Assembly: GCA_947490615.1 (NCBI GenBank)
Contig: CANLHK010000007.1
Location: 62,001-126,000 of the forward strand
DNA: 64,000 bases
Source: Planctomycetaceae bacterium
Lineage (GTDB): Bacteria; Planctomycetota; Phycisphaerae; Phycisphaerales; SM1A02
Reading direction: 5' to 3'
A program made the position numbers and the translations under genes. This document shows positions 1-64,000 of the stretch, piece after piece (position 1 is the first letter of the stretch; the number at the start of each line of letters is the position of its first letter). The notes below the pieces were generated by a model, which did no database searches, was not told where the DNA came from, and was given only the letters and a program-made list of their open reading frames with translations.

Positions 1-3000
1 AGGGATGGCAAGGCACGACCATCGTTACGGCGAAGCAACATCGTGCGCGCTTCCGCACGCAGTTCGGGCGCGTTGGATTGCAACGCGGCGGTCAGTGCAG
101 CGGCGAGGCGATCACCCTTGTCGCCCGCGAGTGCGCGGAGACTTGAAACGCGCTCGGACGGCGGCAGTGTGGCGTCGTTCACCGCGCGCAACGATGCAGC
201 AGGATCAAGTGAGACGCCGAGCTTCGCCGTGGCGTCGTTCACCGCGCCGCGCATGAGGGGATCAGCGCTCTCCGCCAGCGGCGCGAGCTTGCGCGAGAGC
301 ACACCCTTGAACGACTCGAGGTCGCGGGCCGAGGTGTTGAGCACGCGGTACGCGCCGTTCACGCGGTTGCGCGGCGCGGCAGAAGTCCAATTCGCCAACG
401 CGTCGAGTGCCTCGATGCGCATGGGCAACGGGTTCGCGGGCGAGAGTGCGAAGTCGCAGAGCAACGCAGCGCTCTCATTGGTGCCTTCCGCGAGACACGC
501 CTCAATGGCGCGGCGCATGTGCGGGAACTCACTGCGATCGACGGGCTTCATCCCAATCGGCTGTTCGCTCGTTCCATCAGGAAGTCGCCACGCAACCGCT
601 AGGTGATCGCCGCCGCCACCCTCCGCATGGAGCGCGAGGATGGCGTAGCGCCGGCCCTTTTCAAGACGAATCGGCTTCGACGATTGGCCTGGTTGCGCAT
701 CGAACATTCCAGGGTCGGCGTAGCCTTCGACCTTGGCCACTTCGCGAAGTGTCGCGGGGTCGTCGGAGGTTCCGATCTGCAACACCGAATCATCGTCACT
801 GCAGATCGAGAAGATGTAGTCGCCCGTCTCGGGTGCCTCAACGACGCCACGAATGCGGGAGATGTACTTGTCGCCGATGTTGCGCTTGCCTTCACCGATC
901 GTGAGTGTCGTGGTCTCATCGGGCGGCTTGGCCATGATCGCGGCGTCCTTGAAATCGGCGAGCGTTCCTGGCCGATCGAGCAACCACACTTCACGAGTCA
1001 GTTCGTGCTTGAGTGGTGCGGTGTCCTGCACAGCCGCTTCGCCTGCCGACGCGTTTCCGGCAAAGCGCGCCAGTGACGCCGCCAGTTGAGCGCGCTGCGC
1101 GGACATCGGAAGATCATTGATGGCGCGTGCTGCTTCGAGTCGGACTGCGCGATCGGGATCAAAGAGAAGCGCAGCGATCCGCGGATCGCGCCACTTGCGC
1201 CATGTGAGCGCTGCAGCCATGCGCAGCGTGGCGACAGGTTCTGCCGCAAGCTCACCGAGTCGCGCGCGATCACCAATCCACGCGAGACTTTGAACACCAG
1301 CGTGCCGAAGAAATGGATCGCGATCGCCGTTCTCGGCGAGCATCGAGATGATCATTGGCTGTTGGTCGCGTGCGCCAATCTTGCCCAACGCCAAGGCAGA
1401 GAAGGCGCGAACCCGCGAGCTCGCATCGCTCGCGCAGAGTTCACCGAGCTTCTCTGCTGCAGAAGCGCAACGCGCTTCGCCGAGCATCCGCGCGGCCTGC
1501 GCGCGCAGTTCGTCGTCACGGTCATCGAGAATCGGAAGCACGAAAGTCGTCGGATCCACGCCGCCACCGTTGGACTCGCGTAAGCGCGCACTCGCCTGTT
1601 GCCCAAGCGCCCAGATCGCGTGGACGCGGGCGAATCGATCGGACGCGTGCTCGGCGATGTCGCCCAGCAACTCGGTCGTCGTGGATCCACGAGAGGCCAA
1701 TGCCAGTTGCGCGCGCTGACGCACGCGACGATCGGCATGTGAGAGCAGCGACGCAAGCTCATCGGAATCACGACGCGTGAAGCCTTCCTTGAAGAGTCGT
1801 GTCACCTCTGCAATGCGCGGATCGGCGCGATGCTTGGCGTCCCACACGGCGTAGAGCTCGCCCTTCTCGCCAGCTTCCCAACCGCCACCCCAGTCCGAAA
1901 CATAGATCTTCCCGTCGTAGCCAAAGTCCACATCGGTCGGCAGCACATTCTCGATGAAGGGATGTTCATCGACGACCTTGAAGCCCGCACCGACAGGCTC
2001 GACCGCGAGCGCGAGGACACGCGAGTAGCTGTCGCCACCGAGAAAGTCGCAGAGGAAGAAGTGGTTGTCGTAGCGCGAAGAAAGCCCGAGGCCTGGATAG
2101 AACACGAGTCCTGACGGGCCACTGGCCACATGATCCAGCGGCGGCAAGGTCCACGCGGGTTGCAGTGGACTGAACTCCGTCACCTTGTGCGGCGCGAGGT
2201 CGGGACGAAGATGCCAGATCCCTTCCTGATTCCAAGGACCGCGTTGATTCGCGCCTTCGAGCGTTTGATAGTCCATCGACCAACCCGTCTCGCCGCCCTC
2301 CATGCAGTAGACGAAGCGCGCCTTATCTCCACCGTCGGAGTTGTTGTCGCCAGTGAAGAGATTGCCGAAGTTGTCGAAGGCGAGTTCCTGCGGATTGCGC
2401 AGACCCGTGTAATAGAGCTCAAGCTCGCTTCCATCGGGATTCATGCGAAAGACTGCGCCCGAGCGCGGGTCGTGCAGGATCGCGCCATCGGCCGTCGTCA
2501 CGCGATAGCCGCGGTCACCGATCGACCAGTAGATCTTGCCGTCGTAGCCAATCACGAGTCCATGCATGTCGTGTCCGCGCAATGCCACCCGAACGCCATA
2601 GCCCGTGGAGTCCTTGAGTTTGAAGTCCGCCACACCATCGCCATCCTGATCATGCAATCGCCAGAGGTTTGGAATGTTGGTGTAGAAGATCTCGCCGTCG
2701 AGCGCGAGCAATCCTGCACCGGTTCCGTCGAGCGGCTCGTTGAAGGGACCCGCGTAGAGCGTGCGTGATTCAGGAACGCCGTCCCCGTCGCGATCCGCGA
2801 GTCGCGCGATGCGATCGTCGTACTTCGAGTAGTACGCCATGCCGCCTTCGCGTTTCGCGGACCACTTCTCGTACATCTTCAAGCGATCTTCGACGCTCTG
2901 GCTGGCGATGTCATCGAGCAACCACCACGAGCTCGATCGGTTGTCCTCGACGCCGCGTTCTTGCCGATCGCTCTCCGCGAGATAGAAGTTGCCCTGCTCG

Positions 3001-3254
3001 TCAATGCAGAACGCGACAGGATCATCAACCAGCGGATAGACCGCGACGGTCGACTTCGTGAGGCCCGCGATCGGTTGGATCTTGCACTCTTGCGATGGCG
3101 GCGTGTCGGCGTTGGCTGCTGCGGGCTTGGCCGCATTCGGATCGCCGTGCTGCGTCGGCGGCACGGATGGAGGCACCGAGGGTGGCACGGCATCCGCGCC
3201 AAGCACGACGAGGAGTTGCATCACTGCGACGGACGGCAAAAACAACGAAGACAT
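1..3254 (-). CDS. PVC-type membrane-bound dehydrogenase with HEAT repeats and PA14-like domain (3' end beyond window)
   Basis: Exported protein of which 1084 N-terminal residues are visible; the frame is still open at base 1, so the C-terminus is missing. The ATG at 3254-3252 opens a short hydrophobic signal-like segment followed by a PPSV repeat. A beta-propeller of the PQQ/sugar-dehydrogenase-like type follows: blades such as FCIDEQGNFYLAES near residue 80, GYDGKIYWSIGDRGYR near 230, LRNPQELAFDNFGNLFTGD near 285 and DGKIYVSDWGGG near 450. Alpha-helical HEAT-like repeats occupy about 490-730. A PA14-like sandwich follows near 760-860 (TGDYIFSICSDDDSVLQIG). Family knowledge: planctomycete proteins of this architecture usually end in a CxxCH cytochrome domain and act on extracytoplasmic carbohydrates or alcohols; that end cannot be seen here. 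Divergent from yceI. Compare the complete relative at 43558-46119. Confidence 0.85.
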   Translation of the reverse strand, partial: MSSLFLPSVAVMQLLVVLGADAVPPSVPPSVPPTQHGDPNAAKPAAANADTPPSQECKIQPIAGLTKSTVAVYPLVDDPVAFCIDEQGNFYLAESDRQERGVEDNRSSSWWLLDDIASQSVEDRLKMYEKWSAKREGGMAYYSKYDDRIARLADRDGDGVPESRTLYAGPFNEPLDGTGAGLLALDGEIFYTNIPNLWRLHDQDGDGVADFKLKDSTGYGVRVALRGHDMHGLVIGYDGKIYWSIGDRGYRVTTADGAILHDPRSGAVFRMNPDGSELELYYTGLRNPQELAFDNFGNLFTGDNNSDGGDKARFVYCMEGGETGWSMDYQTLEGANQRGPWNQEGIWHLRPDLAPHKVTEFSPLQPAWTLPPLDHVASGPSGLVFYPGLGLSSRYDNHFFLCDFLGGDSYSRVLALAVEPVGAGFKVVDEHPFIENVLPTDVDFGYDGKIYVSDWGGGWEAGEKGELYAVWDAKHRADPRIAEVTRLFKEGFTRRDSDELASLLSHADRRVRQRAQLALASRGSTTTELLGDIAEHASDRFARVHAIWALGQQASARLRESNGGGVDPTTFVLPILDDRDDELRAQAARMLGEARCASAAEKLGELCASDASSRVRAFSALALGKIGARDQQPMIISMLAENGDRDPFLRHAGVQSLAWIGDRARLGELAAEPVATLRMAAALTWRKWRDPRIAALLFDPDRAVRLEAARAINDLPMSAQRAQLAASLARFAGNASAGEAAVQDTAPLKHELTREVWLLDRPGTLADFKDAAIMAKPPDETTTLTIGEGKRNIGDKYISRIRGVVEAPETGDYIFSICSDDDSVLQIGTSDDPATLREVAKVEGYADPGMFDAQPGQSSKPIRLEKGRRYAILALHAEGGGGDHLAVAWRLPDGTSEQPIGMKPVDRSEFPHMRRAIEACLAEGTNESAALLCDFALSPANPLPMRIEALDALANWTSAAPRNRVNGAYRVLNTSARDLESFKGVLSRKLAPLAESADPLMRGAVNDATAKLGVSLDPAASLRAVNDATLPPSERVSSLRALAGDKGDRLAAALTAALQSNAPELRAEARTMLLRRNDGRALPS
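3160..3195. repeat. 12-bp imperfect tandem repeat, 3 units
   Basis: Three units of period 12 (GGCACGGATGGA, GGCACCGAGGGT, GGCACGGCATCC) lie inside the first codons of the minus-strand dehydrogenase gene and encode the Pro-Pro-Ser-Val repeats just after its signal segment. The period is a multiple of three, so the reading frame is kept. Confidence 0.6.
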
Positions 3255-3443
3255 TCACCCATGCTAACGATGGCGCTGTGCGACTTGCTCGGCAGGGCGT
3301 CATGCTTGGCGTCTCTCGCACAACTGAGAAATGCGGACCTGCGTCGTTGTCGGCGCGACCCGTTGCACCTACGATCTCGCCCCCCACATCGGCGCGCGTG
3401 CGTCTCGTGGCCTGTTTCGCGTCAACGCCTCCGGAGCCTTCCC

Positions 3444-4055
3444 GTGTCTCGCCAGACTTTCCTTGCAGGAACCGTTCTCACCCTCGCACTCGCTGGTTTC
3501 GCGGCGACCGCTCAGGTCAAGCCTGCAGCTGCCCCGAGTGCTTCCGCCGCCAACCAGTACTCCGTCGATGATGTCCACTCCTGTGCGCTCTTTCGCGTGC
3601 AGCACTTCGGCGCTGGTCAGTTCTGGGGCCGCATCAACGGCGTCTCTGGCACCTTTACGCTCGCTGATGATGCCGCCAAGTGTGCGTTTTCCGTGGATGT
3701 CGCGGTGGACTCCATCGACACGAGCAACGAGAAGCTCGATGGCCACCTCAAGAGCCCCGACTTTTTCAACGCTGCTGAGTTCCCGACGATGACCTTCCGG
3801 TCGACCTCGGCCAAGAAGACCGCCAGCGGCATGCTGGAAGTCGCTGGCGCCTTCACGCTGCATGGCGTCACCAAGCCGATCACCGCGATGATCGAAGTCA
3901 CTGGCCAAGCTGAAGATGGAGCGCGCGGCGGAGCTGAGGCCATCTTCACCATCAAGCGCAGCGAGTTCGGCATGAACTACGGCGTTGAGAAGGGTGCCCT
4001 TGGCGATTCCGTGCGCGTCGTCGTGAATCTTGAAGGCGTGAAAGCTAAGGGCTAA
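3444..4055 (+). CDS. YceI-family periplasmic lipid-binding protein
   Basis: A 203-residue exported protein of the YceI family, small lipocalin-like barrels that bind polyisoprenoid or other amphiphilic lipids in the periplasm. The GTG at 3444 was chosen because GGAG lies 7 bases upstream and because it puts a signal peptide at the start (TFLAGTVLTLALAGFAATAQ); upstream in-frame ATGs would add sequence lying opposite the neighbouring gene. Family features are YSVDDVHSCALFRVQH at the start of the barrel, the DxxVDSIDTSN strand, the KSPDFFNAAEFPTMTF motif and LHGVTKPI near the middle. The ligand is not evident. It is monocistronic, divergent from the dehydrogenase and convergent with the gene at 4267. 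Confidence 0.93.
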   Translation: MSRQTFLAGTVLTLALAGFAATAQVKPAAAPSASAANQYSVDDVHSCALFRVQHFGAGQFWGRINGVSGTFTLADDAAKCAFSVDVAVDSIDTSNEKLDGHLKSPDFFNAAEFPTMTFRSTSAKKTASGMLEVAGAFTLHGVTKPITAMIEVTGQAEDGARGGAEAIFTIKRSEFGMNYGVEKGALGDSVRVVVNLEGVKAKG

Positions 4056-4179
4056 GACAGTTCGATAGGGAGCACACCTCATTCAGCCTCGTGGCGAGGT
4101 CGAATGCGGAATCCGTGCTCTGGAGTGGAACCAACTCGCCCCCGCCCGCGAACCCAACTCAACGCATCTTTGTTGCATC

Positions 4180-4225
4180 GTCGCCTGATCGAATCCACAC
4201 GGCCCCGTGGGTTTTGTCAGGCGAC
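4180..4225. terminator. Candidate bidirectional stem-loop between convergent genes
   Basis: GTCGCCTGA (4180-4188) and TCAGGCGAC (4217-4225) form a perfect 9-bp inverted repeat, and the loop holds a second small stem CCAC/GTGG. It sits between the convergent ends of yceI (4055) and the minus-strand gene ending at 4267. There is no clean U-run, so termination is only inferred from position and symmetry. Confidence 0.4.
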
Positions 4226-4233
4226 ATGCTTTG

Positions 4234-4269
4234 AATGATGCCTCCAATGATGCCTCGAGTGATGCACTA
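4234..4269. repeat. 12-bp tandem repeat, 3 units
   Basis: AATGATGCCTCC, AATGATGCCTCG and AGTGATGCACTA follow each other directly. The last unit contains the stop codon (reverse strand TAG, 4269-4267) of the gene at 4267-4776, so the array marks that gene's 3' boundary. Confidence 0.6.
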
Positions 4270-4776
4270 GACCCGCGCCACGGTCGATGGACGCAGCCGC
4301 CGAGTCGCTTCACGCTCGGTCGCCACCACGTGATCGCGCTGACGCGGACTCGACTCCTCGCGTTGCGCGTGACGCCGCCTCTCCGTGCGCGTTGCTGTGT
4401 GCGGCCCGCCATCGACGGCACACTCGGATACCCACAGCGACTCGGAATCCGCCAGCGATCCCCACGATGCCGCAAGCTTGCGCACTTCGTCTTTGTGCAT
4501 CTGCTGTGCTGGCCATGCGCCGAAACGCTCCACGACGCGATCTCGCAGCATCGGGTCGCGCGCACATTCGCGCACCATGACTCCTGTGAGAGACGCCTCG
4601 GCCTGCGCGTGCGTCGCATGAGCCGTGAGTTCCACACCGCGACGATGCTGGTGCGCAGCGACGAACACGGTGGAGGCTTTGGTGCGGCGTCGCTCGATGG
4701 CCGCAGCGATCGCGTCGGCCATGTCCTGATAGAGCGCGCGTGCACACTCTCGGTCTCGTTCGGTAAAGACGATCAT
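4267..4776 (-). CDS. Hypothetical protein, Arg/His-rich C-terminus
   Basis: I do not recognise this 169-residue protein. The start ATG (4776-4774) is supported by an AGGGAGAA ribosome binding site about 8 bases upstream. Residues 1 to about 115 look like an alpha-helical globular domain (MIVFTERDRECARALYQDMA, then VMVRECARDPMLRDRVVERF); the last 50 residues are rich in Arg, His and Ser and are probably disordered. There is no signal peptide or membrane segment, so it is probably cytoplasmic. An overlapping longer frame on the same strand (to 4083) has less protein-like composition and was not chosen. It stands alone between a convergent yceI and the gene ending at 4883. Confidence 0.55.
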   Translation of the reverse strand: MIVFTERDRECARALYQDMADAIAAAIERRRTKASTVFVAAHQHRRGVELTAHATHAQAEASLTGVMVRECARDPMLRDRVVERFGAWPAQQMHKDEVRKLAASWGSLADSESLWVSECAVDGGPHTATRTERRRHAQREESSPRQRDHVVATEREATRRLRPSTVARV

Positions 4777-4882
4777 CGGCTCTTTCTCCCTGAAGTTGGT
4801 TGAGGTCGCTGCAAGTCAGCGTCGCAAAAAGTACCCGCTCACCGAAGCAATGCGCAGCTTCGATCCCTTTGCCAAGATATTC

Positions 4883-5551
4883 CTAGATGGGAATGCCGAG
4901 CGTTTCACGCGCTGCGCGCCAAGATCGACGACGCTCCTCCTTCGTGCCCTTGAGATACATCACGGGTGTCGTGCCGCTCATGAAACCGACCGACGAGGCA
5001 CGCCGGATCAGTTGCACCTGCGAAACCGATCCGATCACCGAATCCGCGAGGTCGATGCGGGAAATCTGTTCACGCGGCACAAAGGAGCGCTTCAAGCCTT
5101 CCCGTATCTCGACGCCCGTTGGATGAATCGTCCACACGATGGAGGGAGGGCCGCGCTCGGCGGCGGTGGCTCCGCGACGCCTGCTGAAGATGCGATGACC
5201 CATCCACGCGCACCCGACACAGAGCACCAGGAGAAGCGCGGCGTGCTCTGCTCCGAATGTCCAGTACAGGAGTCGGCGTCCTGTCGCGAGTCCCGATGGC
5301 GGCCTGAGTTGCAGCGACATCACGAGTCGCACCACGAGATAGAAGATCCCGAACAGACCAAAGGAGAAGAGTGGGAGCAGCACGGATTCTGTCGTGCGTC
5401 GCACGCCGATCAGCACGACGCAGTTGGCAATGCCTTCACTGCCACACTCTGGACAACGCGCCTCGTTGGCGAGTCCAACGCGGCTGTATCCGCACGCGGG
5501 ACAATTGAGCGCTTGGGACTCCACGGTGCGGAACTGTACCGCGCGCGTCAC
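4883..5551 (-). CDS. Zinc-ribbon membrane protein, translationally coupled to lgt
   Basis: A 222-residue protein. The GTG at 5551 overlaps the lgt stop codon (GTGA), which favours this start over the longer frame reaching 5929 inside lgt. A double zinc ribbon near the N-terminus has CPACGYSRVG and CPECGSEG (two CxxC pairs). Two transmembrane segments follow (LLPLFSFGLFGIFYLVVRLV and HAALLLVLCVGCAWMGHRIF). The last 90 residues are soluble and beta-rich (IHPTGVEIREGLKRSFVP, ISRIDLADSV), a pattern reminiscent of bacterial PH-like domains, though I cannot confirm that. The function is unknown; overlap with lgt implies co-expression with lipoprotein maturation. Confidence 0.72.
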   Translation of the reverse strand: MTRAVQFRTVESQALNCPACGYSRVGLANEARCPECGSEGIANCVVLIGVRRTTESVLLPLFSFGLFGIFYLVVRLVMSLQLRPPSGLATGRRLLYWTFGAEHAALLLVLCVGCAWMGHRIFSRRRGATAAERGPPSIVWTIHPTGVEIREGLKRSFVPREQISRIDLADSVIGSVSQVQLIRRASSVGFMSGTTPVMYLKGTKEERRRSWRAARETLGIPI

Positions 5552-6579
5552 CCACGCCGTCGCAGCAATCCACCTAGGAGAATGCCTGAACGCGAGAGCG
5601 CGAAGATCCCCGCGCCCACCGCGATCATGGCAATCGACAGCGCCATCGGAAGCGTCAGTGTGCCGACCATATCGATCCCTTGGTCTGGCTCGCGGAATTG
5701 CTCGGTCGCGAACCGAAGCAGGCCATAGCTCACGAAGAAGATCGCGCCCATCGTTCCCGCGCGGCGCGGTCGCAACCACGCGAGTGACATCAGAAGGATG
5801 AGTGCAGGTCCTTCCGCGAGTGCCTGAAAAAACTGACTCGGGTAGTAGGCCGTGAGCAGGGGAGTAATGGTCTGCACCACTTGTTCGTGTGCTGCGTTGG
5901 CGTGGTCGTATGCCGTCGCGACCATCCACTGAATGAAGGTCGCGTCAGGCACCCGTTCCGTCGCGGGTGCGATCGCGCGAAGCGACTCGAGTTGCGGAGG
6001 AATCTGCACGAGCTGCTCAAGCTCGTGTGGGTACTTCACGCTCCACCACGGAGGGTTCGCCTGCATCTCGAGTGGAAGCGCGCGCCCCCACAGTTCACCG
6101 TTGATCCAGTTGGCAAGCCGACCAAACATCAAGCCCCACGGCACGACAAAGACGACGGCATCACCAACAGCGAGAAACGGGATCTTCTCGCGCCGCGCCG
6201 AGAGTGCGACGGCAACCGCGACACCGATCACACCGCCGTGACTCGCCATGCCGCCCTTGTGAATCGCCAGCAGCCCCCAGTACGGAAAGCCACTGGTGAA
6301 CTGCACGAGCAACTCTCGTTCGTAGAAGACGCAGTGACCAAGCCGGCCACCGACGATGACACCGATCACCGCGTTGGTAAGGAGATCGCCGACCTGCCGA
6401 CTGTTCAGCGGAATGCGACCCGAGTTCGCCAGCCAGCGGAGGATCACCCAGCCAACCAGGAACCCCGACAAATAGGAAGCGCCGTACCAGCGCGGTCCGA
6501 CACCCGTGGTGATCTCAAACACAAACGGGTCGAGTGTGTGCAACATCGACTCAGCAAGCAGAGACACGGGGACGAGCAT
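5548..6579 (-). CDS. lgt: Prolipoprotein diacylglyceryl transferase
   Basis: Inner-membrane enzyme that transfers diacylglycerol from phosphatidylglycerol to the lipobox cysteine of prolipoproteins. The 343-residue protein carries the family's conserved blocks: WYGASYLSGF near residue 31, GGRLGHCVFY near 78 (usually GxRLGYVLFY), SHGGVIG near 114 with the essential His, and the signature GRLANWINGELWGR near 153. It has about seven transmembrane segments. It is longer than enterobacterial Lgt because of a loop insertion near residues 180-240 (the segment after PWWSVKYPHELEQ). The start is uncertain: ATG 6579 has no clear ribosome site, and an in-frame ATG at 6546 (MLHTLDPFVFEI) would also suit the family. 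It lies 42 bases downstream of the sigma factor gene. Several putative lipoproteins occur in this window (59208, 59859). Confidence 0.95.
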   Translation of the reverse strand: MLVPVSLLAESMLHTLDPFVFEITTGVGPRWYGASYLSGFLVGWVILRWLANSGRIPLNSRQVGDLLTNAVIGVIVGGRLGHCVFYERELLVQFTSGFPYWGLLAIHKGGMASHGGVIGVAVAVALSARREKIPFLAVGDAVVFVVPWGLMFGRLANWINGELWGRALPLEMQANPPWWSVKYPHELEQLVQIPPQLESLRAIAPATERVPDATFIQWMVATAYDHANAAHEQVVQTITPLLTAYYPSQFFQALAEGPALILLMSLAWLRPRRAGTMGAIFFVSYGLLRFATEQFREPDQGIDMVGTLTLPMALSIAMIAVGAGIFALSRSGILLGGLLRRRG

Positions 6580-6621
6580 TGCGGCATCGTACTCAGCAAT
6601 GAGCGTGACGCCGCTGCGCGC

Positions 6622-7317
6622 CTAGCTCTCAAGGAGATCTTGAAGCAGGGAGAGCTCGCCATCGATGTCGCTTGGACGAATGCCCTCGCGTTCGAGCCTC
6701 GCGACCAGCGCCGCGCGCAACCGATCGACGACCTGACGATGCGTCCCGGACGCGCTCGTGAGCGGAACGCCCGTGATCGCACATGCCTCGGCGTAGGTCT
6801 TGCCTTGAATCGTGTGCAGGCGGAAGAGCTCCCACCACGATGCATGACCGTCACTCTCGAGCTCTGCACGAATCTGCTCGTGTGCCTCGGTCACGGTGCG
6901 GACCGCCCATCGACGCTCAAGGGCAAGCAGCGCGTCCGTTTCGTGATCCGATGGACGCAGGCGCGAAGTGCGATCAAGCTCGTCAATCGACACCGTCTCT
7001 TGTCGTGTGCCACGCCGACGCGCTGCAAGCGCGCAGTTGCGCGAGTGAATCAGCAGGCCGTTGGCGAGCCAATGTCGCAACGCAAGGTCACTCGAGGTCC
7101 ACCGCAGTAGATAGGAGCTGTCGGCAAGACGCGCCGCGAAGAAGGCGTTCACGAGTTCTGCTGGTTCTCCAAGCGCTCGAAGATTGGCCGAAGCGCGCGC
7201 GTAGGCACAGAGCGGCTCGAAGTACCGCGTCATGACATGCGCCCGAGCAGCCACCGCATCATCGTCGATGCGGTGGCGCAGCCAGATCGACTGCGTGGTT
7301 GGAAACGCGTCAGCCAT
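6622..7317 (-). CDS. Planctomycete-type ECF sigma factor
   Basis: A 231-residue RNA polymerase sigma-70 family protein without regions 1 and 3. Region 2 is recognisable from FPTTQSIWLRHR at the start, LCAYARASANLRALGEPAEL, NAFFAARLADSSYLLRW and LRHWLANGLLIHSRN. Region 4 contains WELFRLHTIQGKTYAEACAI followed by a helix-turn-helix with a recognition helix near RQVVDRLRAALVARL. The FFARL motif and overall layout match a group I know mainly from planctomycetes. ATG 7317 was chosen because upstream residues are encoded inside the preceding gene. It starts 26 bases after the stop of the lectin/dockerin gene, so both may share a transcript; no anti-sigma gene is adjacent. Confidence 0.82.
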   Translation of the reverse strand: MADAFPTTQSIWLRHRIDDDAVAARAHVMTRYFEPLCAYARASANLRALGEPAELVNAFFAARLADSSYLLRWTSSDLALRHWLANGLLIHSRNCALAARRRGTRQETVSIDELDRTSRLRPSDHETDALLALERRWAVRTVTEAHEQIRAELESDGHASWWELFRLHTIQGKTYAEACAITGVPLTSASGTHRQVVDRLRAALVARLEREGIRPSDIDGELSLLQDLLES

Positions 7318-7341
7318 GGTGGATCTCGTGGTGGATCTCGT
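7318..7341. repeat. 12-bp tandem repeat, 2 units
   Basis: GGTGGATCTCGT is repeated twice with no mismatch and fills nearly the whole gap between the lectin gene's stop (7344) and the sigma factor's ATG (7317). On the minus strand it occupies the place where a ribosome binding site would be expected, and none is visible there. Confidence 0.75.
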
Positions 7342-7343
7342 GG

Positions 7344-9518
7344 TCAGGGACAGGTTCCCCATTCGGAAAGCACGAGTGCGAGATCGATGCTGGTCACAAA
7401 CCCGTCGTGGTTCACATCGCCGATTCCCGATGGAAGCGCCGCGCCCCACGAACTCAGCACGATGCCGAGATCACCACCGTTGATGAACCCATCGCCCGTG
7501 ATGTCCGCGAAGCAGCCGCAGACCGTGGCGGGGTCCTCAAGCAGGAACGGACCATCCACATCAAACGGTGCATTACCGCACAAGCTGGTGCTCCCCGACA
7601 CGACACACGACGACTGGCCGCCAAGGACGCGAAGTCCCGCTGCACCCGCAAGCAAAGGATCGCCCGAACTGTTCTTGGTGATGAGCGTGTCGACGATGTG
7701 CAGCACCACAGGGTGGTACTTGGAGTGCTCATAGACCTCCACTGCGGAACCCGAGTCCCACGCGAAGTTGCCCGTGATGGTGCAGCTCTGCAGCACGACG
7801 GACTCATGATCACCGTTGGATCCAACAACCTTGAGCGCGCTGCCGCTTCCTGGTCCTTCCATCCCAACCTGGTTTCCTGTGAAGGTGCAGCCCTGCACGA
7901 TTCCTGTGGTGTTGTAGATGAGCGCACCGCCGCCATCGACGTTGGCGATGTTGTTGGTGAACACGCAGTTTTCCCACGACACGCCGCCGACATACTGGTA
8001 GATCGCGCCACCAAAGTCGGCGCGGCACGACTCAAAGCGACAGTCGCGGATGTGCGCAGCGGAGTTCATCACAAAGATCGCGCCACCGATGGTGAAGGTC
8101 GACTCAGGCGCAAAGCGCGAGCCGACGATGCCGTTGCGGAACACGAGATTCTCCAGGCCCGCCGTCGCAGGTTCGCCATCGATGCATTGCGCGATGGAGA
8201 CGGTCAGGTCTGTCCCATCCAGAATGGTCGCGTTGTCCGCGGCGCCACGCACCACCACATGCTTCCCGTTCATGCGGAACGACTCGTGATAGGTACCAGC
8301 GAGCACATGAATGATCCATGGAGTCGCGACGGGCGCCGCGTCGATGGCGGCTTGGATGGTGGAGTAGTCGGTGGGGACGGTGACTTCGTGGGGTCCGACC
8401 TCGATCACCACCACGCCGTCGACGATTGGTCCACCTGCGTTGTTCGAGAGCAGAGATCGGAGCTCGACGCGCGTCGTCGGCGCATCGGCGATCCACTCGT
8501 GCGCGATCGATGACCAACTCGCGAAGTCGCACTGTGGATTCCCAGCGAGCGTGAGGAGAGTGTGCTCACTCACAGTGGCTCCGGTGGTGATCCGTAGGGG
8601 GTTTGCGGTTCCCACTGCCGTGCAGCATTCGTTGGCAACCGCACGAAGCGTCAGGCGATAGCGCACGCCTGCCACAGTGTTAATCGTCTGATCGATGGCT
8701 CCGCCGTTTTGCGCCGGTGAACCATTGAGGTTGATGTTGCGGTGACCGTGCGGCACCGAGTCACAGCAGGTCGACCCTGCCACCACATTCTCCCACTGCC
8801 AATCAATGTTTGGACCATTCACGACGCGCCAGCCTGGGATGGCCGTGCTGCCGCCACTGAGCGTCAAGAAGCCATTGCAGGGTGCTGGAAGCGACCCCTC
8901 AAAGCTGCCGTTCACCAGGAGATTTGGTCCGCAATCGGTTCCGTCGATGCAACAGTCGGGGATGCCGTCGCTGTTCGCGTCGACAACAGAGCCATCCAAA
9001 ATCTGCCCGTAATCCACGATGCCGTCGGCATTGCAGTCGGCGGACCACTCGATGGAGTACCGATGGGTGTTGTATTGCGATCCTTGTTCTGGCGTGTCGT
9101 TCCAGGTGTCGCCCCACATCTCGAGGAAGCTCTCGTTGGGAGATCCTTGATCGTTGGGCTCCCCTGAATTCCAGTTGGTGTACGACCACGGGGAACCATC
9201 AATCCAGAACCAACCCTCGCTTGTTGGCGAGGATGGGTCCGGTTGGTACCCGCCGAGAAAGACATTTCCGCCCAGCGCGGTGACGAGCGTCGAGACCGTC
9301 GCGTTTTCCTCAGCAGAACTGATGGTCGCGAGATGTCCTCCCCGCGCTATGGCCGCGTCGCGCGAGGCAGACCATGTGATAAGGGAGCCGTTCTCAACCG
9401 CCGCATACCAATGCCCATTCCCTCCATCCTCCGCGCGCCACTGAACTGCAGTCTGCGCTGTGGCGCCTGAGCAGAGGGCGAGCGATGAGACGGCGAGGAC
9501 ACTCTTGAACTGAGACAT
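7344..9518 (-). CDS. Exported C-type lectin / beta-helix protein with C-terminal dockerin-like repeats
   Basis: A 724-residue secreted protein. ATG 9518 has a strong AAGGGGAG ribosome site, followed by a signal peptide (SQFKSVLAVSSLALCSGATA). Residues 27-158 form a C-type lectin domain: GGHLATISSAEENA, the Ca/sugar motif EPND (120-123) and WND (139-141). Two Ca-binding DxNxDG stretches follow (DCNADGIVDYG, DANSDGIPDC). Next comes a DUF642/choice-of-anchor-like sandwich beginning NLLVNGSFEG near 200, then a right-handed beta-helix beginning YSTIQAAIDAA and continuing through several GGAIF-like turns. The end has two dockerin-type Ca loops (DITGDGFINGGDLGIVLSSW and DVNHDGFVTSIDLALVLSEW). It probably binds extracellular or surface glycans; the binding partner is unknown. 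Confidence 0.88.
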   Translation of the reverse strand: MSQFKSVLAVSSLALCSGATAQTAVQWRAEDGGNGHWYAAVENGSLITWSASRDAAIARGGHLATISSAEENATVSTLVTALGGNVFLGGYQPDPSSPTSEGWFWIDGSPWSYTNWNSGEPNDQGSPNESFLEMWGDTWNDTPEQGSQYNTHRYSIEWSADCNADGIVDYGQILDGSVVDANSDGIPDCCIDGTDCGPNLLVNGSFEGSLPAPCNGFLTLSGGSTAIPGWRVVNGPNIDWQWENVVAGSTCCDSVPHGHRNINLNGSPAQNGGAIDQTINTVAGVRYRLTLRAVANECCTAVGTANPLRITTGATVSEHTLLTLAGNPQCDFASWSSIAHEWIADAPTTRVELRSLLSNNAGGPIVDGVVVIEVGPHEVTVPTDYSTIQAAIDAAPVATPWIIHVLAGTYHESFRMNGKHVVVRGAADNATILDGTDLTVSIAQCIDGEPATAGLENLVFRNGIVGSRFAPESTFTIGGAIFVMNSAAHIRDCRFESCRADFGGAIYQYVGGVSWENCVFTNNIANVDGGGALIYNTTGIVQGCTFTGNQVGMEGPGSGSALKVVGSNGDHESVVLQSCTITGNFAWDSGSAVEVYEHSKYHPVVLHIVDTLITKNSSGDPLLAGAAGLRVLGGQSSCVVSGSTSLCGNAPFDVDGPFLLEDPATVCGCFADITGDGFINGGDLGIVLSSWGAALPSGIGDVNHDGFVTSIDLALVLSEWGTCP

Positions 9519-9897
9519 CTGAAACTCCCCTTGCTGTAAATGCTGAAATCTGGCCGAGGAGTGAGGCCATGCACGAAACGCATCGGTGTGCGGGAAAATC
9601 GCCAGCGCGCTAGAGATTGCCAACGCGAGCGCCGTGATGCTGGTGTGGTGGGTGAAGCTCGCGTGCCGCGTAGTCGCCTGTGCAACCGACGGTTCCGCAC
9701 GGACGGCCCGCAGCAATGCTGCCAATTCACCCGAGGGGATTTTCCGTGGTGCCGATGCCACCCTGTCAGACTAACTCTCTGAGGACGCGACGCGAAGGCC
9801 AAGTGGTCGCCTCATCGAGAAAGGTCGGTCCAAGCCCTATCTCGCTCCGCCCCGCCACTCCTCGGGCCACCCCTCTCGATCCGCCGATAGAGACGCC
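9519..9897. other. Intergenic region between divergent lectin gene and trpD
   Basis: 379 bases with no supported gene. The reverse frame stays open to 9761 in phase with the lectin gene, but the ribosome site and signal peptide at 9518 argue that this is leader sequence. It should contain both promoters; I cannot pick out convincing -35/-10 boxes, and there is no clear ribosome site for trpD either. Confidence 0.5.
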
Positions 9898-10965
9898 ATG
9901 AATCCCAAGGGCCCCTCCGAGTTTGCGCGCGCGACCACTGCTGGCGACCTCACGCCCTTTCTCCGCGCCTTACTTGCGTCGGGAAGTGCGCTGACCGAAC
10001 ACGAGGCGCGGGCCGCCTTTGAGGCGATCGCCTCAGGTGAGGCACACCACGCGGAGATCGGCGCGCTCCTCGCGCTCCTTGCGACGAGGGTTCCGAGCGT
10101 CGACGAGCTTGTCGGCGCCGCCACGGTGATGCGCGCGCGGGTCGAGCGGGTCCCGTGCCAAACCAAGTCCGACAGGATCGTTGACACCGCGGGTACGGGT
10201 GGTGCACCGAAGACCTTCAATGTTTCGACTGCCGCCGCAATCGTCGCCGCGGCGGCGGGCGCGCGCGTGGCCAAGCATGGCAATCGATCGCGCACAGGCC
10301 GCGGCTCCGCGGAGGTCATGGAGCGACTCGGTGTGCATGTCGACGCGACGCCGACCGTGCAAGCGCGCTGCCTCGATGAGATCGGCCTCTGCTTCTGCTT
10401 TGCGATTCACCATCATCCTGCCGCCAAGCATGTCATGCCTGTGCGCAAGGCGTTGGGATTCCCGACGATCTTCAACCTCCTTGGTCCACTCACGAATCCC
10501 GCGGGTGCGCGTCGACAAGTCATGGGTGTGTACGCGCCGCAGTTCGTGCGGCCAATCGCGGAGGCACTGCTGCGCCTCGGATCGATCCACGCGCTCGTCT
10601 TCCACTCCGACGATGGGCTCGACGAGATCTCCATCGGCGCACCGACGCGCGTGGCGGAGGTTCGCGATGGCGTCGTGCGCGAGTGGGTGATCGATCCCGT
10701 TGCACTCGGCATCAAGCGCGTGGATCCGATCTCGCTCGCGCCCTCGACGCTCGACGAGTCGGTTGCGATGCTTCGCGCGATCCTTGGTGGAACCGATCAA
10801 GGGCCACGGCGATCGATGGTGCTGCTCAACGCAGCCGCTGCGCTCCTTGTCGCGGGCGAGGTCAACTCGATGGCCGACGGCATGACGCGCGCTGCGATGG
10901 TCATCGACGATCAGCGCGCGCGCGCCACGCTCGAGGCGCTCTGCGAAGGCTCGCGACGCGCGTGA
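9898..10965 (+). CDS. trpD: Anthranilate phosphoribosyltransferase (variant PRPP motif)
   Basis: Transfers phosphoribose from PRPP to anthranilate, the second committed step of tryptophan synthesis. The protein has 355 residues, the usual length. Recognised blocks are GTGGAPKTFNVSTAAAIVAA near 100, KHGNRSRTGRGSAEV near 125, HPAAKHVMPVRKALGFPTIF then NLLGPLTNPAGARRQVMGVY near 180-205, and DDGLDEISIGAPT near 240 with the Asp-Glu pair that binds metal. Oddities: the usual GTGGDG loop reads GTGGAP, losing its Asp, and the SSxSGSAD segment reads RTGRGSAE. No other trp gene is nearby, so the pathway is dispersed. I think it is a true TrpD variant, but a paralogous glycosyltransferase of the same fold is possible. 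Confidence 0.88.
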   Translation: MNPKGPSEFARATTAGDLTPFLRALLASGSALTEHEARAAFEAIASGEAHHAEIGALLALLATRVPSVDELVGAATVMRARVERVPCQTKSDRIVDTAGTGGAPKTFNVSTAAAIVAAAAGARVAKHGNRSRTGRGSAEVMERLGVHVDATPTVQARCLDEIGLCFCFAIHHHPAAKHVMPVRKALGFPTIFNLLGPLTNPAGARRQVMGVYAPQFVRPIAEALLRLGSIHALVFHSDDGLDEISIGAPTRVAEVRDGVVREWVIDPVALGIKRVDPISLAPSTLDESVAMLRAILGGTDQGPRRSMVLLNAAAALLVAGEVNSMADGMTRAAMVIDDQRARATLEALCEGSRRA

Positions 10966-11097
10966 GGTGAGTTCGCACATGCCTGCCCAACAATTTCGCG
11001 GGGAAAATGCGTGACGCTCTGAAGGCCGTCGATTTCGCCGTAAGGTGTCGTGCGTCGCTGCCTCTTTACGCGGCGACAAACTGGGAAAGACGACTCC

Positions 11098-13862
11098 ATG
11101 CATCAAGGTGGGAAGGAAGAGACTCAATCCGTGGTTGGCGTGCGAACGCCCTCACGATGGCGCGCACTTGCCCGTGCGTGCAATCCGCAGCCACTCGTGC
11201 CGCTGAGTAGTTGTCTGTTTGCGATCGGACTATGGCTCGGGTCCGTGCTCGCGTCGTACAGCGGATTCGCCACCGTCGCCCGCGCGGAGGCGGCGCGACC
11301 ACTCAGTGTGGCGTTCCTGCAAATCGCAGGCTGCGCTGGGATCGCGCTCCTGGTCCTCGCAGTGCCGCGCGTTCTGCGTTGGACCCATGCCGATTCCGCA
11401 GCCGCGCCTCTCAGCACAGCTGCCGTCCAGCGCGGACCACCCACTCGGCAGATTCTTCCGCGGGAGTCAGTTCCGCTGGCACTCCTCATCACGCTCGCAG
11501 CGACCGCCCTTGGCGCGGGCTTGCGCTTTCGCCAGCCCGTGATGGACGCGTGCGTCCCCGCGCTCACGACCCAAGGCGATGGGCAGTTGGTCACGCTCGA
11601 GGCGACGGTTGCTCGCACTCCGATGCCGATCGGCTTTGGATCGGACATCCTCGCTGCGTACTTTCGCAAGCCTCCTAGGAGCCAAGGTCTGTTGCGAGAT
11701 CTCGTCTTTGTTGGCGACGACGGATCGCGCTTGGACTTGCCCGCGCACGCGGAACTCACAGTGCTCGTGCTCGACCAACCGCCTCCATGGCGTGTCGGAG
11801 ATCGACTTCGCTGTGTCGGACGCTTCATGCCGCCCTCACGCAGCACACTGCCGACGACGATGGACTTCACAGAGCTTGCTGCACGCCGACACTCGGTCGG
11901 TTCGCTTGTCCTTGAGTCGAGTCTGCTGGCCACACCTGTGCCATCGTGGAGAACAAAGACTCCACTGCTCGACTGGTTTCACCGCGTGCGAGCATCGGTG
12001 CGTGCACGGCTGCGGGAAGGTCTGCTTGCGGGTGTTCCCACATCGCGTGATGCGCCCGCCACGCTTAGTGCACCCCCTGCGGAGCGCTCGGTAGACAACG
12101 ACACCGCTGCGCACGGTGGCGATGGCATCCGCGCCATGTTGGTGGCGCTCGTCCTTGGTGATGTCGAGGAGGGCTACCGATCGATCGAGAACAGTTTTCG
12201 CGCAGCGGGGCTCGCGCACATCTTGGCGATCTCGGGCTTCAACCTCGCGGTACTTGGATGGGTGATCGCATTCGTCGCGGGATTCTTCCTTCGCGATGAG
12301 CGGTGGCGCGCGGCCTCGGTGGCAGTCGCTGCGTTGATCGCACTCTGCGTGATGGCGCCCGCCGCGAGTGCGATCCGATCCGCCCTCATGGCGATCCTTG
12401 GCTCAAGTGGACAAGCGCTTCGTCGTGATTGGAATGGCGACGGACTCATCGCGCTCGTCGCGATCGCCATGCTGATGCATGACCCCTCGGACGCCGCTGC
12501 GCCAGGGTTTCAATTGAGCTTCCTTTGCGTGCTGGCGTTGCGCCATCTCGCGCCGGGCGTTCGCGCCCGATGGCTCTCTTGGATGCCGCGAGACGACGGC
12601 CGAGTGCGACGACGCGCCTCCGTCGCCATCGGCAGTGAGTACGCAGCACGCGCACTCGCGTCAGGTCTCGCTGCGTTTCTCGCGAGTGCTCCCGTTGTCT
12701 TGGTGCACTTCGGTTCGCTCCAACCGTTTGGCACGCTGCTGACGCTGCTCTGCGCGCCACTTTCAACCATCACCTTGGCGATCGCGTACCCCAAGGCGAT
12801 CCTCGGAGCGGTCTGGCCCGCGATGATGATCCCGGTCGGTCCGCTCCTCTGGTTTCCAACCTGGCTGCAAGTGTTGCTCGTCGAGCAGTCAGTTTCGATG
12901 GGTGGTGGTTCTGTACAGGTCGGCGTCGCGGCACCGTGGATCGGAAGCGCACTGCTCATCCTGATGTTCGCCGCGTTTCTCGCGCGGCGCCGGGTCTGGC
13001 GCATCACCGCGTGGGGTGCCATGGCGGTGGTCGCACTTGGCGCGGCAACGATTCGACTCGAACAGAAGCGACCGCGATTTCAAATCACCATGCTCGCTGT
13101 CGGTGACGGGTCGGCGTATCTCATCCGAAGCGAACACTCGACAGTGCTCTTTGATGGCGGCTCGAGTTCCATCGGTGGTGTCGCCTCGCGCGGACTGCTT
13201 CCGATGGTGCTTGGAGAGGGCGATCGGATCGATGCGATGGTCGTCTCGCATCCCAATCTCGATCACTTCAGCGCGCTGCTTGATGTCGCCCGCACGACTG
13301 GTGCCCGCGAGTTGATCGTGCATCCCTCCTTCGTGGAGTCCGCCGCGCGTATGCCTGCGGTCGCTGCACTTCTCGAGGGAGTGACGCGCGCGGGTGTCCT
13401 CGTACGCACGGTCGCGGCAGATGATGTCGTCACGATCGGCGAGACGACTTGGCACTTCCTTTGGCCTGACGCCGAGTTTCGGAGCACGCGGGACAATGAT
13501 CTCTCGCTGGTCGCCCGTGTTGAGCATGTCTCTGGTGCGCGCGTGCTCTTCTCGGGCGACATCGAAACGGTCCCCGCCGCGCGGCTGGCCGCCGCGGCGC
13601 AACGAGGGACGACCGATCTCGCCTGTGACATCGCTGAGCTCCCACATCATGGGAGTTGGCGTGAAGCGGTCGTCGAGTACATCGCGGCGGCGACGCCATC
13701 GATCGTGCTGCAGTCCACCGCGCACAAGCGCTTCGAGGCCGATCGCTTCGCCGCACATCTTCCCAGCGGCGTCACGCGATTGGTCACCTGTCGCGACGGA
13801 ACTGTGCGCATCGAACTCGGCGCGGACAATCGCCTTCACACCTCGGTCTGGGATCAGGCTGA
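11098..13862 (+). CDS. comEC: ComEC/Rec2-family DNA uptake channel; natural 3' end unclear
   Basis: Inner-membrane channel for transport of single-stranded DNA during natural transformation. ATG 11098 begins a protein with N-terminal membrane helices, a DUF4131-like soluble region, then the competence domain (LVLGDVEEGYRSIENSFRAA, GLAHILAISGFNLAVLGW) and about eight helices. The C-terminal metallo-beta-lactamase-like domain has LFDGGSSSIGG, SHPNLDHF, the RDNDLSLVARV block, VLFSGDIE and AELPHHGSW. Similarity ends near 13850 (CRDGTVRIELGADNRLH). The frame has no stop there: it stays open to 16686, antisense to two well-supported genes. I give 13862 as the likely end because a TGA in another frame lies at 13860-13862, just before the convergent gene's stop at 13894; an indel or a true overlong frame are the alternatives. 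Confidence 0.85.
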
Positions 13863-13893
13863 GGCTGGTGGATGGAGAAGTGCTGGCGCGGCG

Positions 13894-15309
13894 CTACTTC
13901 GAAACGCCCGCGACCGTGATAAAGCACGCGCGTTCAAGCTCAATCCGATCACCGGCGATGCCGTTTCCACCATCACTGATTCGAATCTCGAGCCGCTGCG
14001 CGGACGCTGCCTCGTCGCGGATCGACACGGGAAGACGCCGATGCGTGGCATCGAGAACGAACCGCTGCCTCTGCGTCGACCCGAGGAGCACCTCGATCTC
14101 GACGCGTGCATCAGCGGGCGCGGGTTCGGCGAGAACCAGTTCGCACGAGAACACGGTGGTTTCACCTTGCCGTCGCGTCGCCGCAGGCAGTTCATACGCG
14201 GCCACGAGGGGACCCGCGAACTCGACCGACGCAAGTCCGAGCAAGGCGCGCTCGCTCGAACCAATGTGACTCGCACCCTCGGCCGCGTAATGGAAGCTCG
14301 CGCTTGGAATGCTCAAGGCGGGCTTGCCGAGCGACGCCAGCGGAAGAAGTCGAGAAGCCGCGAACACTCCTGCGACTGGATTGGCTGCGTTGTTGTCAGT
14401 GGTCCTCGCTGGCCGCGCCGCCGAGAGGAGCCCATCGGTCAGTTCAAAGCCCCAGCCTTCGTTCAGATCGAATCGAAGCTGCGCGCCATCAACCACCGAT
14501 CCATCGACGGCCCAGATGCGTCCGCCGCGGGCAGGCTCGTCGCCGCCAACGCGCGCTGGCGCGACCTTCGCCAACGCGATGGCCGCGACGCGCTCAAGCG
14601 GAATCCGCCTCTTGCCACTCGGTTGCTCGGTGGTTGGTTTCGTTGTGCCCTCGTTCGAGAGCTCGTTTGCAGAGTCCGTGGTCGGCTCAGGACTGTCGAG
14701 TGGCTCAAACACGAGTTCCGCTCCGAGGCTCTCGATGAAACCCGCCGCCGTGTCGCCGTTGGTGAAGAGCACGGTGTCGGCGTCGTCACGCCGCGACGGC
14801 GTACGCGAACCGCTCAGTCGCATCAGGCTCACACGCTCAAGCGAGAGAGGAATCGCGCCAATCCAACGGTGATCCCAGTAGTTTCCTTCCGTCGCTGCGC
14901 GAAAGTCGCCAGGAAGACGCTGCCCGTCGATCGTCTCAAGTATGCCCAGCGAGAGTGGGGCAGGCGCGGTGAGTCCAACCTCTGCCTCACGACCCGAAAA
15001 AAGAGCGCTCTTTTGCGCGATGAACGCGATGATCTCGCGATTGGGGATGTTGCGTTCCACGCCATCGAGCGCGTCCTTCAACACCCAACGCTCCGCATCA
15101 ACGGCTTGCAGCTGCCCCGTCGTCCATCGCCCATCATGCGACAGGACGCGGACGATGGTCTCGCTCTGCGTAGAACTCGCCGCCGCAGCGTGTGTCAGTC
15201 CCAACAGCACCGCGAAGAGCATCACCCGCGCGCATGCAGTCGCCGCGGGCATGAACGCCATCGACCTCATCGAGTTGTCGGATCTGACACGCTGCATGAG
15301 GTCATCCAT
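13894..15309 (-). CDS. Exported protein of unknown function, possible NPCBM-like C-terminus
   Basis: A 471-residue exported protein, last gene of the moxR operon. ATG 15309 is preferred over 15348 because GGAG lies 6 bases upstream of it. A signal segment follows (ATACARVMLFAVLLGLTHAA). Residues about 45-90 form a small beta-rich unit (VRVLSHDGRWTTGQLQAVDA, WVLKDALDGVE). The middle is Pro/Thr/Ser-rich and probably disordered. The last 170 residues (PSASFHYAAEGASHIGSSE, LVLAEPAPADARVEIEVLLG, RRLPVSIRDEAASAQRLEI) have the strand pattern of NPCBM-type carbohydrate-binding sandwiches; this is only a resemblance. It starts 93 bases downstream of the cyclase-like gene and converges on comEC. Confidence 0.72.
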   Translation of the reverse strand: MDDLMQRVRSDNSMRSMAFMPAATACARVMLFAVLLGLTHAAAASSTQSETIVRVLSHDGRWTTGQLQAVDAERWVLKDALDGVERNIPNREIIAFIAQKSALFSGREAEVGLTAPAPLSLGILETIDGQRLPGDFRAATEGNYWDHRWIGAIPLSLERVSLMRLSGSRTPSRRDDADTVLFTNGDTAAGFIESLGAELVFEPLDSPEPTTDSANELSNEGTTKPTTEQPSGKRRIPLERVAAIALAKVAPARVGGDEPARGGRIWAVDGSVVDGAQLRFDLNEGWGFELTDGLLSAARPARTTDNNAANPVAGVFAASRLLPLASLGKPALSIPSASFHYAAEGASHIGSSERALLGLASVEFAGPLVAAYELPAATRRQGETTVFSCELVLAEPAPADARVEIEVLLGSTQRQRFVLDATHRRLPVSIRDEAASAQRLEIRISDGGNGIAGDRIELERACFITVAGVSK

Positions 15310-15402
15310 CGTGGGCTCCGTCGTTCCATCCACCGCGAGGCGCTCCATCGTGTTGCGCCGAGGTCGACTGTCTTCATTGGGCGTCTGCGCGGACCGCCTC
15401 GA

Positions 15403-16656
15403 CTAGCGCTGGAAGATCGGAAGGTACCGCTTGGGCATCTGCAGAACGATCAGTGCCATTGCGGTGCCGTACGCACTTCCGTTCTGGCCGTCCGACCACG
15501 ATCCGTCGGCGCTCTGCCGAGCCAACAGCTCCTCACGAATCGCGGGCCACCAGGCGCGCCAGTGCTCGCCACCCGCGAGGTACATCGCCTGCACGGCGTA
15601 ATAGTGACCGTAGAAGTAGTGCGGCTGCATGAAGCCGGCGCCCAGCGGCGCGCCGCCACCTGCGCGCGGGAACGCGCTCTTCTTCAGGTATTCGAGGCCG
15701 CGAAGAATCGACTCGTCCTCGTACACGCCCGCGTAGTAGAGGCTCGCGATCCCTGCGGCGGTACGCGGCCACTGCGATCCGCCTTGGTCGCGCATGTATC
15801 GGAAGCCGCCATCTGGATTCTGGCACTCGCGGACATAGCGCACCGCATCGTCGATCGTCGACTTCGGCACCTTCACCCCAGCGTTGCGCGCGCTGCGCAA
15901 GCCCATGATCTCGCAGATGGTCACCGAGATGTCCGCGTCGGCGGGCACGGGGTTGTATCGCCAGCCGCCTTCATCATTCTGGCTCGCGACGATCAGTTGC
16001 ACCGCGCGCACGAGGGCATCGCGCACTCGATCGTCTTGACTGTTCATTCCATAGATCTCGCCGAGGAACAGCGTGGCGAATCCGTGACCGTACATCGGGC
16101 CGTGGGTTTCATCGGAAACCAGCAAGCCTGTCTCACTGGCGTGTGCGAGGACGAAGTCCAGCGTGCGCTGCACGCAGTCACCAAAGTCCCCGCGCCCTGG
16201 AACATTGCCATCAGCCATGAAGGAGATCGCGCAGAGACTCGACACACCGATGTGCTCGCCGTAGCGACCCTCGCCAAACGACCCATCGGGCTTCTGCTGG
16301 CGGCGCAGATACTCAAAGCCGCGGCGAACCGAGTCCTCAAGCTTTGGTGTGATCTCTTCTTCCACTGGCGCGTTCTCGGCTCCAGACGCCGTTGGCTTCA
16401 CCACGATCGCGGGGGCGGATGGATCTGTCACTGGCGCGCTGCTTGTTGGTGGCGCGGGCTTCAGCGGAGTGGCTGGTGCGACGGGAGTCGAGGGCGCAGA
16501 GGACGGAGGCGTCGCTGGTGCTGCATTCTGTCGGCTCACGAGCGTGGTCGCCGGAGTAGTGGTCACCTCTGTCGTGCTCGCGATCCACCTTGGATCGACA
16601 GACATCGACTGCATGGTGCCTGCAACACAAAGCAGCGCGTGCAAGAAGCCCATCAT
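15403..16656 (-). CDS. Prenyltransferase/squalene-cyclase-like repeat protein
   Basis: A 417-residue protein with an N-terminal hydrophobic signal-like stretch, a 70-residue Ala/Pro/Thr/Ser linker, then an alpha/alpha-toroid of repeats typical of the squalene-hopene cyclase and prenyltransferase-beta superfamily. Repeats include EYLRRQQKPDGSFGEGRYGE, IVASQNDEGGWRYNPVPADA, YVRECQNPDGGFRYM and LLARQSADGSWSDGQNGSAY. The catalytic DxDD acid of triterpene cyclases is not visible; ADADISV near 250 is not that motif. It may therefore be a binding or scaffold toroid and not a cyclase. It overlaps the preceding gene (ATGA, 16656-16653). Such proteins recur in planctomycete MoxR-vWA operons. Confidence 0.85.
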   Translation of the reverse strand: MMGFLHALLCVAGTMQSMSVDPRWIASTTEVTTTPATTLVSRQNAAPATPPSSAPSTPVAPATPLKPAPPTSSAPVTDPSAPAIVVKPTASGAENAPVEEEITPKLEDSVRRGFEYLRRQQKPDGSFGEGRYGEHIGVSSLCAISFMADGNVPGRGDFGDCVQRTLDFVLAHASETGLLVSDETHGPMYGHGFATLFLGEIYGMNSQDDRVRDALVRAVQLIVASQNDEGGWRYNPVPADADISVTICEIMGLRSARNAGVKVPKSTIDDAVRYVRECQNPDGGFRYMRDQGGSQWPRTAAGIASLYYAGVYEDESILRGLEYLKKSAFPRAGGGAPLGAGFMQPHYFYGHYYAVQAMYLAGGEHWRAWWPAIREELLARQSADGSWSDGQNGSAYGTAMALIVLQMPKRYLPIFQR

Positions 16657-17534
16657 CGCGAGGCCTCCTCGGCGAGTCTGCGGTAGTACTCCCTCGTCAA
16701 GCGCTCATAGATCGTGGAAACGCGGTCGCGGCGGCCCTGCAGCACGAGTTCACGCACGCGCTCAGGCAGTTGTCCCCACTCGATGCGCGACTCAGAGAGC
16801 TCCTGACCATCGACGACCGCATCGTCGCGCGAGTCCGACTTCTCCACCTCCGATTGGCTGTCGTTCCCTGTCGAAGCGCCTGTTGGCTTCTTCTGTTGTT
16901 GCTTCTGCTGCTGGCCGTTCTTCTCCGAAGGGTCTTGCTTGCCGTCCTTCTTTCCTGACTGCTTCTTTTTGGAGCTCGACGACTTCTTTCCCTTCTGCTT
17001 CTGCGCTTCTTCAAGCAGACGATCAAGCGTGCGCACCACATCTTCTTGGATGCGTTGCGTTCCTACTCCAGCGTCCTTGGCGTCCGTCAGTCGGTCTGCG
17101 GCATTGCGCATGCCGTCGACAGCGCGATGAGCAAGATCTTCCATCGATGCTTCATCCAACGATCGCTCGAGTCGCTTCGCTTGTTCGCGACGCGCGGCAT
17201 CCTCAGCACTCGACGAGCTCGCTGGCGACTCAGGCACACCGAGCAGGTCGTCCAGTGAGCGAGGCTGCGGAGGCGTGGGCTTGTCCTGCGAGGCGTCCTT
17301 CGCTGATGCCTTTGGTGCCTCCTGCGCGGCGCCCTTCACTTCATCCGCCTGGGTCGGAGCCGACGCGGGTGGATCGCGCAACACGACTCCTGTTGCCGTG
17401 GTGCTCACTCCAACACTCATCGCGCCGGTGAGGATGCCAAGCAGGAGAGTGCGAGAGAGAACTCGTGAGGTCAGAACACGCATGGTGAAACTCGCGCGGA
17501 ACATTGCCTGCCGCTTCAAACATCGGCGCGTCAT
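16653..17534 (-). CDS. Exported charged linker protein of the MoxR-vWA operon
   Basis: A 293-residue protein. ATG 17534 overlaps the previous gene's TGA (ATGA), which fixes the start against a longer frame to 17585. The N-terminus is basic, followed by a hydrophobic segment (TLLLGILTGAMSVGVSTTAT). A helical region (LDDLLGVPES, then MEDLAHRAVDGMRNAADRL, TLDRLLEEAQKQKGKK) leads into a low-complexity Lys/Ser/Gln stretch. The C-terminus has a conserved-looking block: WGQLPERVRELVLQGRRDRV and YERLTREYYRRLAEEA. I recall that block from planctomycete operons of this kind, always next to the toroid protein, but no function is known to me. Confidence 0.8.
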   Translation of the reverse strand: MTRRCLKRQAMFRASFTMRVLTSRVLSRTLLLGILTGAMSVGVSTTATGVVLRDPPASAPTQADEVKGAAQEAPKASAKDASQDKPTPPQPRSLDDLLGVPESPASSSSAEDAARREQAKRLERSLDEASMEDLAHRAVDGMRNAADRLTDAKDAGVGTQRIQEDVVRTLDRLLEEAQKQKGKKSSSSKKKQSGKKDGKQDPSEKNGQQQKQQQKKPTGASTGNDSQSEVEKSDSRDDAVVDGQELSESRIEWGQLPERVRELVLQGRRDRVSTIYERLTREYYRRLAEEASR

Positions 17535-20500
17535 CGCTGCGCACCCTGCAAATCTAGGCGTTTTTGACGAGGCTGCGGCGACCATTCCCCGCTTGGTGGA
17601 ACTGGCGGCGCCTCTTCTGGACCCGTCGAGGGCTTCATGGTTGCGGGAGACTTCCTCGGCGCGAGTTTTTCCGCGAGCTTGGTCGCGAGGTCGAGAACTC
17701 GCTGCTGTCGCATGGCAATCTCTGCAAGACGCTGCGCGCTGGTGACGGGGCCGAGAGATTCCGACAACTCCGCGAAGCTCCGGGTGCGCTTGGCAAGCGA
17801 CTCCTGCATGGCGCGCAGCAGTCGGATCTCCGCCTCGGGAGGCACCGCGCCGGGTTGCTCGCCGCCTTCGCCACCCGACTCGCCTCCTTGCTCACCTTCC
17901 TGCTCACCAAATGGATCCTCATCCTTGGGTGCGGCTCCCTCATCGAGCGCACCCACGATGGCGCTGAGTGCCTCGACCGCTTCGTCCTCTCCTGGCATCG
18001 CGTCGGTAGGACGCCCACCACTCAAGCCGTCCTTGGCATCGATCAACGCGGCATCGATCGCGTCGTGCATCTCGACCAGCGCATCCGAGTCGCGGACATC
18101 TGCCTCTTCCTCGCGCACCGCAGCGATCGCCTTGCGGAGTTCTTCCTGCACGATGCCGAGTCGGCGACTCTCGATCATTTCGCGGCGCCCGAGTGGCGCG
18201 AGTTGCGCAGGCACGATCTTCGCGACCGAACCGCGCAACGCTGCTTGTCGCTCGAGGAAGCCTCGATACTTGGCAAGCAACTCTTCGCGCTTCTCTTCCG
18301 TGGCGCGCTCTTCGGCGCGCTGGGTTGCTTCCTCTGCTTCGGTGAGTGCATCCTGCAAAGACTTCAGGGCGCCGTCCATCGCCAGCGTGGTGTCGTTGCG
18401 GTCAAACGGATCGGAGCGGAGATTGCCCGCGACCTTGGCAAGGCTTCCTGCGGCAGCGTCAAGTGTGCGCGCGACGCGTGCCGCTTCGCGTCCAGTCGCG
18501 CGGGCATCGGTCGCCACGCCGCGCGTGTTCTGCGACAACTTTCCTGCGCCAAGACCTGCGCGCTCGCGCGTCCCTGCTTGGTCCACCTCTTCATCCACCG
18601 CGGCAACCTCGTCCTTCAGGAGCTCTGCCTCCTTGATGAGACGCTTGATGGAGTCGACGAGTGATTCGAGTTGGCGGGCCAGTTCTTCGGCGCGGACCTT
18701 GCGATCCTCATCGAGTGCGTTCGATGCCTTCTGCAACGCGTCAAGCGCGCGATCCTGCGCGTCCTTCGATTGCGCCAAACGATTCTGCTCGGAGTCTTTG
18801 GCCGCCTTCTCCATCTCCTCGCGAACCTTGCCGTCCTCCGCAGCTTTCGCGGCGGCTTCGAGCGCACGCGATTGTGCGGGCTCCGCCTCCTTCAACGACT
18901 CTGCGCGCTCCTTGAGCTCCTGCACGACTTGCTCGGCCTCGGTCGCGGCCTGCTGCTGCTTGTCCGCAAGAGCGTCCACCTCGGCACGCGCTGCTGGACT
19001 GAGCTCTTCGCGTGACTCACCACCCGAGCGCTGCGCCGCTTGCTCGGTCTCGCGCGCCGATTGGCGAATCTTGTTGGCCAGCGCATCGAGTCGTCGCTTG
19101 GCAAGCCAGGAGTCTTCATCTCGATCGAGCAGGGACACGAGGTCTTCGAGCTCGTCGCGCACAGCGTCCTGTCGCGCTGCTGCTTCTTTGGCCGCTTCAG
19201 TCTTCGCGGCAGGCTCGGCTTCCTTCTGCGTTCGCTCCACGGCGCCACTGGCCTCGGCACTGCGCGACTCCGCCGTGGCAGCGAGTTCGCGCGCTTGCTC
19301 AGCAAGCTCTGCGAGCGAGGATGTGTCGCGACCATTGCGCTCAAGACGCGCGATGGTCTGCTCGATCGCTTCACGCATGCGTGCGGCGCCCTCGGTGACC
19401 GAGCCTTGCATTTCGGCGAGTCCGCTCTCCGTGGGATCGCGTTCGAGCGCATCACGCGCCTTGCCTTGACGCTCATCGACGCGCATGGCATCGCGTCGCA
19501 CACCAGCAAACACACCGCGCAGCTGACGCTCGAATTCCTCATCGCCCACAATGCGGAGAACGCGCGCCGCGCTGCGCACTCGCTCGTGGACGGGCTGGCC
19601 TGCCGTCGGTACGAAGCTGTCTTGCGCATAGGCGCGCAGGGCCACCGAGTCACCCGCCTTGAGCGCAAGCTTCGAGACATCAAGGACGCGTTCAATACTC
19701 GCGTCCGACGCTCCTTCGGCGAGGACGGCTGGTTCGTCGAGCACCAAACTCTCGGCGGAGTCCTTACCAAGTCGCGTCGCGATCTCGATGCCCGCCTGAG
19801 CGAGACCAATGTCGTCGCGCGCATCGGTGCGCATGGGAATCCTGGCGTCCGAGACGATGGACTCATCTTGCAATGGCTCTGAAATCGTGGCCGACGGCGC
19901 ACGATCGGTCAGCACATCAAACGCGAGCACAACGACATCGTCGGCCGTGATGCCGTCGGCGTCCGTCAAGGTGAGGGACAATCGAGTCGCTTCGGTCGCT
20001 GCGCAGTGGATCATCCAGTGCGCAGCGTCCGTCGGATCCACGGTCATCTGCGCCACAACGGTGCCGGTCGTTGTCTTGAGTGGAATCGCTGCGATATCAA
20101 AGGGCAACGCGCGCGAGAGTCGAAGATCAAAGAGCACTTCGCTTCCCACAAGAACGCCGTCTCGCAAGATCGCGCTCGAACCACTGCAATCGCCAAGTGG
20201 TTCCACCCGCGCAGCGACCGCGTGTGCCGCGTACGGCGGAGGATCGATGCGAGCCTCGGCCGAGGAGATGGCAGGAGGTGCGACAAGTCGAACTGTGGCC
20301 ACCTCGGTCGTCGCGTCACTGGTGAGAAATCGCACTTCGAGTTGGTCACCATCGGTGTCCACGAGGCGCTCGAACTCGCCCGATGGTTGCCGCGCCAACC
20401 CCACCTCAATCCACTCGCTGCCTTCGCCGTGTCGTGTGAGTCGATACTGCGCACGCACCCGCTCGCTCTGCGCCTCACCTTGCGTCAACTGTGCGCGCAA

Positions 20501-21169
20501 CGCCAGCGGCCGACCGCGCGCTGCCACCGATCCATCGGTGATGAGCCCTGCGAGTGCTGTGCGCGCTGGCCACACGGCATCGGTCCACGGCATCAGCATG
20601 CGACGAAGAGCGATCGAAGCAGAGTTGGTGTCGAACACTGCAAAGGTGATGGCTGCGGTGACGCACAGCAATGCTGCAGCGACGCGCATCCCCATCGGCT
20701 TCAGTCGAAGGACCTTTCGCAGTGAGGTTCCGAGTGCGCGCGTCTCGGCATCGTGAATCGCGCGCGCCGCCAGCACGCTGCCACGAGAAGTCCCTACGAG
20801 CTCAAACTCGACTGCTGAGGCAAGCTTGCCCGCAAGTTCTGGTCGCATGCGTTCGATGCGCAGCGCCAGATCGACGGGCTGTGGACGAAAGCGCAGCGCG
20901 GGTACGACAAATCGACGCACCTCCAGCACCGCCATCACGAGCAGAGTGACGAGCATGGCTCCGCGCAACACCGCAGGGAATCGAACGGCGGCGTCAACCG
21001 CCGCTCCAGCCATCACGCTGCCAACACACAAGACCGCGAGTGTCGAGAGCGCGCCCGCGATGCGCAGCGCACGCGCGCGTGCCGCAAGTTTCACGACGGT
21101 GCGAACCATCTCCGACCGCCCTCGGTCGGGTCCGACACTCTGCTGAGTCTGGTTTGGTTGGTCGCTCAT
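17531..21169 (-). CDS. Giant membrane-anchored coiled-coil protein (DUF4175-like)
   Basis: A 1212-residue protein. Two or three N-terminal membrane helices (ALSTLAVLCVGSVMAGAAVD, AMLVTLLVMAVLEV, MRVAAALLCVTAAITFAVF) enclose a loop with RIERMRPELAGKLASAVEFE. Residues about 200-540 are beta-rich repeats of Ig-like character (EARIDPPPYAAHA, ISEPLQDESIV). Residues 590-1080 are a very long Ala/Glu/Arg coiled coil (VEALSAIVGALDEG, RLIKEAELLKDEVAAVDEEV) and the end is Pro-rich. The layout resembles DUF4175 proteins found next to MoxR and vWA genes. It starts 27 bases after the stop of the vWA gene. It may form a long periplasmic scaffold; this is inference. Confidence 0.82.
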   Translation of the reverse strand: MSDQPNQTQQSVGPDRGRSEMVRTVVKLAARARALRIAGALSTLAVLCVGSVMAGAAVDAAVRFPAVLRGAMLVTLLVMAVLEVRRFVVPALRFRPQPVDLALRIERMRPELAGKLASAVEFELVGTSRGSVLAARAIHDAETRALGTSLRKVLRLKPMGMRVAAALLCVTAAITFAVFDTNSASIALRRMLMPWTDAVWPARTALAGLITDGSVAARGRPLALRAQLTQGEAQSERVRAQYRLTRHGEGSEWIEVGLARQPSGEFERLVDTDGDQLEVRFLTSDATTEVATVRLVAPPAISSAEARIDPPPYAAHAVAARVEPLGDCSGSSAILRDGVLVGSEVLFDLRLSRALPFDIAAIPLKTTTGTVVAQMTVDPTDAAHWMIHCAATEATRLSLTLTDADGITADDVVVLAFDVLTDRAPSATISEPLQDESIVSDARIPMRTDARDDIGLAQAGIEIATRLGKDSAESLVLDEPAVLAEGASDASIERVLDVSKLALKAGDSVALRAYAQDSFVPTAGQPVHERVRSAARVLRIVGDEEFERQLRGVFAGVRRDAMRVDERQGKARDALERDPTESGLAEMQGSVTEGAARMREAIEQTIARLERNGRDTSSLAELAEQARELAATAESRSAEASGAVERTQKEAEPAAKTEAAKEAAARQDAVRDELEDLVSLLDRDEDSWLAKRRLDALANKIRQSARETEQAAQRSGGESREELSPAARAEVDALADKQQQAATEAEQVVQELKERAESLKEAEPAQSRALEAAAKAAEDGKVREEMEKAAKDSEQNRLAQSKDAQDRALDALQKASNALDEDRKVRAEELARQLESLVDSIKRLIKEAELLKDEVAAVDEEVDQAGTRERAGLGAGKLSQNTRGVATDARATGREAARVARTLDAAAGSLAKVAGNLRSDPFDRNDTTLAMDGALKSLQDALTEAEEATQRAEERATEEKREELLAKYRGFLERQAALRGSVAKIVPAQLAPLGRREMIESRRLGIVQEELRKAIAAVREEEADVRDSDALVEMHDAIDAALIDAKDGLSGGRPTDAMPGEDEAVEALSAIVGALDEGAAPKDEDPFGEQEGEQGGESGGEGGEQPGAVPPEAEIRLLRAMQESLAKRTRSFAELSESLGPVTSAQRLAEIAMRQQRVLDLATKLAEKLAPRKSPATMKPSTGPEEAPPVPPSGEWSPQPRQKRLDLQGAQR

Positions 21170-21196
21170 GTCGCTTCGTCGCGCGCTGATTACTAC

Positions 21197-23512
21197 CTAG
21201 ACAAGCCGCAACAGCCTCCTTCCGATCCACTCGATGCCGAGCAAGAGAAGGATGATTGCAAACGCTGTCGGAGTATCCCAGAGTGGTCGCACCACGCTCT
21301 CGTCGGTTTCGCGAGCCCGTCGCGGAAGCAACTCGGGGAGCGTCAGGACGGACTGGGCATCGAGCGTTTGCCCGCCCGTCCGCTTTGAGAGTTCCGCCAG
21401 CGCCTCGTGATCGGTGTCGCCGCGACGAAGTTCGTCGTCTCGACGAATCACTTCAAACGCCGACTCGGCTCGCCCAAACGATGGATCGGATGCCACCGCT
21501 CGAAAGGCACCCACGCGCTCCATCGGGAGGGTCGCCGAGGCCAGCCCGCCTTCGCGCAACAATTCCACTCGGGCGATTGGAACTCCATCCGCTCCGACGA
21601 TCTCGACAGGTACAGACGATGCGCTGTCCTGCACCGAGGCGTCATCGAGGAAGCGCAGCGTCACCACGACGGATTCACCAGGCGCGACGCGAGCGGGCTC
21701 GACGGCGAGTGTGGCGCGCGCACCGCCTTGCGCCAGTGATTCACGCGCGAGCAAGCGCACCAGTGGAACCCAGAATCGCTCGGGATAGCGCTCGCCCTGT
21801 CCATAACGCCAACGCCAGATTTCATCGGTCGCCACAAAGACGACCTCGCCCGCGCCAAATCGCATGCGGGTCACCACGGCGGTGGGCTCCGCAGCCGCTG
21901 CGCCGATGCCCTCTGCCAATGCCAAGACCTCAGTGGTGGGCTTGAGTCGGCTGCGTGGAATGCTCTGCACATACCGCAAGCGTGGCCATTGCAAGTCCGT
22001 GCTGGTCAACACATCAGGCCAGCCGTCATCGTCTTCTGAGAGTTGCAGCACACCGAGCCGTTGCGCGATCGAAGTGGGTCGCACGATGCTCGCACCGCTC
22101 CGAGGTTCCAGTGCAAGTGGTGGTCGAAACGGAAAGAGGTCCGCCAGCGGCGTCCCCTCCCACGACGCTGGTGTCGAGCGCTCACCAGCAATCCACAACA
22201 CACCAGCCCCACGCTCGCTGACTTCAGATCGAATGATCGCCAGTTGATCGGGGCTGAAGAATCCACTCGGTACATCACCAAGCACAAAGAGGTCGTAGTG
22301 TGAGAACTCCTCCTTGGTGCGAGGAAGCCGCGCGATGGGCGCGTTTCCTTCTTGCGCGAAATCGCGATCGGCCGAGAGCAGCATGATCGAGCTCTCAACA
22401 TCCTTCTCGCGCGTGAGGAGATTCTTGAAGTAGCGATACTCCCATCGCGAACTGCCTTCGACATAGAGCACGCGCAGTGGGCGATCGATGAACTCCACCG
22501 CAAGCTCATGACTGTCGTTCTCCAGGACGAGATCCCGACGAGCAGCGGTTCCTTCGGTGGGCACCAGTTCCACACGCCAACGCCGCGGCCCCGCGTCGCT
22601 GCTTGAAGCGTCGAGCACCACCACTTGGTCGCCCGACTCACTCTCGCTGAGTTGCTTGCGACCAAGCTCGGTGCCGCTCGCAGCGTCCACCAGCCGCACT
22701 GAAAGTGCACCTTGGATTCCGCCACGATCCACACGCACTTCGACTGGGACGCGGTCGCGCACAAACGCACGAGCGGGTGCGGTGGTAGCGATGATCGCCG
22801 CATCACCGATGCGCTCCTTGGAACCAAGGGCGACGGTGTAGACGGGCACTGAATCGCGCTCGAGCAATCGCAGCGTCTCGGGTGAGAGTGGAACCGTCGA
22901 GCGTCCGTCACTGAGCACCAACACACCGCTCAATGGTTGACCAGCACTGCGCGCGATGGCCTGTCGGAGTCCCGCATCGAGATCGGTGCGATCTCCAGTC
23001 GCTTCACCAAGCGCCGCGATCGTGTTCACACCAACCACGGGGAGTGAGAACGCTCCACCACGAAATCCAACGAAGTCGATGTGCTTGGTCTGGGTGATCT
23101 CACCGAGCATGCCTTCGCAGGAACGAAGGATGTTGATGAGTTGCGCCTCTCTCGTGAGCGAGCCTGGTGCGTCCTGAATGGTGAGCGATCGACTGCGATC
23201 AACGAGAACGATGAGTCGGTCGCGCTCCACGCGTGTCTTCTCAAAGCGCGCGCTCGGACCTGAGATCAATATCGCCAGAAGCACCAACACCGCAGCGCGC
23301 AAGCAGACCAGAAGCGTGCGCAGCGAGCGAGACATCGGTTTGCCCGCGCCCTGCAATCTGCGATAGCTCCACAGCGCAACCAGAAACGCAGCCACAACGA
23401 CCAACAACCAAGCCCATGCAGGTAAGGGCCGCTCAAAGACGATGCTCAGTGAACTTGAGTCACTTGGAACTTCGCCTGAGACAAGTCGCTCGATGATCCA
23501 ACGGACACTCAT
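21197..23512 (-). CDS. Membrane vWA / glutamine-amidotransferase-like protein
   Basis: A 771-residue protein. ATG 23512 overlaps the previous stop (ATGA); the longer frame to 23689 lies inside the upstream gene. Two transmembrane segments lead (WAWLLVVVAAFLVALWSY, LLVCLRAAVLVLLAILISG). A von Willebrand A domain with an intact metal site follows: LIVLVDRSRSLTIQD (DxSxS) and GVLVLSDGRST. Next is a class-I glutamine-amidotransferase-like fold (HYDLFVLGDVPSGFFSPDQL, GAGVLWIAGERS), which in these proteins usually lacks a catalytic Cys, as here. A C-terminal helix (FAIILLLLGIEWIGRRLLRL) anchors it again. Role by family: extracytoplasmic partner of a MoxR chaperone. Confidence 0.88.
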   Translation of the reverse strand: MSVRWIIERLVSGEVPSDSSSLSIVFERPLPAWAWLLVVVAAFLVALWSYRRLQGAGKPMSRSLRTLLVCLRAAVLVLLAILISGPSARFEKTRVERDRLIVLVDRSRSLTIQDAPGSLTREAQLINILRSCEGMLGEITQTKHIDFVGFRGGAFSLPVVGVNTIAALGEATGDRTDLDAGLRQAIARSAGQPLSGVLVLSDGRSTVPLSPETLRLLERDSVPVYTVALGSKERIGDAAIIATTAPARAFVRDRVPVEVRVDRGGIQGALSVRLVDAASGTELGRKQLSESESGDQVVVLDASSSDAGPRRWRVELVPTEGTAARRDLVLENDSHELAVEFIDRPLRVLYVEGSSRWEYRYFKNLLTREKDVESSIMLLSADRDFAQEGNAPIARLPRTKEEFSHYDLFVLGDVPSGFFSPDQLAIIRSEVSERGAGVLWIAGERSTPASWEGTPLADLFPFRPPLALEPRSGASIVRPTSIAQRLGVLQLSEDDDGWPDVLTSTDLQWPRLRYVQSIPRSRLKPTTEVLALAEGIGAAAAEPTAVVTRMRFGAGEVVFVATDEIWRWRYGQGERYPERFWVPLVRLLARESLAQGGARATLAVEPARVAPGESVVVTLRFLDDASVQDSASSVPVEIVGADGVPIARVELLREGGLASATLPMERVGAFRAVASDPSFGRAESAFEVIRRDDELRRGDTDHEALAELSKRTGGQTLDAQSVLTLPELLPRRARETDESVVRPLWDTPTAFAIILLLLGIEWIGRRLLRLV

Positions 23513-25758
23513 GCGCGGCCTCCAACGGGAACCGCGACGGCATCGCTCCGCTTTCGGATGCGCCCAACGATGGCAACGGTGCCTTCGACCGATGCCACGC
23601 GACGCAGCGATGCGTGAGAGAACATCCGACTCAACACTCCTTCGACGAGAAGGAGAAGCAGTGCCGTGACCAGGAAGAAGAATGACCACTCCGCTGCGAC
23701 CGGTGCCTCCACAGTGGCAACCTCGGTCTCCGCCGCATGAAAGTGCATGTCGCCGAGAGGCGTGAGGGCTGCGCGGACGGTGTCCATCGAGTTGGGCGTG
23801 AGCGCGATGCTCGAGGGATGCACATTCGCCGCCACGACACCGCCAGCGTCGGATCGCCAGACACCCGCCAACGACACCACTTCGGTGCTTCGTCCATCCG
23901 CGCCAAGCGTCATAGTGGCGCCTCGATCGGCTCCCTCACTCAACCGCATCGTGGCGGAAGGTTCACCAGAAAGCGTCTCGCCGACCGCGATCTCGTTGCG
24001 GCCGTTGGCCAGTTGAATTCCTGCGCGACACATCTCCTGGAGCAACGGAACCATCAGCGGTTTGACTGGCAAGTTCGTCCAGTTGAGTTCGGGTGGTGCG
24101 CAGAGCGTAAGAACCAGTCCGCGACTTCCGACCTGTTGAGCTTGCCCCTCGGCGGCTTGGGGAATCTGTGCCACCAAGAACGGCGATCCATCAGCATGCG
24201 CGAGCACAACCTCACCCGCCGCAAACCCGCTGAGCGCCATGAACCGCTTCGTTTCGATTGGTGCGACCAGTGCGGTGAGTTCGGGTGCGATCGACGCCAG
24301 CAAGCTTGATGGTGGTTGCTCCTCCGCCAATCGCATCGGTGGTGCATGATCGGTTGCTTCGGCCTCCATCCGCATGGGTACGGAGAGACGAGAGAAGAGT
24401 GACTGCGCCCAGGGTTGCGCCATGCTCTCGCCTGACGGCATCACGACCACGACTCCACCCGCACGCACAAAGGTCCCAAGGGCGTCACAGGCCGCACCCG
24501 AGAGGAGATCGGGTCGCGCCACCACGACGGCGTCCAGTCCGAGGAGCGCGTGTTCATCGCAGCCCGATGGATCGACCTCGCGTACTCGCATCCCTGAGCC
24601 CACACTTGGACTCAGTGCACGAGAGATCCACAGCGACGCAGGAACGCGCTCGAGTTCGGACGCATCGAGTGAAGTGCGCCGACCGACGACACCGATCTCG
24701 AGATCGCGTCGAACATCGACCGCCGCGAAACCATGATTTCCTGCGGCAAGGACATCATCTTCGAGAGTGATTTCGATGCCGGCACGGCGCAATCCTGGTG
24801 CGACTCCTGCGGGCGCCATCTGAAAGTCAACGGTTGCCTCCACCTGTCCCTTCTCCCAAGAGACTGTGCGCTCTGGTGGTGTGGACATGCCCGCGCCACT
24901 GGCTCGCACGGTGGTCTGACCGTCCTCAAGCGAGGCACCTTCGCGTGTGAGTGAGGCACGCACGAGAACAGTGTCGCCAAACGGAGAGGGTCGCGCATCG
25001 ACGCGCACCAAACGCACATCCACTGGAGCACTGGACGCAGGAGTGAGCGCGATGATCTCAACGCGCTTCGACGACACATCGTCGTTCGTGTCCTTGGGTT
25101 GATCACCTGGTGCGGTGAGGCCTTGACCATCAGGCAAGCTGGCGCGACGGAAGGCGCTGGCCACCACGATGCGAGCCGCACGATCGAGCCCTCCCTCGGC
25201 GGCCCGCTCGATTTCCACGGTCGCTCTTGCCAATTCGAGCGCACCTCTGAGCTCGCTTGGGGTTTGTGTTGGCTCAATGCGGCCCAGCGCCTGCTCAATG
25301 GCTGCTGGGTCGGCAGTTGGTGCAAGCAACAGCGTGCTGGGCTTTGAAGCGAGCACAATCCCCACGCGATCGTGCGTCGATCGCTCGGTGAGCATCGCGC
25401 GAATCTCCCCGAGCACGCGTGTGAGCTCAGTCTCTGTTCCAGTCTGGAGTCCGCTCGACGCGCCATTGTCCACCACCAGCATCACCAACCGGCGCGTCTC
25501 GCGGTTGGTGGATTCTGCGCTGAAGATCGGGACCGCGATGGCGAGTCCAGCGGCGACAAGTGCGAGGCAACGCAGCGTGAGGACCAGCCACTGCTCAAAC
25601 TTGAGTTTGCGATTGGTGCGTCGCACTGCCTCGCGCAACAGTTCCATCGCTGCCCAGTCCATCGCGACGCGGCGACGACGGAACAGCAAGTGGATGATGA
25701 TCGGCAACGCCACAGCGGCGGCAGTGGCCACTGCGATTCCTGGGTGGAGGAAGGTCAT
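23509..25758 (-). CDS. BatA-like membrane protein with vWA domain
   Basis: A 749-residue protein beginning with the BatA N-terminal membrane motif (FLHPGIAVATAAAVALPIII then HLLFRRRRVAMDWAAMELL) and a second helix (LRCLALVAAGLAIAVPIF). The vWA fold starts at RLVMLVVDNGASSG; the metal-binding DxSxS reads DNGAS, so metal coordination is probably lost. A large extracytoplasmic part follows with an amidotransferase-like segment (LGLDAVVVARPDLLSG, GGVVVVMPSGESMAQ). A final helix (WSFFFLVTALLLLLVEGVL) precedes a short basic tail. It overlaps genes on both sides (ATGA at 25758-25755 and 23512-23509), which implies translational coupling. Confidence 0.87.
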   Translation of the reverse strand: MTFLHPGIAVATAAAVALPIIIHLLFRRRRVAMDWAAMELLREAVRRTNRKLKFEQWLVLTLRCLALVAAGLAIAVPIFSAESTNRETRRLVMLVVDNGASSGLQTGTETELTRVLGEIRAMLTERSTHDRVGIVLASKPSTLLLAPTADPAAIEQALGRIEPTQTPSELRGALELARATVEIERAAEGGLDRAARIVVASAFRRASLPDGQGLTAPGDQPKDTNDDVSSKRVEIIALTPASSAPVDVRLVRVDARPSPFGDTVLVRASLTREGASLEDGQTTVRASGAGMSTPPERTVSWEKGQVEATVDFQMAPAGVAPGLRRAGIEITLEDDVLAAGNHGFAAVDVRRDLEIGVVGRRTSLDASELERVPASLWISRALSPSVGSGMRVREVDPSGCDEHALLGLDAVVVARPDLLSGAACDALGTFVRAGGVVVVMPSGESMAQPWAQSLFSRLSVPMRMEAEATDHAPPMRLAEEQPPSSLLASIAPELTALVAPIETKRFMALSGFAAGEVVLAHADGSPFLVAQIPQAAEGQAQQVGSRGLVLTLCAPPELNWTNLPVKPLMVPLLQEMCRAGIQLANGRNEIAVGETLSGEPSATMRLSEGADRGATMTLGADGRSTEVVSLAGVWRSDAGGVVAANVHPSSIALTPNSMDTVRAALTPLGDMHFHAAETEVATVEAPVAAEWSFFFLVTALLLLLVEGVLSRMFSHASLRRVASVEGTVAIVGRIRKRSDAVAVPVGGRA

Positions 25759-26747
25759 CCGCCCCGCCTCCCTGTAAAGCTCATTCGTCGATCCAACACT
25801 GCTGCGAGCACTGGGCCGACAGACTCGTGGGTGTCACAGACCAAGGCGTCGGCGCCGAACGAGCGCGCGAGACGATTCACGCCATCCACATGTTCGCGCA
25901 GCAAGGTGAGGTACGCAGCACGCACGGCGCGCGGATCGGTTTCGAGTGCTTCGCCTCCCTCGAGCCCTTCAAAACGCGCGGGCGCATCAAGGTCAAAGCG
26001 AAGCTCCTCGCGGTCGAGCGTCTGCACCAGCATCGCGTCGTGTCCGCGATGCGCGAGCCGCGCAATCGCTGGACGCAGCTCCTCAAGTGGCATCAAGAAA
26101 TCTGAGACGATCACAAACAGTGCGCGGTTGGTCACACGCGACATCATCTGGTCCACCGCACGACCGACGCGCGCGGTGCCCTGAACAGGCTCACCGCTCA
26201 GTGCTCCGACAATGGCGCGCCATTGATCGCGCTGACTCGAACGCCTCACTTGAGTTCGAATCTCTTCATCGAACAACGCAAGGCCAACACGATCGCCTTG
26301 ATGAAGGCAGATGTAGCCCACAGCCGCCGCGGTGGCGGTCGCGTGATCAAACTTGGTCCACTTTCCAGTGCCGCGGCTTGCGTCAGTTCCGCCCCAACCT
26401 CGCTTCACTTCGAGTGTGCCGTAGCGCATCGAACTCGAACGATCAACCAGCACCACGACATCAAGATTGGTCTCCTGCACATAACGCTTCACATAGAGCT
26501 TGTCGGTGCGCGCGTAGACCTTCCAGTCGATCTGCCGGATGCCGTCGCCGGGCGCATATTGACGGTGCTCTGCAAACTCGACTGCCAACCCTTGGTAGGG
26601 CGAACGGTGCATACCGCTCATCACACCTTCGACAATCATGCGAGCACGAAGCTCAAAGGGCAGCAACTGCCCGAGCGTTTCGGGAGCGAGGTATTGCTCC
26701 GCGCGCATCGATCGTTCGGCTGGCTGCCGCGGGTTCGCCACGAACAC
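25755..26747 (-). CDS. DUF58 domain protein (vWA-like MoxR partner)
   Basis: A 330-residue cytoplasmic protein of the DUF58 family, which is nearly always encoded next to a MoxR AAA+ ATPase. Motifs: YLAPETLGQLLPFELRARM, GMHRSPYQGLAVEFAEHRQY, PGDGIRQIDWKVYARTDKLY, then a vWA-type site in VVVLVDRSSSMRYG (DxSxS intact), RVGLALFDEEI, and RALFVIVSDFLMPLEEL. The molecular role is not settled; a link between the chaperone and the membrane vWA proteins is usual. It lies 59 bases downstream of moxR and its stop overlaps the BatA-like start. Confidence 0.93.
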   Translation of the reverse strand: MFVANPRQPAERSMRAEQYLAPETLGQLLPFELRARMIVEGVMSGMHRSPYQGLAVEFAEHRQYAPGDGIRQIDWKVYARTDKLYVKRYVQETNLDVVVLVDRSSSMRYGTLEVKRGWGGTDASRGTGKWTKFDHATATAAAVGYICLHQGDRVGLALFDEEIRTQVRRSSQRDQWRAIVGALSGEPVQGTARVGRAVDQMMSRVTNRALFVIVSDFLMPLEELRPAIARLAHRGHDAMLVQTLDREELRFDLDAPARFEGLEGGEALETDPRAVRAAYLTLLREHVDGVNRLARSFGADALVCDTHESVGPVLAAVLDRRMSFTGRRGG

Positions 26748-26806
26748 TGGCTCCTGTTGCGTAGTTGAAAAGACGGGTGAGGGGTGAGCCTGCGAAAGGC
26801 TGTCAA

Positions 26807-27967
26807 TCAGTGGGTGACCGCGTCAAGCCCGCGTGAAGAACCTTCGTGACGCACTGCGTCAAGAATGAGACGCACCACATCGTCGCTCTTCACACCGTCT
26901 GCTTCAGCGTTGAAGTTCGTCACGATGCGGTGGCGCATCACTGGAAGTGCGATGGAATGCACATGATCGACGGTGGCGTGCGTCGCCCCTTCGAGAAGTG
27001 CCTTGGCTTTCGCCGCAAGCACAAGAAACTGACTCGCCCGCGGACCAGCGCCCCAAGCGAGGTAGTCGCGACACACCTTGAGCGCGGGAGCGGTGCCGGT
27101 ATCGCCGTCTTCACGCACGCGCGTGGCTCGCACGATGTGAATCGCGTGGCGCACGACATGCTCCGCCACAGGAATCTCTCGCACCAGCGCTTGCATGCGA
27201 ATGATGTCCTCAGCCGTCAAGACTGGAGCTGGTTCCGACAAGCCCGCTGCCGTTGTGCGGGTCACGATCTCGATCTCTTCGGCTTCCGATGGATAGTTCA
27301 CCCGGATGTTCATCATGAACCGATCGAGCTGCGCTTCGGGCAGTGGATAGGTTCCTTCTTGCTCGATGGGGTTCTGAGTTGCGAGCACGAAGAACGGGTT
27401 CGGCAACTTGTACTGCACACCGTTGGCGGTGACCTGTCGCTCCTGCATCGCTTCGAGGAGCGCCGCCTGGGTCTTCGGTGGCGTTCGATTGATCTCGTCG
27501 GCCAACACAATGTTGGCGAAGATCGGTCCCTTGACGAAGCGCAACCCGCGCGAGCCTGTGACCTTGTCCTCTTGGATGACCTCGGTGCCCGTCATGTCGC
27601 TTGGCATGAGGTCGGGGGTGAATTGCACGCGGGAGAAGTGCAGGCTCAGTGTCTTAGCGAGACTCGACACGAGCAGAGTCTTGGCCAAGCCTGGAACACC
27701 TTCGACCACGGCGTGACCGCCGCAGAGAATGGCCAAGATTGCTTGATCAACGACTTCGTCTTGCCCGACGATCGCGTGATGGACCTCGGCACGAACACGA
27801 TCAATGGCGCGCCTCGACTCTGCAACCGCCACCAGCGCGTCACTCCAGGTTGGAGAGAACGCTGCAGTACTTGGTACGCGCCGAGGGGTGTGGTTTGAGG
27901 TGTGGGTCGGCGCGGCTGAGGGCGCGTCCTGTGTGTCCGACCTGCCGTCGGACCTTGCATCGGTCAT
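26807..27967 (-). CDS. moxR: MoxR-family AAA+ ATPase
   Basis: A 386-residue AAA+ chaperone-like ATPase, first gene of the operon running to 13894. ATG 27967 has an AAGGAG site 8 bases upstream and is preferred over longer frames. After a 40-residue Ser/Thr/Pro-rich tail come HHAIVGQDEVVDQAILAIL, Walker A GVPGLAKT (90-97), MoxR block FTPDLMPSDMTGTEV, Walker B IVLADEINRTPPKTQ, ALLEAMQERQVT, sensor FFVLATQNPIEQEGTYPLPE and AQLDRFMMNIRVNYP. By family it remodels or assembles protein complexes together with the DUF58 and vWA proteins downstream. Divergent from mutM with 90 bases between starts. Confidence 0.95.
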   Translation of the reverse strand: MTDARSDGRSDTQDAPSAAPTHTSNHTPRRVPSTAAFSPTWSDALVAVAESRRAIDRVRAEVHHAIVGQDEVVDQAILAILCGGHAVVEGVPGLAKTLLVSSLAKTLSLHFSRVQFTPDLMPSDMTGTEVIQEDKVTGSRGLRFVKGPIFANIVLADEINRTPPKTQAALLEAMQERQVTANGVQYKLPNPFFVLATQNPIEQEGTYPLPEAQLDRFMMNIRVNYPSEAEEIEIVTRTTAAGLSEPAPVLTAEDIIRMQALVREIPVAEHVVRHAIHIVRATRVREDGDTGTAPALKVCRDYLAWGAGPRASQFLVLAAKAKALLEGATHATVDHVHSIALPVMRHRIVTNFNAEADGVKSDDVVRLILDAVRHEGSSRGLDAVTH

Positions 27968-28057
27968 GGTGGCTCTCCTTGCCATACCGCGCCGCGAACA
28001 GTGCGCGCCGCCGAGACACCGAGTATAGAGATCGCTGCCTTCTGCTCGGTCGATCCG

Positions 28058-28951
28058 ATGCCTGAACTCCCCGAAGTCGAACATCTCCGCCGGTCGCTCG
28101 AGCCGACACTCCTGAGGATGTGCCTTGGTGCGGTCACGATTCGTCGCGCGAGCGTCATCACGCTCGCGGATGAAATCGTGACTCGGAAGGCGTCACTCTT
28201 GCAACGCGCGCTCCTCTCGGAGTCGCGCATCCGCGCAACTCATCGCCATGGAAAGCAGTTGGCCTTCGAGTCGCAGGATGGTCGCGTGCTGGTGGTCCAG
28301 CTTGGCATGACCGGCTCCGTCACTTTCGAACAGGGACCTGTCCCGCGAGGAGTCCTCGGTCGACACCGTCATGTGACCTGGCAGCTCGAAGATGGGTCGA
28401 GAATGGTCTTCCGCGATCCCCGACGATTCGGTGGGTTGACGGCCTATGGCTCGCTTGCTGCGCTTCGCGCCGCGTGGAGTCGGCTCGGACCAGATGCCCT
28501 CACGATTGCGCCAAACCGACTCTTCGAGCGGGTGCACTCGACGGCCCGCCCGATCAAGACAGCCCTGCTCGACCAGGCGGTGCTTGCGGGGGTGGGGAAC
28601 ATCTACGCGGATGAGAGTCTGTTTTCAGCTCGCATCCACCCGTGCCGGCCCGCGTCAAGCCTCACAGAGGCCGAGGTGGTCAGCCTTGCTCGGGCGATCC
28701 GACTGGCGCTCCGTAGGGCGGTCACCCGCGGCGGATCGACTCTCCGTGACTATCGGGACGCCCTCGGCCGAGCTGGGACCGCCAGCCAAGACCACGCCGT
28801 CTATGGCCGCAAGGGGATGCCTTGCAAGCGGTGCGGAGGGTTGCTCGAAGGCGCCCAATTCCACGGTCGAGCAACCGTTTGGTGTGCCTGTTGCCAAGAC
28901 TTATCCACAAGCACCGCGCGTACTCGGGCGCGGCCAAAGAGTGCCACTTGA
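28058..28951 (+). CDS. mutM: Formamidopyrimidine-DNA glycosylase (Fpg/MutM)
   Basis: Bifunctional glycosylase/AP lyase that removes oxidised purines such as 8-oxoguanine. ATG 28058 was chosen because the processed N-terminus must be PELPEVE, with catalytic Pro and Glu; this is exactly what follows. The protein has 297 residues. Other features: LVVQLGMTGSV, VFRDPRRFGGL, the helix-two-turn-helix with KTALLDQAVLAGVGNIYADE, and a C-terminal four-cysteine zinc finger (CKRCGG then CACCQ). A 16-residue Arg/Ser-rich tail follows the finger. Its 3' end contains a perfect DnaA-box sequence. Convergent with dnaA. Confidence 0.95.
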   Translation: MPELPEVEHLRRSLEPTLLRMCLGAVTIRRASVITLADEIVTRKASLLQRALLSESRIRATHRHGKQLAFESQDGRVLVVQLGMTGSVTFEQGPVPRGVLGRHRHVTWQLEDGSRMVFRDPRRFGGLTAYGSLAALRAAWSRLGPDALTIAPNRLFERVHSTARPIKTALLDQAVLAGVGNIYADESLFSARIHPCRPASSLTEAEVVSLARAIRLALRRAVTRGGSTLRDYRDALGRAGTASQDHAVYGRKGMPCKRCGGLLEGAQFHGRATVWCACCQDLSTSTARTRARPKSAT

Positions 28952-29304
28952 ACCGACGGTTCTCGGAGACAACGGTGTGTCAGCTCAACAGGTCTCGGAC
29001 CACGTTTCACGGGTTGTCTGTTCAGGGTCTGTAAAAGGACCCTCTAGAAGATTCTTCTTCTTACCTAGTAATGAGCCCTGTCTCGGTGTGGATATCGCAA
29101 CCACATCGCGCCGAAGTCTCGCTGCGACAGAACGTTGCACCGTTCGTTCTTCGGAGGATTCCTTCCAACTCCATGTCAATTGGAGTCAGGGTCTGCCACC
29201 CGCAGCGACGCTGAACGAACTTCTCTAGGGCGAACGCCCCTCTGGTCCAACAACGACTGTCTGGAACCCCTTCGTTTCAGGCACTCATCAACAGGATTTC
29301 CACA
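28901..29304. other. Candidate replication origin (oriC) with three DnaA-box-like sites
   Basis: The 389-base gap between mutM and the 3' end of dnaA (28952-29340) has no gene. A perfect TTATCCACA lies at 28901-28909 inside the mutM 3' end. TGTGGATAT at 29087-29095 (opposite strand, one mismatch) and ATTTCCACA at 29296-29304 (one mismatch to TTWTNCACA) follow. Between the first two is a locally AT-richer tract near 29030-29075 that could be an unwinding element. The count of boxes is modest, so this is a candidate supported mainly by position beside dnaA. ACTCCA/TGGAGT (29170-29188) is a small hairpin that could end dnaA-side transcripts. Confidence 0.45.
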
Positions 29305-29340
29305 CGAGAATTCCTCGCCCACCACAGACTGCTCTGTGAC

Positions 29341-30705
29341 TCAGCGTTCCGCTCGTTGGAGGAGGTCTTGCTCGATGCGATCGACCTCAGCTTGGAGCTT
29401 TCCATCAGCTCCAGCCTTCTCTTCGATCGTCCGAACGGCGTGCATAACCGTTGTGTGGTCACGACCACCGAAGTAGCCGCCGATTTCCTCGAGGGAAAAC
29501 CGCGTGTGTTTGCGCGCGAGGAACATGCAGACCTGCCGAGGCATCGCAATCGACTTGTTTCGACGCTTCGACAAGAGGTCGGTCAGCTTCACATCGTAGA
29601 ACCGCGTGACGCTGTCGATGATCGACTGCAGACTCGGTGCGTTTCCGCTCCGCGAAGACGCCTCCCCATCAAGGGCCTGCTTGGCCAGCTCGAGGGTGAT
29701 GGGAACGCCCGACGCCATGGCCACACCACGAACGCGAGTGAGGGCGCCTTCAAGTTCGCGAATGTTCGTATCAACCTTGGCCGCAATGTACGAGGGGACA
29801 TCTTCAGGAAGCGCGATGCCATGGAGGAGCGCTTTCGCTTTGATGATTGAAACCCGGGTCTCGAAGCAGGGCCGCTCAATGCGGGCCACGAGTCCTGCCG
29901 CGAACCGACTGGTCAGGCGCTCCTCAAGATCAGGGATCTCGGTTGGAGCCGCGTCCGAGCTCAAGATGATCTGCTTCCCGAGTTGGTACAGCGCATTGAA
30001 GGTGTGGAAGAACTCTTCTTGCGTCTGATCACGCTTGGACAGGAAGTGGATGTCATCGATCACCAGCACATCCGCAGTGCGGAATCGATTGCGGAAGTCG
30101 TTCATTCTGCCGACACGCACGGCTTCGTGGAAGAGATCCATGAACGCGTTGCATGAGATGTAGCAGAGTCGGAGTGAGGGTTGCGCTTGCAGCAGTGCTT
30201 GGCAGACTGCGTGAAGCAGGTGGGTCTTTCCAAGGCCGACACCACCATGGATGAAGTACGGGTTGTAGGCGCGGCCTGGTTGCGCAGCGACGGCCTGCGC
30301 CGCAGCATGAGCAAGCCGATTGCCCGGTCCAACCACAAACGACGCGAAGGTGTAGTCGGGGCTGAGCAGCATCTGCTCATCGAGCCACGCAGGTCTCTCT
30401 GTTGCGTCATCCGCCACACCAGCGACCTGTTGCGCGCGTACATCGAACTTCGCGTCGTCGTCAGGACTCACGAAGCGAACAACCAAGAGTCGGCCCGTGA
30501 CACCCTGCGCTGCTTCGGTGAAATGTGTGGCGCATGAACGCTGGAGGTAGCGCAGTTGCACTGGCTCACGCACCACCAATCGCAGCACGCCGTCACGGAT
30601 TTCCGATGGCTCGATGTCATCGAACCAATGCCTGCAGATGTCGGGATGGTTCTTCCGCAGATAGTCGATGAGCGACTCGCGAAAGGCAGGTTCGATCCGT
30701 TGCAT
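29341..30705 (-). CDS. dnaA: Chromosomal replication initiator DnaA
   Basis: AAA+ initiator that binds oriC and melts it. ATG 30705 starts a 454-residue protein; the frame is open further upstream but MQRIEPAFRESLIDYLRKNH matches the start of domain I. Walker A is GGVGLGKTH (about 154-162), followed by YISCNAFMDLFHEAV, Walker B VLVIDDIHFLSKRDQTQEEF, and the arginine-finger segment LEERLTSRFAAGLVA. Domain IV carries SIAMPRQVCMFLARKHT and the DnaA signature GGRDHTTVMHAVRTI. Domain II is short. The gene is not beside dnaN or recF: mutM lies downstream (convergent) and an MBL-fold gene upstream. No strong ribosome site is visible. Confidence 0.97.
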   Translation of the reverse strand: MQRIEPAFRESLIDYLRKNHPDICRHWFDDIEPSEIRDGVLRLVVREPVQLRYLQRSCATHFTEAAQGVTGRLLVVRFVSPDDDAKFDVRAQQVAGVADDATERPAWLDEQMLLSPDYTFASFVVGPGNRLAHAAAQAVAAQPGRAYNPYFIHGGVGLGKTHLLHAVCQALLQAQPSLRLCYISCNAFMDLFHEAVRVGRMNDFRNRFRTADVLVIDDIHFLSKRDQTQEEFFHTFNALYQLGKQIILSSDAAPTEIPDLEERLTSRFAAGLVARIERPCFETRVSIIKAKALLHGIALPEDVPSYIAAKVDTNIRELEGALTRVRGVAMASGVPITLELAKQALDGEASSRSGNAPSLQSIIDSVTRFYDVKLTDLLSKRRNKSIAMPRQVCMFLARKHTRFSLEEIGGYFGGRDHTTVMHAVRTIEEKAGADGKLQAEVDRIEQDLLQRAER

Positions 30706-30947
30706 ACAGAGGCCGGTACTTTCACGCGAAAGTCTCGCCGAGCCTCTGGAGTGGTGGTTGAACACCACCCAGAGAAACGCCGACACTTGAATTTCCTGAG
30801 CCAAGAATTGTCGCGTCCCACCGCAACAACACACCCCCTCGAACTTCTCGACGAGGGGCGCGGACGATAGAGACTCGCCCCAAAGCCGTCAACGCGCGCA
30901 GCACCACCCCGTTCGTGGCCGTGCAAACACGGCTTTCCGCAGCACAC

Positions 30948-32129
30948 TCACTCCGAACTGGCTGGAATTTCTTCTTGACTTTCGCGAGGCGGAAGCTCTG
31001 TGTTGGCGGGAGCAGCGGGGGCGGGGTTCGCAGCACTCAGTGCCTTGGCCAACTGCGCGTCGTAGCGCGCACGGTTGGTGCGATGATCCATCAAGAGGTG
31101 GATGCGAGCAGCATGTTCGCCCGCCAACGCTTCGATGCGCTCACGCGCATAGTGAATGGTGGTGCGTCGCGAGACATGCACCAACACAATCGCCTCAGCC
31201 TTCCAGACAGGAAGCATGCGGATGATGTCATCGATATGAAGGTGCATCCCTGTACGAGCACGCTCGCCATGATCAGGTTCGAAGAAGGTGCATTCAGCAA
31301 TCACGATCTTGGCGTCCGCGAATTCATCACGCACCAGGAACTCGCCAGGCGCGGTATCTCCGCTGTAAGCAACCAGCGGGATCTCCATCTGCTTGGTGAT
31401 CTCAGTGCCGCGCGTGCGAAGCTCACGCAACTTCTCTTGCGGAAGATCACGGAACTCCTCCTTGAGCTTGCTGCGCCGTTCCAGCACAGAGAATCCGAGA
31501 CTCGGAACGGTGTGTCGTGTCTCGATGCCACGCAGCAAAATGTTGTTCTTGAGCTCGAGGTCCTTCTCGGGCTCGAGCGCGACAATATCGAAGGGTGTGC
31601 GCTGTCGTTCGAGCGGCTCCCATGCACGCATCATTCCCCGTAGCGCTGGTTCGAGTTCGGGATGGCAGACGCAACGACCCACTGGAACCCGCGGCTTTCC
31701 GTCGGGCTTGTCGGGCATGTGGGTTTCACCACCGATCTTCTGAAAGTAGCGCTGACTGAACCAGTACGGAAGGCCGCCCACATGATCCATGTGCGCGTGC
31801 GACAGCGCGATCGTCGGGACACTGAGCACTGCGCGGGTGCACTGGCCGATGTCGAAGGCGACATCGAGTTCGGGGATTTGGATGACGGTTTGCTCGCCCG
31901 CGACGCTGATTCCCTGCACGCGATACGGAGGGAGATACAGGAAGCCGAGCTGGCCCTCTCGGGCAGGTGCGCTAGGAAGCAAAGGGGAACTCCGACGGTC
32001 ACGCTTTCGCGCGATCGGGGTGCGAGTGAGAGTGCGCAAGGTATTGGCGCATGGCAGAGCGGTCAACGGCCGATCCAACACCTCCATCTGTGCGGGTTGT
32101 GCGGACGGCTCGGGTATCGGAACACACAT
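30948..32129 (-). CDS. Metallo-beta-lactamase-fold hydrolase, RNase Z-like
   Basis: A 393-residue cytoplasmic protein of the MBL superfamily closest in layout to ribonuclease Z. The metal site begins with LSHAHMDHVGGLPYWFSQR (HxHxDH), then VCHPELEPALRG, IETRHTVPSLGFSV, VAYSGDTAP with a metal Asp, and MHLHIDDI with later HVSRRTTI. These match tRNase Z-type positions, but the long inserts (residues about 140-260) and Pro/Arg-rich N-terminus differ from bacterial RNase Z, so the substrate is unproven. The start is uncertain: ATG 32129 or ATG 32087. It is separated from dnaA by 242 bases that should contain the dnaA promoter. Confidence 0.82.
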   Translation of the reverse strand: MCVPIPEPSAQPAQMEVLDRPLTALPCANTLRTLTRTPIARKRDRRSSPLLPSAPAREGQLGFLYLPPYRVQGISVAGEQTVIQIPELDVAFDIGQCTRAVLSVPTIALSHAHMDHVGGLPYWFSQRYFQKIGGETHMPDKPDGKPRVPVGRCVCHPELEPALRGMMRAWEPLERQRTPFDIVALEPEKDLELKNNILLRGIETRHTVPSLGFSVLERRSKLKEEFRDLPQEKLRELRTRGTEITKQMEIPLVAYSGDTAPGEFLVRDEFADAKIVIAECTFFEPDHGERARTGMHLHIDDIIRMLPVWKAEAIVLVHVSRRTTIHYARERIEALAGEHAARIHLLMDHRTNRARYDAQLAKALSAANPAPAAPANTELPPRESQEEIPASSE

Positions 32130-32161
32130 CAGCCCACCACGCTTGGAAGTGACGCCATGAG

Positions 32162-32608
32162 GTGGACGATGGATCGAGTATGGAAGACGCGGGTTTCAGT
32201 CCACTCCGATCAAGTTCCCCGGGCGCCATGGAGTCAGGGAATCGCCTGCTTCTGCTGGTTCGAGAGCTCGAGCGCAAGTTGTGCTCACTCTCACGAGCAC
32301 TCGATGCGCGCGACGCAGGAGAGCTGCGTCGATTGGCCGCAGGCATTGCGGAGGCGGCGCATGAAGATCTCGATTGCGGTCTGATTGGACTCGACGATGA
32401 GGACGATGGGCTGCTGGATGAGATGCAGTTCTCATCGATCACTGAACGCACCGAGGATCTCGTGGCCTTCTGTCGAGCGGCGATGGACGATGCGGCGCAA
32501 ACCGCGCAGGACGATCGCGTCGCGGAGTTGCTCGATGACGCAACACCCGACGATCTGTGTGACGACGGCTTCGGCTTTGGACCACAACGGGAGCGCGATG
32601 ACTCATGA
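32162..32608 (+). CDS. Small acidic protein preceding a response regulator
   Basis: A 148-residue unknown protein, strongly acidic towards the end (DDATPDDLCDDGFGFG). One helical segment (LLLLVRELERKLCSLSRALD, then ELRRLAAGIAEAAHEDLDC) suggests a helical bundle, and I considered a phosphotransfer (Hpt) fold, but there is no conserved His context. The start may be GTG 32162 or ATG 32180; neither has a clear ribosome site. The last four bases overlap the next gene's start (ATGA at 32605-32608), so it is co-translated with the diguanylate cyclase and may modulate it. Divergent from the MBL gene. Confidence 0.65.
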   Translation: MDDGSSMEDAGFSPLRSSSPGAMESGNRLLLLVRELERKLCSLSRALDARDAGELRRLAAGIAEAAHEDLDCGLIGLDDEDDGLLDEMQFSSITERTEDLVAFCRAAMDDAAQTAQDDRVAELLDDATPDDLCDDGFGFGPQRERDDS

Positions 32609-33543
32609 ATCCCGCGGCGCTCTCTGATCAGGCGAGACCATCAATCCCACGCATTCTTGCGGTCGATGATTCCGAGCTCATGCATCGGCTGCTCCGTTCG
32701 CGGTTGCAGCTTGAGCAAGTTGAGATTCACACTGCGCTGAATGGTGAGGATGGTCTGCGTATGGCCGAGACCCTGCAGCCCGAGGTGATTCTGCTCGACA
32801 TCGATCTTGAAGGCATGGATGGGTTCGAAGTGCTCCAGCGCCTGAAAGAGAATCCTAAGACTCGCGACATCGCGGTCATCTTCATCAGCGCGAGTTGCGA
32901 GACAATGGAGCGCGTCCGCTGTCTTGACCTTGGCGCAGTGGACTTCATCCCCAAGCCATTTGAGATTGCCGAACTCAAGGCGCGGGTTCGATCCGCCCTT
33001 CGTGTGCAACAACTGCTTCGGATGCTCTCGCAGCGCGCGCAACTCGATGGTCTGACGGCGCTGTGGAATCGCGCCTACTTCGACCAACGGTTGGCCGCAG
33101 AGTTCAGTGAGTCGGTGCGCCACGACCGACCGATGTCACTGGTGATGTGCGACATCGATCACTTCAAGGGCGTGAACGATCGCTTCGGTCACCCGTTCGG
33201 CGATGAAGTACTCGCGCTGTTTTCCACGATTCTCTCTGGAGGTCGCGTGAGCGACATTCCCTGTCGCTATGGCGGCGAGGAGTTTGGCGTCATCCTTCCT
33301 GCGACGGCGATCACCGAAGCAGCTGAGGTTGCCGAGCGATTCCGTCGCGCGTTTGAGACGCACCCGTGGCGGCGGCATCCCGACCTCACGCTCACCGCGA
33401 GTTTCGGAGTCGCTGACCTCACCTCGCCTCCTCCAAGCGTGACCAGCGCCGATCTGTTGGTCCGCGCGGACACCGCGCTCTACGCGGCGAAGCATGGTGG
33501 TCGCAATCGCGTGGCGATCAACAGCCTTCCACTCGCGGCCTAA
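32605..33543 (+). CDS. Response regulator with GGDEF domain (PleD-like diguanylate cyclase)
   Basis: Makes cyclic di-GMP from two GTP when its receiver domain is phosphorylated. The 312-residue protein has a receiver at 15-130: acidic pair DD (21-22), phospho-acceptor Asp65 in VILLDIDLEGMDGFEVLQ, conserved Ser95 in IFISAS and Lys117 in IPKPF. A GGDEF domain at 140-305 has DGLTALWNRAYFDQRL, MCDIDHFKGVNDRFGH and the active-site motif GGEEF (223-227). RVSD (214-217) lies exactly five residues ahead, matching the RxxD inhibitory site for product feedback. No cognate histidine kinase is adjacent. Start overlaps the upstream stop. Confidence 0.95.
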   Translation: MNPAALSDQARPSIPRILAVDDSELMHRLLRSRLQLEQVEIHTALNGEDGLRMAETLQPEVILLDIDLEGMDGFEVLQRLKENPKTRDIAVIFISASCETMERVRCLDLGAVDFIPKPFEIAELKARVRSALRVQQLLRMLSQRAQLDGLTALWNRAYFDQRLAAEFSESVRHDRPMSLVMCDIDHFKGVNDRFGHPFGDEVLALFSTILSGGRVSDIPCRYGGEEFGVILPATAITEAAEVAERFRRAFETHPWRRHPDLTLTASFGVADLTSPPPSVTSADLLVRADTALYAAKHGGRNRVAINSLPLAA

Positions 33544-33584
33544 CACTGCCACACAGAAGCCGCGCGCTGTGAGACAATCGCGGC

Positions 33585-34379
33585 GTGCCGACCCTCATCG
33601 ATCAAGCCATCTGCATCCGCCAGTGGGATTGGTCGGAGACGAGTCAGACCGTCAGTCTGTTTTGTCGTTCCTGGGGAATGCTGCGCGGACTGGCCAAAGG
33701 CGCGCGCCGAGAGCGGGGGAGTTTTTCTGGCGGGATCAGCATGCTGTCGCGCGGCGAGATCGTGGCGGTCATCAAGCCCGAGCGCGAGCTGCAGACACTC
33801 ACCCAGTGGACCTTGTTGCAGATGTTCCGTCGTCCACACGACGATCTCGAGGCAAACCTCTACGCACTCTCAATGACCGAATTGGTGCAGCGCTTTCTTC
33901 CGCCTTCTGTCCCACAGATCGCGCTGTTTGATGCGCTCCTTGCGGCACTTGAACGACTCGAAGAGGGAGAACGGCCAGCACCTGAGTTTCTCTCCTTCGC
34001 GTTCACACTGCTGCGCGAGGTTGGGCATGAACCTCGGATTCACCTGCCCGACGCTTCGCAGGAGCCGATCCCGAGCACATGGCTGGCGTTCGATGCCGAG
34101 GATGGCGGAGTCGTGGACTTCCGCCTCTTTCCCCGTTCATGGCGGATGCGTCCGAGCACTCTCGAAGTGCTGATCAAGGTGGCAGCGAGAGAACCACTCG
34201 AGCATTGCGACTCCGATGTCGTTGATCGGGCGAACCGGCTGCTTATCGCCTATTCCCGCACCATCGTGCGCGATGACCTCGCGGCGTGCACGCTTGCGAC
34301 CTCGCCTCACCGACTCCCAAGTGAGCCACGCGCAGAATTGACCGAGGTGGCTTCACCTCAAACTCCGCAAAGTCCATAA
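33585..34379 (+). CDS. recO: DNA repair protein RecO
   Basis: Recombination mediator that works with RecR and RecF to load RecA on SSB-coated DNA. A GTG start at 33585 yields 264 residues. The N-terminal OB fold is recognisable (AICIRQWDWSETSQTVSLF, LRGLAKGARRERGSFSGGIS), followed by the helical domain (LEANLYALSMTELVQRFL, FDALLAALERLEEGERP, FLSFAFTLLREVGHEP). The CxxC zinc finger found in many RecO proteins is absent, as in some lineages. The final 30 residues are low complexity. It lies 41 bases after the diguanylate cyclase gene and 68 before the HDOD gene, so it is embedded in a signalling group. Confidence 0.88.
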   Translation: MPTLIDQAICIRQWDWSETSQTVSLFCRSWGMLRGLAKGARRERGSFSGGISMLSRGEIVAVIKPERELQTLTQWTLLQMFRRPHDDLEANLYALSMTELVQRFLPPSVPQIALFDALLAALERLEEGERPAPEFLSFAFTLLREVGHEPRIHLPDASQEPIPSTWLAFDAEDGGVVDFRLFPRSWRMRPSTLEVLIKVAAREPLEHCDSDVVDRANRLLIAYSRTIVRDDLAACTLATSPHRLPSEPRAELTEVASPQTPQSP

Positions 34380-34447
34380 AGTTTTTAGACGACGGTGATC
34401 CGCCCACTCAGGCACTCCGATGCAAGAGGAGAGGCCCCGAGTTCACC

Positions 34448-35959
34448 ATGTCCCAATCCTCCCTTGATCGCGTGCTGTGCTCACCAAATCTGCCGACCTT
34501 GCCCGTCGTGGCGATGCGGGTGTTGGAGCTCACAGCCAAACCTGATGTCTCGTTGCGCGAGATCGCGGCCGTCATCGAGAACGACCCAGCCATTGCGGCG
34601 AAGGTCATTCGCACCGTCAATTCCAGTTACTACAGCCTGAATACGCGCTGCGGCTCGATTCACCACGCGCTGGCGTTTCTCGGTCTGCAGACGGTGAAGG
34701 CTCTCGTGCTTGGGTTTAGTCTCGCGCACTCCATCGATGGTGGTGGCGATGATGAGGTGAGCTTTGACTTCCTGAGCTACTGGAGGCGCTCGATCTACAC
34801 CGCCGCCGCTGCGCGCGAGATCGCGCTGCTTCATCGACGCTGCGATCCTGATGAGTCCTTCACCGCGTCGATCGTCCAAGACCTCGGCATGGTGGCGCTC
34901 TGGCGCGCGTTTGGTGATCGATACTTGCAGGTCGTTGACCTCGCGAGAAATGACCATCGTCGACTCATTGCCATGGAGATCCGCACCTTTGAGATCGATC
35001 ATGCGAGCGTGAGCGCCGCGATGTTGAGTCGCTGGCACTTCCCCGACAAAATCACGGAAGCGGTGCGCTGTCACCATCGTTCGCATGAAGCGAGCATGTA
35101 CGCGGCAGCGCTGGCGCGCACCCTTGAGCTGGCGGGAATCGCTGCCAATGTGCTCACACAAACTTCAGGCGAGAACGAACTCGCACGGTTTCGACAGGAT
35201 GGACAGGAGTGGTTCGATCTTCGGCCCGCGCCGATGACGCTGCTCCTGCAACGGTTGACCGATCGCGCGAACGACCTGTCCACCGCGTTCAAACTTGACA
35301 TCGGCGTCACACCCGATGTCGATGCGATTCTTGAATCCGCCGCGCGGATCAAGCGAGAGCAGCGGCTTGTCGAGCCCGCGCTTGAAGCGGATGGATGTGA
35401 GCTCTTTGAACACGGTTCGGTCTCGCTCGCGGCCATCCCCGATGCGGGCGCGTTTGGCGATGCGTTGCAGCGAACCTTTCGTGCATCGAGTCGCCATGCG
35501 GGCGTCGGCGTGATCTTGCTCGGCATCGATCGCGCTCGCGCGGTGCAGACAGGATTTGGTGCGCGCGCCGTGGAAGCGGCGATGCTGCACGCCATTCGAT
35601 CGATTCGCGAAGTCGCGCCGAGTGCGTCAGCAATTTTTCGTTTCGTCGGTGCAGAGCTCGCGGTGATCGTGCCTGAGACAGAGATTGATGACCTGTGTCG
35701 CGTGGCCGAAGTTGTTCGCCGCGACATCGCGTTGCGGCCAGTGCCCTTTGAGCAGGCGACGGAACATTCGTTTCCGACGACGGTGTCGATTGGTGTGGCC
35801 ATCTATGACCCCAGCGGTGAGGTGTCGAGTGGGAGCGGTATTGAAACTCCCGATCAATTAGTGCGTGGAGCGATGTTCGCGTTGGCCAACGCGCGTCGCA
35901 TCCGCAATCGTGTCATCGTGTTTCGCCGTGACCTCAAGCCTGAGACTGAGCAGCACTAA
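34448..35959 (+). CDS. HDOD protein with degenerate GGDEF domain
   Basis: A 503-residue signalling protein. The HDOD domain (residues about 10-210) is typical: LPTLPVVAMRVLELTAKPDV, IAAVIENDPAIAAKVIRTVN, SIHHALAFLGLQTVKALVLG, then IVQDLGMVALWRAFGD. HDOD domains are HD-related but lack phosphohydrolase residues and act as output or scaffold modules. The second half (about 335-490) has a GGDEF fold (VGVILLGIDRARAVQTGFG, SAIFRFVGAELAVIVPE, FPTTVSIGVAIYD), but the GGDEF motif reads VGAEL near 401-405. It therefore almost certainly does not make c-di-GMP and may bind GTP or act as a receptor. Convergent with the M16 protease gene. Confidence 0.92.
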   Translation: MSQSSLDRVLCSPNLPTLPVVAMRVLELTAKPDVSLREIAAVIENDPAIAAKVIRTVNSSYYSLNTRCGSIHHALAFLGLQTVKALVLGFSLAHSIDGGGDDEVSFDFLSYWRRSIYTAAAAREIALLHRRCDPDESFTASIVQDLGMVALWRAFGDRYLQVVDLARNDHRRLIAMEIRTFEIDHASVSAAMLSRWHFPDKITEAVRCHHRSHEASMYAAALARTLELAGIAANVLTQTSGENELARFRQDGQEWFDLRPAPMTLLLQRLTDRANDLSTAFKLDIGVTPDVDAILESAARIKREQRLVEPALEADGCELFEHGSVSLAAIPDAGAFGDALQRTFRASSRHAGVGVILLGIDRARAVQTGFGARAVEAAMLHAIRSIREVAPSASAIFRFVGAELAVIVPETEIDDLCRVAEVVRRDIALRPVPFEQATEHSFPTTVSIGVAIYDPSGEVSSGSGIETPDQLVRGAMFALANARRIRNRVIVFRRDLKPETEQH

Positions 35960-35966
35960 GCGCAGT

Positions 35967-37256
35967 TCACGCGCCAGCATCCAAGGGGCCTGTGGCGATC
36001 TCGCCTTCGGGCACCACCACAACCTTCACCGTGGGAACCAAGGGGAACCGTGCACAGCACGCACGGATTTCTGCCAAGGTGACGCGGGAAATGCGTTCGA
36101 CTTCTTCTTCGAGTGGAAGGTACGCGGCGCCATAGCCCCACAAGGTTCCGAGTCGGAACATGCGGCCATTGGGTCGTTCCGCCGCCGCCGCCGCGCCGGT
36201 GGCGATGCGACTGCGCGCGCGCAAGAGATCGTCTTCGGTGAGTGACGCAAGAATCGCGTCGAGCTCGCGTCGCAAGATGCCCTCGATCTCATCGACCTTG
36301 TCAGGATCACACACCGCAAAGAGGGTGGAGTCTCCCAACCCATCATGGCCGTCGTACGCGGCGCTGGCTTCTTCGGCGATGCCCGACTCGACAAGCGCCC
36401 AATGGAGACGCGAGCCATCACCACCACCAAGCACATGCATGAGAATCCCTGCGGCGTATCGCAACTCGTCTTGGATCGACGGGCCAGGAAACGACAAGAG
36501 CACATAGGCGCGCGCCGTGTTCTTGAGTGGGAGTGTCGCGCTGGCGGGTTTCGAGGTCCACGCGGGGTAGTCACGCCTGGGATCGCCTGATGTCCAACTG
36601 CCACAGAGCGCTTGCGCGTCCCGCACCAAGGCGTCGAAGTCCATGTTGCCCGCCGCAACGAGCACGGTGTTGTTGGGCGTGTACCGCGCTGCGAAGTACG
36701 CCGCCATCTGCTCACGGGTGAGTGCGGTGACCGACTCTTTCGTGCCGAGCACGCGATGCGCCAATGGATGACCTTCGTAGAGATGCTCCATCATCGCTTC
36801 GATGCCAACCCAAAATGGTTGGTCGGAGTACATGGCGATCTCTTCGAGAATGACGCCCTTCTCCTCAGTGAAGTCAGCGTCACGCAACGATGGCCGCAGA
36901 ATGTCAGCAAGGATCTCGAGCGCTTCGTGGGCGCGATCGGGCAGCACATGGGCGTGGTAGGCCGTGAGCTCACTCGTGGTGAACGCATTTTGGGCGGCGC
37001 CAAGTTCGTCGAAGTCGCGGTTCACATCTTCGGCTTTGCGCTTCTCACTCCCCTTGAACATCATGTGCTCAAGGAAGTGTGAAACTCCCATAAGTTCGCG
37101 CGGCTCATCGCGTGCGCCCGTCTTGACGAAGAAACCGAGTGCGGTCGTGTGCGCGGACGCGTCGATCTCCGCCTGGATTTCGAGCCCGTTGGAGAGTCGT
37201 GCGGTTCGGTGCACGACCGAGGAGCGGACCAGTGTGGCATTCATCGAAGCACTCAT
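35967..37256 (-). CDS. M16 family zinc metallopeptidase
   Basis: A 429-residue pitrilysin/processing-peptidase-like protease. The inverted zinc motif HFLEH occupies residues 60-64 (GVSHFLEHMMFKGSEKRKAE), and the third ligand Glu is in TEEKGVILEEIAMYSDQP about 75 residues later. The C-terminal M16 half carries NTARAYVLLSFPGPSIQDE, MHVLGGGDGSRLHWALVE and the helix with DDLLRARSRIATGAAAAAE. There is no signal peptide, so it is probably cytoplasmic, like YmxG-type proteins. The substrate is unknown. It diverges from lipA with only 48 bases between starts, so the two promoters must overlap. Confidence 0.94.
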   Translation of the reverse strand: MSASMNATLVRSSVVHRTARLSNGLEIQAEIDASAHTTALGFFVKTGARDEPRELMGVSHFLEHMMFKGSEKRKAEDVNRDFDELGAAQNAFTTSELTAYHAHVLPDRAHEALEILADILRPSLRDADFTEEKGVILEEIAMYSDQPFWVGIEAMMEHLYEGHPLAHRVLGTKESVTALTREQMAAYFAARYTPNNTVLVAAGNMDFDALVRDAQALCGSWTSGDPRRDYPAWTSKPASATLPLKNTARAYVLLSFPGPSIQDELRYAAGILMHVLGGGDGSRLHWALVESGIAEEASAAYDGHDGLGDSTLFAVCDPDKVDEIEGILRRELDAILASLTEDDLLRARSRIATGAAAAAERPNGRMFRLGTLWGYGAAYLPLEEEVERISRVTLAEIRACCARFPLVPTVKVVVVPEGEIATGPLDAGA

Positions 37257-37304
37257 GAGAGTCGAAGTCTAACGAGGCGCGCGATCTCTTACACTGAGCG
37301 TCCG

Positions 37305-38363
37305 ATGGTTTCTCCGACCCCAGAACCGCCTGCAAACAAGGGCATTCCTTCACCCGACGCGATCACGCGCACGCTCGCGCGCCATCCGCGTCCGTTGGGT
37401 GGTGACACCCAGCGCGCGACGGGCGCTCCACGACTTGAACTCTCGTCACAGGTCCTCAACAACCGCGAGGCGCCCGTGCATCACTTGCGCATTCAGCGAA
37501 AGCCCGAGTGGCTTCGGGCGCGTGTTCCTGGTGGCGAGGGCTACGAGCGCCTCAAGTCCATCATTGATGAGCACAAGTTGCACACCGTCTGTCAGGAAGC
37601 GTCCTGCCCGAACATGGGTGAGTGTTGGGGACGCGGCACCGCGACGATCATGATTCTCGGTGACACCTGCACGCGTGCCTGTGGGTTCTGCAACATCAAG
37701 ACAGGCAAGCCCGCCTCCTTGGATCGCGATGAACCGCGGCGCGTGGCTGCTTCCTTGGCGTTGATGAAGCTGAAGCATGTCGTCATCACGAGCGTGAATC
37801 GCGACGAACTCTCTGATGGTGGCGCTGCGATCTGGGCCGAAACCGTTCATCGCGTCCATGAAGCGTGTCCATCGATGTCCGTCGAGATTCTCGTGGGCGA
37901 TTTCCAAGGCGACGCTGCGGCACTTGAAACGGTCTGTGCCTCTCGGCCTGAGATCATTGCGCACAACATGGAGACGGTGCGGCGCATGCACGGCGCGGTG
38001 CGCCCACAGGCGAAGTACCAGCGATCTCTTGAGGTCCTGACGCACTTCAAAAAGTCAGGCCTCGTGACCAAGACGGGCATCATGGTCGGTATCGGCGAGC
38101 ACGACGAGGAGGTGCTGGAATTGCTCAGCGATGTGCGTGCCGCAAGCGACGCCGACATCATCACGATTGGGCAGTATCTGCAACCAACCCGCAACCATCT
38201 ACCGATCGATCGCTGGGTTCATCCCGACCAATTCGCGATGTTTCGCCGCGAGGCGCTCACGCGCGGATTCAAAGTCTGTGAGAGTGGACCACTGGTTCGC
38301 TCGAGCTACCACGCCGAGGAGCAGGCTTCACGCATGCCTTCGGGCGACGGCGCGATGTCGTGA
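37305..38363 (+). CDS. lipA: Lipoyl synthase
   Basis: Radical SAM enzyme that inserts two sulfurs into protein-bound octanoyl groups to make lipoate. ATG 37305 gives 352 residues, with an unusual 60-residue Pro-rich N-terminal extension before RIQRKPEWLRARVPGGEGY. The auxiliary cluster motif is CQEASCPNMGEC (Cys 96, 101, 107) and the radical SAM motif is CTRACGFC (Cys 122, 126, 129). Later blocks are ITSVNRDELSDGGA, VEILVGDFQGD, HNMETVRRMHGAVRP, KTGIMVGIGEHDEEV, IGQYLQPTRNHLPIDRW, and the C-terminal RSSYHAEE that supplies the serine ligand. No lipB is visible in the window. Confidence 0.97.
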   Translation: MVSPTPEPPANKGIPSPDAITRTLARHPRPLGGDTQRATGAPRLELSSQVLNNREAPVHHLRIQRKPEWLRARVPGGEGYERLKSIIDEHKLHTVCQEASCPNMGECWGRGTATIMILGDTCTRACGFCNIKTGKPASLDRDEPRRVAASLALMKLKHVVITSVNRDELSDGGAAIWAETVHRVHEACPSMSVEILVGDFQGDAAALETVCASRPEIIAHNMETVRRMHGAVRPQAKYQRSLEVLTHFKKSGLVTKTGIMVGIGEHDEEVLELLSDVRAASDADIITIGQYLQPTRNHLPIDRWVHPDQFAMFRREALTRGFKVCESGPLVRSSYHAEEQASRMPSGDGAMS

Positions 38364-38368
38364 CGCGT

Positions 38369-39562
38369 TTAGTGTCCTGAGGATCCTGAAGCAGGTGCCG
38401 CCTCTGCAGCAGCGGGCGCTTCGACGGCAGCAACAGGTTCCGCCGCGAGGATCGTGATCGGTGCGACGATGGGCCGTTGCGCAGCGGCATAGGCAAACCA
38501 CCACGCGACGGGGGTCCACAGCGCCATCGTCACTGCCGCGATACTGAGAATCGGACGCGCCGCTTCAGGGATCAGGTGCATGGGAGCTGCAAGAGCGCGC
38601 AGCGGCATTGCGACAGCACGCATCAGGACACCCATGAGGAGCGGAAGGACGCGCGTGAACAGCAACACGCGCGGCGCGGCGTTTGCCAACTCCACAGGAA
38701 TCAGCTCGGGGCTCACGGCTGAGGCCACGGCTGAGGCCACAGTTGAGGCCACAGTTGAGGTCGCGGTGGCTGCGTCAGCAACAGGTTGCGCGGTTGCTGC
38801 GACAGCAACAGGGGTCGTCGGCGCGGCGGGCACTGTGGAAACTTCGACAACTTGCGCTGTCGGTGCGGCGGAAGCCAATGGAATCGCGCTCTCCGCGGCG
38901 GCCGCGGGCGGAGTCACCACTTTCACCACAGGCGCTGCGGCAGCGTCGAGCTCGGTGCGTGCAAGGTCGCCAGGGATTTCGCGCGCGATGCCTGCAAACG
39001 GCGGGAGCGGATTGCTCATGCCTGGCGCTGCAAACGACGGCTTGGCCACGCGACTGGTGCCAAACGCGGCGATCAGCGCGCGGTTGACCGCATCTTCTTG
39101 CCCACTGAGTACGCGTTCGTCGAAGACCGAGCGCAAGGCGCGATCGATATCTCCGTCCGCAGATTTCAGCAGCGAGTCGGCATCGTCGGCGATGGCGGCA
39201 TCGATCTCGAGAAGGAGGGGATCGATCGGAGCCTGCTCAAACGCCTCCTCCTGCGTCAGCACTTCGGGCGAGACCGATGCTGCGGGCGCGCTCAGTGTCG
39301 AGGGTTCAGGATCTGCAGTTCCGCCAGCGAGGAGCGCTTCGATTTGCTGTTGCAGCGCGGCGAAGTCGTCGGCGCTTGGTGCGGCGGGCGCAGCGTGCGT
39401 CGTCATCTCTGTGAGTGATTGCACATCGAGCCTTGCGTTGGCAAGTGCTTCCGCCACCGCTTGATCGATGTCCGACTGCGCGGCTGGCTTCGTTGACGGC
39501 GGAGGGCTGGTGCTCTGCTGCTCCATACTGCCCGTTATCGGCAGGCTTTTGACTCGACTCAA
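38369..39562 (-). CDS. Ala/Pro-rich membrane-anchored protein with TTG start
   Basis: A 397-residue protein I do not recognise. The TTG at 39562-39560 is chosen because GGAGG (39573-39569) sits 6 bases upstream; an ATG 12 codons later lacks such a site. The N-terminal half is acidic and helical (SDIDQAVAEALANARLDVQS, FAALQQQIEALLAGG, LLLEIDAAIADDADSLLKS, VFDERVLSGQEDAVNRALI). A long Ala/Val/Thr/Pro stretch includes the 12-bp tandem repeat. A hydrophobic region (FTRVLPLLMGVLMRAVAMPL) and a second one (ILSIAAVTMALWTPVAWWFA) near the C-terminus suggest one or two membrane helices. Convergent with lipA (5-base gap). Confidence 0.7.
   Translation of the reverse strand: MSRVKSLPITGSMEQQSTSPPPSTKPAAQSDIDQAVAEALANARLDVQSLTEMTTHAAPAAPSADDFAALQQQIEALLAGGTADPEPSTLSAPAASVSPEVLTQEEAFEQAPIDPLLLEIDAAIADDADSLLKSADGDIDRALRSVFDERVLSGQEDAVNRALIAAFGTSRVAKPSFAAPGMSNPLPPFAGIAREIPGDLARTELDAAAAPVVKVVTPPAAAAESAIPLASAAPTAQVVEVSTVPAAPTTPVAVAATAQPVADAATATSTVASTVASAVASAVSPELIPVELANAAPRVLLFTRVLPLLMGVLMRAVAMPLRALAAPMHLIPEAARPILSIAAVTMALWTPVAWWFAYAAAQRPIVAPITILAAEPVAAVEAPAAAEAAPASGSSGH
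38713..38760. repeat. 12-bp tandem repeat, 4 units
   Basis: CTCACGGCTGAG, GCCACGGCTGAG, GCCACAGTTGAG and GCCACAGTTGAG follow directly. They encode the Ala-Ser-Thr-Val / Ala-Ser-Ala-Val repeats of the protein at 38369-39562, in frame on the minus strand. Confidence 0.8.
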
Positions 39563-39677
39563 TCAAAACCTCCAAGAGAGTCATGAGGCGGGGTGATTGC
39601 CCCAATGTTGGTTCGCCGCAGCCAATTAGGGCTGGTGGTGGGGTGTTTAGCACCAGCAAGGCGAAGGCACGGTCACC

Positions 39678-40049
39678 ATGCGCGCCCCCGCCGAACGGAG
39701 CCTTTGCCCGATGCCCGATCGCAGTTTCCCTCATCCAAGCTTGAACCGACCACCTGAGCGGCGCGCTGTGACGCGGACGCCGTTCCCTTCGCATCTCGTC
39801 GTGGTGTGGGCAGACACGAAGCCCGAGCCGTTGGTGTACGAGATGGTCGACCTGAGTGGTGGCGGGACTCGGCTGATCGCGGACGAGTCGGTCCCGGTTG
39901 GTCGCAACGGGCACGCGGTCCACATTCTCCCTGAGCGCACCAAGATTGATCGCGGGTTCACCGTGGTGTGGTGTCTTTGCGCGCACAACACGGAGTGTCA
40001 CTTCGGGGTTCGCTTCGAGCCGCTGGGCGATCATTGCGGCAGCCTGTGA
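39678..40049 (+). CDS. PilZ domain protein (putative c-di-GMP receptor)
   Basis: A 123-residue protein consisting almost entirely of one PilZ domain. The binding signature is intact: ERRAVTRTPF supplies RRxxxR and VDLSGGGTRL supplies DxSxGG about 30 residues later; the barrel ends with CHFGVRFEPLGD. Such stand-alone PilZ proteins bind cyclic di-GMP and pass the signal to a partner. The start may be ATG 39678 or ATG 39711; both leave the domain intact. It is divergent from the Ala/Pro-rich membrane protein (gap 115 bases) and lies 6 kb from the diguanylate cyclase at 32605, its most obvious source of ligand in this window. Confidence 0.85.
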   Translation: MRAPAERSLCPMPDRSFPHPSLNRPPERRAVTRTPFPSHLVVVWADTKPEPLVYEMVDLSGGGTRLIADESVPVGRNGHAVHILPERTKIDRGFTVVWCLCAHNTECHFGVRFEPLGDHCGSL

Positions 40050-40132
40050 CGGGCAACTGGTCGCATTCGGCGCAGAACTGAGCCTCAGGCGCGTTGTTTG
40101 CGGCGTGGCGGAGTTCAGGACACAATCTGAGC

Positions 40133-41668
40133 ATGCTGCTCCCAGTGCTGCTGTTCTTGTTTGCCGCACAGACTCCACCCTCAAGTTCGCCACCGCCATC
40201 CGACACCTTCGCTGACGCGATCAGTGCGGCGTTGGAGAAGGCGGGCTCGAACCGCGCCGAGCTTGAGGCGTTCATGACGCGCGCGCGCGATTCGGGCGAT
40301 GCCCAGAAGTGCGACGCGGCGCGCTGGCTCATCGCCAACATGGACGGACACGGCTTCGCGAGCATCGAGCTCACGACGCGCGAGGGCACGCGCCTTGACT
40401 TCGACGCGTTGCGGTACCCATCACTTGCGGAGGCCAAGGTTGCTCTGAGTGCGTTGGAAGCAAGGCACCCAGGGTGCGACTTCCAGAAGATTCGATTCGA
40501 CAGCGACCTCGAGCATGCGACGGCCGACTTTCTCTTTGCGCATCTCGATGAGGCGTTTGATGCGTGGCGCACGATGCCATGGGCGAAGTCCATTCGCTAC
40601 GAAGTCTTTCGCGACTGCATCCTTCCCTATCGCGGAAGTAACGAACCACTCGGGCTCTGGCGCAATCCTGCCCGTGCGCGGCTCGTCGAAGTCTGTCGGG
40701 AGAACGCCACCGAAACCGATGTGCGCGTCTTGGGCGAGAAGGTGCGCGCACTCGTGCATCCTTGGACAGGCTTCACCGATCTCTACTACCTCCATCCGAC
40801 CGACCAGAGTTACGCCGAAATGTGTGAGCGCAAACTTGGTCGTTGCGAAGACATCACCAACATGATTTCGTTTGGCATGCGTTCGGTCGCTGCGATGTGT
40901 GCGAGCGACTACACGCCGTGGTGGGCCGCAAGCGACAACAACCACGCGTGGGAAGTGATCCTCGACGCCAATGGTCAGGGCCACGCGGGACTCGCGGGGC
41001 GCGCGGCGAAGGTCTATCGCAAGACTTTCGCGCATCAACCCGACAGTCTTGCGGCCGTGAAGAGTGCCGACGACACTGTTCCCAAGTGGCTGTCGAGTTC
41101 GCACTACCTCGATGTGACGGCGCAGTACCAACCCACAAGTGAGGTCACCGTCGAGCTGGCCAAGAATGCTGAGCACCAGCGCTTTGCGTACCTCGCCGTC
41201 TTCAACGGCGGATCGTGGCGACCGATTCATTGGGCGCGCATTGACCATGGACGCGCGCGGTTCACGGCGATGGGGCGCAACATCTGCTACCTCCCGATGG
41301 TTCATGTTGGCGACAACGATGAACCAGCGGGCGCGCCCTTCGTGATCGACACCGACGGCATCGTGCACACGCTGGCCGCACTTGCGGCGCCTGCGGCGAC
41401 CTTGCTCGCGACCACGACCAAGCCCGAAACCACTGATCCCGATACAGGAGTCCTGCGCGCGCGCACCGTGGTGAAACCCGACGCTGCGTTTGAGCTCTTT
41501 GTCTGGCGCGACGGTGGATGGAAGACGATTGGTCGCATCGAGCGCGGCGAAGCGTCACACGCCTTTGAAGGTCTTCAGGGCGATGGCCTCTATTGGTTGG
41601 TCGCGGATGGATCGGAGAAGCTCGAACGGATCTTCACCATCGATGTCGGTCAGCAGGTCTTCTGGTGA
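40133..41668 (+). CDS. Exported transglutaminase-like protein
   Basis: A 511-residue exported protein. ATG 40133 gives a signal peptide (LLPVLLFLFAAQ); a longer frame to 40094 would bury it. The domain at about 195-285 is transglutaminase/protease-like, with a plausible triad Cys238 in GRCEDITNMI, His271 in NNHAWEVIL and Asp278 in LDANG. The first 190 residues are helical (DDAISAALEKAG-like start, YPSLAEAKVALSALE). The C-terminal 200 residues are beta-rich (SWRPIHWARIDHGRARFTA, GRNICYLPMVHVGD), as in eukaryotic-style transglutaminase core proteins of this type. It may cleave or cross-link peptides outside the cell. GTGA overlap couples it to the next gene. Confidence 0.85.
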   Translation: MLLPVLLFLFAAQTPPSSSPPPSDTFADAISAALEKAGSNRAELEAFMTRARDSGDAQKCDAARWLIANMDGHGFASIELTTREGTRLDFDALRYPSLAEAKVALSALEARHPGCDFQKIRFDSDLEHATADFLFAHLDEAFDAWRTMPWAKSIRYEVFRDCILPYRGSNEPLGLWRNPARARLVEVCRENATETDVRVLGEKVRALVHPWTGFTDLYYLHPTDQSYAEMCERKLGRCEDITNMISFGMRSVAAMCASDYTPWWAASDNNHAWEVILDANGQGHAGLAGRAAKVYRKTFAHQPDSLAAVKSADDTVPKWLSSSHYLDVTAQYQPTSEVTVELAKNAEHQRFAYLAVFNGGSWRPIHWARIDHGRARFTAMGRNICYLPMVHVGDNDEPAGAPFVIDTDGIVHTLAALAAPAATLLATTTKPETTDPDTGVLRARTVVKPDAAFELFVWRDGGWKTIGRIERGEASHAFEGLQGDGLYWLVADGSEKLERIFTIDVGQQVFW

Positions 41669-42525
41669 CGACGACGGCCCGTCGCGCGCGCGGTCCCACC
41701 ATCATCATCAATGTCGATGACCTTGGACTGCACCCCGCGGTGCGTCGCGCGGTCGAGGCGTGTGCAGCGCGGGGCACGGTGACCTCCGCAAGCCTCCTCG
41801 CCAACGGACCCGATCAGGACAGCATCCGTCCGTATCAAGGCATCTCTCTCGGGGTGCATCTCAACATCGTGCGTGGCACACCGCTTTCGCCGCGAAGTGA
41901 AGTGCCATCACTCGTGGGAGCAGACGGGAACTTCCTTGGGAGCTTTGGACGAGTGGCTTCGCGCCTGCTGCGTCGACAACTTCGACACGACGAGGTCTCC
42001 CTCGAATGGTCGCGACAGGTCGACGCACTGCAGCAGCGCGGTATCGAGCTGACCCACCTCGACGCCGAGCAGCACACCCACTGTTTGCCAGGGCTGTTTC
42101 CGATTGCGTGCGCGGTTGCGCGCGAGCATGGAATCGGTTGGGTGCGGCGCAGCGAAGAACGCTTCGGGAATCTCTCTCTCGGAATGCCCGCCTTGCGGCG
42201 CGGGTTGTTGCGCGCCCTTTCAGTGCACGGGCAATGTCCACCGGGGATCCAAAGCGCGGACGCGGTGTGGGGCCTCGCGGAACAAGGATCAGCGTTCACG
42301 GCGAAGGCGTGCGCACGCGCGCTCCACGGCATTGGTCCGCGACTCATCGAAGTCGTCTGCCATCCCGGTGAGCCACACGCGGGCGATCCTGCTCTTCCCG
42401 CGTCGTTCGGTAGGATGCGAGTGCAGCGTTGGTGGGAGCACGAGCTCCACGCGCTCTTGGATGGATCTTGGATCAGCACCGCTCAAGAACAGGGTTGGCG
42501 GCTCTCGGGATTCCAAAGTCTCTGA
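41665..42525 (+). CDS. ChbG/YdjC/HpnK-family carbohydrate deacetylase
   Basis: A 286-residue enzyme of the YdjC-type deacetylase family, which removes acetyl groups from N-acetyl sugars using a metal. GTG 41665 overlaps the previous stop codon (GTGA), which sets the start. The metal motif is NVDDLGLHPAV near residue 17, followed by SASLLANGP, LGVHLNIVRGTPLSP, THLDAEQHTHCLPGLFP with ligand His residues, and IEVVCHPGEPHAGDP near the end. The pairing with a family-2 glycosyltransferase 27 bases downstream matches the arrangement known for HpnK-like enzymes, so the substrate may be a lipid-linked sugar. Neither substrate nor hopanoid genes are visible here. Confidence 0.92.
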   Translation: MTTTARRARGPTIIINVDDLGLHPAVRRAVEACAARGTVTSASLLANGPDQDSIRPYQGISLGVHLNIVRGTPLSPRSEVPSLVGADGNFLGSFGRVASRLLRRQLRHDEVSLEWSRQVDALQQRGIELTHLDAEQHTHCLPGLFPIACAVAREHGIGWVRRSEERFGNLSLGMPALRRGLLRALSVHGQCPPGIQSADAVWGLAEQGSAFTAKACARALHGIGPRLIEVVCHPGEPHAGDPALPASFGRMRVQRWWEHELHALLDGSWISTAQEQGWRLSGFQSL

Positions 42526-42552
42526 CTCGCAGCACGCGCAACGCACTTCACT

Positions 42553-43512
42553 ATGCACACGATTGAGCTCTCAGTCATCGCGCCCGTCTACAACGAGGAA
42601 CTGTGCATCGAGGAGTTCCTGCGCCGAACCGATGCAGCGCTCCGCGCCACGGGGCTCACGCATGAAATCATCATCGTCTCCGATGGCTCAACCGATGGCA
42701 CCGAACGACTCCTCCGCGAGAGCGCTGCGAAGTACCCAACACTGCGAGCGTTCTTTCTTGCGCGCAATGTTGGACAGTGCGGAGCGCTCTACGCAGGCAT
42801 CCAACAGACGCGCGGTCGTGTCGTCGTCGTGACCGATGGTGATCTGCAGCATCGGCCTGAAGACATCATCGTGCTCTATCGAAAACTCCAAGAAGGCTTC
42901 ACGCTCGTCTCTGGAAACCGCGCGGGGCGACCAGAGTCACTCTTGACCAAGCGATTCCCCAGCCTGGTTGCCAACTGGTTGCTTCGTCAGGTGACGGGCT
43001 GTCAGATTCGCGACATGGGTGGCTTCAAAGCACTCGACGGCGCGATGGCGCGCTCACTGCGTCTGCGTCCTGGCCACCATCGCTTGCTTCCAGCCTTGGT
43101 GCATATGCGCGGCGGTTCGACCGCAGAACTCTGGATCGAGTGCCAAGAGCGCTTCGCGGGGAAGAGCCACTACGGGATTTCGCGCTCGTTCGATGTCATC
43201 TTTGATGTGCTGATGCTCGGCTTCCAGTCGAGCTTCAAGGCGCGTCCGCTCTATCTCTTTGGCCGTATCGGCATCCTGCTTCTGCTCGTCGACTGTCTGG
43301 TCATGCCTTGGCTGCTCTGGGAGAAGTTTGCCCACGATGTCGATATGGGAACTCGTCCACCGTTTCTCGTGGCGATCATGTTCTTCCTTGCGGCACTCTT
43401 CTTCCTTGCGATGGGCTTCGTGCTTGAACTCCTGACCGACGCGAACAACGCGATCGGATCGATCAAGCCGTATGTCGTGCGCGAAGAGGTCGCTGGCGAC
43501 GCGGCGCGGTAG
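42553..43512 (+). CDS. Family-2 glycosyltransferase with two C-terminal membrane helices (GtrB/DPM-like)
   Basis: A 319-residue GT-A fold transferase that probably moves a sugar from a nucleotide donor to polyprenyl phosphate. The catalytic domain has SVIAPVYNEELCIEEFLRR, IIIVSDGSTDGTERLL, ARNVGQCGALYAGIQQTRG, the metal-binding VVTDGDLQHRPEDI, VSGNRAGRPESLLTKRFPS, and QIRDMGGFKALDGA. Two hydrophobic helices close the protein (IGILLLLVDCLVMPWLLW and FLVAIMFFLAALFFLAMGFV), the arrangement of undecaprenyl-phosphate glucosyltransferases and ArnC. With the upstream deacetylase and transglutaminase-like genes it forms an envelope glycan operon candidate. Confidence 0.92.
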   Translation: MHTIELSVIAPVYNEELCIEEFLRRTDAALRATGLTHEIIIVSDGSTDGTERLLRESAAKYPTLRAFFLARNVGQCGALYAGIQQTRGRVVVVTDGDLQHRPEDIIVLYRKLQEGFTLVSGNRAGRPESLLTKRFPSLVANWLLRQVTGCQIRDMGGFKALDGAMARSLRLRPGHHRLLPALVHMRGGSTAELWIECQERFAGKSHYGISRSFDVIFDVLMLGFQSSFKARPLYLFGRIGILLLLVDCLVMPWLLWEKFAHDVDMGTRPPFLVAIMFFLAALFFLAMGFVLELLTDANNAIGSIKPYVVREEVAGDAAR

Positions 43513-43557
43513 TGTCTCTGCGCGCCGTGCGGCGGGGTGCTTTCGTACACTTCGACG

Positions 43558-46119
43558 ATGCGCTGCAGTTCCCGTGCACTCGTTGCCCTTGTTGCTTTCA
43601 CATTGGTTCCGTCGTTCGTCGCGTTCGCGCAGAACGGCGATCGCGCAGGCGAAGTGCAGGACGACATTCCTCCGCAGTGGCGCGTGCAGGATGCGCCGAT
43701 CCGCTCCGCCAACGAGGAGCGCGCGACCTTTGAACTGGTGGATGGATACGAAGTGCAACTTGTCGCGAGCGAGCCGCTCATCGAAGCTCCCGTTGCGCTG
43801 GAGTTTGGCGCGGACGGTCGACTCTGGGTGCTGGAGATGCGCGGCTACATGCGTGACACCAGTGGTGCAGGTGAACAAGAACGACTCGGTCGTATCAAGG
43901 TGCTGCGCGACACCGATGGCGATGGCACGATGGACACGGCCACAGTCTTCCTCGATGGACTGGTGATGCCGCGCGCCATGGCGCACTGGCGCGATGGGCT
44001 TCTGGTCGTGGAGCCCCCGAATCTACTCTTTTGTCGCGACCTCGATGGCGATGATGTCGCCGACGAGTCGCGCATCATTGCCTCAGGATTCGCGGGCCTC
44101 GACAACCCCGAGCATGCGGGCAACGGACTGCTCTTCACGCTCGACAACACCTTCACGTGCTCGCAGCATCCGTTTCGGTTCCTTCCCGCGACGAGTGGCT
44201 CACGCGGTGCGTTGCGTGTGGAGGCAGTCGCGCCGCACGGACAGTGGGGCATCAGCGAAGACGCGCTGGGGCGTCTGTACTACTCGCCGAACTCCGATCC
44301 ACTCTTGGTGGACCTCGTGCCCAAGCAGTACGCGGCACGCAACAACAGTCAGAAGAGTTTCGAGGGAGTTCCCGCGCGGGCCGCGAGTGATCTGCGCGTG
44401 CATCCATCGCACCTTACGCCTGGCGTCAATCGCGGCTACCAGAAGGGAGTGCTGCGCGAAGGAAAGCTGGCAAACTTCACAGGCGCCTGCAGTCCGTTGG
44501 TGTACGAAGGCTCACTGCTGGAAGAGATGCGTGGTTGCGCACTGATCTGTGAAGTGGCGGGCAATCTGGTGCATCGCTATCGCTTGAGCGAGGTTGACGG
44601 CCAAGTCACAGCCACGCCCGCCGATGGCGAGCGCTCCTTCTGGACCTCGACCGACGAACGCTTCCGTCCTGTCGCCACAACCGTCGGACTCGACGGCGCG
44701 ATCTATGTCGCAGACATGTATCGCGGGATCATCCAGCACCGCAACTTCATGACGACCTTCTTGCGCACGCAGGTCGATGCGCGTGGTCTCACCCAACCTG
44801 TTGACGCGGGCCGCATCTGGCGCGTCGTGAACAAGGGCGGTGGCGTTCCGCTGCGAGCGCCTGACTACGCCAAGGAGAGCGATGCGCATTTGGTCGCCGC
44901 ACTTTCGAGCGGCGAGAAGTCGGTGCGCGAGGTGGCGCGTCGACTGATTGTTGAGCGCAAGAGCACCGTGGCCATCGAATCGATCGCCACCGCGCTCCGA
45001 GAGTCGATGCCCACAGCGATTCGACTGGAACACCTCTGGGCGCTTGCTGGAACTGGAGCGATGGATCGCGCGACTGTGTTGCACGCCCTTCAGAGCGACG
45101 ACGCCACCGTGCGAGTGCACGCCATTCGTATTGCTGAGCGCACGATGCCTGCGTCGGAACTCGTCGGAGTCATCGCGCGGGCGATGCACGACGAGGCGCT
45201 GGCGGTGCGCGTGCAAGCGGTCTTGAGTGTGGGAGTGTTGGACGCGACCCTGCGCACTCCAGTGCTCGAAGAGGCACTTCGAAGTGATCTTGCTTCGCGG
45301 GAAATGCGCAGCGCGGCCATCAGCTCGATGGTGGGCACCGAGCATGCGCTTCTTGATTCGATCATGAGCGGGGCCTTGCTTCCGACCGACTCCGTCGCAG
45401 CGCGCGCGTTGGCTGCCGAACTCACCGACCTTCTGCTCGACGATGGCTCGGGCAGACCATCGGGTGACTTGTTGCGTCATCTGCTTTCATCGATCGCCGC
45501 GACGGCGCCATCGCGACCATGGTTGGCACGCACGATGATCGAACGCGTCGGCGCCAAGCAACGACTCAATGCCAAGGAGCCAACCCAACTGGTCTCGAAC
45601 TTCGAACCCGATGGTTGGTGTGCGCTGCTTGCTGCAAACCTTGCCGAACTGCAACTCGCCGGCGCGGTCGATCGCAATCTCTTCTGGCCTGGTCGTCTCG
45701 ATGTCTCGTTTGTGCCACCCAAGATCGCCAAGAGTGCCTCGATGTCGTTTGAGGATTTCGGCAAGCGTCTCTACTCCAACTGCATGAGTTGCCATCAGGC
45801 CAACGGGCGCGGACTTCCTCCCGTCTATCCGCCGCTGCGCGGGAGTGAGATCGTCCTCGGCGACCCCGCCACGCTCGCCAAGATTCTCCTGCACGGGCTC
45901 GAAGGCAAGATCAGCGTCGATGGGCAGTCCTACAACCAGGTGATGCCGGCCGCGCCAGTCAAGAGTGACGAGGAGATCGCCGCGGTCTTGACCTATGTGC
46001 GAGCAGCATGGGGAAACGCCAGTGACCCTGTGGAGCCTGCGTTGGTTGCGAAGATCCGCGAGGAGACCAAGGGCCGCAGTCGTTCGTTTACCGCGAAAGA
46101 ACTTGGTCTCGGCGAGTAA
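43558..46119 (+). CDS. PVC-type membrane-bound dehydrogenase with HEAT repeats and cytochrome c domain
   Basis: An 853-residue exported protein. ATG 43558 gives a signal peptide (RALVALVAFTLVPSFVAFAQ). The N-terminal propeller starts with FELVDGYEVQLVASEPLIEA and VALEFGADGRLWVLEMRGY, the hallmark of planctomycete proteins of this type, and ends with VATTVGLDGAIYVADMYRGI. HEAT-like helices cover about 450-660. The C-terminal cytochrome domain has one haem site, NCMSCHQANGRGLPPVYPPL (Cys about 742, 745, His 746), with a distal Met probably in QVMPAAPVKSDEEIAAVL. Role by family: periplasmic oxidation of sugars or alcohols with electron transfer to the respiratory chain. Convergent with the deaminase gene. 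Confidence 0.93.
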   Translation: MRCSSRALVALVAFTLVPSFVAFAQNGDRAGEVQDDIPPQWRVQDAPIRSANEERATFELVDGYEVQLVASEPLIEAPVALEFGADGRLWVLEMRGYMRDTSGAGEQERLGRIKVLRDTDGDGTMDTATVFLDGLVMPRAMAHWRDGLLVVEPPNLLFCRDLDGDDVADESRIIASGFAGLDNPEHAGNGLLFTLDNTFTCSQHPFRFLPATSGSRGALRVEAVAPHGQWGISEDALGRLYYSPNSDPLLVDLVPKQYAARNNSQKSFEGVPARAASDLRVHPSHLTPGVNRGYQKGVLREGKLANFTGACSPLVYEGSLLEEMRGCALICEVAGNLVHRYRLSEVDGQVTATPADGERSFWTSTDERFRPVATTVGLDGAIYVADMYRGIIQHRNFMTTFLRTQVDARGLTQPVDAGRIWRVVNKGGGVPLRAPDYAKESDAHLVAALSSGEKSVREVARRLIVERKSTVAIESIATALRESMPTAIRLEHLWALAGTGAMDRATVLHALQSDDATVRVHAIRIAERTMPASELVGVIARAMHDEALAVRVQAVLSVGVLDATLRTPVLEEALRSDLASREMRSAAISSMVGTEHALLDSIMSGALLPTDSVAARALAAELTDLLLDDGSGRPSGDLLRHLLSSIAATAPSRPWLARTMIERVGAKQRLNAKEPTQLVSNFEPDGWCALLAANLAELQLAGAVDRNLFWPGRLDVSFVPPKIAKSASMSFEDFGKRLYSNCMSCHQANGRGLPPVYPPLRGSEIVLGDPATLAKILLHGLEGKISVDGQSYNQVMPAAPVKSDEEIAAVLTYVRAAWGNASDPVEPALVAKIREETKGRSRSFTAKELGLGE

Positions 46120-46128
46120 GCCTTCGAG

Positions 46129-46596
46129 TCAGCATTTCGTTTCGCGAGCACACTCGACATACTCGATGCCCGCTTCCGCCAGTAGGTCCGTGCTCTTGCG
46201 AAGATTCTCCATCCAGTGCTCGTCGCCAGCGCCGCTGGTGTAGGTCACGACGCGTACGAGTCCCGCCTGGATGATGGAGAGCGTGCAATGCACGCACGGC
46301 GAGAAGCTCGAGTAGATCGTGGCACCAAGCGGCGTCACGCCGTTGCGGGCGCACTGCACGATGGCGTTCATCTCGGCATGACAGGTCAGGTCGTACTTCA
46401 CAGGGCGCGCGAGGCGCTCGGGTCGATCTTCGATACCGCGAGGGAGTCCATTGAATCCCGTGGCAACGATTTGGCGCGTTGGACTCACGATGACGGCACC
46501 AACTCCACGCGACGGGTCTTTCGACCATCGCGAGATGGTGTCGGAGAGTTCAAGGAATCGACGGTCCCAGCGAGCGGTGCGGTCTCCATCCTGCAT
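46129..46596 (-). CDS. dCMP deaminase / ComEB-like deoxycytidylate deaminase
   Basis: A 155-residue zinc-dependent deaminase. The catalytic HAE is at 73-75 (DLTCHAEMNAIVQC) and the PCxxC zinc pair is Cys101/Cys104 (SSFSPCVHCTLSIIQAG). GVGAVIVSPTRQIVATGFNG near residue 31 and the N-terminal WDRRFLELSDTISRWSKDPS match deoxycytidylate deaminases, which supply dUMP for thymidylate synthesis. ComEB-type paralogues look the same, and comEC is present elsewhere in the window but far away. It lies 30 bases downstream of the subtilase stop codon, so it could be read through from that operon. There is no clear ribosome site. Confidence 0.92.
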   Translation of the reverse strand: MQDGDRTARWDRRFLELSDTISRWSKDPSRGVGAVIVSPTRQIVATGFNGLPRGIEDRPERLARPVKYDLTCHAEMNAIVQCARNGVTPLGATIYSSFSPCVHCTLSIIQAGLVRVVTYTSGAGDEHWMENLRKSTDLLAEAGIEYVECARETKC

Positions 46597-46626
46597 GCGC
46601 AGAATGTAGCCATTCGCAGAAGACGA

Positions 46627-48099
46627 TCACCACGCCGAGAGCAGGATCGCGAGGTCGCGAGCATCAACTTCGCCGCTGGCGTTGAGGTCCGCGCGGACGA
46701 AGGTCGGTGCGAGACCCCAGGCAGACAGCAGAATCGAGAGGTCCGCTCCGCCGACGACTCCGTCGGCGTTGAGATCTCCGAGGACTGGCGCAGGCGGATT
46801 CTCCAAGACGGCTCCGCTGGCGAGAATTCGCGCGATGCCGAGCAGTCCGTCGTAGTTTGGATTGCTCGGGTGAATCGGGATTCCCGAGTTCGCGAGCACG
46901 GTGTAGACGCGGTTGCGAATCGATGGCGGGGTCACCGTCTTGTTCGGCCATTCAGGGCGCTGTGCGCGGACCAGCGCGACGGTGCCGCTCACAAACGCGT
47001 TCGAGAAGGAAGTTCCCTCCCACACGGCGTAATTGTTTCCAGGAACGGGACCGATGATCGAACGCGCGAGCGTCGGAACGCCTGCGATGATTTCAGAGTC
47101 GCCAGGAGCCGCAAAGTCGAGCCGTACCTCGAGATTCGAGAACGGAGCCTTCTGGTCGTTCCAATCGCAGGCCGAGACGCCGAACGCGTTCGGGTCGCAG
47201 GCAGGGAACTCGCGCGGGTCCTGGGTGTTTCGATTGCCTGCTGCGCCGCACACGATGACGCCACGCGTCGAGGCTTCCAACACCATTTGCTCGAGAGCAA
47301 GCGAGTGGTAGGTCTCACCGAGGCTCATGTTGATGACATGTGCGCCACGATCGATCGACCACGCTACGGCTTGGGCGATGCGGAAGTTGTTGCCGCGACC
47401 ATCGCTGTCCAACGCGCGCGCCGAGAGAATCATCGCATCGGGTGCGACGAGGTGAATCAGGCCCGCGACGAAGGTGCCATGTCCAAACTGGTCGTTGGGA
47501 ATGCCGTCGCCGTCGCTGTCGGTTCCATCGGCGAGGTCGTTTGAAGTGGGCGAACCAGGCACAAAGCTCACGCCTTGGCTGCTGATCTTGCCTTCAAACA
47601 CAGGGTGACGCGGATCGATGCCGTTGTCGACGACCGACACCACGATGCCTGCGCCGCGTGAGCGTCCATGGGCTTTATTGATGCCCAGCATCGGCGCCGC
47701 GTATTGATCGAAGTACTGGTCGCCGTTCACAGCGACGCCCGACAGCCACAGGCTGTCGGTGTTGCCTTCGCCGGTCTGGCCGACATAGTTCATCTCCGAC
47801 CAAGCGAGCGTTCCCTGCGCGACGAGGTTGATGAGCACCGTCTCGACATCGTGATAAACCTGACCTTGGCTCAACTCATAGGAGAGCAGATAGATCGGGC
47901 GACCCGCAATCTGATCGACCACGCCAACGCCCTGAAACTGCTGGGAGAGCGTGCTGACGGTCTGTGCGAGTGCTTTGGCGGTCGTGGCACGCACGATCGC
48001 TTGGCCGGGGACCAGTGGAAATTCTGGCACCCCACCTGCAAAGGCGTGTGCATTGACCAAGGCGACGACGATCGCTGCGATGAATGGAGACTTGATCAT
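46627..48099 (-). CDS. Secreted subtilisin-like (S8) serine protease with dockerin-type C-terminus
   Basis: A 490-residue exported protease, last gene of the CHAT operon. ATG 48099 overlaps the CHAT gene stop (ATGA) and starts a signal peptide (IKSPFIAAIVVALVNAHAFA). Residues about 25-105 look like an I9-type propeptide (LVPGQAIVRATTAKALAQTV, NLVAQGTLAWSEMNY). The subtilase domain has the full triad: Asp158 in VVSVVDNGIDPRHPVF, His207 in FGHGTFVAGLIH and Ser364 in GTSFSNAFVSGTVAL, with oxyanion Asn289 in GAAGNRNTQD. The C-terminus has two dockerin-type Ca loops (LGDLNADGVVGGADLSILLS, RADLNASGEVDARDLAILLS). Probably active outside the cytoplasmic membrane. Confidence 0.94.
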   Translation of the reverse strand: MIKSPFIAAIVVALVNAHAFAGGVPEFPLVPGQAIVRATTAKALAQTVSTLSQQFQGVGVVDQIAGRPIYLLSYELSQGQVYHDVETVLINLVAQGTLAWSEMNYVGQTGEGNTDSLWLSGVAVNGDQYFDQYAAPMLGINKAHGRSRGAGIVVSVVDNGIDPRHPVFEGKISSQGVSFVPGSPTSNDLADGTDSDGDGIPNDQFGHGTFVAGLIHLVAPDAMILSARALDSDGRGNNFRIAQAVAWSIDRGAHVINMSLGETYHSLALEQMVLEASTRGVIVCGAAGNRNTQDPREFPACDPNAFGVSACDWNDQKAPFSNLEVRLDFAAPGDSEIIAGVPTLARSIIGPVPGNNYAVWEGTSFSNAFVSGTVALVRAQRPEWPNKTVTPPSIRNRVYTVLANSGIPIHPSNPNYDGLLGIARILASGAVLENPPAPVLGDLNADGVVGGADLSILLSAWGLAPTFVRADLNASGEVDARDLAILLSAW

Positions 48100-50903
48100 G
48101 AGAGTGACCCCGTGACGACGAAGGGCGACCACCACGAAGGATGGCCCCACTTCCTCAGCGAAGCAAGTGTGGCTGCGCGAAGTGCGGCGGATGGACGAGA
48201 ACCCCGCATAAATTCCTGATGAAAGACGGTTGATACCTCGAGAGCTGCCTGATCTCGGACCGACCAGAGGCCAGCCACAAGACAACGGGCGCCCGCAGCG
48301 AGAAACGCGCGGCTAATACCAGCCAGTTCGTCGCCAGCATCGACGGCGTTGCGCCCCGTCTCACAGCCAGCAAGGAAGACGACCTGCGCATCGAGTTCAA
48401 GGTCCACGATCTCGCGAATCGGCAGCCAGCCATCGGCGAGCTTGAGGCCCGAAGCGTTGGGCAGCGCACCGATGAATCGGCCATGGCAGCCGAAGTGGAT
48501 CATGCTGCGACCACGGACCGACTGGCGGACGCGATCGATGGAAGCGTCGTCGCCTTCGAGCAGATCGGCCGAGCTCTGCGCGGTGAGGAGCTTGGCCTCG
48601 GCGTCAATGAGCGGAGCTTGTTCGTCAGCCACCGCGATGACCAACGGCGTGGAGTTCGTGGCGCGTCGCATCGAACGATCGGCACAGGCGATCGAGGCGC
48701 TCGGCGCAGTGTGGATTTCGTAGCGCTCGATGAGGTACTCAGAACCATCATGGAGCGCAGAGAACGGCACGGCATGGAGCGGACCAAACGGCACAATGAC
48801 GAGCCGCTTGGCGTCACGCACGATGGGCACCTGCTCAAGAATCGGCAGCACCAGCAGATCGTGGAGCGCGCGAGACAAGGCCTTGATCGTGCGTTGACTG
48901 CGATCGTCGGCGGCGCGCACACCCGCGCGGAGTTGGTAGAGGAACTTGTCGACCAAGGGAGCGATGTCGGACGCGTTGGCGATGCAACGCACCGACGACA
49001 TCACACCACCCTGTACGACAAAGGCCATGAGCTCTTCGCCGGCGATGAAGTAGGCGATCATCGCGTCATCTTGGGCGAGGCGAGCGCGAACCTCACTGGC
49101 GTCGAGTGGTCGAGCGAAGAGGCTGGCGACTCCACGAGCGTTCTGTTCGCGGGTGACGAGGCGTTCCAGCTCGCTTTCGGTGGCCCGCATGTCGTCGAGA
49201 AGATCGGGCGAAACGCCGCGGCGCTCTCCTGGTTCGGAGGCATCGCGGTTCACGCGAGAATGCAGTGACGCGAGTCGGGCGCGAAGACGGGCGATTTCAT
49301 CGCGGGCCTGTCGAGGAGCCGCTGGCGCGTTGGTTGATCGATCGATGGAGCGCAAGACCGCGTCAAGAAGCACGCGGCTTCGCGCGCGCTCCACGGTGAC
49401 GAAGGCCTCGGCGAGCGAGTCGGCATCGGCGCGGGTCAGAAGGTCAAGCGCCAGATCTTCGTAGACGCGCAGGCGAGACGAAGCGAAGGCGGAGCGCAAG
49501 CGATCCGCCGCGAGTGAACCACGCAGTTCTTCGGCGAGTCCGACCGCATGCGAGAGCGACGCGATCGCGCCATTGAGGGAGCCCGAGGCGCGTTCGGAAT
49601 CTGCTTCGGCCAACGCAGCGTCGATCTCGACCGTGCGCACACCAAGCGAGGCCGCACCAAGGCGGGCGCTGCGCGCGGCGTCGAGACTTCGCGCTGTGTT
49701 TCCAAGAGCAAGTTCTGCACGAGCGGTACGCACCATGGCGCGCGCGCTGTCGAGCGGACTGGCATCCATCATGGCCTTGGCCGCAAGTTGCGCGGATTCG
49801 GTCGCGTCGCCTTCACGCAGCGCGATTTCACTGGCCACGAGTGCCGAGGCGCGCATGCCGCGCGCGTCACCAATTTGTGTGGCCAGCGCGAGAGCGCGAG
49901 CCGCGGCGGGTTTCGCTTCCTCGACGCGATCGGCGGCGGCAAGGGCGCGTGCGCGCACCAAGAATCCGCGGGCCATTTCAGCCTTGAGTCCCTTACTCGA
50001 AGCGGTTTCAAGCGCAGCTTCTACGGCTTCGAGCGCTTCTCCATGCGCGCCCAGCACCGCCAACGCCTCGGCCTCTTCCAGAAGCAAGCGAGCGTGATGA
50101 CCAGGTGCGATGTTCGCGACCATGTGCGAGGCACGATCGAACTCGCGCAAGGCGTCACCGAAGCGACCCTCGCGAGCCAGGAGGTCGGCGCGATTGCCGA
50201 TCACGACGGCGTGCGCGAGGGGCAGGCTGGTCAAACCAGCCTCGGCGCGGTCGAAGGCTGCATGCGCTTCGGCCAATCGATCGAGCTGAAGCAGGGTTTC
50301 ACCGAGCGTGTTCTCGACGGTGCCGCGCGCCGCGACCTCAGTCTGCGCAATACCCATCAAAGCACGCTCAAGGCAAGCAATCGCGTCCGGTTGCTCACCA
50401 CGGATCTTGTGGACATTCGCGAGATTCAGTTCCGCGCGCGCAGCGAGATCGCCGCGACCGATGGAAGCCAGAGCATCGCGCGACATGCGGCCACGCTCAA
50501 TGGCTTCGGAGGTTCGGCCAAGTTTGGCCAAGGCGTGCATCGAGGCGACGCCTGCGCGGGCTCGCTCGAGCGGATCGTTGGCGGCTTGCGCGGCCTCTTG
50601 GGCTTCGGCAGCGCGAACAAGTGATTCATCCAGTCGGCCCGCGTAGGCAAGCGCAGGAATAGTGGCGCGCAGTGCGCGGGCCAGTCCAGACTTCGCGTTG
50701 AGTGTTCGGGCCACGACAGCCAGAGCGTCACCCAAGTGCAAGGCGCGATCGGGCGATCCAGCAGCGAGACGCTCACACTCATCACCAAGGGCGACGAGAA
50801 CGCCGGCCACGCCGCGCGCATCACTCTTCACCGCATCGACGCGTGCATCGTTGGTGAGCGCCTCAAACGCTGCGAGATCGAGCGGGTGCGCGGTCGGGCT
50901 CAT
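48096..50903 (-). CDS. TPR repeat protein with C-terminal CHAT (caspase-like) protease domain
   Basis: A 935-residue cytoplasmic protein with no signal peptide. Residues about 60-480 are TPR-like helical repeats rich in Ala (RAELNLANVHKIRGEQPDAI, GNRADLLAREGRFGDALREF, ARLLLEEAEALAVLGAHGEA). A helical linker follows (LDLLTRADADSLAEAFVTVE, LRARLASLHSR). The CHAT domain covers about 640-935: VIVPFGPLHAVPFSALHDGS, His807 in SMIHFGCHGRF and Cys847 in VVFLAGCETGRNAVDAGDEL, then SRAFLAAGARCLVAGLWSV. This His/Cys pair is the caspase-type dyad, so it should be a cysteine protease gated by the TPR part. ATGA overlaps on both sides tie it to the small protein upstream and the subtilase downstream. Confidence 0.94.
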   Translation of the reverse strand: MSPTAHPLDLAAFEALTNDARVDAVKSDARGVAGVLVALGDECERLAAGSPDRALHLGDALAVVARTLNAKSGLARALRATIPALAYAGRLDESLVRAAEAQEAAQAANDPLERARAGVASMHALAKLGRTSEAIERGRMSRDALASIGRGDLAARAELNLANVHKIRGEQPDAIACLERALMGIAQTEVAARGTVENTLGETLLQLDRLAEAHAAFDRAEAGLTSLPLAHAVVIGNRADLLAREGRFGDALREFDRASHMVANIAPGHHARLLLEEAEALAVLGAHGEALEAVEAALETASSKGLKAEMARGFLVRARALAAADRVEEAKPAAARALALATQIGDARGMRASALVASEIALREGDATESAQLAAKAMMDASPLDSARAMVRTARAELALGNTARSLDAARSARLGAASLGVRTVEIDAALAEADSERASGSLNGAIASLSHAVGLAEELRGSLAADRLRSAFASSRLRVYEDLALDLLTRADADSLAEAFVTVERARSRVLLDAVLRSIDRSTNAPAAPRQARDEIARLRARLASLHSRVNRDASEPGERRGVSPDLLDDMRATESELERLVTREQNARGVASLFARPLDASEVRARLAQDDAMIAYFIAGEELMAFVVQGGVMSSVRCIANASDIAPLVDKFLYQLRAGVRAADDRSQRTIKALSRALHDLLVLPILEQVPIVRDAKRLVIVPFGPLHAVPFSALHDGSEYLIERYEIHTAPSASIACADRSMRRATNSTPLVIAVADEQAPLIDAEAKLLTAQSSADLLEGDDASIDRVRQSVRGRSMIHFGCHGRFIGALPNASGLKLADGWLPIREIVDLELDAQVVFLAGCETGRNAVDAGDELAGISRAFLAAGARCLVAGLWSVRDQAALEVSTVFHQEFMRGSRPSAALRAATLASLRKWGHPSWWSPFVVTGSLS

Positions 50904-51622
50904 TCCGAACTCCCCCCGCGCCGCGTGTTCATCGGTGAGTCGGGACCGAGTGGCAGCACGATTGTGGGATGCACGGTTCCATCAGGAGCCGATGCGCTGA
51001 CGACGACTTCAAAGGAGTCGCGTGGCAGGGCGATGGCAAACATGCTCAGCGAATCAGTGCTGTCGGTCGACAACACGATGCCTGAGCAATCCAACACCGC
51101 GAGTACAGCCTTGATCGGCATGTCGTCGTCGCGGGTGATTTCTCCGACGAGCCGCACGATGCCGTTCTGCGAGGTGGTGCGCTCGGCGCGAATCGTGATC
51201 TGGGCGGAGGCCACCACAGCTTCGAAGAGATCGGCGCCGCGATCGTCGCGCACACCAGCGAGCGCGAGTCCGTTGTCGGGGTTGATCCACTCCAACACGA
51301 CGGCTCCAGCGCGGTCGAAGGCTTCGCCGAGGACTGCGAGAGGATGGCGTTGTGCCGCGCGACGGGGAGCGAGCCGTGCGCCGAGTTGCTTGGCGCGCTG
51401 CACAGCATCCACTGGAGGTTCGAACGCGGCATCACCGCGCATCGCTGCGACGGCATGGGTGAAACTGGTCAGGACTTTGCCGACATGCGGATCGCGTGCT
51501 GCAGCGGCGATGACGGCTTGCGCCAGATCGGAGCCAGCTGCACCCGAAGCGACGGCGGCGATCTGTTCGATCGTCACCTTCGATCCTGGTCCGTGGTCAG
51601 GGTTGTGGGGTGTATGGGTCAT
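50900..51622 (-). CDS. Unknown protein between ECF sigma factor and CHAT protease
   Basis: A 240-residue soluble protein; I do not recognise a named domain. The N-terminal half is helical (KVTIEQIAAVASGAAGSDLA, VGKVLTSFTHAVAAMRG). The C-terminal half from about residue 95 is beta-rich (GAVVLEWINPDNGLALAGVR, IVRLVGEITRDDDMPIKAVL, SMFAIALPRDSFEVVVSASA, HPTIVLPLGPDSP). I recall proteins with the LALAGVR-type segment between ECF sigma and CHAT genes in other bacteria, which would make it a conserved part of the module, perhaps an anti-sigma or adaptor; this is memory, not a search. There is no membrane helix. Its stop overlaps the CHAT start (ATGA). Confidence 0.78.
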   Translation of the reverse strand: MTHTPHNPDHGPGSKVTIEQIAAVASGAAGSDLAQAVIAAAARDPHVGKVLTSFTHAVAAMRGDAAFEPPVDAVQRAKQLGARLAPRRAAQRHPLAVLGEAFDRAGAVVLEWINPDNGLALAGVRDDRGADLFEAVVASAQITIRAERTTSQNGIVRLVGEITRDDDMPIKAVLAVLDCSGIVLSTDSTDSLSMFAIALPRDSFEVVVSASAPDGTVHPTIVLPLGPDSPMNTRRGGSSE

Positions 51623-51744
51623 GGGTCTCGTCCTTCAGACGGAGTCGTCGACTCCGGTTCTTCACCGCAGAAGAGCCGCCGCGAGGGCTTCGGATACAGC
51701 AAGCGTGGGAAAGGGCGTATTCAGCAGGGGTTGCAGCGGGATTC

Positions 51745-52368
51745 TCACTCCTCATCCTCCGAAGCGGCGGGGGTTATTGAGGCTGAGGCGGTGTCAGAGA
51801 ACCCGAGTCGTCCGAGAATGGCGCTCAGTTTCTCGAGGCAGCGGGCTCTGGTCGGCCCGATCGAACCGATGCGGATGCCAAGCTTCTCGGCGATCAGGGT
51901 GTAGTTGGGCTCGCTACCCGCACCAAAAAGGGCCTCGAGAAGGTCCTTGCACTTTCCGCCAAGCCGCTCGAGGCCTTCGCGGACAAGCTGCTTCTCAAGT
52001 TGGGCGCGCGACTCGACGGGGTCGTCGCGGGTGTCGACGGGATCAAGCGACCGTTCGGAGTCCGACTCAAAACTCCGCGCGCGCTCAGCCGACTTCCGAG
52101 ATTGCCCCGTCACCCGCCAGCAGCGGCGTTTCGTCGTCGTGACGAGCCAGCTCGCCAGCGCGTTCTCGTCGTTGATCTCATCGATGTTGGAAACCAGCGT
52201 GGCAAAGACATGCTGGAAGACATCTTCGGCATCTTCGCTGCGCATGTGGTGCTTCACGATGACCGACCAGACGAGTCGTCGGTAGCGATCGACAAGTTGT
52301 GACCACGACGCAGTGTCACCCTTGCGACAACGCGCGATCAGGGTGGGGTCTGGTTCAAACGACGACAC
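51745..52368 (-). CDS. ECF sigma factor controlling the CHAT-subtilase locus (inferred)
   Basis: A 207-residue sigma-70 family protein with regions 2 and 4 only. Region 2: LIARCRKGDTASWSQLVDRY, LVWSVIVKHHMRSEDAEDVF, HVFATLVSNIDEIND then LASWLVTTTKRRCWR. Region 4: LVREGLERLGGKCKDLLEAL and a helix-turn-helix with YTLIAEKLGIRIGSIGPTRA. GTG 52368 suits the family; an ATG at 52485 would add 39 unalignable residues running into the divergent promoter region. No ribosome site decides it. An acidic tail ends the protein. It is 122 bases upstream of the unknown gene and head to head with a second ECF gene at 52509. Confidence 0.85.
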   Translation of the reverse strand: MSSFEPDPTLIARCRKGDTASWSQLVDRYRRLVWSVIVKHHMRSEDAEDVFQHVFATLVSNIDEINDENALASWLVTTTKRRCWRVTGQSRKSAERARSFESDSERSLDPVDTRDDPVESRAQLEKQLVREGLERLGGKCKDLLEALFGAGSEPNYTLIAEKLGIRIGSIGPTRARCLEKLSAILGRLGFSDTASASITPAASEDEE

Positions 52369-52508
52369 GGGCGGGCAGTGTAAGCGGTTGAACCGAGCGC
52401 GAATCGCAGCAGGTTTGGCTTCAAACGCGCCAAGGTGAGTGTCGAGTGGGGTCCATGCTCGCGGCCGCCATCGTTTCAATGTCAATCAAATTCTGAGACA
52501 ACCCACCC

Positions 52509-53159
52509 ATGGATCCCATGCGCGCGCCTGTGAACGACGACTGCTCTGATCTTGCGGCGCTTGACGCTGGCGATCGGGAAGCGGGAAGACGACTCTACGA
52601 CCGCCACGCTGCCGTGCTCTTTGCGCTTTGTCGCCAGGAGACGGGAGCGCGCACGGTGCAGGACGCTGAAGACGCTGTGCAGGAAACCTTCCTGCGCGCG
52701 TTTCGGATGCGCGATCGTCTGACCGACTGCACCGGTTTCCGGCCGTGGCTCTACGCGATCGCTCGGCTCGTCTGCAAGGAACGCAAGAACACGCGCGCGA
52801 AGGAGCGCCGTGACCTTGGCTATGGACTCGACGCGTCGCGTCGCAGCTCCAAGACAGGTGCCTCCGAAGGAAGAAAGCCCATGCCTCCACACACCATGCA
52901 GGGACTCTTTGAACGCCAGGTGGACACCGCGCCATCCGCGCCCCTTGAGCATCAAGAGACCCTCGGCCGCCTCGGCGCGGCCATCGACACCCTTCCAGCA
53001 GATGTGCGCCTCGCGTTGCACCTCTTCTACATCGAACCCGATCCCGTCGAAGCGGCGAAGCGCGCGCTGGGAATCTCCCGCGCGCAGTTCTACCGCCTCG
53101 TCACCCAAGCCCGCCAATCTATTGCCGCGCAACTCACGCGCGAGGATCTCGAGTCATGA
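52509..53159 (+). CDS. ECF sigma factor paired with a VIT-vWA membrane protein
   Basis: A 216-residue ECF sigma factor. Region 2: LAALDAGDREAGRRLYDRHA, QDAEDAVQETFLRAFRMRDR, then FRPWLYAIARLVCKERKN. Between regions 2 and 4 is a longer basic linker than usual (about 95-135, including RRDLGYGLDASRRSSK). Region 4: LPADVRLALHLFYIEPDPVE and ALGISRAQFYRLVTQARQS. Its stop overlaps the next gene's start (ATGA at 53156-53159), the typical arrangement of an ECF factor with its anti-sigma factor. The divergent promoter region (52369-52508) is shared with the other ECF gene. Confidence 0.88.
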   Translation: MDPMRAPVNDDCSDLAALDAGDREAGRRLYDRHAAVLFALCRQETGARTVQDAEDAVQETFLRAFRMRDRLTDCTGFRPWLYAIARLVCKERKNTRAKERRDLGYGLDASRRSSKTGASEGRKPMPPHTMQGLFERQVDTAPSAPLEHQETLGRLGAAIDTLPADVRLALHLFYIEPDPVEAAKRALGISRAQFYRLVTQARQSIAAQLTREDLES

Positions 53160-56100
53160 CCAACGCAAGTAATCAACCTCGGCGCGACGACGATGAGTCC
53201 GCTGTTCCAACGCCTGTTCGTGGCGATCGTCTTGATGCGCTGCTTTCCGAGTGGCACGACACCAATAAGCAGCGCGCGCGGGCGATGCGCGACAGCACCA
53301 TGGCTCAGGTGGGCACATCGAAACCCGAGCGCAGCGTCTTGGCGCGCATCGGATTCGTCCGCATGCTCTCCGCTGCAGCCGTGCTGGCCTTCAGCGTGGT
53401 GCTCGTGCTGCTGTTCTTCCAGAACACTGAGAAGTCGGCGTTCGCGGAAGGCGGTCTCGTGCAAGTGGCCGACGGCGGCGCGCTCGACGCGATCGACGGC
53501 GATGGCAACACGCTCGGTCCTTGTCCTCTGCAACACACCGATGTGAAGGTCGAGATCAGCGGTCTCTTCGCACGCACCGTCGTGGAGCAGACCTACGCGA
53601 ATCCCTATCCACGCACGATCGAAGCGGTCTACACCTTTCCGCTGTCGCACCACGCGGCGGTCGATCGCATGACGATGATCGTCCGCGGTCCAGGCGGCGA
53701 GAAGACCATCGAAGGCGAAGTGAAGGAACGCTCGGTGGCGCGCGCGATCTATGAGGACGCGCGTGAGTCGGGCTATGTCGCGAGCTTGCTCGAGCAAGAG
53801 CGACCGAACATCTTCACGCAGTCGGTCGCCAACATTGAACCTGGCGCCACGGTGAAGGTGCGCATCGCCACCATCGAGTTGGCGCGACGCGTCAACGGTG
53901 TCGCTGAGTATGTCTTTCCGATGGTGGTTGGTCCGCGCTACATCCCGGGTCGTACGGCGTCCACGCCATCACTGCCCGAAGGTTGGGAAGTGCGCGAGGG
54001 CGTCGTCCTTCGCGCGCCAGCAGGTATCGAGATCGCCGCAGAAACACCTGCTTTTGCGGCGGGTCGCCTTTCGCAACTGCTCGAGCAAGCCATCCCGGTG
54101 CGCGCGCCCAAGCATGAAGCGATCGACGAACTCCTGCAACTCGGTGAGAGCGTGCAATTCAGCGCGAAGTACGGCAACGGAAGCGCCGAGCGCGGTGTGT
54201 ACTTCCCCATGCGTGGGCTTGGCGAACTGAACGGGCGGTTCTTCTTCGCCCCACTTGGCCGCGATCAAGGAACGGGTTTCGCGGGCGACACCAACCAGGT
54301 GCCTGATGCTTCGCGCATCACCCCGATGCCCGTGAAGCCCAGCGATCGTGCTGGTCATGACATCAGTGTGTCGGTCACGCTCGACTCGGGCGGCCCAGCG
54401 ATTCGTGATGTCGAGAGCGAGCTCCACGCCGTGCGCGTGCTGCCGGGCTCGGACTCAACACGAACCATCACGCTCGAAGATCGCAGCACGATTCCCAACC
54501 GCGACTTCATTCTGCGTTGGAAGGTTGCCGACTCTGCGATTGAGCCAGCATTCTTTACGCATGTGAGTGACAGCGCCGACGCGTCGGTGGCGGGCGGCTA
54601 CTTCGCGCTCATGCTCGATCCGCCTGCACGAGTGGCGCCTTCGGAAGTTCGTCCACGCGAACTCATCTTCGTGCTCGATGTCTCGGGTTCGATGAACGGC
54701 TTCCCCATCGAGAAGTCGAAGGAGTTGGCGCGCAAGGCGATCGCCGCGATGCGCTCGAACGACACCTTCAACTTCATCACCTTTGCGGGCGCGACGAGCG
54801 TGCTCTGGCCAGAACCACAAGTCGCCAATGAAGCGAATCGCAAGCGCGCCGAAGAATTCGTGAACGGTGCCTACAGCTCGGGCGGCACCGAAATGATGAC
54901 TGCGATCAACACCGCGCTGTTGCAGGAGGGTCGCAGTGGTTTGGCACCAGCGAAACTTCTCGATCTTCCTGCGGACGGTCGCAGTGTTCGATTGGCTGTG
55001 GCCCACGATGCGATCGAGCGCACCGCGACGGGCACACTGCTCAACGCTGGACAAGGTCGCACGATCGGCGTCGAGATCACCGTCGCGATTCCCGCGAACC
55101 CCAAGAAGCTCGCGCTCATCGTCGATGGAACCTGGGAAACCCGCGACGGCAATCGGATCTTCGTCACCAAGAGCGCACGGTTCGAAGACGCCGACGCACG
55201 AACGCGTCTCGTCTTCTTCCTCACCGATGGCTATGTCGGCAACGACCAAGGCATCATCGCGGCGGTGCGGGACAACGCCCGTGCATCGCGCGTGTTCAGC
55301 TTCGGCATCGGCAACAGCGTGAACCGTTTCCTTCTTGAGGAAATGGCGCGCGCTGGACGCGGTACCTGTGAGATCGTCACGCTCGCGGAAGAAGCCGATG
55401 GCGTCATTGAGCGACTCACGCGCCGCATCGAGTCGCCAGTCCTCACCGACATCGAGTTGGAGATCCCTGAGAACCTTGCGATGCACCATGTGTTGCCCGC
55501 GGGCGATCAACTACCCGACCTCTACGATCAGGAGCCGATCGTGCTCTTGGGTCGCTTTGATCGTGCAGCGCGTGGCGCAATCACTGTGCGGGGACGCACG
55601 GGTGCTGGTCCATGGGAGCGCACGATCTCGGTCGACCTTCCAGCTGTGGAGGTCAAGCACGATGTCGTGCGCACACTGTGGGCGCGCGGCGAAGTTGACG
55701 CGTTGTTGATGCCCAAGCTTGCGGCGGTCGAGAGCCAGTCGCTCGACGCGCCGACGAAGCGCGCGGTCATTCGTCTTGGTGAGTCGTACTCCATCGCGAC
55801 GCCGTACACGAGTTTCGTGGCCGTTGAGAAGAGCCGCGTGGTCGTCGGTGGAAAGCCGATGCTCGTCGCGGTTCCTGTCGAACTCCCTGAAGGAACCAAC
55901 TGGGCGAGTTTCTTTGGTGAGGCAGCGCGCCCGACGGACGCGTTCGCGGCCGAGGGTCGAGGCGCGGCGCACGACAGTTTGTCGCGGCTTGCCGACGCAG
56001 CTGCGTTGCGCGGACTTCTTGATTCGGCGCGCGATGAAGGCGAGCTCGAAGGGTCGGCGCGGGGCGAGTCCCTCTACTTTGGCTTGGAATCGGCGTCGAA

Positions 56101-57058
56101 GAAGGCGATTTCTCCCAACGCTCCGCCTCCAACTTCTGCCACAGCCTCGGCGGGCGTGAGCGGTTCGGTCAGCGCACCACCACCTTCCGCTGCGCCTTCG
56201 ACGGCGCCAGTCTCTGCACCTTCCTCTCTCAACCTACCAACACTCTCTGCGGGAACGAACCCAGCTCCGACTCCGATCAATCCTCCAGGCGCAGTGCTTG
56301 GTGGTCGTCAGGCGTTTGGCAAGGCGAAGCAGGAGTTGAGCAAAGATGGCGCGAATCGAACCGAAGAGCGCAAGCCTTCAAGCGGTGTGGCGCTTGGCGA
56401 TAAAACGCGAACACGATTCGCCGGCGATACCGCCAATCGCCGCGACAGCGCCGTTGACCGTGGCGCTTCCTTCGATTTCAAACGCAACGCTGGTGGCGTC
56501 GGAGGTTCGGGCGGATTCGGCGGTTCAGGCGGTGGTGGTGGCGCGGGCGGTGGCGCCAGTGCGCCCAGTGGCGGATTCGTCGGTGGCGGGACGCTCGCCT
56601 CAAGACCCATGACCACCGTTCTCGCGGATGGCCTCGATGTGTTGTCGCAGTCCGAAACGGCGGTGGGAGCTCCCGACAGCGATGCACCGAATGGTGCTGT
56701 AGCGAAGCCGCTTCTGACGCTCGCGCAGCGTGATCGTCTTGCTCGCGTGCTTGATCGAGGTCTGGTGTTGCTGGCCATCGCGCAACTCCTTGAACCCACC
56801 GAGCCCACGCAGGCACTGGCCACCGAACTCGGCTTGCGTGTCGAGAACGGACTGATCGCGCTGCGCATGAAGGTCGCCACCGACGCGGCGGGCGCCATCG
56901 ATCCCGCGTTGCTTGAGGCCTTCAAGGCGCTCGGTCTCACCATCACCGGTGAAGACCTCAAGCGCGGACTGGTGATCGCGCGGGTTCCTGTGGCAAGTCT
57001 GATGAAGTTGGCCTTGCTTGAGCAAGTCAAGCGCGTGGAGCCCATGGCGCCACGCTGA
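53156..57058 (+). CDS. Single-pass VIT-vWA protein, candidate membrane anti-sigma receptor
   Basis: A 1300-residue protein. Residues 1-65 are hydrophilic and presumably cytoplasmic (RLDALLSEWHDTNKQRARAM), then one membrane helix (MLSAAAVLAFSVVLVLLFF). A VIT domain follows at about 100-250 (VEISGLFARTVVEQTYANPY, IEAVYTFPLSHHAAVDRMTM, EVKERSVARAIYEDARESGY). A vWA domain starts at ELIFVLDVSGSMNGFPIEKS with intact DxSxS, but is interrupted at about 590-682 by a beta-rich insert before TRLVFFLTDGYVGNDQG. After about 950 come Pro/Ser-rich and Gly-rich stretches (GGFGGSGGGGGAGGGAS). The last 110 residues are an alpha/beta domain (LEAFKALGLTITGEDLKRGL, VIARVPVASLMKLALLEQVK) like subtilase propeptides. 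Overlap with the sigma gene suggests it restrains that factor. Confidence 0.92.
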   Translation: MTNASNQPRRDDDESAVPTPVRGDRLDALLSEWHDTNKQRARAMRDSTMAQVGTSKPERSVLARIGFVRMLSAAAVLAFSVVLVLLFFQNTEKSAFAEGGLVQVADGGALDAIDGDGNTLGPCPLQHTDVKVEISGLFARTVVEQTYANPYPRTIEAVYTFPLSHHAAVDRMTMIVRGPGGEKTIEGEVKERSVARAIYEDARESGYVASLLEQERPNIFTQSVANIEPGATVKVRIATIELARRVNGVAEYVFPMVVGPRYIPGRTASTPSLPEGWEVREGVVLRAPAGIEIAAETPAFAAGRLSQLLEQAIPVRAPKHEAIDELLQLGESVQFSAKYGNGSAERGVYFPMRGLGELNGRFFFAPLGRDQGTGFAGDTNQVPDASRITPMPVKPSDRAGHDISVSVTLDSGGPAIRDVESELHAVRVLPGSDSTRTITLEDRSTIPNRDFILRWKVADSAIEPAFFTHVSDSADASVAGGYFALMLDPPARVAPSEVRPRELIFVLDVSGSMNGFPIEKSKELARKAIAAMRSNDTFNFITFAGATSVLWPEPQVANEANRKRAEEFVNGAYSSGGTEMMTAINTALLQEGRSGLAPAKLLDLPADGRSVRLAVAHDAIERTATGTLLNAGQGRTIGVEITVAIPANPKKLALIVDGTWETRDGNRIFVTKSARFEDADARTRLVFFLTDGYVGNDQGIIAAVRDNARASRVFSFGIGNSVNRFLLEEMARAGRGTCEIVTLAEEADGVIERLTRRIESPVLTDIELEIPENLAMHHVLPAGDQLPDLYDQEPIVLLGRFDRAARGAITVRGRTGAGPWERTISVDLPAVEVKHDVVRTLWARGEVDALLMPKLAAVESQSLDAPTKRAVIRLGESYSIATPYTSFVAVEKSRVVVGGKPMLVAVPVELPEGTNWASFFGEAARPTDAFAAEGRGAAHDSLSRLADAAALRGLLDSARDEGELEGSARGESLYFGLESASKKAISPNAPPPTSATASAGVSGSVSAPPPSAAPSTAPVSAPSSLNLPTLSAGTNPAPTPINPPGAVLGGRQAFGKAKQELSKDGANRTEERKPSSGVALGDKTRTRFAGDTANRRDSAVDRGASFDFKRNAGGVGGSGGFGGSGGGGGAGGGASAPSGGFVGGGTLASRPMTTVLADGLDVLSQSETAVGAPDSDAPNGAVAKPLLTLAQRDRLARVLDRGLVLLAIAQLLEPTEPTQALATELGLRVENGLIALRMKVATDAAGAIDPALLEAFKALGLTITGEDLKRGLVIARVPVASLMKLALLEQVKRVEPMAPR

Positions 57059-57089
57059 GTGAACAAGCCGTCGGTAACACCCCGAACGC

Positions 57090-57131
57090 CACGATCGGAC
57101 GACGCCCACGCGCCGTCCGATCGTGCTTTTT
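57090..57131 (+). terminator. Rho-independent terminator after the VIT-vWA gene
   Basis: CACGATCGGACG (57090-57101) pairs perfectly with CGTCCGATCGTG (57114-57125), a 12-bp stem with a 12-base loop, followed by CTTTTT. It lies 32 bases after the stop codon at 57058 and should end the sigma/VIT-vWA transcript. Confidence 0.92.
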
Positions 57132-57176
57132 GGCCAAAACCATCGGCGGGCGTGCCGAATTGCCGATGAGTGCAGC

Positions 57177-57506
57177 ATGTCGGCGTTCGGTCCAGTTCCG
57201 ATTCCTTCGACACCCAACGCGGTGCAGGCGTCGTTCATCGCGCAGCACGCCGCGGGCGCGCGGCCGCGCGAGAAGAACAAACCACAAGAGGCAGATTCCA
57301 CGCGCGGCGTGTGGCAAGGCTTCGTGCGTGATGTGGTGAAGATCTCCGATCCGCAACAGGCGCAGGCGGTTGATTCCAAGCCCGACGCGGTGGAGGAGTG
57401 GAAGCACCATCGCGGCGGTCGGCAGCATCACGATCCGCGCTTCGCCGCGAGCGAACCGCGTCGCACCGATGGTCCCGACGAGCACACGCTCGACATCAAG
57501 GCGTGA
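57177..57506 (+). CDS. Small hydrophilic protein, conserved-looking in planctomycetes
   Basis: A 109-residue protein with no signal peptide or membrane helix. ATG 57177 starts MSAFGPVPIPSTPNAVQASF, and the end reads DGPDEHTLDIKA. I recall short planctomycete proteins with the same kind of start (S-x-F-G-P-x-P) and a final LDI/VKx motif, but know no function. The middle is charged and His/Arg-rich (WKHHRGGRQHHDPRF). It stands downstream of a strong terminator, so it needs its own promoter, which I cannot identify. Convergent with metF (18-base gap). Confidence 0.65.
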   Translation: MSAFGPVPIPSTPNAVQASFIAQHAAGARPREKNKPQEADSTRGVWQGFVRDVVKISDPQQAQAVDSKPDAVEEWKHHRGGRQHHDPRFAASEPRRTDGPDEHTLDIKA

Positions 57507-57524
57507 TCGGTCGCATCGGCACGA

Positions 57525-58418
57525 TCAACTGCGTACACCGAGAGTCTGGTAGATGCGCTTGGTCGCGTCACTCTTGTTCAGCGTGTAGAAGTGGATGCCC
57601 GCGACATCGCTGTCCAGGAGATCACGGCACTGCTCGGTCGCCCAGTGAATGCCCGCGTGCTGAATCGCTTCGGCGTTGCCGCGACAGCGGGCGATTGCTT
57701 TGAGGAGCGCCGCGGGAAAGCGCGTGCCTGCAGCGAGATCAGCCATGCGCTGCAATCCTGTGGCGCTGGTGACTGGCATGATTCCCGCGAGGATCGGAAC
57801 GCGCACACCCGCGAGTTCGCAGCGCGCGCGCCAATCATGGAACGCAGGGTTGTCGAAGAAGAGCTGCGTGACGATGTAGTCCGCGCCCGCGTCGACTTTC
57901 GCTTTGAGGTGTTCGAGTTGCGTCAGTGTGTTGGGTGTTTCAGGATGACCTTCAGGGAAGCCTGCGACACCGATCCCAAAGCCTCGTCCCGCGTTGACGC
58001 CAAGGCGCTCGCCCTCCTTCTTGATGAACGCGACCAGATCACCTGCGCGTGTGAAGTCCCCGAGCGCGAGAATGCGCGCGCTTGCGGGCGGATCGCCGCG
58101 CAACGCCAGGACATTGCTCACGCCGTTGGACGCGTAGAGCTCGAGGATCGATCGCACTTCCTCTTTGGTGTGTCCAAAGCAAGTCAGATGGGGCACTGGT
58201 TCAAGTTGGGTTTCACGGCGCAGGCGCACGACGAGCGCATGGGTGTTGTCGCGCGTCGAGCCGCCCGCTCCATAGGTCACCGAGACGAAACTCGGCTTGA
58301 GCGTCGCAAAGTCAGCGATCGATCGATACAACGACTCCCAGCCAGCATCGGTCTTGGGCGGGAAGAACTCGAAGCTCAGCGTCGTGGTGTCGCGTGAAAG
58401 GATGTCCCCGATGTGCAT
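57525..58418 (-). CDS. metF: 5,10-methylenetetrahydrofolate reductase
   Basis: FAD-dependent TIM-barrel enzyme that makes 5-methyl-tetrahydrofolate for methionine synthesis. The 297-residue protein has the usual length and motifs: LSFEFFPPKTDAGWESLY near residue 14, FVSVTYGAGGSTRDNTH near 44, HLTCFGHTKEEV near 77, VLALRGDPP near 103, and GVAGFPEGHPE near 149 followed by DAGADYIVTQLFFDNPAFHD and IMPVTSATGLQRM. The C-terminus (HFYTLNKSDATKRIYQTLG) is typical. It diverges from rex, with the metF start inside the upstream region of rex. Confidence 0.96.
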   Translation of the reverse strand: MHIGDILSRDTTTLSFEFFPPKTDAGWESLYRSIADFATLKPSFVSVTYGAGGSTRDNTHALVVRLRRETQLEPVPHLTCFGHTKEEVRSILELYASNGVSNVLALRGDPPASARILALGDFTRAGDLVAFIKKEGERLGVNAGRGFGIGVAGFPEGHPETPNTLTQLEHLKAKVDAGADYIVTQLFFDNPAFHDWRARCELAGVRVPILAGIMPVTSATGLQRMADLAAGTRFPAALLKAIARCRGNAEAIQHAGIHWATEQCRDLLDSDVAGIHFYTLNKSDATKRIYQTLGVRS

Positions 58419-58487
58419 GGACGAGAAGCGTACCGACGCACGCTTGATTCGTGCCGCCCTCGAAGCGCTGTCGTACGATGCGCCTTC

Positions 58488-59189
58488 GTGCCCGAGCGGA
58501 AGTCAAACTCCAAGTCCATTCCGCGACCCGCGGCGCGTCGGCTCAGTCTGTATCTGCGCGAACTTGCCAGTCGCCTTGAGCAGGGTGAGACCACGGTGAG
58601 CTCCAAGGGCCTTGGTCGCACACTGGGCTTGACTGATGCGCAGGTTCGCAAGGATCTCGCGTTGTTTGGACAGTTCGGACATCCTGGCCGCGGCTATGCG
58701 ACGAGTGACCTCATCGACTCACTTCGAAAGATCATGGGTCGCGATCGTGCGTGGCGCGTGTGCGTGGTGGGCGCAGGCAACATCGGGCGCGCCTTGGTCT
58801 CGTACGACCGCTTTCGTCGCGAGGGATTTGAGATCGCTGCAGTCTTTGACGGCGCGGCGGCGCTCGCGGGAAGCGACATCGGCGGCATTCGCATTCGCCC
58901 CATGACGGATCTCGCCAAGGTTGTTACCGCCGAAAAGATTGCCCTCGGGATCATTGCCGTTCCTCGTGAGTCCGCGCAACAGGTGGCCGACGCGTTGGTC
59001 GCCGCGGGGGTCCGCGGGATCCTGAACTTCGCGCCTCGTCGGATCGAGGTCCGCGAGGGCATTGGCATCGTGAGCGTGGATTTCACTGTCGCGCTCGAGC
59101 AGTTGGCGTTTCAGATCGCCTTTGGACGCGATGATGGCGACGCGGCCTCAGGCCATTCCCCTGACGCCGAAGCGCCGACACAGGTATGA
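58488..59189 (+). CDS. rex: Redox-sensing transcriptional repressor Rex
   Basis: Dimeric repressor that senses the NADH/NAD+ ratio and controls fermentation and respiration genes. GTG 58488 gives 233 residues and begins just before the family's N-terminal winged helix (IPRPAARRLSLYLRELASRL); ATG 58413 is in frame but would add 25 residues overlapping metF. The DNA-binding helix is SSKGLGRTLGLTDAQVRKDL, followed by ALFGQFGHPGRGY. The Rossmann motif is VVGAGNIGRAL (GxGxxG at 95-100), then IIAVPRESAQQVADALVAAG, GILNFAPRRIEV and SVDFTVALEQLAF. A short acidic tail follows. No Rex operator was identified upstream. Confidence 0.94.
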   Translation: MPERKSNSKSIPRPAARRLSLYLRELASRLEQGETTVSSKGLGRTLGLTDAQVRKDLALFGQFGHPGRGYATSDLIDSLRKIMGRDRAWRVCVVGAGNIGRALVSYDRFRREGFEIAAVFDGAAALAGSDIGGIRIRPMTDLAKVVTAEKIALGIIAVPRESAQQVADALVAAGVRGILNFAPRRIEVREGIGIVSVDFTVALEQLAFQIAFGRDDGDAASGHSPDAEAPTQV

Positions 59190-59207
59190 ATCGATCAGGA
59201 TGACACC

Positions 59208-59843
59208 ATGACCAGTCGCTCGTTCACATGCATGACCTTTGCCGCCGCGCTGGCGCTGGCGTTCACGACGGGTTGCCAGCCGCGCCTCCTTGTTCCCAAC
59301 AGCGCCGATGGATTGCGCGCAGAACTCGTTGAACGCACCCGCGAGCGGGATGAGTTTCGCGCGCGGGTGGCCGAGCTTGAAACCAAGAACGCCGAGCTCG
59401 CTCTTGCCCGCGATGTGAAGCTCGACCCCGAGGCGGCCGAGGCGATGCCCGCCCTCGCCGGGGTCGCGCTCTCAAGCCTTTCAACAGGGCGCCTCGTCGA
59501 TGCCAACCATGCCACGCTGGCGCTGGTCCTTGAGCCGCGCGACGGGCTGGGTCGGTTTCTCCAGTTCACGGGCACGCTGCGCGCGAGTGTCGCTGTCCTC
59601 ATTCCTGGCCGCGATCCGCTGCCTGCGGGTTCGAGCACCGTGACCCCGAAGGCGTTGCGCGACGCCTATCGCTCAGGACTCCTTGGAACCCACTACACCC
59701 TTGAGATTCCGCTGACTTGGGAGGGCGCCGAGGTGGCGCGCGCCGTGAGTATCTCAGTCGAGTTCACCGACGCGCTCACGGGAAAGAGTTACCCCTGCCA
59801 AGGGACGGTCCCGATCATCGCGGTCGCGCCTGCCGCGCGGTAG
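59208..59843 (+). CDS. Putative exported lipoprotein
   Basis: A 211-residue protein, start ATG 59208 with AGGATGAC just upstream. The N-terminus is a signal segment ending in a possible but weak lipobox (LALAFTTGC, Cys23). A coiled-coil stretch follows (LRAELVERTRERDEFRARVA, ELETKNAELALARD), then a beta-rich domain (LSSLSTGRLVDANHATLALV, FLQFTGTLRASVAVLIPG, HYTLEIPLTWEGAEVARAVS). I know no function for it. It lies 18 bases downstream of rex and 15 upstream of another putative lipoprotein gene, and may share their transcript. Confidence 0.75.
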   Translation: MTSRSFTCMTFAAALALAFTTGCQPRLLVPNSADGLRAELVERTRERDEFRARVAELETKNAELALARDVKLDPEAAEAMPALAGVALSSLSTGRLVDANHATLALVLEPRDGLGRFLQFTGTLRASVAVLIPGRDPLPAGSSTVTPKALRDAYRSGLLGTHYTLEIPLTWEGAEVARAVSISVEFTDALTGKSYPCQGTVPIIAVAPAAR

Positions 59844-59858
59844 GATCGGCTTCTCTTC

Positions 59859-60128
59859 ATGGCGTTGATGCTCCACCAGCTTCCGAAGTCTCTCATCCCT
59901 CCTCGCGCGTTGGCGCGTGGTTGGGTGACGGCACTCGCGGCAACACTCGTCGCCGCATCGGCACTCAGCATGGGATGCCAAAGGGTGCTGTTTCCCGAGA
60001 ATTTGCCGCGGAATCAGTTCGAGACCCATGATCGAATGCGTCAGCGCTATGTGCCGCTTGAGGAGCCTGATGTGTTTGGCAATCCGCAGCCAGCGCTGCG
60101 CGCGCGACTCACGCAGCCCAGCAGCTGA
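59859..60128 (+). CDS. Small putative lipoprotein
   Basis: An 89-residue protein. A hydrophobic segment (WVTALAATLVAASALSMGC) ends in Cys40, a possible lipidation site, although the n-region is unusually long and the lipobox imperfect; a shorter start is possible. The mature part of about 50 residues is hydrophilic (FPENLPRNQFETHDRMRQRY, VPLEEPDVFGNPQPALRAR). The RNQFETHDRMR segment resembles short planctomycete lipoproteins I have seen without known role. It follows the larger putative lipoprotein by 15 bases. Confidence 0.65.
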   Translation: MALMLHQLPKSLIPPRALARGWVTALAATLVAASALSMGCQRVLFPENLPRNQFETHDRMRQRYVPLEEPDVFGNPQPALRARLTQPSS

Positions 60129-60264
60129 GCGTCGTTCGCTCGACGAATCGCGGGTTCTCGACCGCGCCTTCACAACCGTCGTCATCGACTCGACACGCTC
60201 GACCATCCGCCTCACGGCACACGGTTGGTGAGCTCGTTGCATTTCCTGCAGTCCAACGGGTGCG

Positions 60265-60975
60265 GTGGCCGAAATCCGATACCGTCCGCAATCCGAAGAG
60301 GATCAGCCATTGGCACGGAAGCCAGCAACGAAATCAAGCACCAGCAGCAGCCGTTCGCGCCAGCTGCACCCGCAACGCACGGGCATCGTGTGGAGCGTCT
60401 TCATTGGCGCCATGACCCTCGCGGGCGCTGCGCTCTTAGCCAGTGATGGCTTCAAGGCTCTCCCTGCGACGAGTCTCGCGGAAACCAGCAGTCCCATGCC
60501 GAGTGTCGAGGTCTCGCCCAATCGTTGGCAGGCGATCGTCATTCACCATTCAGGCTCGCACACGGGAAGCGCCGAGGTCATCGCCCGTCAACAGGCGCGG
60601 GACTGGGGATTGCCAACGCTCGGCTACCACATCGTGATCGGCAACGGCAACGGCCAGCACGACGGCGAGGCGATCTACGGTCCCCGTTGGTACGCGCAAG
60701 AAGGCGGCGCTCATGTGGCTGACCGCGGCCAAGGCGCGGCGCCCGATGCGGCGTGGATGAACCAGAATTCCATCGGCATCTGCCTGATCGGCAACGGCGA
60801 GCGACGGGAGTTCACCGAGGCGCAATTGCACTCGCTGACCCGCATCGTGCGCGACCTGCAGAAGCGCTGCGGCATTCCATCGAGCCAGGTCTTCATGCAC
60901 TCGGATCTCGTGCCTGTCGCGAGTCCAGGCGCGAAGTTCCCGCACCAGCTCTTCGCGCTTGAATTGGCCAACTGA
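60265..60975 (+). CDS. N-acetylmuramoyl-L-alanine amidase (amidase_2/PGRP-like), membrane anchored
   Basis: A 236-residue protein from GTG 60265. A Ser/Arg-rich cytoplasmic N-terminus precedes one membrane helix (IVWSVFIGAMTLAGAALLAS). The catalytic domain starts at about 86: WQAIVIHHSGSHTGSAEVIA with zinc ligand His94, LGYHIVIGNGNGQHDGEAIY, VADRGQGAAPDAAWMNQNS, GICLIGNGERREFTEAQLHS and FMHSDLVPVASPGAKFP with the second His. It should cleave the amide bond between muramic acid and the peptide stem, or bind muropeptides. Planctomycetes do make peptidoglycan. The Cys/Asp third ligand position is likely the Asp of HSDLVP or nearby, which I cannot fix. Confidence 0.9.
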   Translation: MAEIRYRPQSEEDQPLARKPATKSSTSSSRSRQLHPQRTGIVWSVFIGAMTLAGAALLASDGFKALPATSLAETSSPMPSVEVSPNRWQAIVIHHSGSHTGSAEVIARQQARDWGLPTLGYHIVIGNGNGQHDGEAIYGPRWYAQEGGAHVADRGQGAAPDAAWMNQNSIGICLIGNGERREFTEAQLHSLTRIVRDLQKRCGIPSSQVFMHSDLVPVASPGAKFPHQLFALELAN

Positions 60976-61007
60976 CCGCGCCACAGCATGTGGCTTCAAC
61001 CACAGCA

Positions 61008-61751
61008 ATGGGCATGCCGCGCGCAAGCGACACCACCAAACTGAAACTCCAAGTACCCGATGCGGTGCTGTTTGATCTCGACGGCACGCTCGTTGATTCG
61101 GTGCAGGACATCTTTGCCGCCGTCAACACGCTGCTGACGGAACTCAGCCTGCCGCTTCGAACGCGCGATGAGATCACCATGTGGGTCGGCAACGGCGCGC
61201 GCACACTGGTGGAACGCGCCATGGCGGGGAGCTTGGAAGGATTCGCGGGGAACTCCGACGCGCTGGCGCGGCACGCCGCCGCCGACGCTGCGATGCCGCG
61301 CTTTCGTGCCATCTACCAGGAGATCTGCGTCGATCACACGCTGCCACTCGTCGGCGCGCACGAAGCCCTCTCGTACTCACAGGCCCGCGGGCTCGGCGTG
61401 GCGATCGTGACCAACAAGCCTTTGGCTCCAACCCAACGCATCATCGACGCTCTGGGTTGGCGCGCGTTTGTGTCCGAGGTGATCGGCGGCGACTCACTCT
61501 CGGTGCGCAAACCTGACGCAGCACCGTTGCTTGAAGCGATGCGTCGGTTGGGCGCCAACACGGCGTGGATGGTCGGCGACAGCGCCAACGATGTCGGCGC
61601 CGCCCGAAACGCTGGGATCCCAAGCATCGTCGTCCGAGGCGGTTACAACCACGGCCGATCCGTCGAGAGCCTCGACCCCGCGCCCGATGTGATTCTTGAT
61701 TCTTTGGCGGACTTCTCAAAATTGTTGCACACGGCCGAATCGCGGTCCTGA
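61008..61751 (+). CDS. gph: HAD-family hydrolase, probable phosphoglycolate phosphatase
   Basis: A 247-residue HAD superfamily phosphatase from ATG 61008 (GTG 60990 is an alternative). Motif I is AVLFDLDGTLVDS with the nucleophile Asp23, the cap has MWVGNGARTLVERAM, motif II is VAIVTNKPLAPTQR, motif III is the Lys in SVRKPDAAPLLEAM, and motif IV is MVGDSANDVGAARNAG. The layout is that of phosphoglycolate phosphatase, which clears 2-phosphoglycolate from DNA repair or photorespiration. Related phosphatases (for example MupP) look the same, so the substrate is not certain. It follows the amidase by 32 bases, leaving a cell-wall-related substrate possible. Confidence 0.85.
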   Translation: MGMPRASDTTKLKLQVPDAVLFDLDGTLVDSVQDIFAAVNTLLTELSLPLRTRDEITMWVGNGARTLVERAMAGSLEGFAGNSDALARHAAADAAMPRFRAIYQEICVDHTLPLVGAHEALSYSQARGLGVAIVTNKPLAPTQRIIDALGWRAFVSEVIGGDSLSVRKPDAAPLLEAMRRLGANTAWMVGDSANDVGAARNAGIPSIVVRGGYNHGRSVESLDPAPDVILDSLADFSKLLHTAESRS

Positions 61752-61770
61752 TACTGCGTACCTCATTGGT

Positions 61771-61795
61771 GATGGCCGTGAGGATGACGGCCATC
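61771..61795. terminator. Perfect 9-bp hairpin between phosphatase and prepilin genes
   Basis: GATGGCCGT (61771-61779) and ACGGCCATC (61787-61795) form a perfect stem with a 7-base loop, 20 bases after the phosphatase stop. There is no U-run, so it may be an attenuator or the stem of a leader. It covers the ATG codons at 61772 and 61784, which is one reason to place the prepilin start further down. Confidence 0.4.
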
Positions 61796-61813
61796 GCACG
61801 ACGGCATCGATGG

Positions 61814-62905
61814 ATGCTCGTCACCAAGCACACCATGAAGCACACCATGAAGCACACCGGCAAAAAATCGGTGCTCGCGCGTTCTGGAATCACCATCACC
61901 GAGGTATGTGTCGCGCTCGCCGCGGGAGCGGTGGTCTTGTCGGCAACGACCACGGTGCTCGCGACACGGCGCGGCGGTGGTGATGCGCCGTTCAAACTCG
62001 CTGTTCTCGCGCAAGCACACGCGTGCTACGCGGCGGATTGGAATGAGCGGCAGTGGTCAGCGCTTCCGTACGATGTTGGGCAGTTCAACAATCCCTGCGC
62101 GACCTACCCCGCGTGTGTGCCACAACAACTTCTCGGCTTCGACACCAACAACGCCATGTGGGGGTTCTACCTTGGCTCGGGTTCGTGCGCGCCGTTCGGC
62201 TATCCAGGGAGTTGCGCCAATTGGCCGAACTATGTGCCGCTTGATTTCACGGCGGCCCGCGGCGCGTTTCGCGGGCCCAATGTCGTGGGCTTTCGCGAGT
62301 ATGTGTCGCAGCGCTTCTACGCGCCCGAGTGGTACGCCGAAGACGATCCTGGATACGGCGTCGCCAGCACGCACTTTGACGCACCGTACGAGTTCACCTT
62401 CTCGTTCCAACTGAACAACTATCGAGAGTCCAGCTTCTGCCTCTCACCCGCTGCGCTGTTCAACCCGGGTGTGTTTCGCGCGCGCGCCGACGGTGGCTAC
62501 CAATCTCCGACACAGTTCGCCGACAGCATGCGAACGCCCAGCGTGACCCAGTGCACGCATCCCTCACTCAAGACACGCATGTGCGAGTACGGCTGGTTTC
62601 GCAACGCGCCCGCGGAAGGACTCTCCTTCACGGCAGGACTCGCGTCGGCGCCGTACACACTCTTCTTTGACGGCAGCGTGGCGAGCGTCCGCATGTCCGA
62701 CGCGCAGGCGCAGGATTTCTCGGTGTACGACCAATCGCCCACGGATGATGGGCTGTGGACCCGTGAGACGCCCTATCAGAAGGATGGCTGGAACCCGCTT
62801 GGAGACCGCATCGATGGTCAAGCCTCGGGCTTCCACATCCTCACCCGCGACGGCATTCTTGGGCGCGATCTCTTGACTCGCGAGTCCAACGGAGGTGGCA
62901 AGTGA
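61814..62905 (+). CDS. Prepilin-like protein (type IV pilin N-terminus), first of a tandem pair
   Basis: A 363-residue protein from ATG 61814; upstream in-frame starts (61766 TTG, 61772 and 61784 ATG) lie in or before a hairpin. A basic leader with Lys-His-Thr-Met repeats precedes the type-III signal SGITITEV, with cleavage expected after the Gly, and the hydrophobic helix CVALAAGAVVLSATTTVLA. The rest is a large globular part (AHACYAADWNERQWSALPYD, TQCTHPSLKTRMCEYGWF, YTLFFDGSVASVRMSDAQ). It resembles planctomycete prepilin/H-X9-DG type proteins, in which the FFDGSV block is typical. A GTGA overlap couples it to the second copy. Confidence 0.85.
   Translation: MLVTKHTMKHTMKHTGKKSVLARSGITITEVCVALAAGAVVLSATTTVLATRRGGGDAPFKLAVLAQAHACYAADWNERQWSALPYDVGQFNNPCATYPACVPQQLLGFDTNNAMWGFYLGSGSCAPFGYPGSCANWPNYVPLDFTAARGAFRGPNVVGFREYVSQRFYAPEWYAEDDPGYGVASTHFDAPYEFTFSFQLNNYRESSFCLSPAALFNPGVFRARADGGYQSPTQFADSMRTPSVTQCTHPSLKTRMCEYGWFRNAPAEGLSFTAGLASAPYTLFFDGSVASVRMSDAQAQDFSVYDQSPTDDGLWTRETPYQKDGWNPLGDRIDGQASGFHILTRDGILGRDLLTRESNGGGK
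61826..61858. repeat. 12-bp tandem repeat, 2.75 units
   Basis: AAGCACACCATG is repeated twice exactly and then partly (AAGCACACC). It encodes the Lys-His-Thr-Met repeats in the leader of the prepilin-like protein and is in frame. Confidence 0.8.
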
Positions 62906-63969
62906 ACTTCACCAACACCAACCGTGCGCCGCGCGGAATCACGATCGTCGAGGTCCTCGCGATCCTCGTGTGCGTCGCCGTGCTCGTGGCGATGGGGCTG
63001 CCTGCCTTCTCGCGCGTTGGCTGTCACGCGATGCGTGATGTCTCGCGGGCCAATCTCGCCACACTTTCGCAGGCGCATGTGGCGTACGCCAACGATTGGG
63101 ATGGGCGGCAATACACCATCGTGCCTGACACGCTCGGTGTCAGTGGAGGTCAGTTCGGTGCGTGGGAAACCGCCAACGGCTGCGTGCCGCAGGCGCTGTT
63201 GGGGACGACCACTTTGGGTGTCCACTACACCGCAGGGACCGAGTGTGCGGGTGGATCGATCATCCTCAAGCAAGGGTGGTTGAAGCCGCTTGATTTCTCG
63301 CGGCCATCAGCCAACGGCGCGTTCCGCCTCGCCAACGCGCGACTGGTGAACCAGTATGTCGGCGGGCGTTTCTACGATCCCAAGTTCTACGCGCCCGATG
63401 ATCCGCTGCTCAATGCCGAGTTGCGCGCGGTCATGAAGGGTGGCGGTGACTTTGAGGAGCTGTCGGAGGGCCTGGTGCCCTCGACCTACACCTACTCACC
63501 AGCAGCGATGTTTGACCCACGAGTGCTCGGCTTCGGCGGATCTCTGACAAATCCGCCCTACCAATTCCCCGACAGCAATCTCGCGTTGGGTGGCCAAGGC
63601 TATCGCTCGCCGACAGTCTCGCAGTGCGTGCATCCAAGTCTCAAGACCCGTTTGATGGAGATGTGGGCGATCGAGAATCCGCCCTACCCCTGTTCTCCCG
63701 TGCAACAGGACTCCTGTCTGCCGTGCCAATGGAACGGGTCGTTCCGATCGCGACCACTCACGCTGTTCTTCGATGGCTCGGTGCGGATCATGACCCCACG
63801 GGAACCCATGTTTGCCGAGGATCGCGCGAACGCGAGTTTGTGGGTGCGCAGCACTCCGTTTGGCGGCATCGGCGTCAACGGTCAGTGGTCGGGCGATTTC
63901 ATCGTGGACACCTCGGTGCACTTCCTCACCGCGTCGGGCATCGCGGGTCGCGACACGATTTCGTACTGA
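62902..63969 (+). CDS. Prepilin-like protein, second of a tandem pair
   Basis: A 355-residue paralogue of the preceding protein. GTG 62902 overlaps its stop (GTGA). The short leader MNFTNTNRAPRG is followed by ITIVEVLAILVCVAVLVAMG, a canonical class-III signal with Glu at +5. Shared blocks with the first copy: AHVAYANDWDGRQYTIVPDT, FYDPKFYAPDDPLLNAELRA, SQCVHPSLKTRLMEMW and PLTLFFDGSVRIMTPREP, and both end in GRDxxx after ILTRDGI/FLTASGI. Sequence identity outside these blocks is low, so the duplication is old. They may build a pseudopilus or an envelope lattice; assembly genes are not in the window. Confidence 0.86.
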   Translation: MNFTNTNRAPRGITIVEVLAILVCVAVLVAMGLPAFSRVGCHAMRDVSRANLATLSQAHVAYANDWDGRQYTIVPDTLGVSGGQFGAWETANGCVPQALLGTTTLGVHYTAGTECAGGSIILKQGWLKPLDFSRPSANGAFRLANARLVNQYVGGRFYDPKFYAPDDPLLNAELRAVMKGGGDFEELSEGLVPSTYTYSPAAMFDPRVLGFGGSLTNPPYQFPDSNLALGGQGYRSPTVSQCVHPSLKTRLMEMWAIENPPYPCSPVQQDSCLPCQWNGSFRSRPLTLFFDGSVRIMTPREPMFAEDRANASLWVRSTPFGGIGVNGQWSGDFIVDTSVHFLTASGIAGRDTISY

Positions 63970-64000
63970 CGATGGTCAGTTCGGTGTCGTGCGAGAAGCG

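Follow-up and report, generated by a model that had tools for sequence, protein, structure and literature searches.

For ECF54, a group of ECF sigma factors, the gene context given in the sections of PMC8999054 available to us consists of a carboxypeptidase, a subtilase and a CHAT protein; the group is listed there as lacking an anti-sigma factor and is filed under proteolysis. A second described arrangement is the Craspase of the type III-E CRISPR system, in which, according to the accessible part of PMC10028731, the TPR-CHAT protease Csx29 cleaves Csx30 and the N-terminal part of Csx30 binds and inhibits CASP-sigma. The interaction with CHAT and the cleavage are placed near the C-terminus of Csx30 in the excerpts of PMC11106740 at hand.

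We analysed a window of 64,000 nt from a Planctomycetaceae bacterium (the whole stretch of contig CANLHK010000007.1 from position 62,001 to 126,000), in which four genes follow each other on the minus strand: first an ECF sigma gene, then the genes for a 240-residue protein, for a TPR-CHAT protease and for a secreted subtilase (Table 1). ATGA overlaps, both legible in the sequence, couple the 240-residue gene to the CHAT gene and the CHAT gene to the subtilase gene. The ECF sigma gene lies upstream, 122 bases from the 240-residue gene and outside the ATGA-joined trio. The layout of all four genes agrees with a previous sequence-only reading of this DNA. Gene content and order, the active sites, the anti-sigma fold and the recurrence across genomes were computed. 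Because the host genome of 3.26 Mb contains few CHAT (1), S8 (7) and sigma region-2 (17) matches, and the set nevertheless recurs in distant genomes, the four-gene association exceeds what would be expected by chance.

Table 1 Features of the four-gene locus, with positions in the window.
Feature	Position	Strand	Basis
Possible -10 element, TACACT box just 5' of the sigma gene start	52377..52382	-	recurs upstream in relatives
ECF sigma factor, 207 aa, GTG start	51745..52368	-	Sigma70_r2 2.9e-10; TIGR02937 5.1e-20
Possible -10 element of a second promoter, TGTATC, in the gap between sigma and anti-sigma genes	51693..51698	-	YGTATY recurrence
Predicted anti-sigma protein, 240 aa, proposed CHAT partner or substrate	50900..51622	-	family profile matches; model pLDDT 81.6
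Predicted anti-sigma domain, residues 18-90, four helices	51353..51571	-	N-terminal model pLDDT 93.8; RslA 4.7e-6 (profile)
Linker, residues 113-126, with invariant Arg125, candidate cleavage or docking site	51245..51286	-	conserved, low pLDDT
Carboxypeptidase-regulatory-like beta sandwich, residues 131-224	50951..51232	-	NOMO2 4.8e-8 (46-protein profile)
TPR-CHAT protein, 935 aa	48096..50903	-	CHAT 2.7e-52; TPR_2 1e-7
CHAT protease domain, residues 675-933, His807 and Cys847	48105..48881	-	Pfam; dyad conservation
Secreted subtilase, 490 aa, signal-peptide-like N-terminus	46627..48099	-	Peptidase_S8 5.9e-40
Type I dockerin at the subtilase end	46642..46782	-	Dockerin_1 24.5 bits vs cut-off 22.9

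With a probability of roughly 60%, these four genes form a sigma switch controlled by a cytoplasmic protease, in which CHAT frees the sigma factor from its anti-sigma factor and the subtilase is the output. The small protein would be a soluble anti-sigma factor in two parts: an N-terminal four-helix domain would keep the ECF sigma factor inactive, and a C-terminal beta domain, together with the conserved linker that precedes it, would be recognised by TPR-CHAT. The TPR repeats would sense a signal and activate CHAT, and active CHAT would cut the anti-sigma protein, by our guess within the linker and perhaps after Arg125, or unseat it in some other way. The released sigma factor would then direct transcription of the operon and with it that of the subtilase gene; the subtilase, exported and equipped with a dockerin, would be an output and not the second step of a cascade. 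The elements that we infer are sigma binding, the signal, the regulon, and both the occurrence and the position of the cleavage by CHAT.

What is new here concerns the small protein, in which an anti-sigma domain is fused to a beta domain. Family profiles and a confident model, which together match RslA, RsiW, DdvA, ChrR, RskA, MucA and RseA, identify the N-terminus of this protein as a class I anti-sigma domain that would bind and inhibit the sigma factor. When a profile of 46 small proteins was compared with all PDB sequences, matches 2 to 6 were RsiW (8e-4), RslA (1.2e-3), DdvA (4.2e-3) and ChrR (0.03 and 0.04), all inside positions 6-82; a profile of 40 N-terminal pieces gave RslA (4.7e-6), DdvA (4e-4) and RsiW (1.2e-3) as its first three matches, with an unrelated chain, PscE (0.021), placed between RsiW and ChrR. 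A fold search with the whole model was filled by beta domains and left the N-terminus untested, and we therefore folded the N-terminus alone. With this model, 16 of 26 Foldseek matches, the first eight included, were ECF sigma/anti-sigma complexes, all at E-values above 1, and the matched chain was the anti-sigma partner, judged by chain length. The eight best entries in a VIA comparison covering 30 chains were likewise such complexes (Z 4.1-6.5; rmsd above 10 in three of the eight). The sequence similarity resides in the family profile: for the window's small protein alone, no anti-sigma model was matched and Pfam gave nothing over its cut-off, and as a lone query against genome contigs it retrieved no relative, because it diverges too fast and its relatives were recovered only by profiles and gene position. 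The zf-HC2 model was matched by 14 of the 46 small proteins (E up to 1, best 1.9e-6). The Hx3Cx2C zinc motif, described as optional in class I anti-sigma domains in the accessible part of PMC7406223, is present in five of the 46 (in loci L156, L178 and L183, and twice in L173), with Hx4Cx2C in seven more, and is absent from the window's protein. Five relatives have the spacing Hx4Cx2C or Hx5Cx2C instead of Hx3Cx2C.

Behind this domain, residues 113-130 are, by mean entropy, the least variable of the segments compared, and Arg125 is kept in all 46 small proteins. The beta domain that follows is detected as CarboxypepD_reg in 14/46 relatives (E up to 1, best 2.6e-8), and in a VIA comparison with the whole small-protein model it resembles E. 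coli alpha2-macroglobulin with a Z of 10.0. The sequence-only reading had taken the small protein for an adaptor, and the anti-sigma domain found by profiles and model makes it more than that. This bears on the proposal in the ECF54 literature that CHAT degrades the sigma factor directly; the small protein would then be a mere accessory or substrate adaptor. The placement of ECF54 under proteolysis and its gene neighbours speak for such a mechanism, but the carboxypeptidase-like neighbour here bears an anti-sigma domain, which is not part of the ECF54 reading, and we regard direct degradation as distinctly improbable.

In the TPR-CHAT protein, the CHAT domain (PF12770) scored 178.4 bits against a Pfam cut-off of 24, and its profile matches TPR-CHAT/Csx29 chains of known structure at values between 3e-12 and 9.6e-9. 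His807 and Cys847 are present in 27/27 aligned relatives and the subtilase residues Asp158, His207 and Ser364 in 29/29, the window counted in both alignments, from which pieces shorter than 700 or 350 residues, respectively, or scoring 70 bits or less had been dropped. Asp884 and Glu769 are each invariant in 34/34 CHATs. Presumably the separase Asp follows the catalytic Cys at a distance of about 41 residues; this spacing points to position 888, which is variable here, and Asp884 was rejected as a separase-type acid reading the P1 Arg. The separase Asp is meant as named in the accessible text of PMC10317155. Glu769 faces an Asn in our reading of the TPR-CHAT alignment, and it is a guess that it could be the S1 acid of CHAT.

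CHAT might also act without cutting, if TPR-CHAT is a scaffold for partner switching that binds the linker motif and the beta domain. In some loci lacking the anti-sigma domain, the beta-domain protein is separate but still adjacent to CHAT, an adjacency that also speaks for the main reading, and motif and beta domain persist there near a histidine kinase or a GAF-GGDEF-HD protein, as a scaffold would allow. A DSR...GxR-like motif was seen 22-50 residues from the N-terminus in the standalone beta proteins adjoining CHAT and a kinase, where a docking or structural role suits it as well as a cleavage site does; two of six standalone beta proteins were unmatched by hmmsearch below E 0.1. A scaffold would not need the catalytic CHAT residues, however, and His and Cys are invariant in 34/34 aligned module members, so we consider this reading unlikely, though conceivable. 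A broader and tentative idea, which we hold to be rather unlikely, is that CHAT and a DSR...GxR beta partner make up a signalling cassette, general and free of CRISPR, in several phyla. Its output could be exchanged between anti-sigma/ECF sigma, a histidine kinase and a c-di-GMP enzyme; it is a cassette in which CHAT would cut after the invariant Arg and of which the Csx29-Csx30-sigma arm would be a late recruit.

The subtilase matches Peptidase_S8 at residues 149-389 with 137.8 bits (Pfam cut-off 21.8); Inhibitor_I9, the propeptide type suggested in the sequence-only reading, is absent from its Pfam listing at E up to 1. Its dockerin had been overlooked in the sequence-only reading. No export signal was apparent by eye in the CHAT protein, and a hydrophobic N-terminus was found in 59/61 S8 neighbours with a crude script picking the most hydrophobic start, and for these reasons the subtilase looks like an output. 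The two-protease cascade or suicide response proposed earlier, in which CHAT would be the step before the subtilase, draws on how closely the two protease genes are linked at most loci and on the TPR-CHAT protease of type III-E CRISPR (PMC10028731, in the part available). The two proteases probably differ in compartment, however, as far as the crude N-terminus script tells, the dockerin tail fits an extracellular protein, and PADLOC gave a generic subtilase match and no other defence model. A cascade or cell-death response is thus very improbable, and nothing found here points to suicide.

Beyond the window, the ECF, small-protein and S8 genes were all present in 44 of 58 loci fetched by the CHAT sequence alone and offering room for the full set, where sigma and S8 were counted as linked within 3.5 kb on either strand; at least one partner was missing in the other 14. 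The set was complete in 30/31 loci with a CHAT score of at least 700 versus 1/9 below 400, and CHAT had none of the three partners in 15 of 40 phylum stretches. CHAT homologues thus mostly occur with these neighbours and with conserved active sites, bearing out the recurrent sigma-small-CHAT-S8 module that had been proposed. Records with the module are titled Planctomycetota, Chloroflexi, Chthonomonas, Acidobacteria and others. The ECF sigma gene is kept at the same place in relatives, and part of the phylum has the permuted order S8-ECF-small-CHAT (L120, L121, L124, L128 and L129).

Two promoter-like elements were noticed post hoc. The TACACT box occurs in 7/7 aligned upstream regions and in 9/10 regions examined separately (L160 being the exception), and TACACTGC has a single occurrence within the window. 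The GTG start at 52368 was preferred over a longer TTG start at 52485 because this recurring box lies directly upstream of it. YGTATY was found in 31 of 48 sigma-to-anti-sigma gaps, compared with a shuffle mean of 3.4 (maximum 9 in 200 rounds), 3 on the opposite strand of the gaps and 1 within sigma genes; a search for a -35 partner of this element found none.

Among the literature matches listed, as judged from titles and abstract openings, none seemed to report a pairing of CHAT with an anti-sigma factor in a non-CRISPR setting. The module resembles ECF54, by gene context alone, in that an ECF sigma gene adjoins carboxypeptidase(-like), subtilase and CHAT genes, and differs in that the carboxypeptidase-like neighbour is a predicted anti-sigma protein; if the window's factor belongs to ECF54, the missing anti-sigma factor would be supplied for this group. 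The N-terminal domain of the small protein is similar in fold and profile to RslA, RsiW, RskA, ChrR, MucA and RseA, from which it differs by its fusion to a carboxypeptidase-regulatory-like beta domain and, in the window, by lacking the zinc motif. In the RseA/DegS/RseP pathway, as described in the accessible part of PMC10028731, both anti-sigma factor and proteases are membrane proteins, whereas a soluble anti-sigma factor and a cytoplasmic caspase-fold protease are predicted here. At the sequence level, the Csx29 model scored 58.1 bits with the window's CHAT, below its cut-off of 300, and a search of the window's genome for Csx29, among the Craspase components, gave no match at E 1e-60. No relation of Csx30 and CASP-sigma from two type III-E loci to the small protein and sigma factor was detected, at a distance where very remote homology is possible. 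A zinc-finger protein of locus L226, considered as a link to Csx30/CASP-sigma, was dropped (hmmsearch E 0.0026 in a tiny set; hhalign probability 1.7). The comparison with type III-E made in the sequence-only reading is apt in its architecture: both loci combine a TPR-CHAT protease, an ECF-type sigma factor and a two-part sigma inhibitor, putative in our locus, whose sigma-binding part would be N-terminal in the small protein as well, and our module adds a subtilase. For a set of bacterial TPR-CHAT proteases not tied to CRISPR, the module may offer a function that can be tested. A sigma-releasing protease acting on a cytoplasmic signal would, if true, account for the pairing of a secreted subtilase with a caspase-like enzyme. 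The module would also be a simple counterpart to the sigma switch of Craspase; how sigma is released there is called unclear by the discoverers in the accessible part of PMC10028731.

The sequence-only reading had placed four genes here, and all four were recovered where it put them, on the minus strand (see the table below). ATGA overlaps join the small protein, CHAT and subtilase genes, with the sigma gene 122 bases upstream of them. At its C-terminal end the subtilase has a type I dockerin whose score only just exceeds the Pfam cut-off, and the Pfam listing contains no I9 propeptide for this protein. The host genome (3.26 Mb) has one CHAT match, seven S8 matches and 17 sigma region-2 matches. 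Past a small deaminase gene (46129-46596), the opposite strand encodes a DUF7133 protein containing HEAT repeats as well as a cytochrome c domain (window 43537-46119).

Genes of the sigma factor-CHAT-subtilase module (window positions)
Feature	Position	Strand	Remark
ECF sigma factor	52368-51745	minus	GTG start
Small protein, 240 residues	51622-50900	minus	
TPR-CHAT protein, 935 residues	50903-48096	minus	CHAT far over Pfam cut-off
Subtilase, 490 residues	48099-46627	minus	S8 far over Pfam cut-off

A CHAT match was found in 27 of the 61 genomes searched (the own genome and relatives), and 30 further stretches around these matches were inspected, giving 31 with the window. Sigma factor, CHAT and subtilase occur in the same order in 25 of these 31; five of the others are truncated by contig ends (L053, L056, L057, L058 and L073) and the sixth, L074, contains a different CHAT. 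A scripted search detected a small frame longer than 150 codons between the sigma gene and CHAT in 23 of the 26 loci having both genes, including loci where BLAST no longer detects similarity. In the aligned sequences, which include those of the window, all 27 CHATs keep the catalytic His and Cys, and all 29 subtilases keep the triad. In the same-genus genome G015, CHAT is split into two reading frames, with a stop within the match (L050, 8036-10909); two genus genomes have second, diverged module copies (L069, L073), and in L110 and L112 two or more subtilase genes follow CHAT in a row.

The species-genome collection was scanned with the CHAT domain alone (query A2), and the best 80 of 83 relatives, corresponding to 79 distinct loci, were searched with sigma, small-protein and subtilase profiles made from the window's relatives. 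Among the 58 loci (from these best 80 of 83) that extend 1.8 kb or more upstream and 1.5 kb or more downstream, the sigma factor was found in 48, the small protein in 46, the subtilase in 45 and all three beside CHAT in 44. The full set was present in 30/31 loci with a CHAT score of at least 700, in 13/18 between 400 and 700 and in 1/9 below 400, so the linkage is specific to this CHAT family and not to CHAT generally. Complete sets occur in records titled Planctomycetota or Phycisphaerales, Chloroflexi and kin (L156, L173, L178), Chthonomonas or Chthonomonadaceae (L184, L186, L189; sigma gene on the opposite strand in L184 and L186), Acidobacteria (L203, L205), Eisenbacteria (L222) and others, and two Nocardioides loci (L210, L211) have the sigma gene and CHAT with no match to the subtilase profile. 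Records titled Candidatus Kuenenia stuttgartiensis and Limnohabitans (L148, L149, L151) also carry the module, with 55-79% CHAT identity to the query; these titles look mislabelled.

Another 40 stretches, the phylum set, were selected among the top CHAT matches of the phylum. All four genes were detected by profile in nine, and in five of these nine the order is permuted to S8-ECF-small-CHAT (L120, L121, L124, L128, L129); four lack only the small-protein match (L119, L125, L127, L136), and two have sigma factor and CHAT (L135, L137). In another ten, CHAT and S8 occur but this sigma factor does not, and in the remaining 15 CHAT stands alone. Some L loci are the same contigs as loci with G handles; the sets overlap and their counts are not additive.

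The window's own small protein gave no notable match by itself to Pfam or other family models. The small-protein profile matched 54 of the 79 loci (best 80 of 83), and we aligned 45 proteins from 44 loci with that of the window, omitting rows with unclear starts (alignment A4). Against all PDB sequences, the A4 profile matched NOMO2 first, through the beta domain, followed consecutively by five anti-sigma matches, RsiW (E 8e-4), RslA (1.2e-3), DdvA (4.2e-3) and ChrR (0.03 and 0.04), all inside positions 6-82. With a profile from 40 N-terminal pieces, RslA reached 4.7e-6, followed by DdvA and RsiW, and the unrelated chain PscE (0.021) ranked ahead of ChrR and RskA. Residues 10-92 were modelled as four helices (pLDDT 93.8), and when this N-terminal model was compared with 350,542 chains by Foldseek, 16 of 26 matches, the first eight among them, came from ECF sigma/anti-sigma complexes, at weak E-values above 1. 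The eight best entries in the VIA structure comparison were RslA, RsiW, RskA, ChrR (two), MucA (two) and RseA, with Z of 4.1-6.5 and an rmsd above 10 in three. Hx3Cx2C, which marks class I domains that bind zinc and which can be lost within the class (PMC7406223), occurs in 5 of the 46 A4 members, and Hx4Cx2C in seven others. A carboxypeptidase-regulatory-like beta sandwich makes up the C-terminal half. We consider the small protein very probably an anti-sigma factor (roughly 0.9); this figure, like our gradings of CHAT control and Arg125 cleavage, is a judgement and was not computed. The N-terminus of a solved 'CHAT domain-containing protein' (PDB 8rot_B, 991 aa) weakly matches the anti-sigma profile (E 0.039), which may reflect a fusion of an anti-sigma-like domain with CHAT; a literature search with its codes found no paper.

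Between the two domains of the small protein the structural model is uncertain, with the lowest confidence at residues 118-122. Residues 113-130 have a mean entropy of 2.11, the lowest of five segments compared (others 2.46-2.72), and Arg125, within a consensus of roughly FDSRxxxALAG[VFLY]R[GS], is identical in 46/46 members, as is no other residue apart from the start Met. A motif both conserved and apparently flexible, found in a protein partnered with a protease, points to the linker as a candidate cutting or docking site. Beta-domain-only proteins retain a motif of this kind, at 22-50 residues from the N-terminus, which disfavours a simple cutting site. We judge cleavage at Arg125 itself somewhat less likely than not.

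Some CHATs of the phylum without sigma and anti-sigma parts are accompanied by such a beta protein of 119-154 residues, whose gene has CHAT or S8 on one side and a histidine kinase on the other. Compared with the beta domain of the window family, these standalone proteins gave an hhalign probability of 89.5 (E 2e-6), and hmmsearch backs four of them at E <0.01 in a set of only six sequences. Kinase-type sets were found in 10/40 phylum stretches (L106, L109, L111, L113, L114, L115, L116, L117, L118, L123), with kinase and beta profiles derived from eight of these same ten; Pfam kinase domains were confirmed in all four examined (L106, L116, L114, L123). In a Meiothermus-titled record (L182), a beta protein with the motif DSR...AVR adjoins CHAT and a GAF-GGDEF-HD protein. 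The beta protein beside CHAT with either a kinase or a GAF-GGDEF-HD protein suggests a constant core of CHAT and beta domain with exchangeable output.

For the window module, the most likely mechanism is that the TPR part would sense a cytoplasmic signal, upon which CHAT would inactivate the anti-sigma protein, and the sigma factor thus released would drive expression of the exported subtilase. That CHAT controls the anti-sigma protein by proteolysis is the reading towards which we lean.

Directly ahead of the sigma gene's GTG start is a TACACT box, which is present in nine of ten upstream regions inspected. The gap preceding the anti-sigma gene contains YGTATY in 31 of 48 loci, nine of these 31 being the window and close relatives. 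For comparison, 200 shuffles gave a mean of 3.4 and a maximum of 9, the opposite strand gave 3 and the interior of the sigma genes 1; the motif was spotted first and tested afterwards. In the 17 loci without it, the genes nearly touch in some and are separated by a clear gap in others. We tentatively read YGTATY as a promoter from which the anti-sigma, CHAT and subtilase genes are transcribed, perhaps one recognised by this sigma factor. Next to the module (window 52509-57058) lie another, divergent ECF sigma gene and, after it, a gene for a 1300-residue VIT/VWA protein, and a weak opposite-strand ECF match lies upstream in six genus relatives (L145, L146, L148, L150, L151, L154).

The layout resembles, in outline, that of type III-E CRISPR. 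According to PMC10028731, the TPR-CHAT protein Csx29 cuts Csx30, whose N-terminal part binds CASP-sigma and blocks its DNA binding; recognition and cleavage of Csx30 near its C-terminus are described in PMC11106740. However, the window CHAT scores 58 bits against a Csx29 cut-off of 300, no Csx29 match was found in the window's genome at E 1e-60, and CASP-sigma and Csx30 from two type III-E loci have no detectable relation to the window's sigma factor and small protein. A type III-E locus with Csx29 over the cut-off was observed in G248 (L226, 11685-17795), where a 514-aa protein (16251-17795) at the expected Csx30 place gives no Csx30-model match, carries a zf-HC2 domain over the Pfam cut-off (7.6e-8) and weakly matches anti-sigma models; by its predicted domains, a CRISPR-linked CHAT here adjoins a recognisable zinc anti-sigma protein. 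A review (PMC8999054) classes ECF54, whose neighbours are carboxypeptidase, subtilase and CHAT genes, among proteolysis-regulated sigma factors without an anti-sigma factor. The gene context is thus already published, and the advance is the anti-sigma domain in the carboxypeptidase-like neighbour.
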